DNA from: Stenotrophomonas sp. 278
Lineage (GTDB): Bacteria; Pseudomonadota; Gammaproteobacteria; Xanthomonadales; Xanthomonadaceae
DNA length: 64,000 nt
Assembly: GCF_003935715.1 (NCBI RefSeq)
Contig: NZ_RHPP01000002.1
Span: 1 to 64,000 of the forward strand
Direction: 5' to 3'
A program made the translations under genes and the position numbers. A model generated the notes under the pieces. The model was not told where the DNA came from. It saw nothing but the letters and a program-made list of their open reading frames with translations, and did no database searches. Of this stretch, positions 1 to 64,000 are shown piece after piece (the first letter of the stretch is position 1; the number at the start of each line of letters is the position of its first letter).

Positions 1-184
1 GGCGGGTATGGCAGGCCGTGCAGTCGCCGGCGGCAGCCAGGTAACGGCCCCGCTCGATCAAGGCGGCATCGGGCGCAGGGCCGTCGGCCAGCACCCGGGT
101 CTTGGTGGGAATGAAGGCATACGCCAGTGCCACCAGCAGCACCAGCACCGCAATCGCGACAATCCAGAGGAGCAGCTTTTTCAT
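1..184 (-). CDS. Cytochrome c subunit of a membrane-associated dehydrogenase (5' part only)
   Basis: Only the first 61 codons lie in the window; the rest runs off the left edge. The start (complement of 182-184) gives MKKLLLWIV followed by a hydrophobic stretch of about 20 residues, which is an N-terminal anchor or signal segment. Just before the window edge a c-type heme site CTACH appears. The gene follows the GMC flavoprotein gene by about 10 bases on the same strand. Known three-subunit gluconate, alcohol and glucose dehydrogenases have exactly this set (small Tat subunit, FAD subunit, multiheme cytochrome c), so I infer that it carries electrons from the flavoprotein to quinone or the respiratory chain. 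The number of hemes cannot be seen here. Confidence 0.8.
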   Translation of the reverse strand, partial: MKKLLLWIVAIAVLVLLVALAYAFIPTKTRVLADGPAPDAALIERGRYLAAAGDCTACHTR

Positions 185-194
185 CGGCGTCTCC

Positions 195-1970
195 TCAGGC
201 CTGGACCAGCGGGCCCGGATCGGGCAGGTACTTTTCACGGATGGCGGTCGCCGCCCAGTACGCAAGCCCGCCAACCAGCCCGGTCGGGTTGTAGCCGTTG
301 TTCTGCGGGAACGCATTGGCCCCGATCACGAACACGTTGGAGACATCCCAGCTCTGCAGGTAGCGGTTGAGAGCGGACGTCTTCGGATCGGCACCCATGA
401 TCGCGCCTCCACAGGTGTGCGTGCTCTGGTACTTGGTGATGTTGTAGCGTTCACCATCCTTCTTGGCATCGCCGCTCATCGACAGCGGATTGAGCACCTT
501 GCTCATCTCCAGGGCTTTGCCGACGAAGAACTGCGAGGCCTTGATCTCGTTGGGATGCCAGTCGAAGGTCATGCGCAGCAGCGGCCGCCCGAAGCTGTCC
601 TTGTAGGTCGGGTCCAGGCTGAGGTAGTGCTGGCGGTAGGCCATGCACGCGCCCTGGACCTCGTAGTAAAAGTTATGGCGGAAGTTGTCAGCTGCTGCCT
701 TCTTCCACTGCGCACCCCAGCTCGGCGTGCCGGAAGGCACGTTGATGCCGCGCACCGGGCCGGCACCGGGCTGTCGGGCCCAGACCAGGCCGCCACCGAC
801 GAAGCCGGCCTTGGCGTTGTCCAGCTGGTTGCCGTTGAGGTCGTCCATGGTAGTACCGGCACCGCCGATGCCGATGAAGCCGTTGGCCTGCACGTCCTTG
901 TCGAAGAACAGCACCACGCGGTTGAGGTTCTGGTACGAGTAGTTGCGGCCGACGGTGCCGGTGTTGGATTCCGGGTCGTAGGGCTGGCCGATGTCGGACA
1001 GCAGCATCAGGTGCACGTTGTACAGCTGGAACGCGCATAGCAGCACCAGGTCGGCGGGTTGTTCCACCTCACGACCCTGGGCATCCAGGTAGGTCACGCC
1101 GGTGGCCTTCTTGCCGGTGCTGTCGAGATTGACCTTGAGCACCTGCGAATGGGTGCGCAGCTCGAACTTCGGGCGTTGGCGCAGTACCGGCAGGATGCAC
1201 GCGTTCGGGCTGGCCTTGGAGTAGTTCAGGCAGCCGTAGTCGCTGCAGAAGCCACAGGCGTTGCACGGCCCCAGCTGGCAGCCGTAAGGATTGACGTACG
1301 GACCGGACGCATTGGAGGCTGGAATCGGGTAGGGGTGCCAGCCCATTTCCTTGGCCGCCTTGTAGAACTGCTCACCGCCCAGATAGTTCGGGTTGGGGCC
1401 GAGCGGGTATTCGGCCGAGCGCGAGCCCTCGAACGGATTGCCACCTTCCTGCACCACGCCGTTGATCACACCGGCCTTGCCGGAAGTGCCACACACCAGC
1501 TCGAACATGTGCAGATGCGGTTCCAGCTCGGCATAGGTGACCGGGAAATCCTGGATGGTCATGTCGGCCGGAATGAAGTTCTTGCCATAGCGCTGCTCGA
1601 CATTGCTGCGCAGGATCATGTCCTCCGGCAACGGGCGGAAGTGTGCGCCGGACCAGTGACTGCCGGCTCCGCCAACGCCGGTACCGGGCTTGAACGAGCC
1701 CATCTGACGGTAAGGCACGGCAGTGTCGGACGGCTTGTGACGGATGGTCACGGTTTCCTGCGAAAGGCTCTGCAGGTATCGGCGGTGCACCGAGCCTTCC
1801 AGTTCGTCCACCACCTTGGGGTAGGCGAAGTCGGGTTGCGTGTCGCGGTCGCCGCCGCGTTCCAGCGCGACCACGTTCAAGCCAGCATCGGTGAGTTCCT
1901 TGGCCAGGATCGCCCCGGTCCAGCCCATGCCGACGATGACCGCGTCGACTTTCGGTTTCGTGATTGCCAT
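195..1970 (-). CDS. GMC-family FAD-dependent dehydrogenase, large subunit (gluconate/alcohol/sugar dehydrogenase type)
   Basis: This is a 591-aa GMC oxidoreductase. Near the N-terminus, VDAVIVGMGWTGA is a GxGxxG dinucleotide-binding fold followed by an acidic end (VALERGGD) for FAD ribose. The C-terminal part has the GMC pattern with a histidine in STHTCGGAIMG and NPTGLVGGLAYW closing the FAD domain. Around residues 228-256 is a cysteine-rich patch (GCQLGPCNACGFC and two more Cys) like the region that holds a 3Fe-4S cluster in FAD-glucose dehydrogenases. There is no signal peptide; in such complexes this subunit is co-exported with the Tat-signal partner, whose gene ends 5 bases upstream. The likely reaction is oxidation of a sugar, polyol or sugar acid in the periplasm; the substrate cannot be told from sequence. 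The cytochrome c gene follows at once, so the three form one operon. Confidence 0.88.
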   Translation of the reverse strand: MAITKPKVDAVIVGMGWTGAILAKELTDAGLNVVALERGGDRDTQPDFAYPKVVDELEGSVHRRYLQSLSQETVTIRHKPSDTAVPYRQMGSFKPGTGVGGAGSHWSGAHFRPLPEDMILRSNVEQRYGKNFIPADMTIQDFPVTYAELEPHLHMFELVCGTSGKAGVINGVVQEGGNPFEGSRSAEYPLGPNPNYLGGEQFYKAAKEMGWHPYPIPASNASGPYVNPYGCQLGPCNACGFCSDYGCLNYSKASPNACILPVLRQRPKFELRTHSQVLKVNLDSTGKKATGVTYLDAQGREVEQPADLVLLCAFQLYNVHLMLLSDIGQPYDPESNTGTVGRNYSYQNLNRVVLFFDKDVQANGFIGIGGAGTTMDDLNGNQLDNAKAGFVGGGLVWARQPGAGPVRGINVPSGTPSWGAQWKKAAADNFRHNFYYEVQGACMAYRQHYLSLDPTYKDSFGRPLLRMTFDWHPNEIKASQFFVGKALEMSKVLNPLSMSGDAKKDGERYNITKYQSTHTCGGAIMGADPKTSALNRYLQSWDVSNVFVIGANAFPQNNGYNPTGLVGGLAYWAATAIREKYLPDPGPLVQA

Positions 1971-1975
1971 TCGTT

Positions 1976-2701
1976 TCAGCCCCTGCGCCCTGCCAGATCC
2001 ACCGGTCCCAACGGGTACGCCTTGTCGCGCACCCCGATCCAGTCCAGATAGTCGGCGCGCATGCCCGGGTAGCCGATCATCTTCCAGGCCCCCATGTTGC
2101 GATTGGCCCCGTACTTGGGATCAGCGAAGTAGCCGTTCTTCACCTCGCCGAGCAGGTTGGAGAAGAACAGCTTGCTGGAAATGCCTTCCAGTTCCAGCTT
2201 GCCGCCCTCGGCGGCCTTCAACAGGGTTTCCTGCTGGGCGTGGTCCAGCTCCGCAAAGGTCTTTCCATCGAAGGCCTTTCGACAGTGGGCGTCAAACGCG
2301 CCCAAGCCGATCTTGATGATCTCGCGCAGGGCCAGCTTGCCCTGGTAGCCGAACTCGCTCGGCGCTTCCAGGAACGGCCCCTGCATGTACCAGATCGCGC
2401 CGGCGGCGTACGGGGTCTGCATGTGGCGATCAAGGAACTCGGGTACGCCCGATTCCACGGCACCGGGGCCGGTTTCATCGGATGGAATCAGGCGGTCGCA
2501 GATCGCGGTGACGCAGGTCCATTCGGCGGCGCTGAAGTACTGCGGGGTGTAATCCGGGGCCGGGCCCGCCTGTGTGGGTTCTGCGGTGGTCGGGGTGGGG
2601 CCGCATCCGGGCAGGGCCGCGGCGACGGGAATCAGGGTCAGGCCCTGGAAAAAACGGCGGCGGCTGAGCGTGGGTCCGCTCTTGCCGGATGCATCGGTCA
2701 T
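1976..2701 (-). CDS. Gluconate 2-dehydrogenase subunit 3 family protein (Tat-exported small subunit)
   Basis: I take the start at the complement of 2699-2701 (MTDASGKSG), giving 241 aa. This places the twin-arginine motif SRRRFFQGL near residue 15, followed by a hydrophobic stretch and ALPGCG. The frame stays open 69 bases further upstream, but that extension (MRTRSRQDS) puts the Tat motif too far inside. The mature part resembles the gluconate 2-dehydrogenase subunit 3 family, the small partner that carries the FAD subunit across the membrane. It is the first gene of the minus-strand operon with the GMC flavoprotein and cytochrome c. A LysR gene diverges from it across about 190 bases and is its probable regulator. 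Confidence 0.85.
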   Translation of the reverse strand: MTDASGKSGPTLSRRRFFQGLTLIPVAAALPGCGPTPTTAEPTQAGPAPDYTPQYFSAAEWTCVTAICDRLIPSDETGPGAVESGVPEFLDRHMQTPYAAGAIWYMQGPFLEAPSEFGYQGKLALREIIKIGLGAFDAHCRKAFDGKTFAELDHAQQETLLKAAEGGKLELEGISSKLFFSNLLGEVKNGYFADPKYGANRNMGAWKMIGYPGMRADYLDWIGVRDKAYPLGPVDLAGRRG

Positions 2702-2890
2702 GGTCTGGCTACCTGTGGGGGGTGGCTGGGGCACAGCATGGCGCGAGTCCTGTCGCGACCGCGTGCGCATTCACGTCGGTACGGCCAACCGCTCCCCGGC
2801 AGGCATGAATGGACACATTGTGTGTATGCGAGGCAGTTTCCGGAATGGCAATATCGGAAAGGTACTCTTGCCTGAAAGGAAACATCGCGC

Positions 2891-3811
2891 GTGATCGACG
2901 ACCTGGGGGAGCTGCGCACCTTCGACCGCATCGTGCGCGGCGGCAGTCTTTCCGCTGCCGCCCGCGAGCTGCGGGTGTCGCTGGCGGTGGTGAGCAAACG
3001 GCTTACGGCGCTGGAGCGGCGGCTGCAGGTGCGCCTGCTCAACCGCAGCACGCGGCGCGCCTCATTGACCGACGAAGGCGTGCTGTTCCACGAACATTGC
3101 TGCCGGGTGCTTGAGGCGGTCGACGCCGCTGAAGCGGCGCTGGAGCAACGCCAGGACGTCGTGGCCGGCGTGCTCAAGCTCACCGCACCGAATGGATTCG
3201 GCCGCCGCCATGTGGTGCCGGCGGTGCGCAGCTTCCAGAAGGCGCACCCCGGGGTGCGGGTGCACCTGTCGTTACGTGATGAGCTGATCGACCTGATCGG
3301 AGATGGCGTGGAGCTGGCCCTGCGCTACGGTGCCCTGGATGACTCGCGGCTGGTGGCCCGGGAGCTGGCTCCGAATCGCCGCATTCTGTGTGCGGCACCG
3401 GAGTACCTGCGCCGGCGAGGCGTTCCGCAGCGCATCGAGGACCTGCGTGATCACGATCTGATCGCCTCCGGCAGCCCGCCGGTTACCCAGTGGCTGTTCG
3501 CCGCGCCCGGCGGAACCGTGGCGTTTCCGCTGGAGGCCAGCACCCTGTGCGACGACGGCGACGCGGCCCAGGTACTGGCGGTGCAGGGCGCGGGTATTGC
3601 CCGAAAGTCGATCTGGGATGTTGCCGAGGACCTGCACAGCGGTCGGCTGGTGGAAGTGCTGCCGCACTTCGCGCTGGCTACGTCACCGCTCAGCGCCGTG
3701 CATGGGTCAGGCAAACAGCTGGCTCCTCGCGTGCGGGTGTTTCTGGAACACATGGTGCAGCAGCTGCGGGAATCCGTGGCGTGGCGCTACGCAAACGTAC
3801 CGCTGCGGTAG
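2891..3811 (+). CDS. LysR-family transcriptional regulator
   Basis: This is a 306-aa protein with a GTG start at 2891. The first 60 residues form the winged helix-turn-helix typical of LysR proteins (SLSAAARELRVSLAVVSKR, then LLNRSTRRASLTDEG). The remainder is a substrate-binding-like effector domain containing APNGFGRRHVVPAV and the usual LVARELAPNRR segment. The gene is divergent from the dehydrogenase operon, which is the classic arrangement for a LysR regulator of the neighbouring genes; that link is inference. Its stop codon TAG (3809-3811) is the TAG of a GTAG-headed REP element, so the end of the reading frame is set by the repeat. Confidence 0.9.
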   Translation: MIDDLGELRTFDRIVRGGSLSAAARELRVSLAVVSKRLTALERRLQVRLLNRSTRRASLTDEGVLFHEHCCRVLEAVDAAEAALEQRQDVVAGVLKLTAPNGFGRRHVVPAVRSFQKAHPGVRVHLSLRDELIDLIGDGVELALRYGALDDSRLVARELAPNRRILCAAPEYLRRRGVPQRIEDLRDHDLIASGSPPVTQWLFAAPGGTVAFPLEASTLCDDGDAAQVLAVQGAGIARKSIWDVAEDLHSGRLVEVLPHFALATSPLSAVHGSGKQLAPRVRVFLEHMVQQLRESVAWRYANVPLR

Positions 3812-3829
3812 CGCCGGCCGTTGGCCGAC
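3808..3829 (+). repeat. GTAG-headed REP (SMAG-like) element
   Basis: A 22-base palindromic unit begins with GTAG and carries a CGGCC-GTT-GGCCG hairpin. The same unit occurs at 27094 and 36297. The head GTAG supplies the LysR stop codon. GTAG-headed REPs are characteristic of Stenotrophomonas and relatives. Confidence 0.8.
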
Positions 3830-3892
3830 CTTTCCAGATTTGTGGCCCATATAATCAAATCGGCCATCACCAGTTTCTCTCCAAGGACGGAT

Positions 3893-5284
3893 ATGCCCCA
3901 GGTGCAAACTACATCAGTGCATCGCATCAAGCGTATGTTGGCGTGGCTCGTTGGCATCATCGCCGTGATCGCCATCCCGCTGCTCAGCCTGTTTGTCTAT
4001 TTCGTTGACAAGCCGTGGCGTGAAGGTGTCCTGGATATTCCAGGCGAGTGTCCGCGCTCGTTCGCCGCCTCACCGGTTACCGCGCATGGCGCAAAGATTA
4101 CCGTGGACGCCAACCCGGAGGCCTGCGGCTATGGCTTCGCGGTGCAGCGCGAGCCCGGTAACGTCGCCTATTACACGCTTGAGGTAGAGAAGGGCGTGCT
4201 TGAAGCCGGTGAGATGCGGGTTTCCGTGGTCGCTTTTGACGGCCTTCGCAAACTTGATCGAAACCAGCGAATCCTCCAGGCACCTGCCGACCTTTCGGGG
4301 CTGAGCCTGCCGCTGGATGTGCCGGCGTCGGCGCACTTGATCGAAATCCGTTTTGCGGGCCGCCGGGGTGCGCGGTTCTCCGTTGAGGGCGTGCGTCTCG
4401 TGCCGCATGCCCGTTCGGCGCGTGCGGGTGTCAGTGGCATCGCACTCTACGACGAAGCCATGCAGGTCATCGCCGACAATGCGTACTACGCGCGCCAACT
4501 GCCGGCGGACTTCCGTGAGCGCTGGCGACCGGCGGCGAATGCCACACCCGGCGAAGCGCGCAGCGCGATCAGGCAGGTACTCCGGGCGTTGGGCGATGGG
4601 CACAGTTTTCTGATGGATCCTGCACGCGTGGCGGACCAGCCGCGCATTGCGCAGGCAAGCTTCGTGGCCCCACATTGGATGGTGCTGGAGCCCGGCATCG
4701 GATACCTGGAAATACCGGGCACACGTGCGGGAGATCGTGTGCTGCGGGACCGTTACCGTGACGCTGTCTTGGAAGCGTTGCGCGCTGGTAGCGAGCAGGG
4801 CGTGCAGGGCTGGGTGGTGGATCTGCGCGACAACCGCGGTGGCATCATGTGGCCCATGCTGGCCGGGCTGGAGCCGCTGCTGCGCGGGCAGACGCCGGGC
4901 TACTTCCTGCGTGTCGACGGGAGCCGCGATGCGTGGCGGAATGATACGACGACAGCGTCGACGACTGTTCCTGATCTCGGGCAGGTACCGGTGGCAGTGC
5001 TGATCTCGGGTCGTACCAGCAGCTCGGGGGAAGCCATGGTGGTTGCCTTCCGGGGCCGGGCCAACACCCGCAGCTTTGGTGCGCCGACTTTCGGCGTGCC
5101 GACTGCCAACGCTGGTCATCGGCTCGCCGATGGCACGATGCTGCAGTTGACGGGGGCCTTGTTCGTGGACCGGAACGGGAAGGGCGATGGCAGGTCACTG
5201 GTGCCGGATGAGTCGGTGCGCGAGCTGGGTGTGGGTGACCGTACGCGGCAGGCGGCGGTGGACTGGTTGCGTCAACAACGCTAG
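3893..5284 (+). CDS. S41-family peptidase, membrane-anchored
   Basis: This is a 463-aa protein when started at the ATG at 3893, which has AAGGA about 7 bases upstream. The longer frame begins inside the REP element and is unlikely. Residues 12-38 form one transmembrane segment (LAWLVGIIAVIAIPLLSLF), so the body faces the periplasm. The C-terminal half has S41 (tail-specific protease, C-terminal processing) features: ALGDGHSFLM, VDLRDNRGGIMWPML, and TSSSGEAMVVAF with the probable catalytic Ser. The SSSGEA form resembles nisin-resistance or IRBP-like S41 proteins more than classic Prc. No PDZ domain is obvious. It stands alone between the LysR gene and a small ABM protein; its substrate is unknown. 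Confidence 0.82.
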   Translation: MPQVQTTSVHRIKRMLAWLVGIIAVIAIPLLSLFVYFVDKPWREGVLDIPGECPRSFAASPVTAHGAKITVDANPEACGYGFAVQREPGNVAYYTLEVEKGVLEAGEMRVSVVAFDGLRKLDRNQRILQAPADLSGLSLPLDVPASAHLIEIRFAGRRGARFSVEGVRLVPHARSARAGVSGIALYDEAMQVIADNAYYARQLPADFRERWRPAANATPGEARSAIRQVLRALGDGHSFLMDPARVADQPRIAQASFVAPHWMVLEPGIGYLEIPGTRAGDRVLRDRYRDAVLEALRAGSEQGVQGWVVDLRDNRGGIMWPMLAGLEPLLRGQTPGYFLRVDGSRDAWRNDTTTASTTVPDLGQVPVAVLISGRTSSSGEAMVVAFRGRANTRSFGAPTFGVPTANAGHRLADGTMLQLTGALFVDRNGKGDGRSLVPDESVRELGVGDRTRQAAVDWLRQQR

Positions 5285-5366
5285 TGGATTGATCGTCATC
5301 GGCCGGCGGCGCATCATCAGGGCTCGCACTTGAGGCAGGCATTCCAGGTACGGACTGATTGGCAAG

Positions 5367-5636
5367 ATGAAAACCGCACCCGGACAACGTGACGCGGTGA
5401 TTGCGATACTGCTGGAGGGGACCACTGGCATGCCCGGGTGTCGCAGCTATGTCGTGGCGCGTGATCCTGTTGACGCGGATGCGATATGGATTACCGAGGT
5501 GTGGGACAGTGCGGAGCTGCACCGGGCGTCGTTGGCGCTGCCCGGAGAGCAGGACGCGATTGCCCGGGCCAGGCCGCACATCACCGGGTTTGGTGAGCGG
5601 TTTGAGACGGAGCCGGTTGGGGGTTTCGGGTTGTAG
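5367..5636 (+). CDS. Antibiotic biosynthesis monooxygenase (ABM) domain protein, start uncertain
   Basis: This small protein of the ABM (dimeric alpha-beta barrel) family, related to quinol monooxygenase YgiN, has 89 aa from the ATG at 5367. Recognisable parts are PGQRDAVIAILL, GMPGCRSYVVARD and WITEVWDSAELHRASL. The family normally has about seven more residues at the N-terminus (a first strand such as xYGLIGK), and these are encoded in frame just upstream (5349-5366). The codon where ATG is expected (5346) reads AGG, six bases after a good ribosome site (GAGGCAGG, 5332-5339). The in-frame TGA at 5331 rules out a start further upstream. The gene may therefore start inefficiently or lack its first strand. 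It ends just before a REP hairpin. Confidence 0.65.
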   Translation: MKTAPGQRDAVIAILLEGTTGMPGCRSYVVARDPVDADAIWITEVWDSAELHRASLALPGEQDAIARARPHITGFGERFETEPVGGFGL

Positions 5637-5644
5637 CGTCAAAA

Positions 5645-5668
5645 GCAGCCGGGCAAGCCCGGCTCTAG
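5645..5668 (-). repeat. REP element (TAGAGCC head), bidirectional hairpin
   Basis: The arms AGCCGGGC and GCCCGGCT (5647-5654 and 5657-5664) pair perfectly over 8 bp with an AA loop. On the minus strand it reads CTAGAGCCGGGC, a variant of the GTAGAGCC head. It lies between two convergent genes and could act as a terminator or mRNA 3' end. The TAG of its head is the stop codon of the minus-strand small membrane protein. Confidence 0.75.
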
Positions 5669-5856
5669 GCTACTTTGTCGAGGATCATGGCGACTGAGCA
5701 GCAGCCGGCCATGAACAGCACCAGCGCCGCGCCCCAGCCGGCGGGCAGGCCGCCGCGTCGGCGCAGGCAGAGCTTCAGCAGGCCTACCACGCCGACAGGC
5801 AGGGCCAGCACGAAGCCCAAGGCAAGCCAGATCTGTGCGTCCAATCCCAGCAGCAT
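5665..5856 (-). CDS. Small hypothetical membrane protein
   Basis: This 63-aa protein has two predicted membrane segments: residues about 8-28 (IWLALGFVLALPVGVVGLL) and about 41-60 (WGAALVLFMAGCCSVAMIL). A basic loop (CLRRRGGLP) between them suggests a hairpin with the loop in the cytoplasm. I recognise no family. The last codons and the stop lie in the REP element shared with the convergent ABM gene, so an older C-terminus may have been replaced. Minus-strand neighbours upstream are a histidine kinase gene transcribed towards it, with about 80 bases between. Confidence 0.55.
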   Translation of the reverse strand: MLLGLDAQIWLALGFVLALPVGVVGLLKLCLRRRGGLPAGWGAALVLFMAGCCSVAMILDKVA

Positions 5857-5938
5857 GGCCGTTCCCCTTTCATTGCGACGCCTTGATGGTGGCGGGGCAG
5901 GGGGGAACGCACCTTGATCCGGATCAAACCGCCCGGCG

Positions 5939-7615
5939 TTATCGCGTGGCCTGCGCCAGTGCGCTGGCCAATTGCTTCAGCGAATAGGGTTTGCGCAGCA
6001 GGGTGAAGCCGTGGTTCGGGTCGCTGGCCAGGAGTTCGCTGTAGCCGCTGGTCAGAATGACCGGCAGACCCGGATGGGTGGCGCGGATGCGCCGGGCCAG
6101 CTCCAGGCCATTCACACCTGGCATCACCACATCCGAGAACACCACCTGGAATCTGCCGGCATCACGCGTCAGCTCGGCCAGTGCTTCGGTGGCATTGCGG
6201 GCGAGCACCACGTCGAAATCGAGCTCTGCCAGCGCGCTGGTGGCAAAAGCGGCGACATCCACGTTGTCCTCCACCACCAGCACGGTGAGTCCGGTGCCAC
6301 TGGCCAGGCGGTGCGATGAAGGTGCGGCAGCGCTGGCGGCGGTGGCCAGGGTCATCGGCAGGTACAAGGTGAAGGTCGTGCCTTCGCCCAGCATGCTGCG
6401 CACGTCGACTTCGCCTTCCGATTGCTTGACGAAGCCGAACACCTGGCTCAATCCCAGTCCTGTACCGGCTCCCACGCCCTTCGTGGTGAAGAACGGTTCG
6501 AAGATACGGCTGAGCACGTCTGGTGCAATGCCCTGTCCGCTGTCGCTCACGCTGATGGCGGCATAGTCACCCAGCAGCGGGGCGGACTGTCGCACGGAAG
6601 GAATGGTGCTGACCTTGGAAACGGAAATCGTGACCGTTCCCTGGCCCACGATGGCATCGCGCGCGTTGACGGCGATGTTGATCAGCGACGTATCAAGCTG
6701 ATTGCGATCAAGCAGTACATGCAGGGGGGCCTCCGGCAGAATCACGTCCACGCGGATGCGCGCTCCCAGTACCGTGCTTACGATGTCAGACAGGGCGCGA
6801 ACGCTTTCACGGATGTCGAATACTTCGGGGGAGAGGCTCTGGCGCCGCGAAAAGGCCAGCAGGTGCGAGGTGAGCTTGCCGGCGCGGTCGGCGGCCGAGC
6901 CGATGGCGGTCACATAACGCTGCTGGGGGGCCTCGGCGGCCAGCGTGTGCTGCAGCATGTCAACCGAGCCACCAATCACCTGCAGCAGGTTGTTGAAGTC
7001 ATGCGCCACGCCGCCGGTAAGCTGGCCCATGGTTTCCAGCTTCTGTGCCTGGCGCAGCTGCTCACGTGCGCGCACCAGTTCAAGATGAGCCTCACGCGCC
7101 TGTTCGGTGATGGCTTCCACCTGCCGGGTATGCAGATTCTTCTGCTGCACCTGTTCGGTCTGTTCGCTGACCACGCAGAAGATGCCCGCAACCTCGCCGG
7201 TCAACAGGCGCAGCGGCGAATAGGAAAACGTCCAATAGGTTTCCTTCATCAATCCGTCGCGATCCATCTGCAGCGGCAGATTGCGGAAACTCCGGTGAGT
7301 GCCCGCAAAGGCATGATCGATGGCATCGCTTACGTCTGCCCATACATCGCTCCAGACCTGCGGGAGCGCTGCTCCCATCGCTCCGTGCAGCTTGTTCCCC
7401 AGCAAGGGCAGGTAGGCGTCATTGAAGAAGAACGCCATCTGCTGTTTTCCCCAGGCGAGCCACATCGGCTCCGGCGAGTCGAACAGGGTGGTGAGCAGCA
7501 CCCGCAGTTCGGAGGGTGCCTGTGCCAGTCCTCCGGCTTCGGCCCAGTCGCTGTCCAGCAGCAGACGGTAGGCCAGTTGATCGGGATTGGAGACGGGCAG
7601 GAGGGCGCGGGGCAT
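5939..7615 (-). CDS. Hybrid sensor histidine kinase with C-terminal receiver domain
   Basis: This is a 558-aa soluble kinase when started at MPRALLPV (7615). The frame remains open far upstream, but that part lies antisense to the CocE gene. The N-terminal 150 residues are a PAS-like sensor (MWLAWGKQQMAFFFNDAYLPLL), followed by a short coiled coil. The HisKA box GGVAHDFNNLL has its His near residue 205. The ATPase domain shows N (NIAVNARDAI), G1 (DSGQGIAPD) and G2 (GTGLGLSQVFGF) boxes. The receiver (LTVLVVEDNVDVAAF) has the phospho-acceptor Asp near residue 494 in FSDVVMPG and a Lys in LLRKPYS. There are no membrane segments, so the signal is cytoplasmic. No response regulator with an output domain is adjacent. 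The ribosome site before this start is weak, so the exact start is uncertain. Confidence 0.85.
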   Translation of the reverse strand: MPRALLPVSNPDQLAYRLLLDSDWAEAGGLAQAPSELRVLLTTLFDSPEPMWLAWGKQQMAFFFNDAYLPLLGNKLHGAMGAALPQVWSDVWADVSDAIDHAFAGTHRSFRNLPLQMDRDGLMKETYWTFSYSPLRLLTGEVAGIFCVVSEQTEQVQQKNLHTRQVEAITEQAREAHLELVRAREQLRQAQKLETMGQLTGGVAHDFNNLLQVIGGSVDMLQHTLAAEAPQQRYVTAIGSAADRAGKLTSHLLAFSRRQSLSPEVFDIRESVRALSDIVSTVLGARIRVDVILPEAPLHVLLDRNQLDTSLINIAVNARDAIVGQGTVTISVSKVSTIPSVRQSAPLLGDYAAISVSDSGQGIAPDVLSRIFEPFFTTKGVGAGTGLGLSQVFGFVKQSEGEVDVRSMLGEGTTFTLYLPMTLATAASAAAPSSHRLASGTGLTVLVVEDNVDVAAFATSALAELDFDVVLARNATEALAELTRDAGRFQVVFSDVVMPGVNGLELARRIRATHPGLPVILTSGYSELLASDPNHGFTLLRKPYSLKQLASALAQATR

Positions 7616-7701
7616 GGGCGGGGCAGGTGCGTGAATGGCAGAAGGGTAGCGCGCCGGGTGACCAACGGCATATGGGAACCGCCTGACGCGCGGCGCATAG
7701 T

Positions 7702-7716
7702 TGTTAGAAAATAACA
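7702..7716. promoter_or_regulatory. AT-rich inverted repeat in divergent promoter region
   Basis: TGTTA-GAAAA-TAACA is a perfect 5-bp inverted repeat in the 120-base gap between the kinase (minus) and the CocE-type hydrolase (plus), 20 bases before the hydrolase start. It could be an operator or part of the promoter. No family can be assigned. Confidence 0.3.
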
Positions 7717-7735
7717 CCCTGCAACGAGGTTCTGC

Positions 7736-9661
7736 ATGACGTTGTCGCTGAGTTCGTCGCGCGCCGGTCGGTTGCGCGCTCCATTGGCCGCCGGTCTTGC
7801 GCTGGCGCTGCTGAGCCCGCTGGCTTGGGCACAGACCGCACCGGTCACGCCGATGACCCCGGACATGAACCCTGGCTACCAGACGGTGCGCCCGCAGGCA
7901 GACTACGTACGCCGGGTGGAAATGGTGCCGATGCGCGATGGGGTGAAGCTGTACACGGTGATCGTGTTCAAGAAGGGCACCCGTAACGGGCCGATCCTGC
8001 TCAGCCGCACGCCGTACAACGCGGCCAAGACCACCTCGCGCCTGCCCAGCCAGCATATCGACGACATCCTGCCGGTGATGGACACCGAGTTCGTCAACGA
8101 CGGCTACATCCGCGTCTACCAGGACGTGCGTGGCCGCAACGGCAGTGAAGGCGTCTACATTGCCAACCGGCCGATCAGTGGCCCGCTCAACGACACCGGC
8201 ATCGACCATGCCACCGACGCTTACGACACCATCGACTGGCTGGTGAAGAACGTGCCGGAAAGCAATGGCAAGGTCGGCATCACCGGCTCCAGCTACGTGG
8301 GTTTCACCGCACTGGTGGCCACCATCGACCCGCATCCGGCGCTGAAGGCCTCGGTTCCGCAGAGCCCGATGGTGGACGGCTGGCGCGGGGACGACTGGTT
8401 CCACAACGGCGCATTCCGGCAGATCGGCCTGGGCTATTTCACCGGGCAGATGACCAACGCCAATGACAACGGCCCGGTGCCCTCGGGCCCCGGCGATGAT
8501 TACCTGAAGTTCCTGCGCGCCGGCTCCACCGGCGATTACGCGCGGGCCTACGGGGTGGATGGCTTCCCGTTCTACCAGAAGCTGTCGCAGAACCCGGCCT
8601 ACACCACCTTCTGGTCCGAGCAGGCAGTGGACAAGTGGATGGCGGCACGTCCCTTGAAGGTGCCCACCATGCTGGTGGTGGGGCAGTGGGACCAGGAAGA
8701 CAGCTACGGTGCGCCGGCCGTGTACGAAGCACTGAAAGACAAGCCCGGTGCCAAGGACAAGCTGCACCTGGTGATCGGCCCGTGGCGACACTCGCAGGTG
8801 AACTACCAGGGCGACAGCCTGGGCGCGCTGAAGTACCCGGGCGACACCGCGCTGGAGTTCCGCACCCGCTACATGAAGCCGTTCCTGGACCACTACCTGA
8901 AGGGTGCACCGGATCCACACATTCCGCAGGCACTGACCTACCGCACCGGTACCAATCAGTGGGATGCTTCGCCGCGCTGGCCGATGGGTGCACCCACGCC
9001 GTTGTACCTGGGCCAGAAGTTCTCGCTGGGCTTTACTGCGCCGGCCGCGGAAGGCAACGACAGCTACATCTCCGATCCGGCCAAGCCCGTACCGTTCGTG
9101 CCACGCCCCATCCACGCCAACGACGCTGACGTGTGGAAGCCGTGGCTGGTGCACGACCAGCGTTTCGTGAGCGACCGCACTGACGTACTGGTGTACCAGA
9201 CGCCGCCGCTGGAGAAGGACGTGCACATCATGGGCGCGCCGCAGGTGGACCTGTTTGCGGCCACCAGCGGCACCGACAGCGATTGGGTGGTGAAGCTGGT
9301 GGATGTCTACCCGGACGGCGATACGTATACGCCGGACATGGCTGGCTATGAACTGCCGGTGGGCATCGAGATCTTCCGTGGCCGGTATGTGCACAGCCTG
9401 TCCCAGCCGCAGCCACTGCAGCCGGACAAGGTCGAGCGTTACCGGTTCGGGTTGCCGAACGTGAACCACACCTTCAAGGCCGGCCACCGGATCATGGTGC
9501 AGGTGCAGTCAACGCTGTTCCCGCTGTACGACCGCAACCCGCAGCACTATGTGCCGAACATCTTCGATGCCAAGGCCGGCGACTATGTAAAGGCGACCCA
9601 GCGCGTTTACTTCGGTGCGGATACGCCCAGCGCGATTGTGCTGCCGGTGGTCAAGGACTGA
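7736..9661 (+). CDS. CocE/NonD family hydrolase, alpha-amino-acid ester hydrolase-like (peptidase S15)
   Basis: This is a 641-aa secreted enzyme. The signal peptide (basic start, then LAAGLALALLSPLAWAQ) ends near residue 33. An alpha/beta hydrolase core follows: RDGVKLYTVIVFKKG, RVYQDVRGRNGSEG and GITGSSYVGFTAL, with the nucleophile Ser near 184 in the GxSYxG elbow. The C-terminal jelly-roll typical of X-Pro dipeptidyl peptidase and cocaine esterase is seen in LVYQTPPLEKDVHIMG and later FKAGHRIMVQVQS. Length and motifs match alpha-amino-acid ester hydrolases of Xanthomonas, which hydrolyse and form beta-lactam amino-acid esters and amides; the natural substrate is unknown. AACGAGG lies before the ATG. 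The 3' end overlaps the convergent MerC-like gene by 11 bases. Confidence 0.85.
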   Translation: MTLSLSSSRAGRLRAPLAAGLALALLSPLAWAQTAPVTPMTPDMNPGYQTVRPQADYVRRVEMVPMRDGVKLYTVIVFKKGTRNGPILLSRTPYNAAKTTSRLPSQHIDDILPVMDTEFVNDGYIRVYQDVRGRNGSEGVYIANRPISGPLNDTGIDHATDAYDTIDWLVKNVPESNGKVGITGSSYVGFTALVATIDPHPALKASVPQSPMVDGWRGDDWFHNGAFRQIGLGYFTGQMTNANDNGPVPSGPGDDYLKFLRAGSTGDYARAYGVDGFPFYQKLSQNPAYTTFWSEQAVDKWMAARPLKVPTMLVVGQWDQEDSYGAPAVYEALKDKPGAKDKLHLVIGPWRHSQVNYQGDSLGALKYPGDTALEFRTRYMKPFLDHYLKGAPDPHIPQALTYRTGTNQWDASPRWPMGAPTPLYLGQKFSLGFTAPAAEGNDSYISDPAKPVPFVPRPIHANDADVWKPWLVHDQRFVSDRTDVLVYQTPPLEKDVHIMGAPQVDLFAATSGTDSDWVVKLVDVYPDGDTYTPDMAGYELPVGIEIFRGRYVHSLSQPQPLQPDKVERYRFGLPNVNHTFKAGHRIMVQVQSTLFPLYDRNPQHYVPNIFDAKAGDYVKATQRVYFGADTPSAIVLPVVKD

Positions 9662-10157
9662 CCCCGGCGACGAAATCCACGCCACGCGCTTTACCCAGTG
9701 CGTGGCGATTGACCAGGTGGGCGGCGGCCAGCAGGCTGCCGCCGAGAATGGTGCACACGCTGTGCCAGACGATGGATTCCTTCAGAGGCAGGTACAGCGC
9801 CGAGGCGGTCAACAACACCGCTCCGAGGATGGCCAGCAGCACCGGTAACCCGTGGCGGTGACGGTGCCAGCCGGCCGCGGTGCTGGAAAGCGCCAGCGTC
9901 GACGCCAGCACGGCGAACGCCCATTCCCAGCGCGACAAGGTCAAGAGGGCCGTCATCAGGCCATGCGCCGGGTGCTGGAAGGAGCGCAGCGCCATCATCG
10001 CCGCGGGCACAAAGGCCAACAGCAGCGGCAGGGCGATGCAGTGAACGGTGCAGGCGAGTGAGACCGTAGCCCCGAGCAGGTCGAAACGTGAATGCCAGCT
10101 GCGTGGGGAGGGGGACAGCGGCAAGGTCCTTGCCGTGGGGGGAGTGATCTGTTCCAT
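9651..10157 (-). CDS. MerC-domain inner-membrane protein
   Basis: This 168-aa protein belongs to the MerC domain family. FDLLGATVSLACTVHCIALPLLLAF carries the CxxxHC-type Cys/His pair in the first membrane helix, and three further hydrophobic segments follow (about residues 75-95, 102-118 and 125-145). MerC itself moves mercuric ions, but many chromosomal relatives have no mercury genes nearby. Here the gene diverges from a DUF2796/ABC zinc-type cluster, and a Zur-box-like palindrome lies 2 bases upstream of its start. A role in zinc handling under zinc shortage is therefore the better inference. No ribosome site precedes the ATG, so the mRNA may be leaderless or the start may lie inside. It overlaps the convergent hydrolase gene by 11 bases. 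Confidence 0.75.
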   Translation of the reverse strand: MEQITPPTARTLPLSPSPRSWHSRFDLLGATVSLACTVHCIALPLLLAFVPAAMMALRSFQHPAHGLMTALLTLSRWEWAFAVLASTLALSSTAAGWHRHRHGLPVLLAILGAVLLTASALYLPLKESIVWHSVCTILGGSLLAAAHLVNRHALGKARGVDFVAGVSP

Positions 10158-10159
10158 AA

Positions 10160-10174
10160 TGTTATAGTGTATCA
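10160..10174. promoter_or_regulatory. Putative Zur box between MerC-like and zinc-uptake genes
   Basis: The 15-mer TGTTATAGTGTATCA matches the gammaproteobacterial Zur core TGTTATAWTATAACA at 12 of 15 positions. It sits in the 34-base gap between divergent genes, so a single bound repressor could shut both promoters. Confidence 0.6.
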
Positions 10175-10191
10175 GTATTGAGTGGTTCCCC

Positions 10192-10725
10192 ATGAAAAAC
10201 GCACTGTTGCTTTCCTTGATGCTTGTCGCGCCTGCCGCCATGGCCCACGACCATCGCCACCACGACGCCCATGTGCATGGCCAGGCCAATGTGGATCTGG
10301 CCGTGGACGGGCCGGTGCTGGAGCTGGCGCTCACTGCGCCGGGCATGGGTGTCCTGGATTTCGAACGTCCGCCCGCGAGCGAGGTTGAGGGCGCGGCGCT
10401 GGCCAAGGCCCTGCGCATCCTCAAGGCCGGCACCTGGGTTGCAACGCCGGCCGCTGCCGGCTGCCGGCGTGAGGAGGCGCAGGGTTCCGCGGAAGGCTTC
10501 AGCGCTGCTGCGCCGGCCTCGGCGGGCGGTGAACACCGCCATGCCGGGTTTACCGCTTCGGTGCGGCTGCGCTGCAGCCAACCCAGCGCGCTGCGCTGGG
10601 TGGACATCACCCTGCCGACGCAGTTTTCGGGACTGCATCAGGTAGTGGTGAACGCGCTTGGCCCGAACGGGCAGACACGCAGCGAGCTGACCGCCGCTCA
10701 GCAGCGGGTGGAGCTTTCCCGGTGA
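10192..10725 (+). CDS. zrgA: Periplasmic zinc-binding protein of DUF2796 (ZrgA) family
   Basis: This is a 177-aa exported protein. The signal peptide MKNALLLSLMLVAPAAMA is followed at once by the His-rich HDHRHHDAHVHGQ, and a second His patch (GGEHRHAG) lies mid-protein. DUF2796 proteins of this layout are Zur-controlled components of a zinc import system in Vibrio (ZrgA) and Pseudomonas (the PA4063 type). A probable role is to catch zinc in the periplasm and hand it to the ABC system encoded downstream. The following ABC ATPase start overlaps this stop (GTGA), which indicates translational coupling. The Zur-like site lies about 20 bases upstream of the start. Confidence 0.82.
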   Translation: MKNALLLSLMLVAPAAMAHDHRHHDAHVHGQANVDLAVDGPVLELALTAPGMGVLDFERPPASEVEGAALAKALRILKAGTWVATPAAAGCRREEAQGSAEGFSAAAPASAGGEHRHAGFTASVRLRCSQPSALRWVDITLPTQFSGLHQVVVNALGPNGQTRSELTAAQQRVELSR

Positions 10726-11417
10726 CAGCCACAGCGGTGATCAATCTGCAGGATGTGGCCTTCAGCTATGGCGGAAAAATGGTGCTGCAGTTGCCGGAAC
10801 TCACGGTAGCAGCGGGAAGCACCGTGCTGCTGCGCGGGGCCAGTGGTTCCGGCAAAAGCACGCTGCTGGGCCTGTTGTCCGGCGTCCTCCGCGCAGACAG
10901 CGGGGTTGTCGAGGTGGCCGGGCAGCGGTTGGATAGCCTGGGGGGTGCCGCGCGGGACCGTTTTCGCGCCGAGCATCTCGGCGTCATCTTCCAGCAGTTC
11001 AACCTGCTGCCGTTTCTGGATGTGGCCGACAACATCGTACTGGGACTGCGCTTCTCGCGTGCTCGTAGTGCACGGGTCGGACACGCGGTACTGGGGGAGG
11101 TGCGCCGTCTGATGGCGGCGCTGCAGCTGGATCCGAGCCTCATCCATCGACGTGCCGGCAGCTTGAGCGTGGGCCAGCAGCAGCGCGTGGCTGCCGCCCG
11201 CGCCCTGATCGGCCACCCCGAACTGCTGCTGGCCGACGAGCCCACTTCGGCGCTGGATCGCAGCGCTGCAACCGCATTTCTGCAGTTGATGTTCGAGCAA
11301 TGTCGTGCGGCCGGCACCACCGCCGTGGTAGTCAGCCACGACGACACGCTGGACGCCCTGTTTGACCGCGTGGTCGTGCTGGAGCAGGTGAACCGCGCGG
11401 AGGCTGGCCATGTTTAA
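10722..11417 (+). CDS. ABC transporter ATP-binding protein (zinc-responsive cluster)
   Basis: This is a 231-aa ATPase of the LolD/MacB type. It has Walker A GASGSGKST near residue 40, a Q-loop (VIFQQFNLLPFLDV), the signature LSVGQQQRVA and Walker B LLLADEPTSALD, followed by the H-loop His in VVVSHDDT. The GTG start at 10722 overlaps the stop of the DUF2796 gene, and its end overlaps the permease start by 8 bases, so the two products are surely made together. In Pseudomonas the same order (DUF2796, ATPase, permease, DUF3299 lipoprotein) is induced by zinc starvation. MacB-type ATPases usually power extraction or trans-envelope work rather than classical import, so the mechanism is open. Confidence 0.88.
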   Translation: MTATAVINLQDVAFSYGGKMVLQLPELTVAAGSTVLLRGASGSGKSTLLGLLSGVLRADSGVVEVAGQRLDSLGGAARDRFRAEHLGVIFQQFNLLPFLDVADNIVLGLRFSRARSARVGHAVLGEVRRLMAALQLDPSLIHRRAGSLSVGQQQRVAAARALIGHPELLLADEPTSALDRSAATAFLQLMFEQCRAAGTTAVVVSHDDTLDALFDRVVVLEQVNRAEAGHV

Positions 11418-12663
11418 GTTGGCCTGGGCCAGCCTGCGCAGCCGCGCACTGAGCGTGAGCCTGACCGTGCTGGTGATCATGCTCAGCGTGGTGCTGCTGC
11501 TGGGTGTGGAGCGGGTGCGCACGCAGGCGCACGAAGGCTTCGCCAGCACCGTGTCGGGAACCGATCTGATCGTGGGGGCACGCTCGGGACCGGTGAATCT
11601 GCTGCTGTACTCGGTGTTCCACATTGGCGACCCGACCAACAATGTGTCGTGGCAGACCTATGAAGAGCTGACCGGATTGCCGCATGTGAAGTGGGCGGTG
11701 CCGCTGTCGCTGGGCGACTCCTACCGGGGTTACCGGGTGGTGGGGACCACGCCGGACTACTTCGCACATTATCGTTACGGCGCCGGGCATGCGCTGGCGT
11801 TCGCCGAAGGCCAGCCATTCGATGATCTCTACGATGCGGTGGTGGGTGCCGAGGTGGCGCAGGCGTTGAAGCTGAAGCCAGGCGACCCGATCGTTCTGGC
11901 CCATGGCACGGGTGCCATCACGCTGGCCAAGCATAGTGACAAACCCTTCCGTATCCGCGGCATCCTGCAGCGCACCGGCACCCCGGTGGATTCTTCGGTG
12001 CTGGTGTCGCTGGCGGCCATCGAAGCCATCCACGTGGATTGGCGCACGGGTGTGCAGTTGCCGGGCCAGCACGTCAGTGCCGAAGACGCGCGCCATCTGG
12101 ACCTCACCCCGACCAGCATCACCGCGTTCATGCTGGGCCTCGACTCTCGCATTGCCACCTTCTCGGTGCAGCGACGCATCAATGAGTACCCGGACGAAGC
12201 GATGATGGCCATCCTGCCCGGCGTCACCCTGCAGCAGTTGTGGCAGTCGCTGGGCACGGCGGAAAAGGCGCTGCAGCTGATCAGTGGCATGGTGGTACTG
12301 CTTGGCATGGTGTCGCTGGTGGCGCTGCTGGTGTCCACCCTGCAGGAGCGCCGTCGTGAAATGGCCGTGCTGCGGGCCACCGGCGCGCAGCCGCGCTACA
12401 TCGCCGGGCTGCTGGTGGTCGAGGCGGTGGCAACCAGTGCCATGGCCTGCGCGATGGGTCTGGGCGCGCTGGTGCTGGCCAGCCTGCTCGGTCGCAGCGG
12501 GGCGCTGGCGAACTTCGGACTTTCGATCACACATATCTGGCCGGATGCCCGCGAGCTGCTGTGGGTCGGTGCGATCCTGGTCATCAGTGCAGTGGCCGGT
12601 CTGGTGCCCGCAGCACTTGCGTACCGGCGCACATTGTCCGATGGCCTGGCACCGGGAGCATGA
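11410..12663 (+). CDS. ABC transporter permease, FtsX/MacB-like
   Basis: This 417-aa protein has the MacB/FtsX layout. One membrane helix lies at the N-terminus (ALSVSLTVLVIMLSVVLLL), followed by a large periplasmic domain (about residues 40-280). Three helices sit at the C-terminus: LQLISGMVVLLGMVSLVALL, then ATSAMACAMGLGALVLASLL, then LLWVGAILVISAVAGLVPA. The segment ERRREMAVLRATGAQPRYI is the characteristic coupling region of this family. It is encoded directly after its ATPase with an 8-base overlap and before a DUF3299 lipoprotein with an ATGA overlap. It probably forms a trans-envelope machine with the lipoproteins and the DUF2796 protein in zinc acquisition; the role is inferred from the conserved gene set. 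Confidence 0.88.
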   Translation: MFKLAWASLRSRALSVSLTVLVIMLSVVLLLGVERVRTQAHEGFASTVSGTDLIVGARSGPVNLLLYSVFHIGDPTNNVSWQTYEELTGLPHVKWAVPLSLGDSYRGYRVVGTTPDYFAHYRYGAGHALAFAEGQPFDDLYDAVVGAEVAQALKLKPGDPIVLAHGTGAITLAKHSDKPFRIRGILQRTGTPVDSSVLVSLAAIEAIHVDWRTGVQLPGQHVSAEDARHLDLTPTSITAFMLGLDSRIATFSVQRRINEYPDEAMMAILPGVTLQQLWQSLGTAEKALQLISGMVVLLGMVSLVALLVSTLQERRREMAVLRATGAQPRYIAGLLVVEAVATSAMACAMGLGALVLASLLGRSGALANFGLSITHIWPDARELLWVGAILVISAVAGLVPAALAYRRTLSDGLAPGA

Positions 12664-13214
12664 ACATGCGATCACTTTTTGCGTTCGTGGCCGTATTGGC
12701 GTTATGCGCCTGCCAAGGCAAGGATGTGCCGGATGCCAGTGCGGTCGCCCAACCGGGCGCGGTGGCGCAAGCGGACGCGGCGGAGGTCGAGCGTGAGCTG
12801 GACTGGTTGGAGATGATGCCGAAGGCCGAACTGGACGCGATGGAGAAGGGCGAATCGCCTGAAGTGACGCATGACGGCGATCAGGCCATGGCGCAGTTCG
12901 GTACGTACAACACGGTGTCCAAGGTGTTGGGACATCCCATCCGCCTGCCGGGCTATGTGGTGCCGCTGACCACCGCGCAGGACGGGCGCCTGAGCGAGTT
13001 CCTGTTCGTACCGTATTACGGTGCCTGCATCCACGTCCCGCCACCCCCGCCGAACCAGATCGTGCATGTAACCTTGAGCGAACCCGTTGCGATGCCGGAT
13101 ATCTACGCGCCGTTCTTCCTGGCTGGCACACTGACCGCGCAGCGGCAGCAGAGTGACCTGGCCGGATCGGCGTACACCATGGGCGATGCAGTATTGAGGC
13201 CGTATGAACCGTAG
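12660..13214 (+). CDS. DUF3299 family lipoprotein (first of a tandem pair)
   Basis: This is a 184-aa protein with the ATG at 12660 overlapping the permease stop as ATGA. An ATG two codons later (12666) is an alternative start. The signal sequence SLFAFVAVLALCAC ends in a Cys that could be lipidated, though LCAC is not an ideal lipobox. The family core is LPGYVVPL followed by FLFVPYYGACIHVPPPPPNQ, the DUF3299 hallmark. Such proteins occur beside Zur-regulated ABC systems; their biochemical role is not established. A second copy follows with an 11-base overlap. Confidence 0.82.
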   Translation: MNMRSLFAFVAVLALCACQGKDVPDASAVAQPGAVAQADAAEVERELDWLEMMPKAELDAMEKGESPEVTHDGDQAMAQFGTYNTVSKVLGHPIRLPGYVVPLTTAQDGRLSEFLFVPYYGACIHVPPPPPNQIVHVTLSEPVAMPDIYAPFFLAGTLTAQRQQSDLAGSAYTMGDAVLRPYEP

Positions 13215-13848
13215 TTCTGTTGTTCTTGCGGTCTGCAGCGTGTGGGCGCTGGCGGCCTGCACGCCAACGTCAACGCCGGAGGCGGCAGCGGTGGTGCATG
13301 CAGCACCGGATTCTGTACCGGCTGCGTCTTCCGCACCTGTCGATGCCGGGCCCATTACCCGCTGGTCGGTGCTGATGCCGGAGGACCGGAGCTTCCAGCG
13401 GCCACCGCCTCAGATCGGGTTTCCGCGGGGGAATGGCATGCAGGGGGTCGGTGGCTTGATCGATGACAGCGGTGCAGGCACCTTGCCGATCCAGCCCATC
13501 GATCACTCCAGCCCGCAACGGGCCAAGCAATTCGGCTCGTCAGAAGTGGTGGACGGCATGGACGGACGTACCGTTGATCTGGATGGCTTCATCGTGCCGC
13601 TGGGCACCGATGACGCCGGACAAGTCAACGAGGCGTTGTTCGTGCCGTTCTATGGCGCGTGCATCCACGTGCCGCCGCCGCCCCCGAACCGGATCATCCA
13701 TGTATCGCTGCGTGCGCCACTGGCAATGGGGGATCTGTCGGACCCGTACCGGCTGCACGGCACCCTGCGGGTGAAGCGTTTTGACGCGGATATCGCCAGT
13801 GCATCCTATGACGCCGCCGATGCGACATTGACGCCGGTAAGCGGATGA
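13204..13848 (+). CDS. DUF3299 family lipoprotein (second of a tandem pair)
   Basis: This 214-aa protein is paralogous to its upstream neighbour. The lipobox LAAC (Cys near residue 19) is clear, followed by a low-complexity Thr/Pro/Ala linker. The domain contains VDLDGFIVPLG and FVPFYGACIHVPPPPPNR, matching the first copy almost residue for residue over the hallmark, while the N-terminal part is unrelated and longer. It is the last gene of the five-gene cluster. About 230 bases without a clear gene follow before the S9 peptidase. Confidence 0.82.
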   Translation: MNRSSVVLAVCSVWALAACTPTSTPEAAAVVHAAPDSVPAASSAPVDAGPITRWSVLMPEDRSFQRPPPQIGFPRGNGMQGVGGLIDDSGAGTLPIQPIDHSSPQRAKQFGSSEVVDGMDGRTVDLDGFIVPLGTDDAGQVNEALFVPFYGACIHVPPPPPNRIIHVSLRAPLAMGDLSDPYRLHGTLRVKRFDADIASASYDAADATLTPVSG

Positions 13849-14076
13849 CCCGGTTCGCATGGATCGTGGCAGTGGCCGCCGCGCGGCGGAGCCGGAGGTG
13901 ATCAAGGCCGTTGCGGCACTGCCGGAGGCCTGTCGCTGATTGATACGTGACTTCGTGCCTATTGTTGGTTGCGGTCATGGCGGTCACACTCGATAAAGCG
14001 CGTGCTTCGCTGCTGTGCATGTCGGGCCGCGCCCGTATCGGTTGAATCCCCAGCGTCGCATCCAAAGGAGCAGGTC

Positions 14077-16164
14077 ATGCGCACTACGTTGTTGGTTTCT
14101 GCTGTTCATCTTGCCCTTGCCGGCTGCAAGCCGGCTCCTGAATCCACCCCCAGCGACGGCTCTGCCGCGACTCCCGCCGCCACCGCAGCACCCGCCGAAC
14201 CGGAACTTATTCCGCGTGACGCGCTGTTCGGAAACCCGGAGCGCGTTTCGGTGCAGCTCAGCCCGGACGGCCAGTTCATCAGCTGGATCGCGCCGGTGAA
14301 CGGTGTGCTGAATGTCTGGGTTGCCCCGGCCAACGACATCAACGCGGCCAAAGCGGTGACCAAGGACGCCTCGCGCGGCATCCGCAATCACTTCTGGAGC
14401 TATCGTCCCGGCACCCTGGTGTATCTGCGCGACACTGGCGGCGATGAGGACTTCCACGCATTCGCCGTGGACGTGAACAGCGGTGCGGAAAAGGATCTTT
14501 CGCCGTTTCCGAAGACCCGCGCCGAAGTGGTGGGGTTGAGCCATCTGAAGCCGGACGCCGTGCTGGTGTCGATGAACGACCGCGACCCGAAGTGGCACGA
14601 CCTCTACAGCGTCGACCTGGGCACCGGCAAGCGCACGGAGGTGGTGAAGAACACCCATGACCTGTCCAGCTACGTGGCCGATGCCAATTACCAGGTGCGC
14701 TATGCGACGCGTTCGCGCGATGACGGTGGTAGCGACATCCTGAAGCCGGATGGCAAGGGCGGCTGGAGCAAGATTGACGAGATCCCGTTTGAAGACGGCC
14801 TGACCACCGGGCCGGCGGGGATGACCACCGACGGCAGCACGTTGTATCTGTTCGACTCACGCAATCGTGATACCTCGGCCCTGTTTGCCATGGATACCAC
14901 CAGCGGCCAACGCACGCTGGTGGCCGAAGATGCCCGCGCCGACGTCAGCGAAAGCCTCTCAGACCCCAGCACCGGCAAGGTGCAGGCGGTGGCGGTGGAT
15001 TACCTGCGTGAGGAGTGGAAGCCGCTGGATGATGGGATCGCGGCCGATCTGAAGAAGCTGAAGGAGATCGGGCCGGGCGACATCTCGGTCAACTCCCGGA
15101 CGCTGGACGACAAGACCTGGATCGTGGCGTACTCGGCCGCCGAGCAGCCGGTGCTGTACTACCGCTATGACCGTGCGGACGGCGGCAAGCTGACCAAGCT
15201 GTTCGGCGCGCGCCCCGCGCTGGAGGGCAAGCCGCTGGTGAAACAGTGGCCGCAGGAGATCAAGGCGCGTGACGGCCTGAATCTGGTGAGCTATCTGACG
15301 CTGCCGAAGGTGGCCGACGCCAATGCCGACGGCAAGGCCGACAAGCCGGTGCCGCTGGTGTTGTTCGTGCACGGCGGCCCCTGGGCCCGCGACAGCTATG
15401 GATACAGCGGGTACAGCCAGTGGCTCGCCAACCGCGGCTACGCTGTGCTGCAGGTGAACTACCGTGGCTCGACCGGGTTCGGCAAGTCGTTTACCAACGC
15501 CGGCAATGGCGAATGGGCCGGCAAAATGCACGATGACCTGCTGGATGCCGTGCAGTGGGCGGTGGACAACAAGGTCACCACCAAGGACCAGGTGGCGATC
15601 TTCGGCGGCAGCTACGGCGGTTATGCCACGCTCGTGGGCCTGACCTTCACCCCGGACACCTTCAAGTGCGGTGTCGATCTTGTGGGGCCGTCCAACCTCA
15701 ATACGCTGCTGTCGACGATTCCGCCTTACTGGGCGTCGTTCTACGAACAGTTCGCCAAACGCGTAGGTGACCCACGCACGCCGGAGGGCAAAAAGCTGCT
15801 GGATGAGCGCTCCCCGCTCAGCCATGTGGACAAGATCAACAAGCCGCTGCTGATCGGGCAGGGGGCCAACGACCCACGTGTGAAGCAGCCGGAGAGCGAC
15901 CAGATCGTCAAGGCGATGCAGGAGAAGGGCATTCCGGTGACTTACGCGTTGTTCCCGGACGAAGGCCATGGCTTCGCCCGTCCAGAAAACAACAAGGCCT
16001 TCAATGCGGTCACCGAAGGGTTCCTGGCGCAGTGCCTGGGCGGCCGGGCCGAACCAATCGGCGGTGACTTCACCGGCTCCAGCATTTCCGTGCCGACCGG
16101 CGCGGAGGGCGTCCCTGGCCTGGCCGAGGCGCTGAAGGGCCATACCGCGAATGTGAAGAAGTAG
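14077..16164 (+). CDS. S9-family prolyl-oligopeptidase-like peptidase, lipoprotein
   Basis: This 695-aa protein starts at the ATG at 14077, with AAAGGAG 7 bases upstream. The signal ends in the lipobox LALAGC (Cys17), followed by an Ala/Pro-rich linker. Residues about 50-400 form a beta-propeller-like N-terminal domain (VSVQLSPDGQFISWI). The C-terminal alpha/beta hydrolase has VHGGPWARDSYGY, the nucleophile elbow GGSYGGYAT (Ser near 511), Asp in GQGANDPRV (near 598) and His in DEGHGFARP (near 630), a complete triad. This is the acylaminoacyl/dipeptidyl peptidase type (S9C). It is probably held at the outer membrane and degrades peptides in the periplasm. A strong terminator lies directly after it. 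Confidence 0.92.
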   Translation: MRTTLLVSAVHLALAGCKPAPESTPSDGSAATPAATAAPAEPELIPRDALFGNPERVSVQLSPDGQFISWIAPVNGVLNVWVAPANDINAAKAVTKDASRGIRNHFWSYRPGTLVYLRDTGGDEDFHAFAVDVNSGAEKDLSPFPKTRAEVVGLSHLKPDAVLVSMNDRDPKWHDLYSVDLGTGKRTEVVKNTHDLSSYVADANYQVRYATRSRDDGGSDILKPDGKGGWSKIDEIPFEDGLTTGPAGMTTDGSTLYLFDSRNRDTSALFAMDTTSGQRTLVAEDARADVSESLSDPSTGKVQAVAVDYLREEWKPLDDGIAADLKKLKEIGPGDISVNSRTLDDKTWIVAYSAAEQPVLYYRYDRADGGKLTKLFGARPALEGKPLVKQWPQEIKARDGLNLVSYLTLPKVADANADGKADKPVPLVLFVHGGPWARDSYGYSGYSQWLANRGYAVLQVNYRGSTGFGKSFTNAGNGEWAGKMHDDLLDAVQWAVDNKVTTKDQVAIFGGSYGGYATLVGLTFTPDTFKCGVDLVGPSNLNTLLSTIPPYWASFYEQFAKRVGDPRTPEGKKLLDERSPLSHVDKINKPLLIGQGANDPRVKQPESDQIVKAMQEKGIPVTYALFPDEGHGFARPENNKAFNAVTEGFLAQCLGGRAEPIGGDFTGSSISVPTGAEGVPGLAEALKGHTANVKK

Positions 16165-16180
16165 GCAGTGCGTTCTGACG

Positions 16181-16216
16181 GGGCGCGACCGCAACGTCGC
16201 GCCCGGTTTCTTTTCA
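16181..16216 (+). terminator. Rho-independent terminator after the S9 peptidase
   Basis: A 9-bp perfect stem GGGCGCGAC / GTCGCGCCC (16181-16189 and 16196-16204) with a CGCAAC loop is followed by a T-rich tract (GGTTTCTTTTC). Confidence 0.85.
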
Positions 16217-16234
16217 CTTCTGGAGTGCACCCAC

Positions 16235-16954
16235 ATGGATGCCGTGATCTTCGCCGTCAGCTTCACACTCATCTGCACAGCGCTGTTCCTGCTGGTTCGC
16301 GTCTTCGATAAACGCATCAGGGTCAGCATGGCGCTGCTCGGCGCGCTGCTGCTGGGCCTGGACGACCTGGTCACCGGGCTGGCGTCCACGGTTCCTGCGC
16401 TGGCTGTGCTCGGTGGCGGCTGGAACTGGTTGGGCAAGGTCTACAGTCTCGTCCTCTCTGTGCTGGTCATTCTGGCGCTGAAGCTGGACCGCCACGCGGT
16501 CGGACTCACCTTCAAGCAGCGCACGCCGTGGCTGTCCGTGGCGGCGGTGCTGGGATTCATCGTGTGGGGCTCCGTGCTGGGGTGGGTGTTCCAGCCCGGC
16601 CCGGCGGATGCGGAAACGCTCGTGTTCCAGGTCACCATGCCCGGCCTGGCGGAAGAGCTGGTGTATCGCGGCGTCGTGCCGGCTGTGGTGTTGCGTGCGC
16701 TCTGGGGCAGGCCACTGCCTGGGCGTGGCTATTGGCCGGTGATCATCGGAACCGCCATCGCCTTTGGACTGTGGCACAGCCTCGGATACAGCAAGGGAAC
16801 CTGGAACATCGATCCCATGAGCGGGCTATTTCCCTTCATCGGCAGCCTCGCCGGTGGCTGGCTGCGGTTCCGCACCGGCAGCCTGCTGGTGCCGGTACTG
16901 GGACATGGACTGGCCAATCTGGCCTTCCACCTTGTCGGTGGTTTCGCAGCCTGA
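16235..16954 (+). CDS. CPBP-family intramembrane glutamic endopeptidase
   Basis: This 239-aa protein has about seven hydrophobic segments. The CPBP (Abi/CAAX protease-like) motifs are present in order: AEELVYRGVVPAVVL (EExxxR), FGLWHSLGY (His of motif 2) and VPVLGHGLANLAFH (HxxxN/B). These residues form the active site inside the membrane. Relatives process prenylated proteins or bacteriocins or take part in membrane protein turnover; no substrate can be inferred here. GGAG precedes the ATG. The gene ends one base before the stop codon of the convergent hypothetical gene, and no other gene shares its transcript. Confidence 0.85.
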   Translation: MDAVIFAVSFTLICTALFLLVRVFDKRIRVSMALLGALLLGLDDLVTGLASTVPALAVLGGGWNWLGKVYSLVLSVLVILALKLDRHAVGLTFKQRTPWLSVAAVLGFIVWGSVLGWVFQPGPADAETLVFQVTMPGLAEELVYRGVVPAVVLRALWGRPLPGRGYWPVIIGTAIAFGLWHSLGYSKGTWNIDPMSGLFPFIGSLAGGWLRFRTGSLLVPVLGHGLANLAFHLVGGFAA

Positions 16955-17722
16955 TCAGCGGACAAATACGGTGGTGCGGGCCACGCCCGCATTGCCGTTG
17001 GGTGCATCCCATGCCCGGACTTCGATTTCATGAATGCCCGGCTTGTCCGGTACGAACGCGTCGCTGTATCGCCCGGTCTTCGGATCGAACGACATGCGCT
17101 GAAGGCGCTGCACCTTCCCGTTCACGGTGATCTGGTAGTCGACGTCGGTGGTTCCGGCCTTCCAGGGCCCGGCCTCCGACAGCGCGCAGCCGCACATCAT
17201 GGTGACTGAGACCTGCAGTGGCACCTTCGTGCCCCGGTTGACCGGCTGGAACGCAGCGGGCTCCACCAGGTCCACCACCAGGCCTGGCAGCTCCAGCACC
17301 CAGCCATCGCCTTGGGTAACGTGGCGACCGGGTAGCAGCCACTGGGTGCTGGTCACCGTGGTGGCCGCCTGCGGCTGGCTGAGCGGACCGGTTACCGTCG
17401 CGGTGACCCGGCGTGGCTGCGCAAGATCCAGTGTGGCGCGGAACACGGCCGCATCGGGCGTGGACAGGCGCTTGTCGCCATTCACGCCTCCGCCGAGAAT
17501 GCGGCTGGTGTCGCCGGTTGTGCCCTGCGTCAAGCCGCGAGCCAGTACTTCACCCGTTTCAGCATCGCTCAACACCACGCGCGCCGAATCGCTGTAGCCG
17601 CCGATGAACTTCGCGCCACGGGCAAGCACCCGGACGTCAACCTGGGTCGATTCCGCCAGCGCGGGAAGCGTGCTGGATATCAGGGCGAGGGCCAGAAACG
17701 TTTGGCTGAGCCGGGTCTGCAT
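16955..17722 (-). CDS. Secreted hypothetical protein
   Basis: This 255-aa protein starts at MQTRLSQTF (complement of 17720-17722), with GAAGG about 8 bases upstream. The frame continues upstream but without a better start. The signal peptide (TFLALALISSTLPALAES) is cut near residue 24. The mature protein looks all-beta, with two probable immunoglobulin-like halves: VDVRVLARGAKFIGGYSDSA, and a C-terminal half ending in KPGIHEIEVRAWDA. A CGC pair (MMCGCALSE) may form a disulfide or bind metal. I do not recognise a family with confidence. It converges with the CPBP protease gene and diverges from a DUF4124 gene across about 80 bases. Confidence 0.65.
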   Translation of the reverse strand: MQTRLSQTFLALALISSTLPALAESTQVDVRVLARGAKFIGGYSDSARVVLSDAETGEVLARGLTQGTTGDTSRILGGGVNGDKRLSTPDAAVFRATLDLAQPRRVTATVTGPLSQPQAATTVTSTQWLLPGRHVTQGDGWVLELPGLVVDLVEPAAFQPVNRGTKVPLQVSVTMMCGCALSEAGPWKAGTTDVDYQITVNGKVQRLQRMSFDPKTGRYSDAFVPDKPGIHEIEVRAWDAPNGNAGVARTTVFVR

Positions 17723-17801
17723 CCGTGCCGCCTTCGAAGTTGGATTGACTGCACTATAGACTAGCCCGGGCGCATCGACGGGATGCGGGGGCAGGGGCAA
17801 C

Positions 17802-18209
17802 ATGGACGTGAGAGTGCTGGCACTGGTGGCAGTGTGTTGGACGGGGGGCGTTGCGGCCCAGCAGGTCCACAAGTGCGTTGACGGCGACAACACGGTATAT
17901 CAGTCCGAGCCCTGCGCCACCGGGCAGGCGGCAAAGACGTGGGACGCCCCGCCGGATCGTGCCAACCCGGAGCGTCAGGCACGGCTGGCGGCGATCCAGG
18001 ACGAACTGGCGGCGCGAAAACGGGCCAAGGCGCTGCAGAAGGCGGTCCCGCGCGGCAGCCAGGGAGCTGCCATCAGCCTGTACCGGGACCCGGAGCGATG
18101 CGAGGCCGCAAGGGTCCGTCGTGCGGCGGCATTCGAGGCTGCGGGCATGCGCAGGACCTACGAGCTCACCCGGCGCATGGACGACCTTGTCTTTGATGCC
18201 TGCAAGTAA
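17802..18209 (+). CDS. DUF4124 domain-containing secreted protein
   Basis: This is a 135-aa protein. A short signal peptide (VRVLALVAVCWTGGVAAQ) leads into HKCVDGDNTVYQSEPCATG, the Cys-containing DUF4124 motif common in small Xanthomonadaceae envelope proteins. A basic helical middle (RQARLAAIQDELAARKRAK) follows, and then a C-terminal segment with a Cys at the end. The function of the domain is unknown. It stands alone, with promoter space of about 80 bases shared with the divergent secreted hypothetical. Confidence 0.75.
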   Translation: MDVRVLALVAVCWTGGVAAQQVHKCVDGDNTVYQSEPCATGQAAKTWDAPPDRANPERQARLAAIQDELAARKRAKALQKAVPRGSQGAAISLYRDPERCEAARVRRAAAFEAAGMRRTYELTRRMDDLVFDACK

Positions 18210-18291
18210 TGACCTGGATCAGCTGGCACCTCTTGCTTCAGGATGAAAACCGCTAGAATCATCCCTGCCGGTTTCAGCGGAGCCAGGTGCC

Positions 18292-18582
18292 ATGACTGCC
18301 AGAGACGTCGAATCAGCGTTGCTCGCCCGATGCTCGGACGTTGCTCAAGGACGGCACCCGCTGGCACAGGATCAGCGCGAAGCCAATGTCTTCCGGTTGG
18401 CTGCGATGGTTGTGCAGTCTCGTTTCCCCAAGGAGTCGTCATTCCTGATGTCGGCCAGTGATGGTTACTTTGCGACTCATCCCCGTGAAAGACTGCACCC
18501 CGTGGAGGTGGTGAGGAATGGCTGGGTGATAAGCCTGCCACGCCTCCGCGATATGCTCAGCCATCTGCTCGACATGCGCTGA
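18292..18582 (+). CDS. Hypothetical protein paired with a nucleotidyltransferase-like gene
   Basis: This 96-aa protein has no signal or membrane segment. It is predicted mostly helical (ESALLARCSDVAQGRH, ANVFRLAAMVVQSRF) with a C-terminal VVRNGWVISLPRLRDML. The next gene follows 7 bases later with GAGAAGG before it, so the two form an operon. Small partners of AbiEii/DUF6036-type nucleotidyltransferases often belong to toxin-antitoxin-like or defence pairs, which is the only functional hint. I recognise no family for this protein itself. Confidence 0.5.
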   Translation: MTARDVESALLARCSDVAQGRHPLAQDQREANVFRLAAMVVQSRFPKESSFLMSASDGYFATHPRERLHPVEVVRNGWVISLPRLRDMLSHLLDMR

Positions 18583-18589
18583 GAAGGTC

Positions 18590-18982
18590 ATGGACAGTAA
18601 TCAACAGTTCCACACTCGCACGGCTCTCGCAGAAGGTTTGCGGAGACTGTTCAAGCAGCTGGAAGAAAGGTTGTCTTTGAGCCGACCCATAAATGCCTAC
18701 TTGGCCGGCGGAATGGCTGTCCATCTTTACACGGCGAATCGCGTAACGACTGATGTTGACGCCGAGTTTGGGGGGCGCGTGCTTCTTCCGAACGATCTGA
18801 TGGTTGAGGTGACGCTTGAGGATGGAACGCCTCAAGTGGTGTATCTCGACACGAACTACAACTCCACCTTTGCGCTTCTACACGAAGACTACCTGGACGA
18901 CGCTGTTCCTGTTGATCTGGGCGTGGAACAGATACGCGTTCATGTTCTTTCCCCGGTCGATCTTGAAGTTCAACCTCCGTGA
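18590..18982 (+). pseudogene. Nucleotidyltransferase-like (DUF6036/AbiEii-type) gene, apparently truncated
   Basis: The 130-aa frame shows the fold of DUF6036-type nucleotidyltransferases: AYLAGGMAVHLY, then VTTDVDAEFGG (the GG plus DVD metal-site pattern), then VHVLSPVDL. In relatives, VLSPVDL is followed by about 40-60 more residues (helix with a basic patch and a DREDI-like end). Here the frame ends after EVQPP. A tail-like piece (LRDAVALARSVEAE) continues in another frame to about 19018, so a frameshift plus a small deletion is likely. The base composition is clearly richer in A and T than its neighbours. This looks like an acquired, now broken member of a two-gene cassette with the preceding hypothetical. 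Confidence 0.6.
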
Positions 18983-19117
18983 CGCTGTAGCGCTCGCCCG
19001 TTCGGTTGAGGCTGAATAGCGTCAAGTGTTCGCGTATTTCAGTACCGGTGTGCGGGCCTTAGCCAGCCAGTTCCGGTCCAGAGGTAAAGCCACGCGTCAT
19101 TCAAAACAGGAGTCCGC

Positions 19118-19801
19118 ATGTCCCGCAGTGCCGGTAGCGCCCTCGTTCTGACCTCCATGCTCGCTTTGAGCGCCCACGCCACTGAGTCCCAAGCGCCCAA
19201 GCGCCCCTCGGTGGAGCAGCTGCAGAAGCTGATCGTCAGCGAATCGCCGCAGACGCGCGTTGAAAAACCCGATCAGGAGCGGATAACAGCCCGGCGCATC
19301 GACATCGTCGACGAGAAAGGCGTGATCCGGATGACCCTGTCCGGGCAGACACCGGCTCCCATCATCGACGGACTGCAGTACAAGCGGGCGTTCAACGTCG
19401 CCGGCATGGTGCTCTACGACGATAAGGGCAGTGAGCGGGGCGGATTCGGCACCGCTGATGTCAACGGCGGCATGGCGGTCCTGGCCCTGGACCATCCGGC
19501 CATGGATGCCATCGGCTGGCGCGTGTCGCCCGATGGCGAGACACGCTTCTCGATCAACCAGGCACCACCACTGGTACGTGAGCCGAAGCTGGGCGACCGG
19601 CTGATTCCCGGCGTGCAGACACCGACCCGGATCCAGATGGTGGTGGGGGCCGACGGGACGCCGGCCATTGCATTGAATGACAAGGCCGACCGGCCACGGT
19701 TGCGTCTGACGGTGACGGAAGAAGGGTACGGTGCGATCGAGTTCCTGGATGCAGAAGGCAGGGTGGTCCAGTCTTTGGTGCCGGAGGCCGCCAAGCCGTA
19801 G
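19118..19801 (+). CDS. Secreted hypothetical protein
   Basis: This 227-aa protein starts at the ATG at 19118, with ACAGGAG about 5 bases upstream. The signal peptide (GSALVLTSMLALSAHA) ends near residue 21. A helical linker (SVEQLQKLIVSESPQTR) is followed by repeated beta units of one kind: RIDIVDEKGVIRMTLSG, later VLYDDKGSERGGFGTADV and AIEFLDAEGRVVQSL. Each resembles a 'D-x-x-G-x-x-R' strand-turn-strand, which suggests a small beta-solenoid or repeated sheet. The family is not recognised, and it appears to be a single-gene unit. The autotransporter leader begins about 50 bases after its stop. Confidence 0.65.
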   Translation: MSRSAGSALVLTSMLALSAHATESQAPKRPSVEQLQKLIVSESPQTRVEKPDQERITARRIDIVDEKGVIRMTLSGQTPAPIIDGLQYKRAFNVAGMVLYDDKGSERGGFGTADVNGGMAVLALDHPAMDAIGWRVSPDGETRFSINQAPPLVREPKLGDRLIPGVQTPTRIQMVVGADGTPAIALNDKADRPRLRLTVTEEGYGAIEFLDAEGRVVQSLVPEAAKP

Positions 19802-19851
19802 GCGTGAGCCACTGTGAAGTTGGAACGCGACTGATGTAGTACGATGCGGCA

Positions 19852-19915
19852 CTGATCGGGCAGCCACCGTGCTGCCACTGAGGGGATACCCTCCGGCTGG
19901 GGAGCCGAAGATCAG
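19852..19915 (+). promoter_or_regulatory. Structured 5' leader: four-way-junction-like RNA before the autotransporter
   Basis: Four perfect helices nest within 64 bases. The closing stem is CTGATC/GATCAG (19852-19857 with 19910-19915). Hairpin 1 is GGCAGC/GCTGCC (19859-19864 with 19871-19876). Hairpin 2 is GAGGG/CCCTC with a GATA loop (19880-19893). Hairpin 3 is CGGCT/AGCCG with a GGGG loop (19894-19907). The structure ends 27 bases before the ATG of the autotransporter. It does not match a riboswitch class I know. It could be a cis-regulatory element or a processing/stability structure; no comparative data were available. Confidence 0.45.
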
Positions 19916-19942
19916 CCTGTATCAATCGCTCTTGGGGAAAAC

Positions 19943-22900
19943 ATGGCGTGTACGAAGCGCATTGCCTGGAACAGGGCAACGGGCCGGTTTGATGTTGTGC
20001 TCGACTACTCGGCGGTACCGGAAGAAGAGGTCGCCCGGCGCCTGCCGAAGGCCTGGCTGATCGGCGCAGCAACCCTGACCGGGCTCACCGGCACGGCCGC
20101 TGCCGCACCCGGCACGTCCACGTATCAGAAGGCCTCTGACGACCAGCTCAATGGCCTGAAAGGCGATGGCATCCGGCTTTTCCACTACGACACCGGCATC
20201 AATCCGCTGTCGCTGACGGACGCGGATGCTGCGACCGCACTGGGCGAACCGGACATGACCGGGTTCGCCGACAACGTACTCAAAGTGGACGGTGAATATG
20301 TCGGCCTGTTCTCGAAAACCGAGAACGGCCGCACCATTGAGAACCAGATGTCCTACCAGGCCCTGCACGGCGGCGGCCATGGCGCGTGGATGAGCTATTC
20401 GCTGCTGCATATCGTGCCGGAGGCAACGCTGCTGACCGGCAGTGGCAGCACGGTGGATGACTGGTGGAATGCCTTCGCTACCGCCAGCGACCCGGATGGC
20501 TTCGGTGCGCGCACCATGAGTGCGTCTTACTTCGTCTGGTATCCATCACAGATCACCGATGACCGGCTGAACAACGTTCCCACGTCCTGGCGCAACGCAT
20601 GGCGCGAAATCAAGGACAACGACGCTTTGATCTTCCTGGCGGCAGGCAACAGTGGCAGCGGCAACGCCCAGGTGGTCCAGCCGTTCGTGTACGGCACTGT
20701 GCCGTTGGAAGACGCCCAGTACTACGGCAACTACGTGGTCGTGGTCGCCACGCCCGGAGGCAACACCACCGGGCAGTACAACTGGGACCGGCAGAACTGT
20801 GGTCACGCCATGTACTGGTGCCTGGCGGCCGTCGAGGGCACGCTGCAGCGCGATTCAGGCGGCGACATCATCCGGAAGGCCAATGGACACTGGTCGTACA
20901 GCCTGGCCGGCGGTACCTCATGGTCCGCGCCCAACGCCAACGCCATCACGGCGCGCGTCGCCGAGCGCTACCCCTGGATGTCCGCACGTAACCTGATGGA
21001 AGTAGTGCTGGGCACGGCCACGGACATGAGCACCACCGACCGCAGCGCCAATGCAAACCTGCTGGCCGGCATCAACGCGTACTCCGGTTGGGGTGAGATC
21101 AACCCCGATGCAGCCATTGGCGGCTACGGCCAGTTTGCCTGGGGTCAGAGCAAGCTGGATATCCCGGCCGGAACCACCGCGTACTTCGACAACAACATCG
21201 GCGACAACCGCGCAGATACGGTGACGACCGGCCTCTACAACAACGATGCCGCCAGTCTGGGCGGCGTGAGCCGCACGTTGGCCGGCGGATTCGACAAGAC
21301 CGGTGCCGGCACCCTGGTGCTCAACGGCAACAATACCTATCGCGGAAGTGGCAACGTGCGCGCAGGTCGGGTGGTGGTCAATGGCACCAACGATCAAGCT
21401 GCATTTACGGTGGCACCCGGTGCGGTACTGCAGGCGGGTGACAATACGCAGGGCATGTCGGTCGGCTCGCTGGACAACGCCGGCACGCTCGCCTTGCCGC
21501 ACCGTGGCACCGAGTTCGACGTGCTGGGGGAGTATGCCGGCCAGGACCTGAGCCGCCTGTGGGTGGACGCTTACCTGGCGGATGCGGCAACCACGGAATC
21601 TGCGCTCCTGCATATTGGCGGCGACAGCACGGGCAGCACGCAGGTAACCATCGACAACGCTGGTGGTCCCGGTGGCCTGATTGCACGTACCGAAGCGCAG
21701 TCCTGGGGTCACAAGGTCATCCAGGTCGATGGCACCTCGGGCGCGGAGTTCGTGCAGTCCGGTCGCGTGGTGGCCGGTGCATACGACTATCAGCTGCGTC
21801 GCGGCGGCAACGGCAGTGCCGATGCGGCCAACCGCAACTGGTACCTGAGCAGCAGCGCAGTGCCCGCACCTACGCCCGAACCAGAGCCGGTTCCCGTGCC
21901 TCCTGCGCCTGTTCCGGAACCCGTTCCGCAGCCCGAACCGGTCCCGGCTCCTGAACCCGTGCCTGAGCCAACCCCGATACCGTCGCCGGTCCCGGCCGAG
22001 CCGGTGCCGGTTCCCGCACCGGTGCAGCCGGAACCCATGCCGGGCGGCAGCGACGACGTGCAGATGCTGCGCCCCGAGGCGGCTGCGTACCTTGCCAGTA
22101 CCATCGCCTCGCGCTCCATGTTCAACGATGACCGTCCCGGTCGCGTGACCGGGGACAGGTACAACCCGACCCGCTGGCGCGACAAGGGGCACCGGGACAT
22201 CTGGGCCAGCGTGCGCGGCAACGAATACCGCTTCAATGCCTCCGGCGGTGCAGCCGTTGACGGCCGATGGCAGACCCTGCAGGTCGGCACCAGCCAGATG
22301 CTGAGCGACCAGTGGTCGGCCGGAGTCAAAGGCGGGCAGGGCCAGTACGACGTGGACTCCACTTCGCGCACCACCGGCTATCGCGCCAAGGGACGCTCCA
22401 CCGGCGTGATGCTGGGGGCCTACGCGGACTACCGCCAGTCGCTTGACGACGCGACGGGATTGAGCCTGTCATTTGATTCGTCCGGCACCCGGATGCGTCA
22501 CCGCGTTCAAGGCGATGGCCTGGCCCAGGAACGCTTCCGCAGCACCGACTGGAGCACCTCGGCAGAGGCCGGCTATGGCTTCGCGCTGAACGCCTCGCTG
22601 GACGGCAAGGTGGTACTGCGACCGCACGTGGGACTGGAATGGTCGCGTTCGGGTCCTTCGGCATTGACCGAGGCCAATGGCACCGAACTCAGGTTTGAGC
22701 GAAGCGCGCCGTTGCGGAGCCGGGTGGGTGTGGACGTCATGGGCGATTTCCACGCGGGCAAGGTCATGCGGTTCCAGCCCTATCTGGGCGCACAGTTGAT
22801 CCAGCAGAGCTCGAAGACATCGCTGCAGATGGACGGCAACGAAGTCGAGGTCGATGGCTCGGATCAGGTCACCCAATTCCGCGCCGGTGTGCAGGCCCGC

Positions 22901-23002
22901 CTGTCGACCAACGTGCGGGCCGAGTTCGGCGTGCGCCGCGACAGCGGCAACGGTGGCTACCGCCAGACCACTGCCAAGGCGGAACTCTCCATGAGCTTCT
23001 AG
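19943..23002 (+). CDS. Autotransporter serine protease (S8 subtilisin-type passenger)
   Basis: This 1019-aa type V secreted protein starts at 19943, with GGGGA 6 bases before the ATG. The N-terminus ([15 protein letters not shown]) is an extended signal peptide region, followed by [19 protein letters not shown]. The passenger has a subtilisin-like triad: Asp in HYDTGIN (near 83), His in GGGHGAWMS (near 145) and Ser in [13 protein letters not shown] (near 326), with an oxyanion-type [14 protein letters not shown] autotransporter strand ([17 protein letters not shown]) lies near 453-470. A Pro-Glu-Val-rich linker (about residues 640-697) leads to the C-terminal beta-barrel (about 745-1019), which ends in AELSMSF with the terminal Phe needed for Bam insertion. 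It is likely surface-exposed or released and acts on host or environmental proteins. Confidence 0.92.
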
Positions 23003-23139
23003 GCGCAGTGACGCGCCATGCACGTCACCGCGCCCCACAATACCCAGCCCATGCCGAATCCTGGCGTTTCACGCCGTCTGCATGCGGCTGGCCGCGACGT
23101 TGGGTTTCCTGCGGGATCTATCCATCTGGAGCTGCCGAC

Positions 23140-23253
23140 ATGCGTATGCGTTTCGCACTTTTGATGTATGTGGGACTTTCTGCCCCGCTTCTGGCGAAGG
23201 AGACGCCGCCCGAGAACCAGAGCTCCGCCGGGATGACGGAGTGGAGCAAGTAA
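23140..23253 (+). CDS. Short signal-peptide-like ORF, possible gene remnant
   Basis: A 37-codon frame starts at 23140, with a GGAG-like site upstream. It encodes MRMRFALLMYVGLSAPLLA, a convincing signal peptide, and then only 18 more residues (KETPPENQSSAG...) before a stop. It may be a small secreted peptide, but it looks more like the cut-off start of a gene whose rest was lost when the AT-rich sequence downstream arrived. The 137 bases before it, after the autotransporter stop, show nothing I can name. Confidence 0.3.
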   Translation: MRMRFALLMYVGLSAPLLAKETPPENQSSAGMTEWSK

Positions 23254-23282
23254 ATAATGTCGGGACAAATCAAGGCTCCAAA

Positions 23283-23750
23283 ATGAAAAATCGTGCTCTA
23301 ATCGCTTCCGCAATACTGATCGCGGTAGCGGGACTTTTCTGGATGCTCTATCCGACTTCGTTTAAATCTGAGTTAAAGACTTTCTTGCCCATTCCTCAAG
23401 AGTCGTACGAAGAAGTTAGACGCAGTGCGATTGATTTTTCGAAGGAGGTCGACGCAAAAGGGGTTCGCCTTAGCGTGGGCTCTGATCCGGATGCGCCATT
23501 TCAGTTTTTCTGCGGCGACGTGCCGTTGCTGCTTGTGAATAATGGATCTATCGCATTGACGGTTAACATAATGGCGAACTCAGACGAGCGCGCTCCGGAA
23601 CTTAGGAGGTTTCGAGAGGAGATGTTGCGGAAGTTCACCCCGGCTGGCGGCCCGTTGGAAACCGCCCGGAAGATTGAGCAACCTCGTGGATTAGAGGCTT
23701 TTATGCTCAAATATCGTGATGGAATTGATGTTTCCAAACACTGCAGATAG
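23283..23750 (+). CDS. Hypothetical membrane-anchored or exported protein, AT-rich
   Basis: This 155-aa protein starts at MKNRALIAS (23283). One hydrophobic segment (ASAILIAVAGLFWMLYP) acts as anchor or signal. The rest is soluble with single cysteines (QFFCGDVP and the C-terminal KHCR). No family is recognised. Its codons are far richer in A/T at the third position (for example TTTAAATCTGAG, GATTTTTCG) than any neighbour, which points to recent acquisition. The preceding short signal-peptide ORF and the following convergent sialidase-like gene show normal composition, so the foreign segment is about 0.5 kb. Confidence 0.6.
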   Translation: MKNRALIASAILIAVAGLFWMLYPTSFKSELKTFLPIPQESYEEVRRSAIDFSKEVDAKGVRLSVGSDPDAPFQFFCGDVPLLLVNNGSIALTVNIMANSDERAPELRRFREEMLRKFTPAGGPLETARKIEQPRGLEAFMLKYRDGIDVSKHCR

Positions 23751-23814
23751 ATACGGAGGATCAAAGCAGTGCACTACCCGACGCTGGGGATGCAGCAGCC
23801 GGAGTATAGGTCGG

Positions 23815-24867
23815 TCAGGGGCTTCGATAGGTGCCGAAACGGATCTTCACAGTTCCATCGACCACGTTGATGACCCCGATCTCCTGAGGGCCGAACTCCA
23901 CCACCGCCGGCCAGGAGTGCTTGAACCCCAGCGGCCATGCTGGTGTATTCAGGGTGTGCCACGTCGCGCCCTTGTCCTGGCTCCAGCTGACTTCGTTGAA
24001 GCACGAGGTCATGAACATCGTTCCACTCTGGGTGGCCATGACATGCGGGCCGCAGCGCTGGTCGGCAACAGGAGTTCCGAGGCCGTCCGCCCAGGTACGG
24101 CCATCCGCTGAAGTCTTGTACGACACCGGGCACTGCGGGTCCTCACCGCAGGTCTCCAATACCATCAGGTAGCCGCCGCCGGGGCGATGCGTCATCACCG
24201 GCATACCGGGGCGGAGCAGTCCGCCACCGGGCTGGCGCGCGATGGTGGCAGGCTTGCCCCAGGTGCGACCGCCGTCCGTTGATATCTGCTGCGACACCAC
24301 CTGGTTGTAGGACGGGGTTTCATCTGCGCGCGTTTCGTCGGCGTACACCACGGAGAGGCTGCCGTCGTCGAGCTGCGTGAATACCGGTTCCCACACTCCG
24401 CGGTCTTTGCGGCCGGCAGGCTTTTCGTTACGTGTCATGGTGCTCAGGAAGGTCCATGAGGCACCCTGGTCATCGCTGGCGTAAACGTTCAAGCGATAGG
24501 ACACACCGTCGATCAGCGACCGCATGCCCAGCAGCACCCGCCCGTCCGGCAGCACGAACAGTTCACCATTGTCGAGCTTGCGTTTGGGCTCGCTCAGCTT
24601 TGAAAGCGGCTTCCATGTGCGGGCGTTGTCCGCGCTGGCCGACACCTGCAGCGTGGTAGTGTCGCCACCGGGGTAATGCGTGGTGACGGCCAGCCAACGA
24701 CCATCCGGCAGTCGCGCCAGGCGACCCCAGCCGGCATTCTCTGCATCGACCGTAACCGTATCGGTCCAGGTTACCTCGATGGCCAACGCAGGCAGGGCAC
24801 TGAGCAGCAGCGACGCGGCGATCAACGCACGTGACGCACCCTTCGTGAGCGGGTTCAGGTCGGTCAT
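23815..24867 (-). CDS. Sialidase-fold (BNR repeat) secreted protein, possibly a glycosidase
   Basis: This is a 350-aa protein with start MTDLNPLTK (complement of 24865-24867), which has GAGGAG 7 bases upstream. The GTG at 24882 and ATG at 24873 are less well placed. The signal peptide (ALIAASLLLSALPALA) is clear. Asp-box repeats of the sialidase propeller recur: YASDDQGASW, QISTDGGRTWG and WSQDKGATWH, with WEPVFTQLDDGSLSVVYADE between. This six-bladed fold occurs in GH33 sialidases, GH93 exo-arabinanases and related enzymes; the catalytic set cannot be assigned. It is the last gene of the galactose operon, 11 bases after the symporter stop, so a role in releasing a sugar from arabinogalactan-like glycans is inferred. 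Confidence 0.7.
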   Translation of the reverse strand: MTDLNPLTKGASRALIAASLLLSALPALAIEVTWTDTVTVDAENAGWGRLARLPDGRWLAVTTHYPGGDTTTLQVSASADNARTWKPLSKLSEPKRKLDNGELFVLPDGRVLLGMRSLIDGVSYRLNVYASDDQGASWTFLSTMTRNEKPAGRKDRGVWEPVFTQLDDGSLSVVYADETRADETPSYNQVVSQQISTDGGRTWGKPATIARQPGGGLLRPGMPVMTHRPGGGYLMVLETCGEDPQCPVSYKTSADGRTWADGLGTPVADQRCGPHVMATQSGTMFMTSCFNEVSWSQDKGATWHTLNTPAWPLGFKHSWPAVVEFGPQEIGVINVVDGTVKIRFGTYRSP

Positions 24868-24878
24868 GCGCATGCTCC

Positions 24879-26438
24879 TCACCAGTAAGTTGCGTACAGG
24901 GCAACGAGGATCGCCAGCACCGCCAAGGAGGCGATGTTGAACGACGGCGCAGTGGCATAGCCGACATCGTCGGTACGGATACGGTCACGCGCACCGGTGG
25001 CCGGGGTCGCCAGTGCCACCCCCACGCCCAGCAACAGAGTGGCCAGGAACACCACGCCCATGCGGTCCAGGAACGGCAGCGACGGCCAGGCCAGCTTGAA
25101 GACCAGCGAGAGCACGAACGAGCCGACTGCCGCAGCCAAGGCGCCTGCTTCGTTGGCGCGCTTCCAGAACAGGCCCAGCAGGAAGATCACCACGATGCCC
25201 GGAGTGAAGAAACCGGTGAACTCCTGGATGTATTGGAAGCCCTGGTCGAACCCGCCCAGCAGCGGGCGTGCGGTCAGTACGGCCACCACAATCGACAGGG
25301 ATGCAGCGATGCGTCCCACCCGCACCAGCTTGGCCTGCGACGCCTCCGGTGCACGCTTGGCATAGAAATCCAGGGTGAAGATGGTGGCCACCGAATTGAT
25401 CTTGGATGCCAGCGAGGCAACGATGGCCGCCACCAGTGCCGCGAACACCAGACCCAGGATGCCGCTGGGCAGCAGGCCGAGCATGGTCGGGTAGGCGGCG
25501 TCCGGGCGTTGCAGGTTCGGGGCCAGCATCACTGCGGCGATGCCGGGCACCACCACAATCGCCGGAATCAGCAGCTTCAGGAATGCAGCGAACACCACGC
25601 CCTTCTGCGCTTCCTGCAGGCTCTTGGCGGCCAGGGCGCGCTGGATGATGTACTGGTTGAAGCCCCAGTAGCTGAGGTTGGCGATCCACATGCCGCCCAG
25701 CAGAACCGACAGGCCCGGCAGGTCCTTGTAGAACGGGTTGTCCTTGCTGAGGATCATCTCGAAGCGTTCGGGATGCTGCTGCCACAGCTGCATGAAGCCG
25801 TCGGCAACATTGCCGTCGCCGATCTTGCCGAGGGTGATGAAGGTCACCAGCAGGCCACCCAGTACCAGCAGGCAGACCTGCACGATGTCGGTGAGTGCCA
25901 CCGCCTTTAGCCCACCATACAACTGGTAGGCCAGTGCGAAGGCACCCAGCAATACCAGCGCCACATCCTGGTTCAAGCCTGCAACCCCGGCAATGGCGAT
26001 GGAGCCCAGCCACAGGATCGAAGTGAGGTTGACAAAGACATACAAGCCCAGCCAGAACACCGCCATGACCGTGCGGATGCGGTTGCCGTAGCGTTCCTCC
26101 AGGAACTGCGGCATGGTGGTGATGCCGTTGCGCAGGAAGATCGGCAGGAACCATTTGCCGACGATGAGCAGGGTAAGGGCGGCCATCCATTCGTACGAGG
26201 CAATGGCCAGCCCGATCGCGTAGCCCGAGCCGGACATGCCGATGATCTGTTCGGCAGAAATGTTGGCGGCAATCAGCGAGGCACCAATCGCCCACCAAGG
26301 CAGGCTGCGGCTGGCCAGGAAGTAGTCCTGGGCGGACTTCTGCTGGCCGGCTTTCTCGCGCGAGACCCACTGCGCCAGGATGAAGATGCCTGCCAGGTAG
26401 GCCAGCACGATGGTGATATCAAGCGTGGAAAGGCTCAT
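24879..26438 (-). CDS. Sodium/solute symporter, SGLT-type sugar transporter
   Basis: This is a 519-aa SSS-family transporter with about 13-14 membrane helices. The N-terminus (ITIVLAYLAGIFILAQW) and the GASLIAANISAEQIIGMSGS motif are typical of the SGLT branch (vSglT transports galactose with Na+). Further family segments are GLKAVALTDIVQ and YWGFNQYIIQRALAAKSLQ. The start overlaps the SMP-30 stop as ATGA. It would carry the sugar released in the periplasm, probably D-galactose, into the cytoplasm. If the SDR and lactonase are cytoplasmic, as their lack of signals suggests, the sugar is imported first and oxidised inside. Confidence 0.9.
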   Translation of the reverse strand: MSLSTLDITIVLAYLAGIFILAQWVSREKAGQQKSAQDYFLASRSLPWWAIGASLIAANISAEQIIGMSGSGYAIGLAIASYEWMAALTLLIVGKWFLPIFLRNGITTMPQFLEERYGNRIRTVMAVFWLGLYVFVNLTSILWLGSIAIAGVAGLNQDVALVLLGAFALAYQLYGGLKAVALTDIVQVCLLVLGGLLVTFITLGKIGDGNVADGFMQLWQQHPERFEMILSKDNPFYKDLPGLSVLLGGMWIANLSYWGFNQYIIQRALAAKSLQEAQKGVVFAAFLKLLIPAIVVVPGIAAVMLAPNLQRPDAAYPTMLGLLPSGILGLVFAALVAAIVASLASKINSVATIFTLDFYAKRAPEASQAKLVRVGRIAASLSIVVAVLTARPLLGGFDQGFQYIQEFTGFFTPGIVVIFLLGLFWKRANEAGALAAAVGSFVLSLVFKLAWPSLPFLDRMGVVFLATLLLGVGVALATPATGARDRIRTDDVGYATAPSFNIASLAVLAILVALYATYW

Positions 26439-27460
26439 GCAATCTCCGCGGTGGATCCGCGCTGTGGGCGGGGCGGCAAGGTGTCGGGGTTGCCGGCGAA
26501 GCGGGGCTCCGGGAGCCCGGCAATGCCGGAGTCGAAGGCAAGCAGGTGGCCTGCCAGTGGGTCGCGTGCACGCGCGAGGTCATCCAGACCGTCGTGGGCG
26601 CTGGTGATGTAGAGGGTTTGGCGCGCGTTGCCGCCAAACACCGGCCGGGTGGGTTGGCTGACCGGCATGCGAAGCGAGCGGTCCTCGGTGCCGTCCCGGC
26701 GGTAACGGACCACGCGTGCATCGCCCCAGCGGGCATTCCAGAGGAAGCCCTCGGCGTCGATGGCGCTGCCGTCGGGCTCACCCGGTTCGTGTCGCAGGTC
26801 GGTGAACAGCCGCGCGGAAGCGGGTGTGTCCCCGTAGTCGCACTGCAGGATCTGCTTCTGTAGCGAATCGCAGAAGTACATCGTGTCGCCGGTGGGACTG
26901 AAGGCGATGCTGTTGGAGATGGCGACCGTGGGAAGCGGCAGGACCTCCAGGCTCAGGTCCGCGTTGAGGCGGAGGAAAGGGGCGACCGGCTGTTTCGGGC
27001 CTTCGGTGGGCTCGTGGAGCATGCCGAAGACAAAGCGGCCGCGGCGGTCACAGGCACCATCGTTGGCACGGCAATCTGGTTGGACTTTCACCGGTAGCGC
27101 CGGCCGTTGGCCGGCATCGCGCGGAGCCCGGTTCGCCGAGGGCCGGCCAACGGCCGGCGCTACCGGGTCACGCAGGTCATGCAGATCATGGATGTACCGG
27201 AATTCACCACGCTCCACATGAAAGAAAGCCAGGCGCGAAGCGAGCGCAAGCAACAACCAGCCGTCGGCCTCGCACAAGGCGAGGGCAGCAAGGCGCTCGG
27301 GCATGGGCCAGCGGGCAACGTTGCCGTCCGCCGGTCGGTAGCGCCACAACTGCGACTGCGCGATGTCGGTCCAGTACACGACCTCTTCGCGGTCGCACCA
27401 CAGGACACCTTCGCCCAGCGTGTTGCCAGCGGGGACGGCCACTGTCACCGGGTCGCTCAC
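26435..27460 (-). CDS. SMP-30/gluconolactonase family sugar lactonase with in-frame REP insertion
   Basis: This 341-aa protein starts at the GTG at 27460, overlapping the SDR stop as GTGA; the 52 upstream codons of the open frame belong to the SDR region. The SMP-30 propeller is recognisable: NTLGEGVLWCDREEVVYWTD (metal-site Glu), RANDGACDRRGRFVFG (substrate Asn and Asp region), AISNSIAFSPTGDTMYF and EPDGSAIDAEGFLWNARW (catalytic Asp region). The likely reaction is hydrolysis of galactono-lactone made by the SDR to galactonate for DgoD. Residues about 99-122 are encoded by a complete inverted REP pair that keeps the frame; relatives have only a short loop here. Whether the enzyme tolerates the 24-residue insert is unknown. 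Confidence 0.85.
   Translation of the reverse strand: MSDPVTVAVPAGNTLGEGVLWCDREEVVYWTDIAQSQLWRYRPADGNVARWPMPERLAALALCEADGWLLLALASRLAFFHVERGEFRYIHDLHDLRDPVAPAVGRPSANRAPRDAGQRPALPVKVQPDCRANDGACDRRGRFVFGMLHEPTEGPKQPVAPFLRLNADLSLEVLPLPTVAISNSIAFSPTGDTMYFCDSLQKQILQCDYGDTPASARLFTDLRHEPGEPDGSAIDAEGFLWNARWGDARVVRYRRDGTEDRSLRMPVSQPTRPVFGGNARQTLYITSAHDGLDDLARARDPLAGHLLAFDSGIAGLPEPRFAGNPDTLPPRPQRGSTAEIA
27094..27163. repeat. Inverted pair of GTAG REP elements inside the lactonase gene
   Basis: Two 22-base units, GTAGCGCCGGCC... at 27094-27115 and its exact reverse complement at 27142-27163, face each other across 26 bases. The pair lies within the SMP-30 coding sequence and is read through in frame. 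Confidence 0.85.
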
Positions 27461-28230
27461 ACCCACCCCCCGTCCACGATGAAGTCCTGACCAGTACACA
27501 TGCGGCTGTCGTCGGCGGCTAGGAACAGCGCTGCCCGCGCGAGGTCGTCCGCACGCAGATAGCCCGGAAGGCACTGCGAGCGGCGCAGCTGGGCTTCGCC
27601 TTCCGCATCCAGCCACAGCCGCTGCTGCTTCTCGGTGATGACCCAGCCGGGCACCAGCGCGTTGATGCGGATGGCGTCCTGACCCAACTCGCGGGCAAGA
27701 CCGTTCACCAGGCCATGCACAGCTGATTTGGCCATCGCATACATGGGGTAGCCGCTGTTCTTGATCATCCAGCCAGTGGAGCCCAGGCAGATGATGGAGC
27801 CGCCGCCGAGTGCCTTCATGTCCGGCACCAGGGCCTGGATGGCGAAGTACTGGTGGCGGAGATTGACCGCCACGCTGCGTTCGAAATCGGCGGTGGTTGT
27901 ATCGGCCAGCGCGTGGCGTACGTCATTGGCGGCATTGTTGACCAGTACCGAGAACGGCCCCGTCAACCGGCGACCTTCCTCGATTGCGGCCTGCAGGGCA
28001 CCAATATCGGTGACGTCGCAGTGCAGGTAATGGAGTGGGGTGGCGACGTCTTTCAGATGCTCCTGCAGGGCAGCCGCGCCCGCATCGTCGATATCGAGGA
28101 ACACCACCTTCGCACCCTGCCGGGCGAAGTGTTCAACAAATGCCGCGCCAATGCCGGTGGCACCACCGGTCACCAGCACCGTGCGGTTGTGCAAGCTGGG
28201 GTATATGGTCATGGCCATTGCTGCGCTCAC
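27457..28230 (-). CDS. SDR-family sugar 1-dehydrogenase (galactose/xylose dehydrogenase-like)
   Basis: This is a classical short-chain dehydrogenase of about 257 aa. The nucleotide-binding TGGATGIGAAF motif is near the N-terminus, then VNNAAND. The catalytic Ser is in CLGSTGW and the Tyr-Lys pair in YAMAKSAVHGL. The C-terminus CTGQDFIVDGGWV is typical. The N-terminal IYPSLHNRTVLVTGG strongly resembles Caulobacter D-xylose 1-dehydrogenase. In this locus, between dgoD and a lactonase, D-galactose (or L-arabinose, which has the same configuration) is the more likely substrate. Several starts are possible (GTG 28233 or 28230, ATG 28218 or 28212). I use 28230 because it gives a GTGA overlap with the dgoD stop, as seen at the next junction. 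Confidence 0.85.
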   Translation of the reverse strand: MSAAMAMTIYPSLHNRTVLVTGGATGIGAAFVEHFARQGAKVVFLDIDDAGAAALQEHLKDVATPLHYLHCDVTDIGALQAAIEEGRRLTGPFSVLVNNAANDVRHALADTTTADFERSVAVNLRHQYFAIQALVPDMKALGGGSIICLGSTGWMIKNSGYPMYAMAKSAVHGLVNGLARELGQDAIRINALVPGWVITEKQQRLWLDAEGEAQLRRSQCLPGYLRADDLARAALFLAADDSRMCTGQDFIVDGGWV

Positions 28231-29375
28231 CACTCGGCCACGCTGCCATCGGCATGTCGCCAGATGGGATTGCGCCAGCGGTGGCCTTCAGCGGCACGCT
28301 CGTCCACGTAGGCCTGGTTGATCTCGATACCCAGGCCCGGGCCGCCGGGAATCGTGACGAAGCCATCCTGGTAGTCGAACGGAGAGCGGTCCACCAGATA
28401 ATCCAGCAGGTCGTTGCTGGCGTTGTAATGGATGCCCAGGCTCTGTTCCTGGATGAAGGCGTTGTAGCAGACCGCATCCAGCTGCAGATTGGCGGCCAAT
28501 GCGATAGGACCCAGCGGGCAGTGCAGGGCCAGGGCGACGTCGTGGGCTTCGGCCATCGCCGCAATCTTGCGGGTTTCGGTGATGCCGCCAGCATGCGATG
28601 GATCCGGCTGGATGATGTCCACGCCGCCGGTCTGCAGTACGCGCTTGAAATCGAACCGCGAATAAAGGCGCTCACCCAAGGCAATCGGGGCGGGGGAGAG
28701 GGCCGCCAGTTCCGGAATGCATTCCAGGTGTTCAGACAGGACGGGTTCTTCAATGAACATCAAACCGAACGGGCTGAGCTCGCGCATCAGCACCTTCGCC
28801 ATCGGCTTGTGCACACGTCCATGGAAGTCCACTGCCAGGCCCACGCCGGGGCCGACCGCATCACGTACCGCCTGTACGTTTTCCAGTACTTTCGTGACCT
28901 TGTCGTGGGTATCGACGAACTGCACTTCCTCGGTGGCGTTCATCTTCACTCCGGTGAAGCCGCGTGACACCGCCTCCTTGGCCGCGCGGGCGGTGTCGGC
29001 GGGCCGGTCGCCGCCGATCCACGAGTACACGCGGATGCGCTCGCGCACCGGTCCGCCGAGCAGGCTGTGCACGGGCACGCCCAGTGCCTTGCCATGGATG
29101 TCCCACAGCGCCTGGTCCAGGCCCGCAAGCGCGCTCATCAGGATCGGGCCGCCGCGATAGAAGCCGCCGCGGTACAGCACGTTCCAGTGATCCTCGATGT
29201 GTCGCGGATCCTTGCCGATCAGGTAATCGGACAGTTCCTCGACGGCGGCCGCCACGGTGTGCGCGCGGCCTTCAACAATGGGTTCACCCCAGCCGCTGAT
29301 GCCGGCATCGGTGTCAATACGGACGAAGAGCCAACGTGGGGACACCTTGTAGGTGGTGATGGCAGTGATTTTCAT
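28227..29375 (-). CDS. dgoD: Galactonate dehydratase (mandelate racemase/enolase superfamily)
   Basis: This 382-aa protein is the same length as E. coli DgoD and closely similar in pattern. The N-terminal capping domain begins MKITAITTYKVSPRWLFVRI and has GWGEPIVEGRAHTVAAAV. The barrel has the metal-ligand series: VDFHGRVHKP (Asp/His), MFIEEPVLSEH (Glu) and IALGERLYSRF (Glu), followed by QPDPSHAGGITE and the base His in ALHCPLGPIALAA. It converts D-galactonate to 2-keto-3-deoxygalactonate. The ATGA overlap with dgoA upstream shows tight coupling. It is a cytoplasmic step of the De Ley-Doudoroff pathway. Confidence 0.93.
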   Translation of the reverse strand: MKITAITTYKVSPRWLFVRIDTDAGISGWGEPIVEGRAHTVAAAVEELSDYLIGKDPRHIEDHWNVLYRGGFYRGGPILMSALAGLDQALWDIHGKALGVPVHSLLGGPVRERIRVYSWIGGDRPADTARAAKEAVSRGFTGVKMNATEEVQFVDTHDKVTKVLENVQAVRDAVGPGVGLAVDFHGRVHKPMAKVLMRELSPFGLMFIEEPVLSEHLECIPELAALSPAPIALGERLYSRFDFKRVLQTGGVDIIQPDPSHAGGITETRKIAAMAEAHDVALALHCPLGPIALAANLQLDAVCYNAFIQEQSLGIHYNASNDLLDYLVDRSPFDYQDGFVTIPGGPGLGIEINQAYVDERAAEGHRWRNPIWRHADGSVAEW

Positions 29376-30007
29376 GCGGGGGAATCCGTGAGGGGAGCGT
29401 TCCAGGCGTCGATGAAGGCGCGCGCGCGGCGTGCCACTTCATCAGCAGGCGTCTTGGGGGCATACAGCGCGGAACCGATGCCGAAACCGGCGGCACCGGC
29501 GTGGCGGTAGACCGCCATGCGTTCCGGGGTGATGCCGCCCACCGGCAGCAGTGGCGTGCCCTTGGGCAGCACGCTGGACCAGGCTTTCAGTACCGGGGGC
29601 GGCAGTTGTTCGGCCGGAAACATCTTCAGTGCGTCGGCTCCGGCGCGCAGCGCGGCGAAGGCTTCGGTGGGGGTGGCCACGCCCGGTGTGCAGCGCAGCT
29701 CTTTTGCGTGCGCGTGGGCAATCACGTCCACGTCCGCATGCGGCATCACGATGATGCGGCCACCAGCGCTGGCCACGTCGTCCACCTGTGCGGTGGTAAG
29801 CACGGTGCCGGCACCGATCAGGCAGCGGTCACCGAGCTGTCTGGCCAGCAGCTCAATACTTTCCAGCGGCTGTGGCGAGTTCAGCGGCACTTCCAGAATG
29901 TGGAAGCCGGCGTCGGCCAGTGCGGCACCGATGGCCGGTGCCTCCTGCGGGGTGAGCCCGCGCAGGATGGCAACCAATGGGAGGGGTTGCATCCAGGCGG
30001 CGCTCAT
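29372..30007 (-). CDS. dgoA: 2-dehydro-3-deoxy-6-phosphogalactonate aldolase
   Basis: This is a 211-aa class I aldolase of the KDPG/KDPGal family. Key parts are LVAILRGLTPQEAPAIG (Glu-containing N-terminus), LIGAGTVLTTAQVDD, and the Schiff-base Lys in GADALKMFPAEQLPP. The glycine-rich phosphate site LPVGGITPERMAVY follows, then AAGFGIGSALY. It splits KDPGal into pyruvate and glyceraldehyde-3-phosphate. It sits between the GntR regulator (10-base gap) and dgoD (overlap). Together with the dgoK gene elsewhere in the locus it completes galactonate catabolism. Confidence 0.92.
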   Translation of the reverse strand: MSAAWMQPLPLVAILRGLTPQEAPAIGAALADAGFHILEVPLNSPQPLESIELLARQLGDRCLIGAGTVLTTAQVDDVASAGGRIIVMPHADVDVIAHAHAKELRCTPGVATPTEAFAALRAGADALKMFPAEQLPPPVLKAWSSVLPKGTPLLPVGGITPERMAVYRHAGAAGFGIGSALYAPKTPADEVARRARAFIDAWNAPLTDSPA

Positions 30008-30017
30008 GGGGTTTCCT

Positions 30018-30734
30018 CTAGCGTTGGGACTTCTTGGAAGCGCGTGTACCCTTCAGGTTGGCGCGGGAGTCGGCAATCATGTCCAGCATGGCGGCACGCG
30101 CCGCCTCCGGCTGCTTCAGCCGGATGGCGTCGTACACGTCGAAGTGACGCGGCAGCGAGTACTTGAAGTCCTTCGCGGTCTGCGCCGAGAGCAGGAAGAA
30201 CGTGCCCAGCGCGGCGTCGATCACCGAGAACAGCGACGCCAGCAGTTCGTTGTTGGTGGCCTCCAGCACGCTCTCGTGAAAGGCCAGGTCGGCCTTGGCC
30301 CAGGCATCCTGGTCGGGCGCATCGGCCATGGCCTGATAGGCCGCCTTGATTTTCGCCAGCTGCGCGGGCGAACGACGCTCCGCTGCCGAAGCGGCCGCGG
30401 CCGGCTCGATCACCTCGCGCATCTCCACCAGCTTCTCCACGAAGTCCTGGGTCGGCATCAATGCACAGCGCCATGCCAGGATGTCGCTGTCCAGCTGTTT
30501 CCAGTGACGCGGCTCGCGCACCCGCGAACCGGTCTTCTGCTTCGTTTCGATCAGCCCCTTGGAGCCGAGCACCTTCAGCCCCTCGCGCAGTGCCGACCGG
30601 CTGACCGACAGGGTCTGCGCCAGTGTTTCTTCCTTGGGCAGGAATTCGCCCGGCTGAAGCGCGCCACTGATGATCCGCTGCCCGATCTCCTGGGCGACCT
30701 GGTCGTACAGATTGCGTACCTCGATCCGTTTCAC
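30018..30734 (-). CDS. GntR/FadR-family transcriptional regulator (DgoR-like)
   Basis: This is a 238-aa FadR-subfamily regulator with a GTG start at 30734 preceded by AAAGGGG. The N-terminal winged helix has YDQVAQEIGQRIISGALQPGEFLPKEE and LSVSRSALREGLKVL. The C-terminal all-helical FCD domain has the metal/ligand pattern ADLAFHESVLEATNN and PRHFDVYDAI. It is the first gene of the dgoA-dgoD-SDR-lactonase-symporter operon. One operator-like site lies about 45 bases upstream, and two related sites lie before galM and in the dgoK/GH43 divergent promoter. The likely ligand is galactonate or a pathway intermediate, as for E. coli DgoR. Confidence 0.9.
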   Translation of the reverse strand: MKRIEVRNLYDQVAQEIGQRIISGALQPGEFLPKEETLAQTLSVSRSALREGLKVLGSKGLIETKQKTGSRVREPRHWKQLDSDILAWRCALMPTQDFVEKLVEMREVIEPAAAASAAERRSPAQLAKIKAAYQAMADAPDQDAWAKADLAFHESVLEATNNELLASLFSVIDAALGTFFLLSAQTAKDFKYSLPRHFDVYDAIRLKQPEAARAAMLDMIADSRANLKGTRASKKSQR

Positions 30735-30778
30735 TGGTGCCCCTTTGGCGTGGCGCTCCGCAAAGCGCGGTCACTCCT

Positions 30779-30790
30779 ATTATCCGACAA
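30779..30790. promoter_or_regulatory. Putative GntR operator before the gntR-dgo operon
   Basis: ATTATCCGACAA matches ATAATCAGACAA at 36102 and 37142 (reverse strand) in 10 of 12 positions. The ATTRTCNGAYAAT-like palindrome fits FadR-type regulators and suggests autoregulation. Confidence 0.5.
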
Positions 30791-30833
30791 AAGGGCGAGG
30801 GTAGGGGCGCGACGATGTTCAGGTGGTTTGTCA

Positions 30834-33575
30834 TTACAGTTTGAACCGGAAGCCCAGGCCGAAGGTCTTGTCCTGGTAACGGATGTCGCGCGGGCGCGAG
30901 TCGCCGCTACCCCAGAACTGATGCAGGTTGTTGCCCAGCAGGTTGGTGGCGGAAAGCACCACGGTCGTGCGCGGGGTCATGTCGTAGCTGACCGAGAAGT
31001 CCAGCGAGCTGGCCGGCTCGACCTGATCTTCGGTCCCGGCCACGGTGGGCTGGGTGAAGAAGTCGATGTAGCGGCTGCGGTAGCCGTAGGCCAGACGGGC
31101 GGACAGCCCGAAGTTCTCGTAGAACAGCACCGCGTTGTAGTTGTTCTTGGAGACGTTCTGCAGCGGTCGCGAGATGACCGGGCCGCCGATGAACTCCGGC
31201 GACTTGGTGTCGCCCTCGATGTAGGTGTAGTTGAACTGCGCACCCAGGCCGCTCCAGGCACCGGGCAGGAAATCGAAGGTCTGCTGGTAGGCGAACTCGA
31301 CACCCTGCAGGTGGCCACTGCCGGCACTCTGCGGAGACGACAGTTCGTAGTCTTCGCCGGCAATGACCACATTGGTGATGTAGTTCTGGATGTAGCCGTC
31401 AATATCGCGGTAGAAGATCCCGGCGCTCATGTAGCCCACTGGCGAGAAATACCACTCCAGCGACATGTCGTAGTTGGTCGACTCGATCGGGCTCAGGTCC
31501 GGATTGCCGCTGCTGGCTGCGCCGGCGCGGTTGACCGTGCCCGGGTTCAGCGAGATTGACGGATTGAGCGCGCCGAAGTCGGGGTAGCTGAGGGTCTTGG
31601 CGGCCAGCACGCGCAGCTGCCATTCCTCGTTGAAATGCAGGTTCAGGCTGGCGTTGGGCAGCGTGTTGGTGTCTTTGGTTTCGCGGGTGATGGCGCTGTA
31701 GATGCCGGTGCTGGCATCGAACGAATAGGCATTCAATTCGCGTTTGATCTGTTCCGCGCGCACGCCGACCAGGCCATCCACGCGCAGGCCGAACAGATCG
31801 AAGTCATACCTGGTCTGCAGGTAACCGGCGGACTTGCGTTCCTGGATGTCGAAGAAGCGGCCGGGATTCTCCTGGGCCAGCCCCGCCGGCAGGCCGTAGT
31901 AGGCACGCAGTTCGTCGGCGTTGCCGATCAGATAGTCGTAGCAGGGAGTGAGGAACGACTGGCTGAGCGCCGAGTTGCCCTGCTTGGTGCAGAAGAAGCT
32001 GTTGGCCGGGAACAGGCCGACTACCTGGTTGGCCGGATTGGGCGTGGCCGTGATGTTGCCGGTGCCTGCGCCGCCCGGGGGCGGCGTGTTGATTTCCACG
32101 CTGCCCTTGGCGCTGGCATTGCGGTCTGCGTAGCGCAGGCCGAACTGGATGTTGGCGATCGGGCCATCCAGGAACTCGAACACGCCGTCGCCGCGCCAGC
32201 TGTTCTCCTCGCCGCGCGACTCGCCCCAGGTCTGGAACAGGCCGTTGAGGTAGAAGCGCGACGGATCCATGGCGGGCTCGCCGGCCAGGTACCAGTTCTG
32301 GTGTTTGCCCGAGGTCCCGTCCCACACAGTGGTGATCGGGCCGCTCAGGAATGTGTCGATGATGAAGTTCTCGTCCCGGTAGTAGCCCGACGTGCGCGCC
32401 ACTTCCGTGGACAGCCGCAGCTGGTCTCCGCGCCATTTGAAGCCCAGCGCGTTCTGGATGTCCTGGCCGCGCTGTTTGTGTGCCTGGGTGCTGCTGGCAG
32501 CGTAGGTGTCACCGGTCCAGGAACCGCTGGTGGCGTCGCAGATGGTCTGGCCTTCGAGGGGACCTGCCAGCTGGTTGGCGTAGCAGTTGCTGCCGACCTG
32601 CAGGCTGCTCGGCGGCACCACCCCGACCGGGAAGCTGAACAGGAAAGCCTGGTCGTAGTTGTCACGCACATAGTCGTACAGACCTTCGACGTAGACCTCG
32701 GTGCTTTCGGTCGGCTTCCACTGCAGGGCGTAGTTGAACGAGCTGCGGTCACGGTCGCCGTGGTTGTAGTTGGTGCCCCAGCCATTCGGTGCGGCGATCA
32801 GGTTGCCCGCATCAGTACGCATGGGCGTGCCATCCGGGTTCTCCAGTACCTTCGGGAAGTCGCCCCAGACGGCATCGTATTCGTAGCGTTTGCCGATGTA
32901 ACCGAAGTTGACCATCGCGCCGATCTCACCGGCGTCGGTGTCCCAGCGGTTGCTCAGCATCAGGCTCGCGGACGGGTCGACATCGCCGCTGTATTTGCTG
33001 TGGGTGCCGGTGGCGGTGCCGGCAATCTCCAGCCCGTCGAAGTCGAGGGGACGGCGCAGCTGGATGTCCACCAGCCCGGCGATGCCGCCGAGCGGCAGGC
33101 TGGCCTCGCTGCTCTTGTAGACGTTCAGGCTCTTGATCGCGGTCGCCGGCAGGTTCTGGAACGCATAGCCACGGCCGGAGCTGCTGAAGATTTCGCGGCC
33201 GTTGAGCGTGCTGATCACATTGGGCAGGCCACGAATCACCACGCCGGTGGTTTCGCCCTGGTTGCCCTGGGCAATCTGCACGCCGGTGACACGCTGCAGC
33301 GCGTCGGCCACGCTGTTGTCCGGCAGCTTGCCGATGTCCTCGGCAACGATGGAATCGACCACCATGGCCGCCTCCTGCTTGATTGTCTGGGCAGTCTCCA
33401 GACTCTGGCGCAACGCGGTCACCGTGACCGTGTCCAGGTCGACGGCGGTCTGCTGCCCGGAAGGCTGCGGTTGTGCAGTGGCCGCACCCGTTTCCTGTGC
33501 CTGCGCGAAGGCGGGCAGGGCAAGTGCGGACACAATGGCCAGGGAAAGCAGGGTGCGGGATGAACTACGGGTCAT
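30834..33575 (-). CDS. TonB-dependent receptor (galactose/galactoside locus)
   Basis: This 913-aa outer-membrane receptor starts at the ATG at 33575, with GGAGAG about 8 bases upstream. The signal peptide (LLSLAIVSALALPAFAQAQ) is followed by a TonB-box-like DLDTVTVTALR. The plug domain contains SIVAEDIGKLPDNSVADAL, QRVTGVQIAQG and VVIRGLPNVISTLNGREIF. The 22-strand barrel ends with DIRYQDKTFGLGFRFKL. It belongs to the large Xanthomonas/Caulobacter TBDR class for carbohydrate uptake. The GH5-like hydrolase and galM genes upstream on the same strand suggest uptake of galactose-containing oligosaccharides. A 10-bp stem-loop lies between the GH5 gene and this gene, and the GntR gene follows 100 bases downstream. 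Confidence 0.92.
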   Translation of the reverse strand: MTRSSSRTLLSLAIVSALALPAFAQAQETGAATAQPQPSGQQTAVDLDTVTVTALRQSLETAQTIKQEAAMVVDSIVAEDIGKLPDNSVADALQRVTGVQIAQGNQGETTGVVIRGLPNVISTLNGREIFSSSGRGYAFQNLPATAIKSLNVYKSSEASLPLGGIAGLVDIQLRRPLDFDGLEIAGTATGTHSKYSGDVDPSASLMLSNRWDTDAGEIGAMVNFGYIGKRYEYDAVWGDFPKVLENPDGTPMRTDAGNLIAAPNGWGTNYNHGDRDRSSFNYALQWKPTESTEVYVEGLYDYVRDNYDQAFLFSFPVGVVPPSSLQVGSNCYANQLAGPLEGQTICDATSGSWTGDTYAASSTQAHKQRGQDIQNALGFKWRGDQLRLSTEVARTSGYYRDENFIIDTFLSGPITTVWDGTSGKHQNWYLAGEPAMDPSRFYLNGLFQTWGESRGEENSWRGDGVFEFLDGPIANIQFGLRYADRNASAKGSVEINTPPPGGAGTGNITATPNPANQVVGLFPANSFFCTKQGNSALSQSFLTPCYDYLIGNADELRAYYGLPAGLAQENPGRFFDIQERKSAGYLQTRYDFDLFGLRVDGLVGVRAEQIKRELNAYSFDASTGIYSAITRETKDTNTLPNASLNLHFNEEWQLRVLAAKTLSYPDFGALNPSISLNPGTVNRAGAASSGNPDLSPIESTNYDMSLEWYFSPVGYMSAGIFYRDIDGYIQNYITNVVIAGEDYELSSPQSAGSGHLQGVEFAYQQTFDFLPGAWSGLGAQFNYTYIEGDTKSPEFIGGPVISRPLQNVSKNNYNAVLFYENFGLSARLAYGYRSRYIDFFTQPTVAGTEDQVEPASSLDFSVSYDMTPRTTVVLSATNLLGNNLHQFWGSGDSRPRDIRYQDKTFGLGFRFKL

Positions 33576-33616
33576 GTCGGTCTCTCCGGATTCCGGAAAA
33601 CGAGCGCGGTTGGGTG

Positions 33617-33640
33617 CTCCGCCCTCGAGCGAGGGCGGAG
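33617..33640 (-). other. Strong stem-loop between the GH5 and TonB receptor genes
   Basis: CTCCGCCCTC and GAGGGCGGAG pair perfectly over 10 bp with a 4-base loop. No T tract follows on the minus strand. It is probably an intercistronic processing, stability or partial termination element that lets the receptor be expressed at a level different from the hydrolase. Confidence 0.5.
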
Positions 33641-33650
33641 GGGGCAGGTA

Positions 33651-34799
33651 TCAGAAAGCAGGCACGTTCTTGCGCGGGGTCTTGGCGAGGTTGCGGAACA
33701 GCTCCGCCTCGCGGGCCCGGTAGGGCGTGCCGTCGGTGTGCAGCAGGTCGTGGAACCACACGGTCGGCGGCTCCATGGTGTAAGGGCGCTGCCAGCTGTC
33801 CCACGGGAAGCGGGTCTGGATGGCACCGTCGACGAAGCCCCAGTTGATCATGCCGATGTTCTCGCGACGGGCGATCGGCAGGATGGTGTCCACATTGGAA
33901 CCATTGCCACGTGCCAGCCATTCGGTGCAGATCAGCGGACGGCCATACTTGCGCAGCTGGGCAATACGGGAAACAAAGGCTTCCGGTTGTTCGTAGTTGT
34001 GGAAGGTGATCACATCGGACTGCTCCAGCTGGGTGCGCTGGATGGACGTGAGCGAGGCCGCGCCCGGCGACCAGTCGTCACCGATCCACACACCGCTGGT
34101 CAGCGGCTGCGCCGGTTTCTTCGCACGCGCCCAGTCAAAGATCTTCGGCAGCAGTTCGGCAATGCGTTCCTGCTCACCCTTCAGCTGCTTGTCCATGTAG
34201 TTGCCGCCGCCAGGGTTGTCCGGCTCGTTCCACAGGTCCCACGCAAGCACGCGCTTGTCGTTGGCGAAGTGACCGATCACACCTTCCACATAGGCCTGGA
34301 AGTGCGCATCGTTGGCGCGATCCACCAGCATGTGCCGGCTGGGGCTCTGCACCCAACCGGAGTTGTGCACGCCGGGAATCGGTCGGCGCTGTGCGCCCAG
34401 TACCGGGTCCGGGTCCCAGCAGCTGTCGAACAGCACCAGCATCGGCTTGATGCCGTGCTTCTCGGCGATGCTGAGGAAGGTATCGACCCGCTTCAGCAGG
34501 CCCTGCGGATCCTGCTGCCAGAGCAGGTCATGCAGGTACACGCGCATCGTGTTCATGCCGAACTGCTGCTTGGCCCAACCCAGTTCGCGGTCGATCGCGG
34601 CCGGGTCGAAGGTCTCAGCCTGGAACATTTCCAGCTGGTTGATGGCATTGGAGGTGGTGTAGTTCGCACCGACCAGCCACTCCTGCTTCGCATACCAGGC
34701 ATCGGCTTCGGCCGGGGTCCAGCGCGCTGCATCGTTTGCCTGTGCCAGGGGGGCCACGGCGAGCATCGTCGCCAGCAAGGGGGTAAGCCACTTACGCAT
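33651..34799 (-). CDS. Secreted GH5-like glycoside hydrolase (clan A)
   Basis: This 382-aa protein starts at MRKWLTP (complement of 34797-34799), with GAAGGAG 9 bases upstream. The ATG three codons earlier is too close to that site. The signal peptide (LTPLLATMLAVAPLAQA) is clear. The TIM-barrel of clan GH-A is visible: NTMRVYLHDLLW, GIKPMLVLFDSCWD, AWDLWNEPDNPGGG (acid/base Glu) and PLICTEWLARG (nucleophile Glu), with ENIGMINWGFVDG near the end. Within clan A it looks like the GH5 'cellulase-family' type; in this galactose locus an endo- or exo-acting galactanase/mannanase role is possible but not proven. The mature protein is periplasmic or secreted. Confidence 0.8.
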   Translation of the reverse strand: MRKWLTPLLATMLAVAPLAQANDAARWTPAEADAWYAKQEWLVGANYTTSNAINQLEMFQAETFDPAAIDRELGWAKQQFGMNTMRVYLHDLLWQQDPQGLLKRVDTFLSIAEKHGIKPMLVLFDSCWDPDPVLGAQRRPIPGVHNSGWVQSPSRHMLVDRANDAHFQAYVEGVIGHFANDKRVLAWDLWNEPDNPGGGNYMDKQLKGEQERIAELLPKIFDWARAKKPAQPLTSGVWIGDDWSPGAASLTSIQRTQLEQSDVITFHNYEQPEAFVSRIAQLRKYGRPLICTEWLARGNGSNVDTILPIARRENIGMINWGFVDGAIQTRFPWDSWQRPYTMEPPTVWFHDLLHTDGTPYRAREAELFRNLAKTPRKNVPAF

Positions 34800-34913
34800 G
34801 AGGTGCATCTCCTTCAGTCATGAGCTGCCCGTCCCGGTGGCTACCGGGAGTCGGGCATTGCGTGTCAGGTCATGGGGCCGGTGCGCGGACCGGCGATCAT
34901 TGCGTGCGCGCGA

Positions 34914-36059
34914 TCAGCGACGCTTCGGGGTCTGTCGATCCGTCGAGAAGTCGTAGACGATGCGATTCAGATACGTCTCGCCCGGTGCCAGTCGTCCTGA
35001 TCCAAACGCCGGCTGATTGGGCGTGTCCGGGAACAGCTGCGGTTCCAGCGCGATGGCATCACCCTGGCGGTACACGCGGCCGCTCTTGCCGACGGTGCTG
35101 CCGTCCAGGAAGTTGCCGGAATAGAACTGCAGGCCGGGCTGGGTGGAACTCAACACCATCACCCGGCCCGAGCGTGGGTCGTGCACGCGGGCCACTTCGC
35201 GCAGTTCGCGCGAAGGGGTCTTGCTGATCACGAAGTTGTGGTCATAGCCTTGGCCGATCAGCAACTGCGGCTCGTCGCCCCGGCGCAGGTCGCGACCGAT
35301 CGGCTTGGCGGTGCGGAAGTCGAACACTGTGCCGTCCACCGGCTGCAGAACACCGGTAGGAATCAGGGTGGCATCCACCGGGGTGTAGGCACCGGCGGGA
35401 ATGGTCAGCTCATGTTCCATTGCAGAACCAGAACCTTCGCCGGACAGATTCCAGTACGCGTGGTTGCTGAGGTTGACGATGGTCGGGGCGTCGGTGGTGG
35501 CGCTGTAGTCGATCTCCAGCCGGCCATTACCCTTCAACGCATAAGTGGCGGTGACGGTGAGCGTGCCCGGGAAGCCCTGGTCTCCATCCGGGCTGACATG
35601 CTGCAGCGTGGCGTGGTCGGCGGTGGCTTCGACCACTTTCCAGACCACTTTGTCGAATCCGCGCTTGCCGCCATGCAGTGCATTTACGCCGTTGTTGACC
35701 GGCACCTGGTAGGTCTTGCCGTCCAGAGTAAAGCGGCCCTTGGCAATGCGGTTGGCGAACCGGCCCACGATGGTGCCGAAGTACTGCGGATTGTCCAGCG
35801 TCGCCTGCAGGTTGCGGTCGCCAAGCAGCACATCGGCGTACTTGCCATCACGATCCGGCACTTCGAGCGAGTGCAGGGCGGCACCGAGGGTGATCACCCG
35901 TGCCTGCATGCCGCTGCCGTCGCGCAGCAGGATCGATTCCACCTGCGTGCCATCCGCTGTTTTCCCGATCACGGTGCGCTCCTGTGCGCCTGCCGTCCCC
36001 ACCGCAGAAAGCGCCAACATGCCAATCAACCCTGCAGCCTTTCCCTTCCCAGAAAGCAT
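34914..36059 (-). CDS. galM: Exported aldose 1-epimerase (galactose mutarotase)
   Basis: This is a 381-aa protein with the start at 36059 (MLSGKGKAAG), preceded by an AGGGG site. The open frame continues upstream but runs through the promoter and operator. The signal peptide (GLIGMLALSAVGTAGAQ) indicates export. GalM motifs are NRIAKGRFTLDGKTY, NALHGGKRGFDK (His), NLSNHAYWNLSG (catalytic His) and IALEPQLFPDTPNQ (catalytic Glu), with FYSGNFLDGS. It interconverts alpha- and beta-galactose so that the anomer taken by the symporter and dehydrogenase is replenished. A GntR operator-like 21-mer lies 36 bases upstream. Downstream are the GH5 and TonB receptor genes. Confidence 0.9.
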   Translation of the reverse strand: MLSGKGKAAGLIGMLALSAVGTAGAQERTVIGKTADGTQVESILLRDGSGMQARVITLGAALHSLEVPDRDGKYADVLLGDRNLQATLDNPQYFGTIVGRFANRIAKGRFTLDGKTYQVPVNNGVNALHGGKRGFDKVVWKVVEATADHATLQHVSPDGDQGFPGTLTVTATYALKGNGRLEIDYSATTDAPTIVNLSNHAYWNLSGEGSGSAMEHELTIPAGAYTPVDATLIPTGVLQPVDGTVFDFRTAKPIGRDLRRGDEPQLLIGQGYDHNFVISKTPSRELREVARVHDPRSGRVMVLSSTQPGLQFYSGNFLDGSTVGKSGRVYRQGDAIALEPQLFPDTPNQPAFGSGRLAPGETYLNRIVYDFSTDRQTPKRR

Positions 36060-36094
36060 GGCGCCAGACCCCTCTCGATGTCGTGGAGCGTACA

Positions 36095-36115
36095 AAAACA
36101 TATAATCAGACAATA
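36095..36115 (-). promoter_or_regulatory. Operator/promoter motif upstream of galM
   Basis: A 21-base sequence containing ATAATCAGACAAT is present here. Its exact reverse complement occurs at 37140-37160. Read in each gene's direction the motif is TATTGTCTGATTATATG, including a TATAT-like -10. It is a probable binding site of the GntR regulator of the locus. Confidence 0.6.
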
Positions 36116-36153
36116 CGCACGTTGCGACGCAGCAAGCGCTGTGGGCCAATCGC

Positions 36154-37107
36154 TCAGCGCACAGGGCAGGCCATCGCATGGATCGCTGAAAAGCCTCGTA
36201 CCACAGCGTCCGCAGAGGCCACTGCCTGTGATGCAACCCCCAGTTCGTCAAGCGCGGCCTGATACATCAGTGTCACGGGCCCCGACCCAACCACCGGTAG
36301 CGCCGGCCGTTGGCCGGCCCACGCACCACCTTCCCCAAGCGCGGGAAACAGCGCCATCGCATCCTTGATTTCCGCGCCCACCAACACCCCACGCAGATAC
36401 GAGCTGGAGTCAACGCGCGGCAACATCCCCCGAATCACCCGCGCCCGCACCCCGAACAGCAACGCCCCCAAGCCCAGCGCCCCCGCGGCTCCAATCCGCA
36501 CCCCCTCCATGAATGCCGTCCCGACAACGCCAGGCCCCTCCAGCACGGACGCCAGCAATCCACCGCCCGCCAGCCGATCAAACAGTTCCCCTGACATCGC
36601 GGTCATGAAACTTTCCACTCGCCCCGCACGCAGCTGTATCCACTTGGTGTGGGTACCGGGCAGGGCGACGATGGCGTCGGGACCAATGGCACCGCCGCTG
36701 AGCAGTCCCAGTAGTTCCGTCTCTTCACCGCGCATCACATCGGGCGCGCCATCGACAGCCCGCACACAGGCCATGCCCGGCACGATGCGCAACTCCAGGC
36801 TGCCGACCCGGGTGGCCACCAGTCGCTGCGCAACGGTTTCCGCACCTGCAGGACATTCCACATAGCCTGCGTCCACCCAGCCCACGTTCGAGCCGATCAT
36901 GCCCGCCGCATAGGCACGCGCGGCCTTCGGCCAGCGCGCCCGGATGCTGTCCGCAGCGATGATCATGCCGTCGCGCGACAACGTGGCCACGCCTGCGGGT
37001 TCTTCGTGTGTGTCGAGCAACCGGCCATCCGCGGCGATCAGATACGCCCGCAGGTTCGAGCTGCCCCAGTTGATGCCTATGATGTTGTCAGTACGGTGAT
37101 GCGGCAT
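36154..37107 (-). CDS. dgoK: 2-dehydro-3-deoxygalactonokinase with in-frame REP insertion
   Basis: This 317-aa protein starts at the ATG at 37107, preceded by GAGGAGGGG. The DgoK family pattern is clear: IIGINWGSSNLRAYLIAADG (ATP-binding start), AAGMIGSNVGWVDAGYV, IVPGMACVRAVDGAPDVMRG and VALPGTHTKWIQLRAG, followed by MTAMSGELFDRLA. It phosphorylates 2-keto-3-deoxygalactonate at C6 for the DgoA aldolase. Near residues 262-272 the reading frame passes through a REP element and encodes AGQRPALPV, an insert relatives lack; the frame then resumes with GPVTLMYQAALDELG. The gene is 38 bases upstream of the galM operator on the same strand. Confidence 0.9.
   Translation of the reverse strand: MPHHRTDNIIGINWGSSNLRAYLIAADGRLLDTHEEPAGVATLSRDGMIIAADSIRARWPKAARAYAAGMIGSNVGWVDAGYVECPAGAETVAQRLVATRVGSLELRIVPGMACVRAVDGAPDVMRGEETELLGLLSGGAIGPDAIVALPGTHTKWIQLRAGRVESFMTAMSGELFDRLAGGGLLASVLEGPGVVGTAFMEGVRIGAAGALGLGALLFGVRARVIRGMLPRVDSSSYLRGVLVGAEIKDAMALFPALGEGGAWAGQRPALPVVGSGPVTLMYQAALDELGVASQAVASADAVVRGFSAIHAMACPVR
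36297..36318 (+). repeat. GTAG REP element inside dgoK
   Basis: The element reads GTAGCGCCGGCCGTTGGCCGGC, with a 7-bp GCCGGCC/GGCCGGC stem and GTT loop. It is identical to the first arm of the pair in the lactonase gene and nearly identical to the unit at 3808. Confidence 0.85.
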
Positions 37108-37139
37108 GACCCCTCCTCAGACGAACGGCAGCTGTTGCC

Positions 37140-37160
37140 TATTGTCTGATTATATGTTTT
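37140..37160 (+). promoter_or_regulatory. Operator/promoter motif between dgoK and the GH43 gene
   Basis: TATTGTCTGATTATATGTTTT faces the GH43 gene 52 bases before its start, and the dgoK start is 32 bases to the left. It is the exact reverse complement of the motif before galM, so one regulator probably acts at both. Confidence 0.6.
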
Positions 37161-37212
37161 GGTGGCGAGCGCCTGGCAAGCCTGCCGGTGCGGGAACCCT
37201 TGGGAGGGGAAC

Positions 37213-38211
37213 ATGGTGAACGGCACGCTTCGTGCGTTGGTGGTGGCTACACTCCTGCAGGCGTCGGCAGGCACTTCGGCACTGGATCTGGCGCAGGCCA
37301 ACCCGCTGCTCGACTCCGGCCCGGACCCGTGGATCGTCCGCGACGGGCAGGTGTTCTATTACATGGGCACGCACGGTGATCGTCTGGCGATCCGCGCCAC
37401 TACCGACCTGGCCAGGTTGAACGAAGCGCCGGAGATCACTGTTTGGCGGCCACCGGCAACCGGCGCTAACGCGAAGTCAATCTGGGCACCGGAACTGCAT
37501 CGCATCGACGGCAAGTGGTACATCTACTACACAGCCGCCGCCAGCGATGCGCCCGAAGGAAAAGAAGACGCGCATCGCGGTGTGTTCGTGCTGGAGAACA
37601 GCGGAGTGGACCCGACCAAAGGCACCTGGACTGATCGCGGCCGCCTGACCACCGCGCAGCCCGGTATCGACGGCACCACGTTCACCGCCAATGGCAAACG
37701 CTATTTCGTGTACTCGCCGTACGTGGGCCCGGACAGCGTGCTGGCCATCGTGGAAATGGCCAATCCGTGGACGCTGAAAGGGAAGGAGGCCATCATCGCA
37801 CGACCGGACCAGGCCTGGGAAAGGCAGGGCGGACGGCAGATTCTGGAAGGGCCAGAGTTCCTGCAGGGTCCGAAGGGTGACCTGTTCCTGACCTTCTCGG
37901 CCAGTGCCTGCTGGTCCGATGGTTACGCCATTGGACTGCTGCGGGCCAAGGAGGGGGCCAACCTCCTGGATGCCAATGCGTGGACCAAGGCCGCGCGGCC
38001 CATCCTTGAGAAGAACCCCGCCGGGAATGTGTACGCGCCCGGGCACAACGGTTTCTTCCAGATGGACGACGGCACCTCCTGGATCGTCTACCACGCCAAC
38101 CCCGGCCCGGAAATGGGCTGCACCGGAAAGCGCTCACCGCGCATCCAGCCGGTGCGTTGGGACGCGCAGGGCAGGCCGGTGCTGGCTCGACCTGTCGGCC
38201 GAGGACCGTAG
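37213..38211 (+). CDS. Exported GH43-family glycosidase (galactose/arabinose locus)
   Basis: This 332-aa protein starts at the ATG at 37213, with GGGAGGGG 5 bases upstream. It has a signal peptide (LRALVVATLLQASAGTSA). The five-bladed GH43 propeller shows the general base Asp in SGPDPWIVRDGQ, then SIWAPELHRIDGKWYIYYT, the modulating Asp in GIDGTTFTANG and the acid Glu in ILEGPEFLQGPKG. The last blade reads GHNGFFQMDDGTSWIVYHA. GH43 members of this size include arabinanases, arabinofuranosidases and exo-beta-1,3-galactanases; the last would fit the galactose pathway encoded alongside. The stop codon TAG is the TAG of a GTAG REP pair. Confidence 0.85.
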   Translation: MVNGTLRALVVATLLQASAGTSALDLAQANPLLDSGPDPWIVRDGQVFYYMGTHGDRLAIRATTDLARLNEAPEITVWRPPATGANAKSIWAPELHRIDGKWYIYYTAAASDAPEGKEDAHRGVFVLENSGVDPTKGTWTDRGRLTTAQPGIDGTTFTANGKRYFVYSPYVGPDSVLAIVEMANPWTLKGKEAIIARPDQAWERQGGRQILEGPEFLQGPKGDLFLTFSASACWSDGYAIGLLRAKEGANLLDANAWTKAARPILEKNPAGNVYAPGHNGFFQMDDGTSWIVYHANPGPEMGCTGKRSPRIQPVRWDAQGRPVLARPVGRGP

Positions 38212-38277
38212 AGCCACGCCCTGCGTGGCTGCGCTCGGTGTCAGACACGGTCGAAGCCACGCGGGGCGTGGCTCTAC
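38208..38277. repeat. Inverted pair of GTAGAGCCACGC REP elements
   Basis: The first unit (GTAGAGCCACGC..., 38208-38232) faces an inverted partner ending in CTAC (38253-38277), about 20 bases apart. This is the usual SMAG dimer arrangement. It lies between convergent genes and may terminate both; the GH43 stop codon is in the first unit. Confidence 0.85.
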
Positions 38278-38302
38278 GGCTTGGCCGACGAACATAGAAT
38301 CG

Positions 38303-39358
38303 TCAGCCAGGCGGCCTGGACACCGATCCGCGCATGATCAACCGGTGTGGCAACACCCGGTTGACAATGCCGCGCCCGGGACCGGGTGCATGTCGAATTT
38401 CCCGCAGCAGAATCTCCATGGCCGTATCCGCCATCTCCGCCACCGGCTGATGCAGGGTGGTCAGCTCCGGCCACACCATCGTCGCAGCTGAAGTGTCATC
38501 GAACCCGACCACCGAAAGGTCACCAGGCACGTCCAGTCCCCGCCGGTGCGCGACCGAAACGACCGCCGAGGCCATGTCGTCGTTGCTGGCAAAGATCGCC
38601 GTGGGCCGATTGCGCAGCGACAACAACCGCTCCGCGGCCTGCAAGCCTGAGCGATAGGTGAAATGACCGGGCTGGACAACGCTGTCATCGAACTGAATAC
38701 CCGCCGCTGAGAGGGCATCCAGATAGCCCAGCCAGCGATGCGCGCTGGCGGTCTGATTTGGGTCGCCCTTGATGTAACCGATCCGCCGGTGCCCCTGTGC
38801 AATCAGATGCGACACCATGTCGTAACTTGCGCGATGGTCGTCAATGCGCACGCAGGACACCTTGTCGCTCAGGTGGCCCGAGGCGATCGCCACCACCGGA
38901 ATGCCGGCCTGAACAAACTCCATCACGATCGCGCGGGATTCGCATAATGGCGGCGGCAGAATGACGCCCGCTACATTGTCGGCAAGCTGCCGTGCGGCCT
39001 CGCGGCGTGCCTTGGAGTCCAGTCCGTCCCAGGTGGCGATCATCAGCTGCGCCGCTGCACGGGTAGAGCCGCGCAGGGCACCCACCAGCAGCTCGCGCAG
39101 ATAGCTTGAACTGGGGTTGGTGTAGATCAGTGCGATGGAGACATGCTGCGCCGCCGCCAACGCACTCGCGGCGGGGTTGGGGCGATAGTCCAGTTCACGC
39201 ACGCTGCGCAGCACCCGGTCGCGGTTGCTTTCGCGCACGCTGGCATGCCCATTCATTACACGCGAAACCGTCATTGCAGAGACGCCTGCATGCGCGGCCA
39301 CTTCGTCGATGGTGATTGCACTCGCTTTCCGTCGGACCGCCTTGCTGCTGTTTTTCAC
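38303..39358 (-). CDS. LacI-family transcriptional regulator (XylR-like)
   Basis: This 351-aa protein most likely starts at the GTG at 39358, which has AAAGGAA about 9 bases upstream. The ATG at 39385 would put that site inside the gene. The N-terminal LacI helix-turn-helix reads ITIDEVAAHAGVSAMTVSRVMNG with a hinge region PNPAASALA. The periplasmic-binding-like effector domain contains SIALIYTNPSSSYLRELLVG and FASNDDMASAVVSVAHRRG. It diverges from the xylan receptor operon, and a perfect TGGTAGCGCTACCA palindrome lies 72 bases before its start, as expected for the XylR repressor of Xanthomonas xylan genes. A paralogue sits at 51746-52804. Confidence 0.88.
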   Translation of the reverse strand: MKNSSKAVRRKASAITIDEVAAHAGVSAMTVSRVMNGHASVRESNRDRVLRSVRELDYRPNPAASALAAAQHVSIALIYTNPSSSYLRELLVGALRGSTRAAAQLMIATWDGLDSKARREAARQLADNVAGVILPPPLCESRAIVMEFVQAGIPVVAIASGHLSDKVSCVRIDDHRASYDMVSHLIAQGHRRIGYIKGDPNQTASAHRWLGYLDALSAAGIQFDDSVVQPGHFTYRSGLQAAERLLSLRNRPTAIFASNDDMASAVVSVAHRRGLDVPGDLSVVGFDDTSAATMVWPELTTLHQPVAEMADTAMEILLREIRHAPGPGRGIVNRVLPHRLIMRGSVSRPPG

Positions 39359-39430
39359 GCAATGGGTTCCTTTGCTGCGCTGCATGATGACAACCGTGTG
39401 ACCGGGTGATTAGTCTGCGCCCTGACGAGA

Positions 39431-39444
39431 TGGTAGCGCTACCA
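39431..39444. promoter_or_regulatory. xyl-box operator before the receptor operon
   Basis: TGGTAGCGCTACCA is a perfect 14-base palindrome. It differs from the xyl-box described for Xanthomonas XylR (TGGTAGCGCTAACA) at one position. It lies between the divergent LacI and TonB receptor genes. Confidence 0.75.
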
Positions 39445-39634
39445 CTGAGCCAGGGTAAGACTCAGAACTGTGCCCCCCAATGCCATGCGGTCGATCTGGC
39501 AGTCCTGAAAGCGAGTTGAGTCGCAGTTCGTGCAAAGCGCACTGCGATGTTCGGTGTGGAAGACGGGCATGACCCGTAGGTGGCCCCCGGAAGGGGCGAT
39601 ACATCCATTCGATCGTATGTCAGAGGGGAGCGTC

Positions 39635-39685
39635 ATGAGTGCTTGTACGTTTCGCCGTACCGCGCAGCCGGGGGCCCGTTCATGA
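39635..39685 (+). CDS. Short leader ORF overlapping the receptor start
   Basis: A 16-codon frame (MSACTFRRTAQPGARS) starts with ATG at 39635. It has a near-perfect ribosome site (GAGGGGAG) 4 bases upstream, far better than that of the receptor. Its TGA overlaps the receptor ATG as ATGA at 39682-39685. It could couple translation of the receptor to the leader. No sequence bias suggests a classic attenuator. Confidence 0.4.
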   Translation: MSACTFRRTAQPGARS

Positions 39686-42600
39686 GCCGCAAGCTGAGCA
39701 AGATCACATCCCGGGCGATGTTCACCTTCGTGGGTGGCGTCCTGGTCATCAATCCCGCGTTCGCGCAGGACGCAGCAACCCCGGCCGCCGCACCGCAGCA
39801 GCAGGCCAGCCCGACCCAGCTTGATACCGTGCAGGTCACCGGCATCCGTAACAGCCTCAGCCAAGCCATGGACATCAAGCGCGACTCGGCTGGCGTGGTG
39901 GATGCGATCAGTGCCGAGGACATCGGCAAGTTCCCCGATACCAACCTGGCCGAATCGCTGCAGCGCATCACCGGCATCTCGATCGAACGTCGTGACGGTG
40001 AAGGCGCGCAGGTGACCGCGCGTGGTTTTGGCCCGCAGTTCAACATGGTGACCCTCAACGGCCGCCAGATGCCCGGTGCCGATGCCTTTGGTGCGGCCGG
40101 GCAGGTGGCCATCGGTGGCATTGACGGCGGTACCCGCGCATTCAACTTCGCCCAGCTGGCGGCAGAGGCCATCAACGGCATCGAGGTCTACAAGACCAGC
40201 CAGGCCAATGTTCCCAGCGGCGGCATCGGTGCCACCATCAACATCCTGACCGCGCGTCCGTTCGACCATAACGGCCTGGTCGCCAGTGCCGGGGCCAAGG
40301 CGGTCTACGACGACAGCCAGCCGTTCGACAGCGATCTGACGCCGGAACTGTCCGGTATCTTCAGTTACAGCAACCCGGACAAGACCTGGGGCGTCGGGGT
40401 CAGCGCCAGCTACCAGAAGCGCAAGGGTGGCTCGGTGCAGGCCACCAACAACTACTGGAACATCCAGCCGTGGACCGGCACGTTGCCGGGCAATCCGAAC
40501 GTGGTCAACGCACCGGCAGTGGGCGCGCTGTACGCGCGCCCGAATGATCTTCGCTATGCGTTCGCCGAGTTCGAGCGCGAGCGCATCAATGGCCAGGCGG
40601 TGCTGCAGTTCGCCCCCACCGACGCGGTGACGCTGACCCTCGACTACACCTATTCGACCAACGAAATCGAGGAGAATCGTGGCGAGCAGGGCATGTGGCT
40701 GCAGAACAGCAACTACACCGACGTCACCTTCGATACCAGTGGTGCGATTGCCACGCCGGTCTACATCCGTGAAATCGCCGGCACGAAGGACTTCGGGCTT
40801 GAACAGCAGCGAAGCATGCAGAAGTACAAGCTGGGCTCGCTGGGTTTCAATGCCAAGTGGGACGTCACCGACCGGTTCAAGCTGAGCTTCGACGCGCACA
40901 ATTCGAAGAATGAGAGCCTGCCGAACGACCCGCTGACCGGCGGCGGCTCCATCTTCTCCAGCATTGCCGGCACCAACAACTGCACCACCGGGCCGCACTG
41001 CGGTGGGTCCTATGTGCAGGAGATGGTGTTCAACAATGGGCTGCCGGTAGGCACCAAGGTCTGGTATCCCACCACCGCCGACGCGATTGCCGGCACCAAT
41101 GGGGTGGTCAATCCCGCCTTCGAATCAGGTGAAATCGGTTCGCAGGTGCTGCGCATCAACTCGCAGACCCAGATCAGCGAAATCAAGCAGGGCCGGATCG
41201 ACGGTGAATGGAACTTCGACTCCGGTCGTTTCCAGTTTGGCGTCGACTCCAGCAAGCAGACGACGCACCGCATCCAGGCGGCGGAGAACTACAACACGCT
41301 GGGCGACTGGGGCGTGGCCAACGTGGATGGCGATGTCGCCAACGGACTGATGGACCTGCTGCAGCCGGTCAACATCGTCGGCCTGTTCGACGACTACAGC
41401 GCCAACAGCTTCACCGCCTGGCGCGGCGACGCTGGCCGGCTCGCGCAGTGGGCGGGTGCCAACTACGCTGCGAACCTGGGCGTCAGCCCGCAGAACGCAG
41501 CCGACAACCGGGTGGAGGAGAAGACCAAATCGGCCTATTTCCAGGTCGAGCTGGACGGCGAACTGGGCGGCATGCGCACCAATACGCGCCTGGGCGTGCG
41601 CTATGAAACCACCGACGTGGTGTCGACGTCGATCATCGCCATTCCCGAGGCGATTGAATGGCAGTCGAACAACGACTTCCGGGTGGTGTTGTCCGACGAG
41701 CAGCAGCCGTTCACCGAAAAGAACAAGTACAGCTACATCCTGCCTAATCTCGACTTCAGCATCGACCTCATGGACGACCTGAAGGGGCGCGTCTCGTTCG
41801 GCAAGAGCATTGCGCGTGCGCCGATCGGCAACCTGTATGCAGGCCCGACCGCACAGCAGCCGTTCGGCTCTGTGCTGATCGATCCGTCCGTGCGCGCCAG
41901 CGGCACGGCGCAGAATCCACAGCTGAAGCCGTTGGAGTCGGACAACCTGGATCTGGCCCTGGAGTGGTACTTCGCGGACGCCAGCTATGTATCCGTGACC
42001 TACTGGAACAAGCAGGTGGCCAATTTCATCGGCAACACCATCGTGCAGGAAAACCTGTACGGCCTGCGCGATCCTACTTCCGGTCCGGACGCACAGGCAG
42101 CCCTGGCGTTCCTTACCAGCGGCGCGTGCGTCAGCCAGGTGGGCGCGGCCAATGCGGCGGCCTGCAATGCCAATGACACCGCACTGTTCACCGCGCTGGC
42201 CCTGCTGCGCAACAACCCGGCCGGGTTGGGGGCCTACGACGGTACGGACGCGCAGGTCCTGGCCACCGAAGCCGCCTACGACCTGTACGGGACGGCAGCC
42301 GACCCGCTGTACCAGTTCAACGTCAACCGCCCCATCAACCAGAACGAGTCCAAGCTGCACGGCTGGGAACTGGGCGGGCAGTACTTCTTCGGCGAAACCG
42401 GGTTCGGCGTGCTCGCCAACTACACCATCGTCAACGGTGACGTGGGCTACAACGATGCGGGTGATCCGAACATCGACCAGTTCTCGCTCACCGGCCTGAG
42501 CGATACCGCCAACGTGATGCTGATGTACGAAAAGTATGGCTGGTCGGTCCGCCTGGCCTGGAACTGGCGCGACGAATACCTGATCCTGGCCAACCAGGGA

Positions 42601-42807
42601 GCCAGCCGGAACCCGTACTATGTGGAAGAGTATGACCAGTGGGATCTCAGCGTGAACTACACCCTGAATGACAACTGGTCGTTCGGCCTGGAAGCGATCA
42701 ACCTGACCGGGGAAGACGTCCGTTGGCGTTCGCGCACCTCGCAGATGATCGTGAAACTGGCCGACCAGAGTCCGCGTTACATGCTGGGCGTCCGCTACCG
42801 GTTCTGA
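39682..42807 (+). CDS. TonB-dependent receptor of the xylan locus
   Basis: This is a 1041-aa outer-membrane receptor. From the ATG at 39682 a signal peptide (RAMFTFVGGVLVINPAFAQ) is followed by a Pro/Gln linker and a TonB-box-like QLDTVQVTGIRNS. The plug has AISAEDIGKFPDTNLAESLQ, RITGISIERR and ARGFGPQFNMVTLNGRQMPG. The barrel ends DQSPRYMLGVRYRF with the usual terminal Phe. The gene lies just downstream of the xyl-box and upstream of SapC, cupin-8 and halogenase-like genes, the arrangement of xylo-oligosaccharide receptors in Xanthomonas and Caulobacter. It would import xylan fragments into the periplasm with TonB energy. A stem-loop separates it from sapC. Confidence 0.93.
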   Translation: MSRKLSKITSRAMFTFVGGVLVINPAFAQDAATPAAAPQQQASPTQLDTVQVTGIRNSLSQAMDIKRDSAGVVDAISAEDIGKFPDTNLAESLQRITGISIERRDGEGAQVTARGFGPQFNMVTLNGRQMPGADAFGAAGQVAIGGIDGGTRAFNFAQLAAEAINGIEVYKTSQANVPSGGIGATINILTARPFDHNGLVASAGAKAVYDDSQPFDSDLTPELSGIFSYSNPDKTWGVGVSASYQKRKGGSVQATNNYWNIQPWTGTLPGNPNVVNAPAVGALYARPNDLRYAFAEFERERINGQAVLQFAPTDAVTLTLDYTYSTNEIEENRGEQGMWLQNSNYTDVTFDTSGAIATPVYIREIAGTKDFGLEQQRSMQKYKLGSLGFNAKWDVTDRFKLSFDAHNSKNESLPNDPLTGGGSIFSSIAGTNNCTTGPHCGGSYVQEMVFNNGLPVGTKVWYPTTADAIAGTNGVVNPAFESGEIGSQVLRINSQTQISEIKQGRIDGEWNFDSGRFQFGVDSSKQTTHRIQAAENYNTLGDWGVANVDGDVANGLMDLLQPVNIVGLFDDYSANSFTAWRGDAGRLAQWAGANYAANLGVSPQNAADNRVEEKTKSAYFQVELDGELGGMRTNTRLGVRYETTDVVSTSIIAIPEAIEWQSNNDFRVVLSDEQQPFTEKNKYSYILPNLDFSIDLMDDLKGRVSFGKSIARAPIGNLYAGPTAQQPFGSVLIDPSVRASGTAQNPQLKPLESDNLDLALEWYFADASYVSVTYWNKQVANFIGNTIVQENLYGLRDPTSGPDAQAALAFLTSGACVSQVGAANAAACNANDTALFTALALLRNNPAGLGAYDGTDAQVLATEAAYDLYGTAADPLYQFNVNRPINQNESKLHGWELGGQYFFGETGFGVLANYTIVNGDVGYNDAGDPNIDQFSLTGLSDTANVMLMYEKYGWSVRLAWNWRDEYLILANQGASRNPYYVEEYDQWDLSVNYTLNDNWSFGLEAINLTGEDVRWRSRTSQMIVKLADQSPRYMLGVRYRF

Positions 42808-42829
42808 TCCGGGCAGTAGACGGCAACAC

Positions 42830-42855
42830 GGTGCCGCTGCCTCGGCGGCGGCACC
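42830..42855 (+). other. Intercistronic stem-loop after the receptor gene
   Basis: GGTGCCGC and GCGGCACC pair over 8 bp with a 10-base loop, 22 bases after the receptor stop. There is no T tract. It probably protects the receptor mRNA 3' end or reduces read-through to sapC. Confidence 0.45.
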
Positions 42856-42888
42856 TTCGCAATGTTTCTGCTCGAATCGGACGACACC

Positions 42889-43644
42889 ATGCCGCGTTAC
42901 GAAATGCTCAACAACATCGCTCACCGCGACCTGCGCGTGGCCACCGGCTTCGGGCCCGAGTTGGGTGACGCGGTGGGCATGGTGCCGGCGTATCCGAGTG
43001 AGTTCGCCGAGCTGCAGCGCGAGTACCCGATCTTCCTGCGCAGGGAGGCGGGGGCTGGAGAATGGCAGTCGGTGGCCCTGCTCGGTTTCGAACAGCATGA
43101 GAATCTGTACCTGCAGGACGGCCGCTGGAATGCCTCCTACCTGCCCGGTGCAGCGGCCAAGGGGCCGTTCCTGATCGGGTTCCAGGAGCAGCGCATCGAT
43201 GGCGAACTCACCCAGGAAGCGGTGCTGCACGTGGATATCGAGCATCCGCGGGTGACCGCCCGGCAGGGCGAGCCGGTGTTCCTGCCGCAGGGCGGTAACA
43301 CCCCGTATCTGGACCACATTGCCGGCGTACTGCGCGGCATCCACGACGGACACGCCTTTGGCGCGCAGATGTTCGCGGCGCTCGACGCCAAAGGCTTGAT
43401 CCAGCCGGTTGCGCTGGACGTAACGATCGACCCGCAGCACCGGGTGAACGTCAATGGGCTGCATGCCATCGACCGCGATCGACTGGCCGGACTGGACGGT
43501 TCAGCGCTGGCCGAGCTCAACCGGGCCGGCTATCTGGAGGGCGTGTACCTGATGCTGGCGTCGCTGCACAACATGCGCCGCCTGATCGCCGAGAAGCAGC
43601 GGCGGCTGCGGTTGCAGGACGCTGCCATGTCCGGCAGGAACTGA
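42889..43644 (+). CDS. SapC family protein
   Basis: This 251-aa protein starts at MPRYEMLNN, the usual N-terminus of the family; an ATG 9 codons earlier is possible. SapC features are HRDLRVATGFGPELG, VPAYPSEFAELQREYPIFLR, GFEQHENLYLQDGRW and GPFLIGF. No signal peptide is seen. SapC was named from a Campylobacter S-layer gene, but in Xanthomonadales and Caulobacterales it occurs next to TonB receptors together with cupin-8 and halogenase-like genes; its biochemical role is not known. The next gene begins 3 bases after its stop. Confidence 0.82.
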   Translation: MPRYEMLNNIAHRDLRVATGFGPELGDAVGMVPAYPSEFAELQREYPIFLRREAGAGEWQSVALLGFEQHENLYLQDGRWNASYLPGAAAKGPFLIGFQEQRIDGELTQEAVLHVDIEHPRVTARQGEPVFLPQGGNTPYLDHIAGVLRGIHDGHAFGAQMFAALDAKGLIQPVALDVTIDPQHRVNVNGLHAIDRDRLAGLDGSALAELNRAGYLEGVYLMLASLHNMRRLIAEKQRRLRLQDAAMSGRN

Positions 43645-43647
43645 GCC

Positions 43648-44667
43648 ATGCTGCACGGCGTTGCCATGCGGACGTTGGACGGGCTGGATCCTGCCGCGCT
43701 GCCGATGGAAGCACTGGTAACTGCCGGTGAGCCGGTGGTGTTGCGCGGCATCGCACGCGACTGGGCACTCGTCCAGGCGGGGCGGCGCTCGACGGCGGAC
43801 GCGCTGGATTACCTGCGGCGTTTCGACGCCGGCGTGCCGGTGCAGTACTCATTCGGTGCTCCTGGGATCGACGGCCGCCCGTTCTACAACGCCGATTTCA
43901 CCCAGTTGAACTTCGAGGTCCGGCGCGGGGTGCTGAGCGCGGTACTCGACGAGATTGCCAGCACCTTCGACGTGCCGCGCCCACCCACCTATTACGTGGC
44001 ATCGCTGCTGATCGAGCGGGCCTTGCCCGGCTTCGCGCGGGACAACGACGCCGGCCTGGCAGCGCTGGGCATCAGCGCTTCAGCCAGCATCTGGATCGGC
44101 AACCGGGTCACCGCATCCTGCCATTTCGACACACCGGACAACCTGGCCTGCTGCGCGGTCGGGCGGCGCCGCTTCACCCTGTTCCCGCCGGAGCAGATCG
44201 ACAACCTCTATCCGGGGCCGTTGGAACCGACGCCAGGCGGGCAGGTGGTCAGCGTGGTGGATTTCGAACAGCCGGATTTTGATCGGCACCCGCGTTTCCG
44301 TGAGGCCCTGGCGAGCGCGCAGAGCGCCGTGCTGGAGCCCGGTGACGCCATTTTCATCCCCAGCATGTGGTGGCACCACGTGCGCAGCCTCGAGCCGTTC
44401 AACGTGCTGGTGAACTACTGGTGGCGCAGTTCGCCCGCCTTCCTGACTTCGCCGCTGCCTGCGCTGCAGCACGCCATGTGGGCGCTGCGCGATCTTCCGG
44501 AACGGGAAAAACAGGCATGGGCGAAGATATTCGAGTACTACGTTTTCGGTCCCGCAGCGCGCGCCGGGCAACACCTGCCCGAGGCCGCGCGCGGGGAACT
44601 GGCACCGTTCGACGAGACGCAGGCCCGCCGCGTGCGCGCCCAGCTGCTGGGTCGACTCAACCGTTGA
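43648..44667 (+). CDS. Cupin-8 (JmjC-like) domain protein
   Basis: This 339-aa protein has the double-stranded beta-helix of Fe(II)/2-oxoglutarate-type cupins. The HxD pair is in SCHFDTPDNLACCAVG. The FTLFPPEQIDNLYPGP segment typical of cupin-8 follows, and the distal His is in PSMWWHHVRSLEPFNVLVNYWW. The N-terminal GEPVVLRGIARDWALVQAG also fits. Relatives include factor-inhibiting-HIF-like hydroxylases, so a hydroxylase acting on a protein or small molecule is possible. It lies between sapC and the halogenase-like gene (13-base gap), a gene trio repeated beside many TonB receptors. Confidence 0.82.
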   Translation: MLHGVAMRTLDGLDPAALPMEALVTAGEPVVLRGIARDWALVQAGRRSTADALDYLRRFDAGVPVQYSFGAPGIDGRPFYNADFTQLNFEVRRGVLSAVLDEIASTFDVPRPPTYYVASLLIERALPGFARDNDAGLAALGISASASIWIGNRVTASCHFDTPDNLACCAVGRRRFTLFPPEQIDNLYPGPLEPTPGGQVVSVVDFEQPDFDRHPRFREALASAQSAVLEPGDAIFIPSMWWHHVRSLEPFNVLVNYWWRSSPAFLTSPLPALQHAMWALRDLPEREKQAWAKIFEYYVFGPAARAGQHLPEAARGELAPFDETQARRVRAQLLGRLNR

Positions 44668-44680
44668 GGGGAGCATCGCA

Positions 44681-46210
44681 TTGAACGCGGCTGATACAAC
44701 CGATGTACGGATCCGCAGGGTGGTCATCGCCGGTGGCGGCACGGCCGGCTGGTTGGCAGGCTGCGCGCTGGCACACCAGTTCCGTGACCAGCTGGACATC
44801 ACCCTGGTGGAATCAGAGCAGATCGGCACCGTGGGGGTAGGCGAGTCGACCGTGCCGCCCATCCGCACCTTCCACCGCTTCCTGCAGATCGACGAACAGG
44901 AGTTCCTGCGCGAGGTCGCGGGTACCTTCAAGCTCTCGATCTCGTTCGAGAACTGGCGTCGGCCCGGTGAACGCTTTTTCCATCCATTCGGCACCATCGG
45001 GCAGAACACCTGGGCCACGCCCTTCCATCACTTCTGGCTGGACAGCCTGCGCCGCGGCATGCCCTCGGACCTGGGCGACTTCTGCCTGGAAAGCCTTGCT
45101 TCGCGCGGTGATCAGTTTTCGCTGGATACCCAGCCGCAGGTGAGCTACGCCTACCACTTCGACGCGGGGCTGTACGCAAAGTTCCTGCGTCGCAAGGCCG
45201 AAGCGCAGGGGCTGAAGCGCGTGGAAGGCAAGATCCGTGAAGTCCGGCAACATCCCCATGACGGCTCGGTGCAGGCACTGGTGCTGGAGGACGGGCAGGT
45301 CATTGAAGGCGATCTTTTCATCGACTGCTCCGGGTTCCGCGGCCTGCTCATCGAGCAGACCCTGAAGACCGGCTACGAGGACTGGCACGAATGGTTGCCC
45401 AGCGACCGCGCCGTCGCGGTGCAGACCGAGGCGGTGGCACCGCCGGTGCCGTATACGCGTGCCATTGCACATGAAGCAGGGTGGCGTTGGCATATCGCGT
45501 TGCAGCACCGCGTCGGCTGCGGGCTGGTGTTCTCCAGCCGCCACATGTCCGACGATGAGGCGCATGCCAAGCTGCTGCGTGATGTGGAGGGCGAGCCGCT
45601 GCGAGACCCGTGGCTGGTCCCGTTCCGCAGCGGACGCCGGCTGAAGGCCTGGAACCGGAACGTGGTCTCGCTTGGCCTGGCCAGCGGTTTCATCGAGCCG
45701 CTGGAGTCCACCAGCATCCACCTGACCATCAGCGCCGTGGTCCGGCTGATCCAGCTGTTCCCGTTCGACGGCATCAGCCCGTCGCTGGTGCGGTTGTTCA
45801 ACGAGGTCAGCCAACAGGAAATGGAGCACGTGCGTGACTTCATCATCCTGCATTACCACGCCACCCAGCGCGACGAACCGATGTGGAAAGCATGTCGCGA
45901 GATGGCACTGCCGGAGTCGTTGGACATCCGCCTGCGTGCGTGGCGCGAGCGCGCGCACGCCTGGCAGGACCCCGGCGAACTGTTCCGCGTGGATTCGTGG
46001 ACCAGCGTGCTCCTGGGGCAGGGGATCCAACCCGGTGCCCCGCATCCGCTGGCGCGCGCCCTGGGCGACGCCGATCTGCGCACCTTGTTGGCACGGATCC
46101 AGCAGCCGCTGCACCAGGCCGTTGCCAGGATGCCGACCCAGGATGCGTTCATCGAGCGGTACTGCAGGGCCGCACCGGAAGTGTGGCCGTCCCGGGTGGC
46201 CCTGGCATAG
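44681..46210 (+). CDS. Flavin-dependent tryptophan-halogenase-like protein
   Basis: This is a 509-aa protein with a TTG start at 44681, supported by GAGGGGAG 7 bases upstream. It has FAD-binding VVIAGGGTAGWLAG, and VGVGESTVPPI and GTFKLSISFENW, which hold the active-site Lys of flavin-dependent halogenases. The family's WxWxIP motif reads GWRWHIALQHRVGCG, with Ala where Pro is usual. GFIEPLESTSIHLT fits the family's late motif. Enzymes of this type from Xanthomonas and Brevundimonas that sit beside TonB receptors brominate indole in vitro, but their natural substrate is unknown. It is co-transcribed with sapC and the cupin gene, which suggests modification of a shared substrate in step with xylan use. 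Confidence 0.85.
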   Translation: MNAADTTDVRIRRVVIAGGGTAGWLAGCALAHQFRDQLDITLVESEQIGTVGVGESTVPPIRTFHRFLQIDEQEFLREVAGTFKLSISFENWRRPGERFFHPFGTIGQNTWATPFHHFWLDSLRRGMPSDLGDFCLESLASRGDQFSLDTQPQVSYAYHFDAGLYAKFLRRKAEAQGLKRVEGKIREVRQHPHDGSVQALVLEDGQVIEGDLFIDCSGFRGLLIEQTLKTGYEDWHEWLPSDRAVAVQTEAVAPPVPYTRAIAHEAGWRWHIALQHRVGCGLVFSSRHMSDDEAHAKLLRDVEGEPLRDPWLVPFRSGRRLKAWNRNVVSLGLASGFIEPLESTSIHLTISAVVRLIQLFPFDGISPSLVRLFNEVSQQEMEHVRDFIILHYHATQRDEPMWKACREMALPESLDIRLRAWRERAHAWQDPGELFRVDSWTSVLLGQGIQPGAPHPLARALGDADLRTLLARIQQPLHQAVARMPTQDAFIERYCRAAPEVWPSRVALA

Positions 46211-46239
46211 CTGCCGCGCGGCCTTCTGTCGACCGTTCG

Positions 46240-46253
46240 AGGTAGCGCTAACT
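46240..46253. promoter_or_regulatory. xyl-box-like operator before xylB
   Basis: AGGTAGCGCTAACT matches the xyl-box TGGTAGCGCTAACA at 12 of 14 positions. It lies 23 bases before the xylB start and 30 bases after the halogenase stop, and marks a second regulated promoter in the locus. Confidence 0.7.
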
Positions 46254-46276
46254 TTCAACGTTCAAAGGGTGTTTTG

Positions 46277-47770
46277 ATGGATCTGGTTGCGGGAATCGAT
46301 GCGGGTACACAGAGCCTGAAGGTGGTGGTCTACAACCCCGCAGGGCGGGCCATCGTGGCTGCTGCGAGCGCGCCGCTCGAACTGAGCAGCAGTGCCGATG
46401 GCAGCCGTGAGCAACGGCCCGCCGACTGGGTGACCGCGCTGCATGCGTGTTTCGCTGCGCTGGACCCCAGCGTCCGCGCGAACATCGCCGCATTGGCGGT
46501 ATCCGGCCAGCAGCATGGGTTCGTGCCTGTGGATGCGGCCGGGGAGGTGCTGGCACCGGCCAAACTCTGGTGCGACACCAGCACGTCGGCCGAGTGCGCG
46601 CAGATCATGGACGCGGTGGGTGGTCCCGCCCGTACCATAGAACTGGCAGGCAACCCGGTGCTGACCGGCTACACCGCGTCGAAGCTGCCGTGGACCAAGG
46701 CGCATCGCCCCGAAGCCTACGCGCGCCTGGCGACCATCCTGTTGCCCCACGACTACCTCAATTTCGTGCTGACCGAGCAGCGTTTCTGCGAGTACGGGGA
46801 CGCCTCCGGTACCGGCTGGCTGGACGTGCGAACCCGCACCTGGTCCAGCGAGCTGCTGCGCGCCACCGATCCGGCGCGGGACCTTGCGGAATGCCTGCCG
46901 CCCATCGCCGAGCCTGATGCCTTGTTCGACATGGATCCTGCCATCGCGGCCGCACTGGGCATCCCGGCAACCGCGAAGGTGGCGGTGGGTGGGGGCGACA
47001 ACATGATGGCCGCCATTGGGACCGGCTGCGTGGTCCCCGGGCGGTTGGCGATGAGCCTGGGCACCTCGGGAACGCTGTTTGCGTACTCCGACACGCCGGT
47101 GGTGGACCCGGAGGGCGCGTGGGCTGCGTTCTGTTCCTCCACCGGCGGCTGGCTGCCCTTGATCTGCACCATGAACTGCACCGTGGTGACCGAGCAGGTC
47201 GCCAAGGCGTTCGGGTTCAGCACCCGCGATGGCGACGCGCACCTGCGCGTTACCGCGCCAGGGGCCGGGGGGCTGGTGATGCTGCCGTTCCTCAACGGCG
47301 AGCGCACCCCCGATCTGCCGCACGGCAAAGGCGTACTTGCAGGGCTGGACACCACCAACATGACCCCGGCGCACCTCTACCGCGCGGCGATGGAAGGGGC
47401 CACGTACAGCCTGAAGTATGGCTACGACGCCTTCGTGCGTGCCGGCATGCAGTTCGATCGCATTGTGCTGACCGGCGGCGGCAGCAACAGCGCCGAATGG
47501 CGGCAGCTGGTGGCCGATGTGTTCGGCTTGCCGGTGGAGGTGCCGGTGCAGGCTGAAGGTGCGGCCTTCGGTGCCGCACTGCAGGCGCTGTGGGCGCTGG
47601 GCCGTTCACGCGGCGATGCGGCCTCCATTCACGACATCACCCATCGGCATGTCGCGATGGATACAGCGCTTTCGGCACGCCCGGATCCGGCGCGGACCCA
47701 GGCCTACGCCAACGCATACGCCCGCTATCTCCAACACCTCGACGCCATCACGCCGCTGCAGCGCGGCTGA
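46277..47770 (+). CDS. xylB: Xylulokinase
   Basis: This 497-aa FGGY-family kinase starts at the ATG at 46277, with AAAGGG 8 bases upstream. The N-terminal phosphate motif is [25 protein letters not shown] contains the conserved substrate region. The second ATP motif is [13 protein letters not shown], then [24 protein letters not shown] and the C-terminal adenosine motif [20 protein letters not shown]. It phosphorylates D-xylulose to xylulose-5-phosphate for the pentose phosphate pathway. It is followed by xylA after 44 bases, and a xyl-box-like site overlaps its promoter region. Confidence 0.95.
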
Positions 47771-47814
47771 TCTCACTTTTCGCGATACCTCGCATAACCA
47801 AAGGAACATGCAGC

Positions 47815-49149
47815 ATGAGCACGCAGCCCTACATCGGCGCCAAGGAGTACTTCCCCGGCATCGGCCGCATCCCGTTCGAAGGTCGCGGCTCGGACAATCC
47901 GCTGGCGTTCAAGGTCTATGACGCGAACAAGGTCATCGGTGGCAAGACCATGCAGGAGCACCTGCGGTTCGCTGTGTGCTACTGGCATACCTTCTGCAAC
48001 GCCGGGCATGATCCGTTCGGCCCGGGCACCCGCCACTTCCCGTGGGAGTCCAGCTTGCCGATGGCGAGTGCTGAAGCCAAGGTGGATGCGGCGTTCGAGT
48101 TCTTCACCAAGCTCGGCGTGCCGTACTGGTGCTTCCACGACATCGACCTGGCCCCGGACGCCGACGACCCGGCCCAGTACGAGAAGAACCTGAAGCACAT
48201 GGTCGGGCTGGCCAAGGAGCGCCAGGACGCTACTGGCATGAAGCTGCTGTGGGGCACGGCCAACCTGTTCTCGCACCCGCGCTACATGAACGGTGCCTCG
48301 ACCAATCCGGACTTCGCCGTGGTTGCGCGCGCCGCCGTGCAGGTCAAGGCTGCACTGGAAGCCACCGTGGAGTTGGGTGGGGAGCACTATGTGTTCTGGG
48401 GTGGCCGCGAAGGCTATGCCTCGCTGGTGAATACCCAGATGAAGCGGGAGGTCGAGCATTTCGCCCGCTTCCTCACCATGGCGCGCGACTACGGTCGCAG
48501 CATCGGCCTGAAGGGCAATTTCCTGATCGAGCCCAAGCCGATGGAGCCGATGAAGCACCAGTACGACTTCGACAGTGCCACCGTGGCCGGCTTCCTGAAG
48601 GAGCATGGGTTGGAGAAGGACTTCAAGCTCAATATCGAAGCCAATCACGCGACGTTGTCCGGCCACACCTTTGAACACGACCTCCAGGTCGCATCCGATC
48701 ATGGTCTGCTCGGCAGCATCGACGCCAATCGCGGCAACGCACAGAACGGCTGGGATACCGACCAGTTCCCGACCGACCTGTACGACACGGTCGGTGCCAT
48801 GCTGGTGGTGCTGCGCCAGGGTGGGCTGGAAGGCGGCTTGAACTTCGACGCCAAGGTGCGCCGTGAATCGACCGATCTGGACGATCTGTTCATTGCCCAC
48901 ATCGGCGGCATGGATGCGTTTGCACGCGGGCTGGAAGTGGCCCATGGGCTGTTGAATGACTCGCCGTGGGAGCAGTGGCGGAAGGAGCGTTACGCCAGCT
49001 TCGACAGCGGTGCCGGCCAGCAGTTCGAACGGGGAGCCCTCAGTCTTGCCGACTTGGCGGAGTTGGGTGCGAAGGGTGGCGAGCCGAAGCAGATCAGTGG
49101 CAGGCAGGAACGTTACGAGAACCTGATCAACCAATACCTGTTGCGCTGA
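47815..49149 (+). CDS. xylA: Xylose isomerase
   Basis: This is a 444-aa enzyme, the long (class II) type, with the ATG at 47815 and AAAGGAA upstream. Signature segments are [32 protein letters not shown] (catalytic His), [12 protein letters not shown] (first metal region), [17 protein letters not shown] (metal Glu) and [19 protein letters not shown] (metal Glu and His), then [17 protein letters not shown]. It converts D-xylose to D-xylulose in the cytoplasm. It lies between xylB and a GH3 gene in the same direction. Confidence 0.96.
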
Positions 49150-49172
49150 ACGCGCCCACAAGGATGACCACC

Positions 49173-51731
49173 ATGACCCACACAGACTCGACACGCCGTA
49201 GCGGGGTTTTGATTGTCGCCCTGCTGCTGGCGCTGGCCGCCTGCAAGGGCGAAGACAAGGCCGCCGTGCCGGCAGCGACGCAGGCCGATGCCAACCCCTG
49301 GCCGCAGGTGACCTGGCCGCTGGCCGAAGATGCCGCGATGGAAAAGCGCATTACCGACCTGATGGCGACCATGACCGTCGAGGAGAAGGTGGGTCAGCTG
49401 GTCCAGGGCGACATCGCCAGCATCACCCCGGACGATCTGCGCAGGTACCGGTTGGGCTCCATCCTGGCCGGCGGCAACTCCGACCCGGGTGGGCGGTACG
49501 ATGCGTCGCCGGCCGAATGGCTGGCCCTGGCCGATGCCTTCTACGCCGCCTCGATGGATACCTCGCAGGGTGGCAAGGCCATTCCGGTGCTGTTCGGCAT
49601 CGACGCCGTGCATGGGCAGAGCAACATCGTCGGGGCCACCCTGTTCCCGCACAACATCGGCTTGGGCGCGGCGCGCAATCCAGAGCTGCTGCACCGGATC
49701 GGTGAGATCACCGCGCTGGAAACCCGTGCCACCGGCATGGAGTGGACCTTCGCCCCGACCGTGGCGGTTCCGCAGGACGATCGCTGGGGCCGCACGTATG
49801 AAGGCTATTCCGAGTCCCCGGACATCGTGGCCAGCTATTCCGGCCGGATGGTCGAAGGCCTGCAGGGCAAGGTCGGTTCGCCCGAGTTCCTGGATGGCCG
49901 GCATGTGATTGCCTCGGTCAAGCATTTCCTCGGTGACGGCGGTACCACCGACGGCAAGGACCAGGGCGACACGAAGATCAGCGAAGCCGAGCTGGTGCGC
50001 ATCCATAACGCCGGCTATCCGCCGGCGATTGAAGCCGGTGCACAGACCGCGATGGCCTCGTTCAACAGCGTCAATGGCGAGAAGATGCACGGGCACAAGC
50101 CATATCTCATCGACGCACTGAAGGGGCGGATGAACTTCGGCGGCTTCGTGGTCGGCGACTGGAACGGCCACGGCCAGGTGAAAGGCTGCACCACCACCGA
50201 CTGCCCGGCCACGATCAACGCCGGCCTGGACATGGCAATGGCGTCGGACAGCTGGAAGGGGTTCTACGAAACCACATTGGCGGCCGTGAAAGACGGCACC
50301 ATCAGCCAGGAACGGCTGGACGAAGCGGTGCGGAGGATCCTGCGGGTGAAGATGCGCCTGGGCTTGTTCGAAGCCGGCAAGCCTTCCACGCGTGCGGTTG
50401 GCGGTCAATTCGCGCTGATCGGTGCGCCGGAGCATCGCGCCGTGGCGCGGCAGGCGGTGCGTGAGTCGCTGGTGCTGCTGAAGAACCAGGGCGGGGTGCT
50501 GCCGCTGGCACCGAAGCAACGCATCCTGGTGGCCGGCGATGGGGCCAATGATGTGGGCAAGCAGGCAGGCGGCTGGACCCTGAACTGGCAGGGCACCGGT
50601 ACGACCCGCAAGGACTTCCCGAACGCCGACACGATCTACGAAGGCATCGCGCAACAGGTCAAAGCCGCAGGCGGTGAGGCGGTGCTGGCGGTTGACGGCA
50701 AATACACGACCAAGCCGAATGTGGCGGTGGTGGTGTTCGGCGAGAACCCGTATGCCGAGTTCCAGGGCGACCTGCCAACCCTGGCCTACAAGCAGGGCGA
50801 TGATTCGGATCTGGAACTGCTCAAGCGCTTGAAGGCGGACGGCATTCCGGTGGTGGCGGTGTTCCTGAGTGGCCGCCCGCTGTGGGTGAACCGCGAGATC
50901 AACGCGGCTGATGCCTTCGTTGCGGCCTGGCTGCCGGGCTCGGAAGGGGCGGGCATTGCCGATGTGTTGTTGCGCAAGCCGGATGGCAGCGTGCAGCACG
51001 ATTTCAAGGGCAAGCTGAGCTTCAGCTGGCCGCGCACCGCGACGCAGTACGCCAACAATGTCGGGCAGAAAGACTACAACCCGCAGTTCGCGTTCGGCTA
51101 CGGCCTGACCTACGCGGACAAGGGTGACCTGGCGGCACTGCCGGAGGAATCGGGCGTGACCGGCAATGAAGGTGCGGTGGGCGTGTATTTTGCGCGGGGC
51201 GACGCCGGTTCCGGCATCGCACTTCGACTGGAGAACCAGGCCGGGCAGGGCGTCACCGTCACCAAGGTGCCGGAATCCCTCGACGGCGATCTGTTGAAGG
51301 TCACGGGCGTCGACCACCTCGCACAGGAGGACGGACGCCGCCTGGCATGGTCGGGCAAGGGCGAGGCCACCGTTGCACTGCAATCGCACACGGCGCTGGA
51401 CGTGCAGCGCGAAAGCAACGGCGACCTGATGCTGCTGACCACGCTGCGTGTTGACGCCGCCCCCAAGGACAAGGCGTGGCTGGCGGTCGGCTGCGGCACC
51501 GGCTGCTCGGCCCGTGTTGACATCGGGCCGACGCTGGCGGAGCTGCCGGTGGGTCAATGGAAGCAGGTCGGCGTTCCGCTGAAATGCCTCACCACTGCCG
51601 GTGCCGATGTCAGCAAGCTGGACCGGCCCTGGTCACTGGGAACTTCCGGAGCAATGACGGTTTCCGTGTCGCGCGTGGCCCTGGGTGCCTTGAACGAAGC
51701 GGAAGTCACGGTCGCATGCCCGGGCAAGTGA
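49173..51731 (+). CDS. GH3 exo-glycosidase lipoprotein (ExoP type)
   Basis: This 852-aa protein starts at the ATG at 49173, which has AAGG 9 bases upstream; the ATG at 49164 is too close to that site. The signal ends in the lipobox LALAAC (Cys near 24). The GH3 barrel shows MTVEEKVGQLVQGDI, FGIDAVHGQSN, FAPTVAVPQDDRWGRTYEG, VKHFLGDGGTTDGKDQGD and the nucleophile Asp in VVGDWNGHGQV. The second GH3 domain (AVARQAVRESLVLLKNQGG) is followed by a C-terminal jelly-roll (about residues 690-852) as in ExoP beta-glucan/xylan exohydrolases. It would remove terminal xylose or glucose in the periplasm. It converges with the second LacI gene, 14 bases apart. Confidence 0.92.
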   Translation: MTHTDSTRRSGVLIVALLLALAACKGEDKAAVPAATQADANPWPQVTWPLAEDAAMEKRITDLMATMTVEEKVGQLVQGDIASITPDDLRRYRLGSILAGGNSDPGGRYDASPAEWLALADAFYAASMDTSQGGKAIPVLFGIDAVHGQSNIVGATLFPHNIGLGAARNPELLHRIGEITALETRATGMEWTFAPTVAVPQDDRWGRTYEGYSESPDIVASYSGRMVEGLQGKVGSPEFLDGRHVIASVKHFLGDGGTTDGKDQGDTKISEAELVRIHNAGYPPAIEAGAQTAMASFNSVNGEKMHGHKPYLIDALKGRMNFGGFVVGDWNGHGQVKGCTTTDCPATINAGLDMAMASDSWKGFYETTLAAVKDGTISQERLDEAVRRILRVKMRLGLFEAGKPSTRAVGGQFALIGAPEHRAVARQAVRESLVLLKNQGGVLPLAPKQRILVAGDGANDVGKQAGGWTLNWQGTGTTRKDFPNADTIYEGIAQQVKAAGGEAVLAVDGKYTTKPNVAVVVFGENPYAEFQGDLPTLAYKQGDDSDLELLKRLKADGIPVVAVFLSGRPLWVNREINAADAFVAAWLPGSEGAGIADVLLRKPDGSVQHDFKGKLSFSWPRTATQYANNVGQKDYNPQFAFGYGLTYADKGDLAALPEESGVTGNEGAVGVYFARGDAGSGIALRLENQAGQGVTVTKVPESLDGDLLKVTGVDHLAQEDGRRLAWSGKGEATVALQSHTALDVQRESNGDLMLLTTLRVDAAPKDKAWLAVGCGTGCSARVDIGPTLAELPVGQWKQVGVPLKCLTTAGADVSKLDRPWSLGTSGAMTVSVSRVALGALNEAEVTVACPGK

Positions 51732-51745
51732 CCATGCCCGCGGCG

Positions 51746-52804
51746 CTATCGACGCTTCGGCGGCTTCGCAACCGAGTCCCGCACCACCAGACGGTGCGGG
51801 ACCAGGTGGTCGGTCAAGGCGAGGGGCGCTTCGCCCTTGTGGCGGATGCTGCGCAGCAGGAGCTCGAGCGCGGCATCGGCCATCGCGCCAATCGGCTGCT
51901 GCACGGTGGTCAGCTCCGGCCACACCGTGGTGGCGGCCGAGCTGTCATCGAAACCCACCACGGAGAGGTCACGCGGGACATCGAGACCGCGGCGGTGCGC
52001 GACCGAAATGACGGCCGCGGCCATGTCGTCATTGCTGGCGAACACGGCCGTGGGTGGGCTTGGGTGGGAAAGCAGCTTTTCTGCCGCGTCGAGGCCGGAA
52101 CGGTAGGTGTAGTCGCCGTGTTGCACCAGCCCGGATTCGACCTCCAGCCCGGCCTCATGCAACGCCGTCACAAACCCTTCGTAGCGCCGTGCGCTCGCGC
52201 TGAGATCGTGGCGCCCGCAGATGAACCCGATGCGGGTATGGCCGTGCTGGATGAGGTGTTCGGCCATTTCCCTGCCGGCGTGGAAATCGTCGATGCGGAC
52301 GCAGGAGATACCGTCGCCCAGCCGGCCCGAGGCAATCGCGATGACTGGAATGCCCGCCTTGACCAGCTCGCTCACCGCCGCCCGGGATTCGCACAGCGGC
52401 GGGGGCAGAATCACCCCGTCCACGCGGCCGGACAACGCGCGCGCGGCCTTGCGTTCCGCCGCCGGCTCCAGCGTGTCCCAGTAGTCGATGACCAGCTGGA
52501 TGGCGGCATTGGAGGCAACCCGCAGCAGGCCGACCAGCAGCTCGCGCAGGTAGGCACCGCTGGGATTGGTGTAGATCAGTGCAACGCGGATGTGCTGGGC
52601 AGCGGCCAGGGTACTGGCGGCCAGATTCGGTGTGTAGCCCAGCTCCCGCACCGCATCCATCACCCGTTCGCGCGTGGTGTCGCGTACCTTGCCCTGGTTG
52701 ATCACCCGCGACACGGTCATCGGCGACACGCCGGCCCGTGCTGCCACCTCGTCGATCGTCACGCCGCTGGTTTTGCGGCGGACCGATTTCTTCGGCTTGT
52801 CCAA
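51746..52804 (-). CDS. LacI-family transcriptional regulator, second paralogue
   Basis: This 352-aa protein is closely similar to the LacI protein at 38303. I choose a TTG start at 52804 (MDKPKKSVRRK), with GAAGGG 8 bases upstream; it aligns with the paralogue's N-terminus. The longer frame to 52915 would overlap the divergent GH67 gene. The HTH reads VTIDEVAARAGVSPMTVSRVINQ. The effector domain shows RVALIYTNPSGAYLRELLVG and VFASNDDMAAAVISVAHRRG. It diverges from GH67 with only 53 bases between starts and converges with the GH3 gene. It may control the GH67-esterase-GH43-GH3-MFS operon; no xyl-box is seen in that gap. Confidence 0.87.
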   Translation of the reverse strand: MDKPKKSVRRKTSGVTIDEVAARAGVSPMTVSRVINQGKVRDTTRERVMDAVRELGYTPNLAASTLAAAQHIRVALIYTNPSGAYLRELLVGLLRVASNAAIQLVIDYWDTLEPAAERKAARALSGRVDGVILPPPLCESRAAVSELVKAGIPVIAIASGRLGDGISCVRIDDFHAGREMAEHLIQHGHTRIGFICGRHDLSASARRYEGFVTALHEAGLEVESGLVQHGDYTYRSGLDAAEKLLSHPSPPTAVFASNDDMAAAVISVAHRRGLDVPRDLSVVGFDDSSAATTVWPELTTVQQPIGAMADAALELLLRSIRHKGEAPLALTDHLVPHRLVVRDSVAKPPKRR

Positions 52805-52857
52805 TACGCGTACCCTTCGATCTCTGTGACGCCGCCGCGCTGCAGCGAGGGCGGATG

Positions 52858-55113
52858 ATGGCGCACCCTGCGCACGACCCCAGCTTACCCCGTTTGTCAG
52901 CCACGCGGCCTGCACGCGACCTTGTCACGCGGTGTCATCTGTTTCTGGTGATGTTCGCTGCATGGCTGGCATGTGCGGGCAGCGTGCGCGCGGAGGACGG
53001 TCATGCGTTGTGGATGCGGTACGTTCCGCTGGCACCCGCACTGGCCGCAGATCGCGGCACGCAGCTGCGGGAGATGGTTGCACCCGGTCACACACCCACG
53101 CAGCGCGTCGCGCGCGAGGAACTGGTGCGGGGCCTCACCGGCCTGCTGGGGCATGCCCCCACGCTGCGGGACACGGTCGCCGGTGACCAGACGCTGGTCA
53201 TCGGCACGCCGGAATCGTCGCCGCTGATCGCCCCGTTGCGCGACGAGCTGGCTTCGCTGGGTACCGAGGGCTACCTGATCAGGCGCGCGCAACAGGGTGG
53301 GCATCAGGTGACCCTGGTCGCCGCGCAGAAGGACATCGGCGTACTGTATGGCGTGTTCCATCTGCTGCGTCTGCTGCAGACGGGTGCGGCGCTGGAACAC
53401 CTGGAACTGCGCGAATCGCCCCGGGTGGCGCTGCGGGTACTCGATCACTGGGACAATCTGGATGGCCATGTCGAACGCGGCTACGCCGGGCGTTCGCTGT
53501 GGGACTGGCAGAGCCTGCCGGAGTGGCGCGACCCGCGCTACACCGACTATGCGCGGGCCAACGCCTCGATAGGCATCAACGGTGCCGTGCTGAACAACGT
53601 CAACGCCAGCGCCTGGAGCCTGGCACCGGACTATCTGCTCAAGGCGGCCGCGATCGCGGACACGCTGCGGCCCTACGGCATCCGCGTGTACCTGAGCGCG
53701 CGCTTCAGCGCCCCGATCGAGCTGGGTGGGCTTCCTACCGCCGACCCGCTTGATCCCGAAGTGCAGCGCTGGTGGCGCAGCAAGGTGGACGAGATCTATT
53801 CGCGCATACCGGATTTCGGCGGATTTCTGGTCAAGGCGAACTCCGAAGGGCAACCGGGACCGCAGGACTACGGTCGGTCCCATGCAGAAGGGGCGAACCT
53901 GCTGGCGGACGCGCTGGCAGCGCATGGTGGCGTGGTGATGTGGCGTGCGTTCGTCTACGCGCATGACGTTCCTGCGGACCGTACCACCCAGGCCTACACC
54001 GAGTTCAAAGGTCTCGACGGAAAGTTCCGCTCCAACGTGATCGTGCAGGTGAAGAATGGACCGCTGGATTTCCAGCCCCGGGAGCCGTTCCATCCGCTGT
54101 TCGGTGCAATGCCGCGAACGCCATTGATGATGGAGTTCCAGATCACCAAGGAGTATCTCGGTTTCGCCACGCACCTGGTGTATCTGGGGCCCTTGTACGA
54201 GGAGGTACTGCGCTCGGACACCCACGCGCGCGGTGAGGGCTCCACCGTGGCACGGGTGATCGACGGCACGCTGGAGGGTCATGCGCTGACCGGCATGGCC
54301 GGCGTGGCCAATATCGGCAACGACAGAACGTGGACCGGCTCGCATTTCGACCAGGCCAACTGGTATGTGTTCGGTCGCCTGGCGTGGAATCCGCATCAAT
54401 CCGCCCGCGATATCGCCGTGGATTGGGCTGCGATGACCTTCTCGCCCGACCCGGCAGTGGTGCGGCCCATCGTCGACATGATGATGAACTCGCGCGAGGC
54501 AGCGGTGAACTACATGACCCCGCTGGGCCTGCATCACCTGATGGCACGCGGGCACCATTACGGCCCCGGCCCGTGGGTGGATGGCGGCCCGCGCGCGGAC
54601 TGGACTTCGGTGTACTACCACCGCGCCGATCGTGACGGCATCGGCTTCGACCGTACCCGGGGCGGCAGCAATGCAGTGGCGCAGTATGCGCCGACGGTGG
54701 CAGCGCGCTTTGGGGACATTGCCCAGGTACCGGAATCGCTGCTGCTGTGGTTCCACCACGTGCCGTGGGACCACCGCATGGCCTCTGGCCGCCCGCTATG
54801 GGATGAACTCGTCTCGCGCTACTCGCTGGGGGTGCGCCAAGTGCAGGCCATGCAGAAAACCTGGGCCACCCTCAACCCCGTAGAGCCGGGTCTTACCCGG
54901 CTGCCTTTCGCGATAGACCCCGAACGCCACGCCAACATCGCCGCCTTCCTGGATATCCAGCTCCGCGAAGCCCAATGGTGGCGCGACGCGAGCGTGTCGT
55001 ACTTCCAATCCATCAGCGGCAGACCACTCCCGGCGGGCGAAGCCGCACCCCCTTACCCCCTTTCGTACTACCAGTCGCTCCAGTTCCCCTCCGCACCAGG
55101 AGACGGACGATGA
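52858..55113 (+). CDS. GH67 alpha-glucuronidase, exported, with an in-frame REP near the 3' end
   Basis: This protein of about 751 aa starts at the second of two ATGs (52855/52858), with GAGGG 6 bases before 52858. A hydrophobic signal (FLVMFAAWLACAGSVRA) ends near residue 45. GH67 features are VALRVLDHWDNLDGHVERGY, IGINGAVLNNVNAS, IPDFGGFLVKANSEGQPGP (Glu/Asp region) and LMMEFQITKEYLGFATHLVY. GH67 enzymes remove 4-O-methylglucuronic acid from the end of xylo-oligosaccharides. Near residue 675 the frame crosses a REP hairpin and encodes VEPGLTRLP, extra relative to the family, before DPERHANIAAFLDIQ resumes. The next gene overlaps its stop as ATGA. Confidence 0.92.
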   Translation: MAHPAHDPSLPRLSATRPARDLVTRCHLFLVMFAAWLACAGSVRAEDGHALWMRYVPLAPALAADRGTQLREMVAPGHTPTQRVAREELVRGLTGLLGHAPTLRDTVAGDQTLVIGTPESSPLIAPLRDELASLGTEGYLIRRAQQGGHQVTLVAAQKDIGVLYGVFHLLRLLQTGAALEHLELRESPRVALRVLDHWDNLDGHVERGYAGRSLWDWQSLPEWRDPRYTDYARANASIGINGAVLNNVNASAWSLAPDYLLKAAAIADTLRPYGIRVYLSARFSAPIELGGLPTADPLDPEVQRWWRSKVDEIYSRIPDFGGFLVKANSEGQPGPQDYGRSHAEGANLLADALAAHGGVVMWRAFVYAHDVPADRTTQAYTEFKGLDGKFRSNVIVQVKNGPLDFQPREPFHPLFGAMPRTPLMMEFQITKEYLGFATHLVYLGPLYEEVLRSDTHARGEGSTVARVIDGTLEGHALTGMAGVANIGNDRTWTGSHFDQANWYVFGRLAWNPHQSARDIAVDWAAMTFSPDPAVVRPIVDMMMNSREAAVNYMTPLGLHHLMARGHHYGPGPWVDGGPRADWTSVYYHRADRDGIGFDRTRGGSNAVAQYAPTVAARFGDIAQVPESLLLWFHHVPWDHRMASGRPLWDELVSRYSLGVRQVQAMQKTWATLNPVEPGLTRLPFAIDPERHANIAAFLDIQLREAQWWRDASVSYFQSISGRPLPAGEAAPPYPLSYYQSLQFPSAPGDGR
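54880..54904 (+). repeat. GTAG REP element inside the GH67 gene
   Basis: GTAG followed by a perfect 8-bp stem AGCCGGGT/ACCCGGCT (54884-54891 and 54895-54902) with a CTT loop. The head matches the REPs at 5645 and 38208. It is translated in frame. Confidence 0.8.
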
Positions 55114-57095
55114 ACCGCCACGCCGCGTGGTTCACGCGAACGATCGTCGTCATCGCGGCCTGCTGGGCGTCACCCGGCAGCGCACAGGACTCCGTGACGC
55201 CTCTGCTGCACCCGCTGTTCCAGGATCACGCCGTCCTGCAACGCGACCAACCGATCACGGTATGGGGGCATGCCGCACCCGGTACGCCTGTAACGGTGAC
55301 ATTCGCCGCGCAGAACGTCACCACGCAGCCAGACGCCGACGGCCGTTGGCGCGCGACGCTGCGCCCGCTGGCTGCGGGTGGACCGTATCAGATGACCGTG
55401 CGGGCAGGGCGGCGTACCCAGACCCTGCAGGACCTGCAGATGGGCGATGTGTGGCTGTGCTCCGGGCAGTCCAACATGGAACTGCCGGTGTGGCGCGCGC
55501 TCAACGCAGACGGTGAGATCGCCGCTGCAGCACATCCGTCTATTCGTATGTTCATGGTCCCGAAGCATGCGGCCACCTCACCGCAGGAGCACTTCCACGA
55601 CGCGGCTGCCTGGGCACCGGTGACGCCAGAGACGGTGCGTGAATTCTCTGCGGCCTGCTACTACTTCGGACGCGAGCTGCAGAAGGCGGTCAGCGTGCCG
55701 ATGGGGTTGATCCAGGCGGCCTGGGGCGGCTCACGCATCGAAGCCTGGACCAGCGCCCAGGCCCTGCGTGCACAAGGCGGCCTGGGCCAGGCGCTGGACA
55801 TGCTCGCATTGCATGGCCGCGATCCGGCAGCAGCAAACCGTCGCTGGGGTGAGCACTGGCAGCAGTGGTGGACCGCGCGTCCAGACACCGCGGCCGGCGA
55901 CACGCCTTGGCAGCCCAATCCAGGCGATGCCACGTGGCTCCCGGTGCCGGCCACGCTCGGTGCATGGGAGCGCTGGGGCGTGCCTGCGCTGGCGGACTAC
56001 AACGGCATGGTCTGGTACCGCAGCCAGGTCACGCTGACCGCCGCGCAGGCAGCGCAGGGTGCCACGCTTGAGCTCGGTCCGGTTGATGAAACCGACATGA
56101 CCTGGGTGAACGGGGTCGGCGTGGGCAGCCAGTACGCGCCCGGCCAGGCACGTTCGTATCCACTGCCGCCCGGTTTGCTGAAAGCCGGCACCAATCACGT
56201 CGTGATCAACGTGCTGGACACCTGGGCCGACGGTGGACTGGCCGGCCCGGCGTCCGCGTACGCGATGCGTTTCGGCGATGGCACCCGCGTCGCGCTGGAC
56301 GCAAGGTGGCAGTATCGTGCCGCGCCCGGCCCGGATGCGCCTCCGTTGGCACCCTGGCATGCCGCCACCGGTCTGTCGACGCTTTACAACGGCATGATCT
56401 CCCCCCTCGGTCACATCGGACTGCGCGGTGTGGCGTGGTACCAGGGGGAATCCAACACCGGCGATGGCCGGGGTTATGCACCGCGATTACGCACCCTGCG
56501 TGACGACTGGCGCAGGCAGTTCGGCGCGCACACGCCGCTGCTGATCGTGCAGCTGGCCGGTTACGGCCAGCCGACGGTGGCTCCGGTGGAAAGCGGCTGG
56601 GCCGAGGTGCGCGACGCACAGCGTCGCGTGGCTGCGGAAGACCCGCAGAGCGGGCTTGCCGTTGCCATCGACATCGGCGACGCCTACGACATTCACCCGC
56701 CGAACAAGCAGGAGCTTGGCCGGCGCCTGGCGCGGCTGGCCCGGCACGTGGCGCACGGGGAAGCCGGATTGTCTCCGTCCGGCCCGACCGCACGCGGTGC
56801 GACACGTACTTCGTCCGGAGTGAGCGTGCACTTTGACGATGTCAGTGGCGCACTGGTCACGACTGGCGCGCGGCGACCCATCGGATTCGAGCTTTGCACC
56901 GCCGATGGCTCGCCGTGCACCTACGCCGAAGCCGAGCTCCACGGACACGATGTTGTTCTTCGTGGCCCGGCCGCACAGACCTCGACCCGCGTGCGCTACT
57001 GCTGGGCAGACGGCCCGGTCTGCACGCTGCGCGACCGCAGCGGTGCGCCGGCGGGGCCGTTCGAGCTGGTCATCGTCGAGGGCGCCATACGGTGA
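55110..57095 (+). CDS. Sialate O-acetylesterase-type carbohydrate acetylesterase
   Basis: This 661-aa protein starts at the ATG at 55110, overlapping the GH67 stop. The signal peptide (TIVVIAACWASPGSAQ) is clear. An N-terminal beta domain (HPLFQDHAVLQRDQPITVWG) leads to the SASA/SGNH hydrolase core: the catalytic Ser is in VWLCSGQSNMELPVW (near 115), with YYFGRELQKAVSVPMGLI. GVAWYQGESNTGDG (near 446) follows, and the His is in GDAYDIHPPNKQELG (near 527). A jelly-roll insert (about residues 290-400) lies between the blocks. In a xylan operon such enzymes remove acetyl groups from xylo-oligosaccharides, which fits its place between GH67 and GH43. Confidence 0.9.
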   Translation: MNRHAAWFTRTIVVIAACWASPGSAQDSVTPLLHPLFQDHAVLQRDQPITVWGHAAPGTPVTVTFAAQNVTTQPDADGRWRATLRPLAAGGPYQMTVRAGRRTQTLQDLQMGDVWLCSGQSNMELPVWRALNADGEIAAAAHPSIRMFMVPKHAATSPQEHFHDAAAWAPVTPETVREFSAACYYFGRELQKAVSVPMGLIQAAWGGSRIEAWTSAQALRAQGGLGQALDMLALHGRDPAAANRRWGEHWQQWWTARPDTAAGDTPWQPNPGDATWLPVPATLGAWERWGVPALADYNGMVWYRSQVTLTAAQAAQGATLELGPVDETDMTWVNGVGVGSQYAPGQARSYPLPPGLLKAGTNHVVINVLDTWADGGLAGPASAYAMRFGDGTRVALDARWQYRAAPGPDAPPLAPWHAATGLSTLYNGMISPLGHIGLRGVAWYQGESNTGDGRGYAPRLRTLRDDWRRQFGAHTPLLIVQLAGYGQPTVAPVESGWAEVRDAQRRVAAEDPQSGLAVAIDIGDAYDIHPPNKQELGRRLARLARHVAHGEAGLSPSGPTARGATRTSSGVSVHFDDVSGALVTTGARRPIGFELCTADGSPCTYAEAELHGHDVVLRGPAAQTSTRVRYCWADGPVCTLRDRSGAPAGPFELVIVEGAIR

Positions 57096-58786
57096 TGAAG
57101 CTACGCATCATGGTGCTCGTTCTGATCCTGGCCGCCATGGGGCTCGCGCGTGCGCCGCAACCGGTACTGCCGGTCTATTTCGACTGGTTTGAATACAGCG
57201 GCCACGATGTAGCCTTCGACGATGCTCTACCGGCCGGGCATTACCGCAACCCGGTGCTCGCCGGATTTCACGCCGACCCGAGCGTTGTCGCCGCCAACGG
57301 CCGCTTCTATCTGGTCAACTCCAGCTTTGCGTACTTTCCCGGCATTCCGGTGTTTGAAAGCACCGACCTGGTGCACTGGAACCAGATCGGCAATGTCATT
57401 GATCGCCCGGGCATGGTGGATTTTGACGGCCTGGGCGTGTCCCGTGGCATCTTCGCGCCGGCCATTTCGCATCACGACGGCCTGTTCTACGTGATCACCA
57501 CCGCCGTCGACAGCGGCGGCAACTTCATCGTCACCGCGCGCGATCCGGCCGGTCCATGGTCGGAGCCACATTGGCTGCCCAGCATCGGCGGCATTGATCC
57601 GTCGCTGTACTTCGATGAGGACGGCCGTGCCTACCTTGTGAACAATGACGCGCCAGACGGGAAGCCGCGTTACGAGGGGCACCGGGCCATCTGGATGCAG
57701 CAGATCGACCGGACCACGCTGCAGCCGGTCGGACCACGCAAGGTGCTGGTGGACGGGGGCGTGGACCCGGCGACCAAGCCGATCTGGATCGAAGGGCCCC
57801 ACCTCTACAAACGCGAAGGATGGTATTACCTGTCCGCCGCGGAAGGCGGCACGGGTCCGCAGCATTCGCAGGTAGTGCTGCGCAGCCGCAGCGTCTGGGG
57901 GCCCTATGTGCCGTTTGCGGGCAATCCGATCCTCACCCAGCGCGACCTCCCGGCAGACAGGCCCCTGCCCATCACCAACGCTGGCCATGCCGACCTGGTG
58001 GAAGGACCGGATGGCTCCTGGTGGGCGGTATTCCTGGCAAGCCGCAACTACCAGCAACGCCACTACAACACCGGCCGCGAGACCTACCTGCTGCCGGTGC
58101 AGTGGCAGGACGGCTGGCCGATCATCCTGCCCGCCGGGCAGACCATCCCGTATGTAGCGAAGGCACCGTCCTGGATGCAGGGCGGACTGTCGCAGGCACC
58201 GCGCACCGGCAATTTCGTGGAACGCGATGATTTCAACGGCTTGAAGCCGGGTGATGGATGGCTACAGGTACGGGTTCCCTCCAGGATGTGGATCGATTTG
58301 AGCAGCCGTCCCGGCAGTCTGGCCGTGCATCCGTTGCGAGACGATCTCAACACCCGGCGCAACCCGTCGTTCCTCGGCCGCCGCCAGCAGCATCTGCGCT
58401 TCGAAGCCAGTACCGAAATGACGCTCCCGTCGTCGGGCGTCGCGGCCGGACTGGCGGCCTACCAGAGCGAAGACTACTGGTACTTCTTTGGCGTTCGTCA
58501 GCTGGACGGGAATCGCATGGCCGTGTTCGCTGAAGGACGCGACGGCGGCGGAGTCACGAAGCCCCTGGCCAGCCGCGAACTGAAGGCAACCTCGTCTCTA
58601 CGCCTGAAGATCAGCGGCGACGAAGGCCGCTACGCCTTTGCGTTCGACAGCGACGATGGATGCGGTTGGCAGACGCTGAAGGGCGACGTCGACGGCACCG
58701 TTTTGAGTACGGATCGTGCAGGGGGCTTTGTCGGCACCCTGCTGGGACCATTCGCGCGCGACGAGCGCGCATCGAGGAGCAGATGA
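57095..58786 (+). CDS. GH43 beta-xylosidase/arabinofuranosidase, exported
   Basis: This 563-aa protein has its ATG at 57095 sharing one base with the esterase stop (TGATG). The N-terminus (LRIMVLVLILAAMGLARA) is a signal or anchor. The GH43 propeller shows PVLAGFHADPSVVAANGRFY (general base Asp near 61), FAPAISHHDGLFYVITT, GGIDPSLYFDEDGRAY (modulating Asp) and IWIEGPHLYKREGWYY (acid Glu). The C-terminal beta-sandwich (about residues 375-563; LRFEASTEMTLPSSG) is the GH43_C2-type domain of longer family members. It is likely to remove xylose or arabinose side units in the periplasm. The following GH3 start overlaps its stop region. Confidence 0.92.
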   Translation: MKLRIMVLVLILAAMGLARAPQPVLPVYFDWFEYSGHDVAFDDALPAGHYRNPVLAGFHADPSVVAANGRFYLVNSSFAYFPGIPVFESTDLVHWNQIGNVIDRPGMVDFDGLGVSRGIFAPAISHHDGLFYVITTAVDSGGNFIVTARDPAGPWSEPHWLPSIGGIDPSLYFDEDGRAYLVNNDAPDGKPRYEGHRAIWMQQIDRTTLQPVGPRKVLVDGGVDPATKPIWIEGPHLYKREGWYYLSAAEGGTGPQHSQVVLRSRSVWGPYVPFAGNPILTQRDLPADRPLPITNAGHADLVEGPDGSWWAVFLASRNYQQRHYNTGRETYLLPVQWQDGWPIILPAGQTIPYVAKAPSWMQGGLSQAPRTGNFVERDDFNGLKPGDGWLQVRVPSRMWIDLSSRPGSLAVHPLRDDLNTRRNPSFLGRRQQHLRFEASTEMTLPSSGVAAGLAAYQSEDYWYFFGVRQLDGNRMAVFAEGRDGGGVTKPLASRELKATSSLRLKISGDEGRYAFAFDSDDGCGWQTLKGDVDGTVLSTDRAGGFVGTLLGPFARDERASRSR

Positions 58787-61455
58787 TGATGCGGAACCCC
58801 TGTTCGCTGTATCGCACGCTGGCCCTGAGCGCCGCCATCGCGATGGCTACCGCTGTTCATGCGGCGCAACCGCAACCGTGGCTGGATACGTCCGCCTCGT
58901 TTGAAACCCGCGCTGCGGCGCTGGTGTCACAGATGACGCTGGAGGAAAAGGCGGCGCAGATGCAGAACGCCGCCCCGGCCATCGAGCGGCTGGGTGTTCC
59001 GGCGTACGACTGGTGGAACGAGGGTCTGCACGGCGTGGCGCGGGCAGGGCAGGCGACGGTGTTCCCGCAGGCCATCGGCCTGGCCGCCACCTTTGACGTG
59101 CCCCTGATGCAGCAGGTGGCCACCACCATCAGCGACGAGGCGCGCGCCAAACACCATCAGTTCGTCCGCGAGAACCAGCACGGGCGCTACCAGGGGCTGA
59201 CGTTCTGGTCGCCGAACATCAATATCTTCCGTGACCCGCGCTGGGGCCGGGGCCAGGAAACCTATGGCGAAGACCCTTACCTGACCGCGCGCATGGGCGT
59301 GGCCTTCGTGCACGGCCTGCAGGGTGACGACCCGGTGTACCGCAAGCTGGACGCCACCGCCAAGCATTTCGCGGTGCACAGCGGGCCCGAGGCCGACCGC
59401 CACCATTTCGACGCCCGCCCCAGCAAGCGGGACCTGTATGACACCTACTTCCCTGCGTTCGAGGCGCTGGTGAAGGAGGGCGACGTCGATGCGGTGATGG
59501 GGGCGTACAACCGGGTATACGGCGAATCCGCAAGCGCCAGCCAGTTCCTGCTGCGCGACGTGCTGCGCCGCGACTGGGGATTCAAGGGCTATGTGGTGTC
59601 CGACTGCTGGGCCATCGTGGACATCTGGAAGCATCACAAAATCGAGCCCACCCGCGAGGCGGCGGCGGCGCTGGCGGTGAAGAACGGCACTGAGCTGGAA
59701 TGCGGACAGGAGTACGCCACGCTGCCGGCGGCGGTGCGTCAGGGCTTGATCAGCGAAGCCGAGATTGATGATGCGGTGACACGCCTGTTCGCAGCGCGGA
59801 TGCGATTGGGCATGTTTGACCCGGCCGAGAAGGTGCGCTGGGCACGCATTCCTGCTTCGGTGAACCAGGCACCGGCGCACGACGCGCTTGCGTTGAAGGC
59901 CGCCCAGGAATCGCTGGTCCTGCTGAAGAACGATGGTGTGCTGCCGCTTGCGCCCACCGTCAAGCGCATTGCCGTGGTGGGCCCGACCGCCGACGACACC
60001 ATGGCGTTGCTGGGGAACTACTTTGGCACCCCGGCCGCACCGGTCACCGTGCTGCAGGGCATCCGCGATGCCGCCAAGGGCGTTGAGGTGCGTTACGCAC
60101 GCGGGGTGGACCTGGTGGAGGGACGCGACGATCCCAGTGCCACGCCCCTGATCGAGGCCGCCTACCTGCGGCCGTCGGCCGATTCCCCCGAGCGCGGTCT
60201 GCGCGGCGAGTACTTCCGCACGGCCGATCTCTCCGGTACGCCGGCATTGGTGCGCACCGACGCCCAGATTGGTTTCCGCTGGGATCGTGGCTCGCCCACC
60301 GACAACCTGATGGCTCGGGGCGAGGCCGGGCCGGGGCAGGGCGTTCCAAACGATGGCTTCAGCATCCGCTGGAGCGGCCAGCTGCTGCCGCCTGTGTCGG
60401 GGCGCTATCGGGTCGAGGCCGCCGCCGATGACGGCTACCGGCTGTACGTGGATGGAAAGCAGGTACTGGACCATTGGGCACCGAGTGACCGCATGCGCGG
60501 CGACGGCGTGGAACTGGAGCTGCAGGCCGGGCGGGCGTACGACCTGCGTCTGGAGTACTTCGACGCCGAGCGCGATGCCGGCGTGCGGCTGGGCTGGCGC
60601 ATGCCCGGTGCCAAGCCGCCGTTCGAGGAGGCGCTGGACGCCGCGCGCAGCGCGGACGTGGTGGTGTTCGTCGGTGGCCTTACCGGGGATGTCGAGGGTG
60701 AAGAGATGAAGGTCAACTATCCCGGCTTCGCCGGCGGTGACCGCACCGACCTGCGACTGCCTGCCACCCAGCGCACGCTGCTGGAGGCACTGCAGGCCAC
60801 GGGCAAACCGGTGGTGATGGTGCTCACCGGCGGCTCGGCGCTGGCGGTGGAGCCTTCGAAACTGTCGGCCATTCTGATGAGCTGGTACCCGGGCCAGCGC
60901 GGCGGCACGGCCGTGGGCCAGGCGCTGTTCGGCGAGGTCAATCCGGGAGGACGCCTGCCGGTGACCTTCTACACGGCGGACCAGGCGATGCCGGCGTTTG
61001 ACGATTACACGATGGAAGGGCGGACCTATCGTTACTTCCGGGGCACACCGCTGTATCCGTTCGGGCATGGGCTGTCGTATACCCGGTTCGACTACGACAG
61101 GCTGCGGTTGGACACGCCGCGCATCGCTCCGGACGGTCGCCTCAACGTCGCGGTGGACATTGCCAACACCGGCAAGCGCGCCGGCGACGAAGTAGTGCAG
61201 TTGTACGTACGGCGACTGCAGGCCGGGACGGGCGAGGCGCAGCAGAACCTGCGTGGCTTCCAGCGCGTGCATCTGGCCCCCGGCGAGAAGCGGACGGTGG
61301 CATTCGAACTGGACGTTCAACAGGCGCTGCGGCAGTACGACGAAGCTGCTTCCGCTTACAAGGTACCCGCCGGACGCTATGAGGTCCGGATAGGCGGCTC
61401 CAGTGCCGATGCCCGCGTGCGGTCCGGATTCGAGGTGGAGGCCGCACGTGACTGA
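58786..61455 (+). CDS. GH3 beta-xylosidase/glucosidase with PA14 domain
   Basis: This is an 889-aa protein from the middle of three consecutive ATGs (58783, 58786, 58789); GAGGAG lies 6 bases before 58786. The signal peptide (LALSAAIAMATAVHA) is clear. The GH3 barrel has MTLEEKAAQMQNAAPAI, YDWWNEGLHGVARAG, RDPRWGRGQETYGEDPYLT and KHFAVHSGPEADRHHF, with the nucleophile Asp in YVVSDCWAI (near 274). A PA14 carbohydrate-binding domain (about residues 468-608: GRYRVEAAADDGYRLYVDG) is inserted in the second GH3 domain. A fibronectin-III-like C-terminus (GDEVVQLYVRRL) ends the protein. It is a probable periplasmic beta-xylosidase. The next gene's GTG start lies 8 bases inside its 3' end. Confidence 0.93.
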   Translation: MMRNPCSLYRTLALSAAIAMATAVHAAQPQPWLDTSASFETRAAALVSQMTLEEKAAQMQNAAPAIERLGVPAYDWWNEGLHGVARAGQATVFPQAIGLAATFDVPLMQQVATTISDEARAKHHQFVRENQHGRYQGLTFWSPNINIFRDPRWGRGQETYGEDPYLTARMGVAFVHGLQGDDPVYRKLDATAKHFAVHSGPEADRHHFDARPSKRDLYDTYFPAFEALVKEGDVDAVMGAYNRVYGESASASQFLLRDVLRRDWGFKGYVVSDCWAIVDIWKHHKIEPTREAAAALAVKNGTELECGQEYATLPAAVRQGLISEAEIDDAVTRLFAARMRLGMFDPAEKVRWARIPASVNQAPAHDALALKAAQESLVLLKNDGVLPLAPTVKRIAVVGPTADDTMALLGNYFGTPAAPVTVLQGIRDAAKGVEVRYARGVDLVEGRDDPSATPLIEAAYLRPSADSPERGLRGEYFRTADLSGTPALVRTDAQIGFRWDRGSPTDNLMARGEAGPGQGVPNDGFSIRWSGQLLPPVSGRYRVEAAADDGYRLYVDGKQVLDHWAPSDRMRGDGVELELQAGRAYDLRLEYFDAERDAGVRLGWRMPGAKPPFEEALDAARSADVVVFVGGLTGDVEGEEMKVNYPGFAGGDRTDLRLPATQRTLLEALQATGKPVVMVLTGGSALAVEPSKLSAILMSWYPGQRGGTAVGQALFGEVNPGGRLPVTFYTADQAMPAFDDYTMEGRTYRYFRGTPLYPFGHGLSYTRFDYDRLRLDTPRIAPDGRLNVAVDIANTGKRAGDEVVQLYVRRLQAGTGEAQQNLRGFQRVHLAPGEKRTVAFELDVQQALRQYDEAASAYKVPAGRYEVRIGGSSADARVRSGFEVEAARD

Positions 61456-63928
61456 CCCGAGCTCCACCGCCGCCACCGAACACATACTGTCGGTCCGCGA
61501 AAAGCTGGGCTACAGCCTGGGCGATCTGGCGGCAAATCTCATCTTCCAGACGCTGGTCACCTACCTGGCGTTCTTCTACACCGATGTGTTCCGGTTGCCG
61601 CCTGCCACGGCGGCCACCATCATTTTCGTGATCGGCCTGCTCGGCGCGTTCGTGTTCACGCCGTTGATCGGCATTGCCGCGGACCGGACCACCTCGCGCT
61701 GGGGCAGGTTCCGCCCGTGGATCCTGTGGACAGCAGTGCCGTTCGGCGTGCTGTCGTTGCTTGCCTTCAGTACGCCGGACTTCAGTGAGCGCGGCAAGGT
61801 GGCGTACGCCTTGGCCACCTATGGCCTGTTGATGCTGGTGTATGCCGCCAACAACCTGCCGTACTCCGCGCTGAGCGGCGTGCTGACCGGCAGCATGGCC
61901 CAGCGCAACAGCCTGTCGGCCTACCGCTTCGTGGCGGTGATGATCGCCCAGTTCATCATCCAGGTTCTGCTGTTGCCGCTGGTGCTGATTCTGGGCGACG
62001 GCGACCGCGTGCTTGGCTTCGAGCGGGTGATGATGGTGTTTGCGGTGGTGGGTACGGCGTTCTTCCTGATCACCTTCGCCACCACACGCGAACGCATTGT
62101 TGCCGCCAAGGAGCAGACGGGAGGCGTAGTGCAGGATCTGACCGACCTGCTGCGCAATCGTCCCTGGCAGGTGATGCTGGCGTTGACGATCCTGGTGTTC
62201 ATGAATCTCGCCCTCAAGGGCGGCACCTACATCTATTATTTCCAGTACTACATGAGTGAGGCCGCGCTGGCCGGCTTCCTTGAACGCACGGGATTCAATG
62301 GTCTCATCCAGGGATTGAACGCGGGGATCAGAGGGGCAGGGCTGTCGGGCTTCACCTGGCCGGAAGATCCGGCGACTTCCGCGTTCAGCCTGTTCAATGC
62401 CTGCGGCATCATCTGCATGATTCTCGGTATCGGCGTTTCGCGCCGTCTGGCGGATCGCTTCGGCAAGCGCGACGTCTTCGGCGCTGCCTTGTTGGCCTCC
62501 ACCGTGTTCCTGCTGGTGTTCTATCTGTTCCCGCCCACGGCCGTAGCCGTGGCATTCGTGTCTTTCATGCTGCATGGTTTCTGCTACGGCATCACGATTC
62601 CGCTGCTATGGGCGATGATCGCGGACGTCGCCGACTACTCCGAGTGGAAGAACCATCGCCGCGCCACCGCCATCATCTTCTCCGCGATGCTGTGCGGGCT
62701 GAAGGTCGGGTTGAGCGTGGGCGGTGCCCTGGTGGCCGGCATACTCGCGCACTACGGCTATCAGGCCGGCGCGGCGCAGCAGCCGGAGGGCGTGATTGAT
62801 GGCATCCGGCTGACCGTCAGCATCTATTGCTCCATCCCGTTCCTGCTGGCGGTGGCGCTGCTGTTTCTCTACGAGATCGACAAACGCATGGAAAACCAGA
62901 TCGAGCAAGAGCTTCAGCAGCGCCGTGAGCGGCGCGACCTGCAGCAGCTGGCGACGCACGCCATTTCGCAACCGCTGGTGACCCACATGTTCACGGCCGA
63001 TCCGTCGGCACACGTGTTTGAGGGACGGCTGTATATCTACCCCTCGCACGATATCGACGCCGGCGCGCCGTTTGACGATGAGGGCGGCCACTTCGGCATG
63101 GAGGACTACCACGTGCTGCGCATGGACACGCCCACGGCCGGGGCCGTTGACTGTGGCGTGGCCCTGCACGTACGTGACGTGCCGTGGGCCGAGAAGCAGA
63201 TGTGGGCACCTGACGCGGCGTATCGTGACGGACGCTACTACCTTTATTTCCCTGCCAAGGACCCGCAGGGAATTTTCCGCATCGGCGTGGCGGTGGCCGA
63301 CCGCCCGGAGGGTCCTTTCACGGCTGAGCTCGAGCCGATGAATGGTACGTATTCGATCGACCCGGCTGTATTCGAGGACGAAGACCGGGAACATTACCTC
63401 TACTTTGGCGGGATATGGGGCGGTCAGCTGCAGAAATACCGCGACAATCGTTTTGATGCGGCTCATGAGGAGCCCACCGGCGATGCACCGGCCCTGGGCC
63501 CGAGGGTGGGGCGATTGGACGCAGGCATGACGCAGCTGGCCGAACCGACGCGCGAGGTGGTCATCCTGGACGAACACGGGCAGCCGCTGCGCGCCGACGA
63601 CCACGCGCGCCGCTTCTTTGAAGGGCCATGGCTGCACAAGGTCGGCGGCAGGTACTACCTGTCGTATTCCACCGGCAACACGCATCTGCTGTGCTACGCG
63701 GTGGGCGACAGTCCGTACGGGCCGTTCACCTACAAGGGCGTGATCCTCACGCCTGTGGTCGGCTGGACGACCCACCACTCCATCTGCCAGTTCGAGGGAC
63801 AGTGGTGGCTGTTCTATCACGACGCGCTGTTGTCGGGCGGTGTGACCCACCTGCGCTCGGTCAAGTGCACGCCACTGCAGATCGACCCGGATGGCAGCAT
63901 CCGGACAATCAACCCGTATGGAGCCTGA
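61448..63928 (+). CDS. MFS (GPH-type) sugar transporter fused in frame to a GH43 glycosidase
   Basis: This is one uninterrupted 826-aa frame with a GTG start at 61448, preceded by GGAGG. Residues 1 to about 480 are a complete glycoside-pentoside-hexuronide transporter: KLGYSLGDLAANLIFQTLVT, then GRFRPWILWTAVPFG, then MIADVADYSEWKNHRRATA, with about 12 helices ending in LLAVALLFLYEIDK. A charged helical linker (EQELQQRRERRDLQQ) follows. Residues about 510-826 are a complete GH43: FTADPSAHVFEGRLYIYPS (base Asp), MWAPDAAYRDGRYYLYFP, TYSIDPAVFEDED (modulating Asp) and FFEGPWLHKVGGRYY (acid Glu). Since both ends of MFS proteins face the cytoplasm, the glycosidase should be tethered inside and act on incoming xylo-oligosaccharides. 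In most relatives I know these are two separate genes. Confidence 0.9.
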   Translation: MTDPSSTAATEHILSVREKLGYSLGDLAANLIFQTLVTYLAFFYTDVFRLPPATAATIIFVIGLLGAFVFTPLIGIAADRTTSRWGRFRPWILWTAVPFGVLSLLAFSTPDFSERGKVAYALATYGLLMLVYAANNLPYSALSGVLTGSMAQRNSLSAYRFVAVMIAQFIIQVLLLPLVLILGDGDRVLGFERVMMVFAVVGTAFFLITFATTRERIVAAKEQTGGVVQDLTDLLRNRPWQVMLALTILVFMNLALKGGTYIYYFQYYMSEAALAGFLERTGFNGLIQGLNAGIRGAGLSGFTWPEDPATSAFSLFNACGIICMILGIGVSRRLADRFGKRDVFGAALLASTVFLLVFYLFPPTAVAVAFVSFMLHGFCYGITIPLLWAMIADVADYSEWKNHRRATAIIFSAMLCGLKVGLSVGGALVAGILAHYGYQAGAAQQPEGVIDGIRLTVSIYCSIPFLLAVALLFLYEIDKRMENQIEQELQQRRERRDLQQLATHAISQPLVTHMFTADPSAHVFEGRLYIYPSHDIDAGAPFDDEGGHFGMEDYHVLRMDTPTAGAVDCGVALHVRDVPWAEKQMWAPDAAYRDGRYYLYFPAKDPQGIFRIGVAVADRPEGPFTAELEPMNGTYSIDPAVFEDEDREHYLYFGGIWGGQLQKYRDNRFDAAHEEPTGDAPALGPRVGRLDAGMTQLAEPTREVVILDEHGQPLRADDHARRFFEGPWLHKVGGRYYLSYSTGNTHLLCYAVGDSPYGPFTYKGVILTPVVGWTTHHSICQFEGQWWLFYHDALLSGGVTHLRSVKCTPLQIDPDGSIRTINPYGA

Positions 63929-64000
63929 GCCGGTGATCCCGGTAGACGATGCGCAGGCCCCGATGCCGGCCGGCCCACTGCACTGGCTGCGTTCCGGTGC
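63918..64000 (+). CDS. Start of the next gene of the xylan operon (partial)
   Basis: An ATG at 63918 overlaps the fusion gene's stop by 11 bases and opens a frame to the window end (MEPEPVIPVDDAQAP, then PLHWLRSG). A GTG at 63933 is an alternative start. Only 27 codons are visible and no family can be named. Its overlap with the previous gene suggests that the operon continues. Confidence 0.45.
   Translation, partial: MEPEPVIPVDDAQAPMPAGPLHWLRSG

Follow-up and report, generated by a model that had tools for sequence, protein, structure and literature searches.

A GPH-family transporter fused to a GH43_1 glycosidase in a xylan locus of Stenotrophomonas

Fusions between transporters and glycosidases have reportedly been proposed to boost sugar uptake. 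The only family found described in the literature searched, and the closest case, is FbGH17b (FORMB_24740), an MFS-GH17 fusion of marine Flavobacteriia described in 2018, whose authors suggest that hydrolysis is coupled to uptake and state that no such fusion had been described in other bacteria (PMC6246565). In a 2026 paper on Muricauda, the MFS transporter gene and the GH17 genes lie apart (PMC13188888). Like FbGH17b, the protein analyzed here joins an N-terminal 12-helix MFS transporter and a C-terminal exo-glycosidase in one frame within a polysaccharide-use locus. However, FbGH17b is a GH17 beta-1,3-glucosidase acting on laminarin, whereas the Stenotrophomonas protein carries GH43_1 instead of GH17, sits in a xylan locus and comes from the Gammaproteobacteria. 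GH17 fusions were also present in our own sampling: 10 GPH matches in 296 sampled genomes had frames of 782-821 aa, and all five of these that were read, from Bacteroidota loci, combined MFS_2 with GH17 by Pfam. The MFS-GH43 protein is a second, independent transporter-CAZyme fusion, differing from MFS-GH17 in enzyme family and phylum. An MFS-GH43 fusion was not found in the literature searched; the MFS-fusion survey of Willson et al. (2019) lay outside this scope and may list it.

Other known systems resemble one part of the protein or another. XacGH43_1 of Xanthomonas citri (PDB 6xn0-6xn2) shares its subfamily, catalytic triad and calcium-site histidine, but is a free monomer (PMC7809346). 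In Escherichia coli a GPH transporter, YagG, likewise adjoins a GH43 gene, yagH, but as two genes; YagG keeps the cation ligands Asp55 and Asp59 of MelB, and YagH is a distant GH43 (27% identity over 166 columns). BACOVA_04386 of the B. ovatus PUL-XylS is a cytoplasmic GH43 xylosidase that finishes short xylo-oligosaccharides, but it is a separate protein from another phylum (PMC4491172). LacS of S. thermophilus is a GPH protein with a cytoplasmic C-terminal domain, although that domain is a regulatory IIA and not an enzyme (PMC10703360, PMC10710835), and the fused protein has no LacS-type IIA. Finally, MelB D59C is a GPH protein without a cation ligand that acts as a uniporter, but it is a laboratory mutant and handles galactosides (PMC8329300).

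The fused frame and its locus

The window, the whole stretch of 64,000 nucleotides of Stenotrophomonas sp. 278 that was analyzed, contains the following features.

39580..42807, + strand: TonB-dependent outer-membrane receptor
46274..47770, + strand: xylulokinase XylB
47590..49149, + strand: xylose isomerase XylA (open reading frame; true start probably later)
51746..52915, - strand: LacI-type regulator, divergent from the run of genes from GH67 to the fused gene
52738..55113, + strand: GH67 alpha-glucuronidase (open reading frame bounds)
54975..57095, + strand: SASA-type acetylesterase (open reading frame bounds)
57119..58786, + strand: GH43 with C2 domain, the second GH43 of the operon (provisional start)
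58786..61455, + strand: GH3 beta-glycosidase carrying PA14, with an 8-nt overlap between its stop and the fused-gene start
61448..63928, + strand: fused gene for a GPH/MFS transporter, a linker and a putative GH43_1 exo-xylosidase; 826 aa, GTG start
63918..64000, + strand: aldose 1-epimerase (mutarotase), 5' part; overlaps the fused gene by 11 nt and exits the window

The order is TonB-dependent receptor, XylB, XylA, a GH3, the divergent LacI, GH67, acetylesterase, GH43, GH3, fused gene and mutarotase. The mutarotase matches Pfam Aldose_epim (E 2e-22) and scores under the cut-off of the sole NCBIfam model matched. The fused gene is a single frame from the GTG at 61448 to the TGA at 63926-63928, with 826 codons and no internal stop; the mechanically called frame begins further 5', at GTG 61403. 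Its parts are as follows.

61448..62917, + strand: GPH-family transporter part, residues 1-490, 12 transmembrane helices, 33% identical to E. coli YagG
62282..62383, + strand: periplasmic insert, residues 279-312, lying after TM7 and before TM8; no counterpart in YagG
62882..62983, + strand: charged linker, residues 479-512, helix 479-503, pLDDT <50 at 494-504; junction near residue 494
62993..63925, + strand: GH43_1 domain, residues 516-826
62999, 63359 and 63620, + strand: putative catalytic residues Asp518, Asp638 and Glu725 (roles from PMC7809346)
63773, + strand: putative calcium-site His776 (role from PMC7809346)

Pfam finds MFS_2 at residues 21-278 (E 3e-78), MFS_1 at 311-515 and GH43 at 577-817 (E 2e-28). 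The GPH symporter model TIGR00792 scores 334.8 bits against a cut-off of 231.35, placing the N-terminal part in the GPH family, and the YagG match spans most of the transporter length. The fold agrees with this placement, being MelB-like with 12 transmembrane helices and both ends predicted to be cytoplasmic. Hydropathy gave 14 segments, which become 12 when those at 498-516 (score 0.53, in the linker) and 764-782 (within GH43) are set aside. With 498-516 still included as a segment, lysine and arginine number 27 on the N-terminal side and 8 on the opposite side, a bias that predicts both transporter ends to be cytoplasmic. Together with homology to MelB, this charge bias places the C-terminus and the GH43 domain in the cytoplasm as a prediction, where the preliminary description had also put the enzyme. 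The AlphaFold model (mean pLDDT 81.9, pTM 0.59) has 12 membrane helices, a helix at 479-503 and then a beta-propeller; with a pTM of 0.59, the model does not fix how the domains are oriented and arranged.

The GH43 part belongs to GH43 subfamily 1, judging by its closeness to characterized GH43_1 enzymes. Its structure matches are 6xn0 (E 3e-158), CoXyl43 (5glk, 3e-134) and RS223-BX (4mlg, 1e-125), the last of which we take to belong to GH43_1. The nearest solved and characterized relative is XacGH43_1, at 70-71% identity. Asp518, Asp638, Glu725 and His776 are kept in 28/28 unique fused and 73/73 unique split sequences. In the structural alignment, model residues 493-826 superpose on residues 5-338 of free XacGH43_1, so fusion cost each partner only a short stretch. 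The other GH43 of the operon, the enzyme with the C2 domain, was rejected as donor of the fused domain (26% identity over 184 columns).

Distribution, origin and selection

Our preliminary description had reported one frame joining the two proteins through a charged helical linker in a xylan/xylose setting; all three points hold, as no stop interrupts the frame in 28 unique sequences, the model has the linker helix, and XylA and XylB lie in the same locus. That description also named a sequencing error hiding a stop at the junction as an event that would undo it. The window's genome is indeed a draft of 337 contigs, but nine of the 28 unique open sequences come from genomes given as one contig. 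A sequencing or assembly artefact, whose probability we consider negligible, is refuted by the open frames of the relatives.

We compared fused and separate forms at several taxonomic scales. A scan with one genome per species returned 485 stretches with relatives, and among the best 80 of the 485, which were examined, 79 had both halves, 13 fused and 66 as adjacent genes. Over all loci with both halves, 41 of 123 were fused, or 28 of 101 once identical sequences were removed, leaving 28 fused and 73 split unique loci. One locus at a contig end (L080) and three with weak GH43 paralogues (L082-L084) were excluded from these counts; L125, whose transporter match reads through stops, is among the 73 split loci but was left out when start sites and cation sites were counted (72). 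Within the window's genus 38 of 91 genomes matched: 21 had the fused gene, 14 two neighboring genes, one a single in-frame stop between the halves, one the halves on two contigs and one GH43 only. In the family sample (125 of 345 genomes matching), full-length open frames occurred only in the window's genus (8) and in a genus labeled g7 (7 of its 18 matching genomes). Proteins of Xanthomonas sp. NCPPB 1128 and X. albilineans recur unchanged in g7, which is therefore the albilineans-type Xanthomonas group; the window's genus likewise contains exact protein matches to named Stenotrophomonas records.

Beyond the family, the class sample gave 8 matching genomes out of 369 and no fused gene besides the window's own. 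Among 68 matching genomes of 395 in Bacteroidota, the phylum of Mariniflexile (L030), no open MFS-GH43 frame was found when up to two candidates per genome were scored. Two long frames (G939 and G1175) were rejected as larger fusions, consisting of separate transporter, GH10 (Pfam) and GH43 genes. No relative was confirmed in viral contigs; of 125 matching plasmid records, a single one reached a query coverage of 80% or more, and there the halves are annotated as two genes.

All fused sequences fall on one side of a single branch (SH-aLRT 99; 53 of the 101 unique sequences), and each of three FastTree trees built from the full set of 101 groups them in a single clade, with no reversion to two genes inside it. 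Their junction is about 76 nt shorter than in the sister two-gene loci, and what was lost comprises the transporter stop, the spacer and the enzyme start, with the frame closed. The trees and the junction indicate that the fusion arose once, by a deletion of about 76 bases. The Xanthomonas fused proteins nest within those of Stenotrophomonas, whereas split Xanthomonas pairs are ~70% identical to the window protein; together these observations indicate that the fused gene moved between genera with its GH3 neighbor, entering the Xanthomonas lineage from the Stenotrophomonas side. GH3 lies upstream in 28/28 fused loci and the mutarotase downstream in 21/28, the seven that lack it within the flanking sequence covered being those of g7. 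The linker is six residues longer in four of the seven g7 proteins.

Purifying selection acts along the frame. Over all pairs of the 28 sequences, dN/dS (Nei-Gojobori) was lowest in GH43 and the transporter cores (0.10-0.12) and rose to 0.22 for the periplasmic insert, 0.24 for residues 475-494 and 0.30 for residues 495-512, making the linker the fastest-evolving part. This rapid change, along with the poor order of the linker in the model, would also be expected if the fusion were neutral, a by-product of operon compaction by deletions that left both proteins working as before, merely tethered. We hold this possible but do not favor it. It stays alive because the spacer between GH3 and the transporter has been lost in the fused clade too: measured between match ends, the distance is below zero at 27 of the 28 fused loci (L004, with a match beginning at residue 3, gives +2) and +8 to +68 nt at six split loci that have GH3. 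In addition, the free enzyme XacGH43_1 is an active monomer (PMC7809346). On the other side, all 28 unique fused sequences have an unbroken frame, the fusion persisted after reaching another genus, zero returns to two genes were seen within the clade across the 101 sequences, and an independent fusion of a GPH transporter with a hydrolase, GH17, is called common among marine Flavobacteriia (PMC6246565).

The gene might instead yield two products, with free GH43 arising through internal initiation or proteolytic cleavage of the linker, which we regard as improbable. Of the 28 fused genes, 24 have an ATG at Met481, and the linker has low pLDDT. However, the ribosome-site energy at Met481 averages -2.0, where the background median is -2.2, and many split transporters carry this methionine in their tails. 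The preliminary description had pointed to the ATG near 62988 as a candidate separate start, but this codon, Met514, is unique to the window (1/28). Across the 28 fused genes, the region near the enzyme yielded no conserved internal start whose ribosome site exceeds background. Split GH43 starts are themselves weak (median -3.6), so a weak site disproves nothing and the missing internal site is only mild evidence. By comparison, the ribosome site ahead of GTG 61448 is strong (dG -9.3 in the window), and this start was found in 21 of the 28 fused genes (20 at -9.3 and one at -6.4 kcal/mol); the remaining seven matches begin too late to include it.

Apparent loss of the MelB-type cation site

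MelB binds Na+ through Asp55, Asn58, Asp59 and Thr121 (PMC10942615), and its D59C and D59A mutants lack cation coupling while still supporting melibiose fermentation (PMC8329300). The aligned positions in the window are these.

61643..61660, + strand: helix II, Gly66 to Thr71, aligned with MelB cation ligands Asp55 and Asp59
61844..61846, + strand: Ala133, aligned with MelB cation ligand Thr121

Positions 55, 58, 59 and 121 of MelB are Gly, Phe, Thr and Ala in all 28 fused proteins. In the 72 split relatives, 55 is Gly or Ala, 58 is Phe, Ile or Val, 59 is Thr or Asn (Asp in three Prevotella) and 121 is Ala, Val, Ile, Ser or Gly. The helix II alignment has a one-residue gap, and single positions may be off by one; the window's residues 47-78 around this helix include no acidic residue at all. 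In contrast, two genome samples contain 33 GPH proteins that lie outside the branch, and every one has Asp at 55 and 59 and Thr or Ser at 121; YagG, MelB and six more GPH paralogues also keep the cation-site residues. Five GPH-GH17 proteins that were aligned also keep Asp55 and Asp59, whereas the GPH-GH43 proteins have lost the site. Of five additional GPH proteins (L182-L186) retrieved for unrelated purposes, L186 alone departs from the Asp pair, with Asn at 55; the other four retain it. L131b is not a transporter and was ignored in this comparison.

The preliminary description had credited both domains with intact signature residues, which is correct for the enzyme, whose catalytic residues are kept, but not for the transporter. 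With the ligands at 55, 59 and 121 missing, the protein does not qualify as a MelB-type cation-coupled symporter; it appears to belong to a transporter branch without the canonical cation site, for which ion-coupled symport should not be assumed. Within flanks of only ~1.4 kb in the two samples, a GH43_1 gene was present beside six of eight site-less transporters (the window's included) versus none of 33 others. As site loss is confined to one branch, this counts as one event and not as repeated evidence. Moreover, a strict link is contradicted by a Prevotella transporter (L130) that keeps Asp55 and Asp59 with GH10 (Pfam) and GH43_1 behind it, by three Prevotella pairs that retain Asp59 only, and by L185, which retains both aspartates with a GH10-like gene behind it, as well as by L186 outside the branch with its Asn at 55. 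Both the site loss and the pairing of transporter with GH43 probably predate the fusion, since both occur in the two-gene relatives.

The transporter could still be an ion-coupled symporter that uses a different site, with hydrolysis only stopping back-flow; we see this as a fair contender, though not as the likelier case. A histidine in TM10, His376, marks the branch (28/28 fused, 69/72 split) and could carry protons as another coupling site, and the equivalent of MelB Lys377 (Lys419) is kept. The acid-free region around helix II and the additional loss of Thr121 speak against such coupling.

Proposed function and substrate

Our combined findings suggest that a single inner-membrane protein probably imports short linear xylo-oligosaccharides and cuts xylose from their non-reducing ends at the cytoplasmic face. 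A TonB-dependent receptor would load the periplasm with xylo-oligosaccharides, and the GPH part would import them from there without a MelB-type Na+ or H+ drive, as the loss of the cation site in this branch leads us to infer. GH43_1 would then remove xylose from non-reducing ends just inside the transporter gate. This location may be expected because the C-terminal tail helix of MelB is part of its inner barrier, or gate (PMC10942615), and by this analogy substrate may be channeled at the gate. With hydrolysis emptying the cytoplasmic side, import across the inner membrane could run downhill, and fusion would set transporter and enzyme side by side at 1:1. Two-gene relatives share the transporter type, so fusion is not required for function.

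A stronger version of this proposal, which we put forward tentatively and consider somewhat unlikely, is that of a facilitator pulled by its attached hydrolase, with energy from TonB at the outer membrane and glycosidic-bond hydrolysis and not from a Na+ or H+ gradient, and with covalent fusion as the last step in its evolution, taken in one clade. The missing site raises a testable question, namely whether ion coupling can be replaced by hydrolysis on the inner side. The two-gene relatives in the same genera provide a natural experiment, since closely related plant-associated bacteria differ in whether this transporter and this enzyme are joined, and the fused protein is a natural template for engineering the uptake of xylan fragments.

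The preliminary description had proposed vectorial uptake and hydrolysis of xylobiose or branched xylo-oligosaccharides. The vectorial part is retained as a plausible function, but a branched substrate finds no support: XacGH43_1 (71% identity) takes xylose from X2-X6 (PMC7809346), and probable debranching enzymes, GH67 and the second GH43, are encoded apart, upstream. By analogy with XacGH43_1, the fused enzyme would be an exo-xylosidase on short linear xylo-oligosaccharides. It is quite unlikely, in our view, that the cargo differs from these and consists of arabinofuranosides, xylose itself or an exported product. XacGH43_1 does also cleave arabinofuranosides (PMC7809346) and YagG carries the annotation of putative D-xylonate transporter, but XacGH43_1 prefers xylose-derived substrates (PMC7809346), and the operon holds GH67, GH3, XylA and XylB.

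Transporter-GH17 fusions of Bacteroidota

Based on Pfam, GPH transporters carrying a C-terminal GH17 domain are encoded in five loci from Bacteroidota genomes:

L159:463-2925, (-), GPH transporter + C-terminal GH17 fusion
L165:547-2925, (-), GPH transporter + C-terminal GH17 fusion
L166:565-2898, (-), GPH transporter + C-terminal GH17 fusion
L182:1456-3810, (-), GPH transporter + C-terminal GH17 fusion
L183:2058-4403, (+), GPH transporter + C-terminal GH17 fusion

These proteins, 777-820 aa in length, are a transporter-glycosidase fusion of independent origin from the transporter-GH43 fusion, and all five possess the cation-site Asp pair. They are of the same kind as the fusion described in PMC6246565.

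Apparent movement between genera

An albilineans-type Xanthomonas lineage (loci L007, L035 and L114-L120) seems to have acquired the fused gene and its adjoining GH3 gene from Stenotrophomonas, with the downstream mutarotase not found beside them within the flank examined in the Xanthomonas loci. Transporter-GH43 pairs 65-72% identical to the window were also seen on contigs labelled Eremiobacteraeota and Saprospiraceae (L023, L026), reflecting either binning error or gene transfer.

Cation site and enzyme partners

In the flank of L163, a GPH transporter without the Asp pair, GH43_1 was not seen, the sole GH43 observed there being a different, distant one (33% over 114 residues). It is possible that the enzyme partner was swapped from GH43_1 to this distant GH43. 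In some Bacteroidota a GH10 gene lies between the transporter and GH43_1 genes, and the transporters of these loci differ: L129 lacks the Asp pair and L130 carries it. One GPH transporter outside the branch of fused transporters and split relatives has Asn in place of Asp55 and retains Asp59:

L186:840-2621, (+), GPH transporter outside the branch

Linker, insert and neighbourhood

In four of the seven fused proteins of the albilineans-type group (L035, L116, L119, L120) the linker is longer by six residues (18 nt, in frame), seemingly a repeat of SDL. Two further features lie in the window:

62282-62383, periplasmic insert of 34 residues, between TM7 and TM8 of the fused transporter
39580-46210, TonB-dependent receptor, then SapC, cupin-8 and tryptophan-halogenase genes

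The insert, absent from E. coli YagG, has a dN/dS of 0.22 and evolves more quickly than the core of the transporter. The SapC, cupin-8 and tryptophan-halogenase genes form a halogenase-like trio inside the xylan locus, immediately ahead of XylB and XylA.
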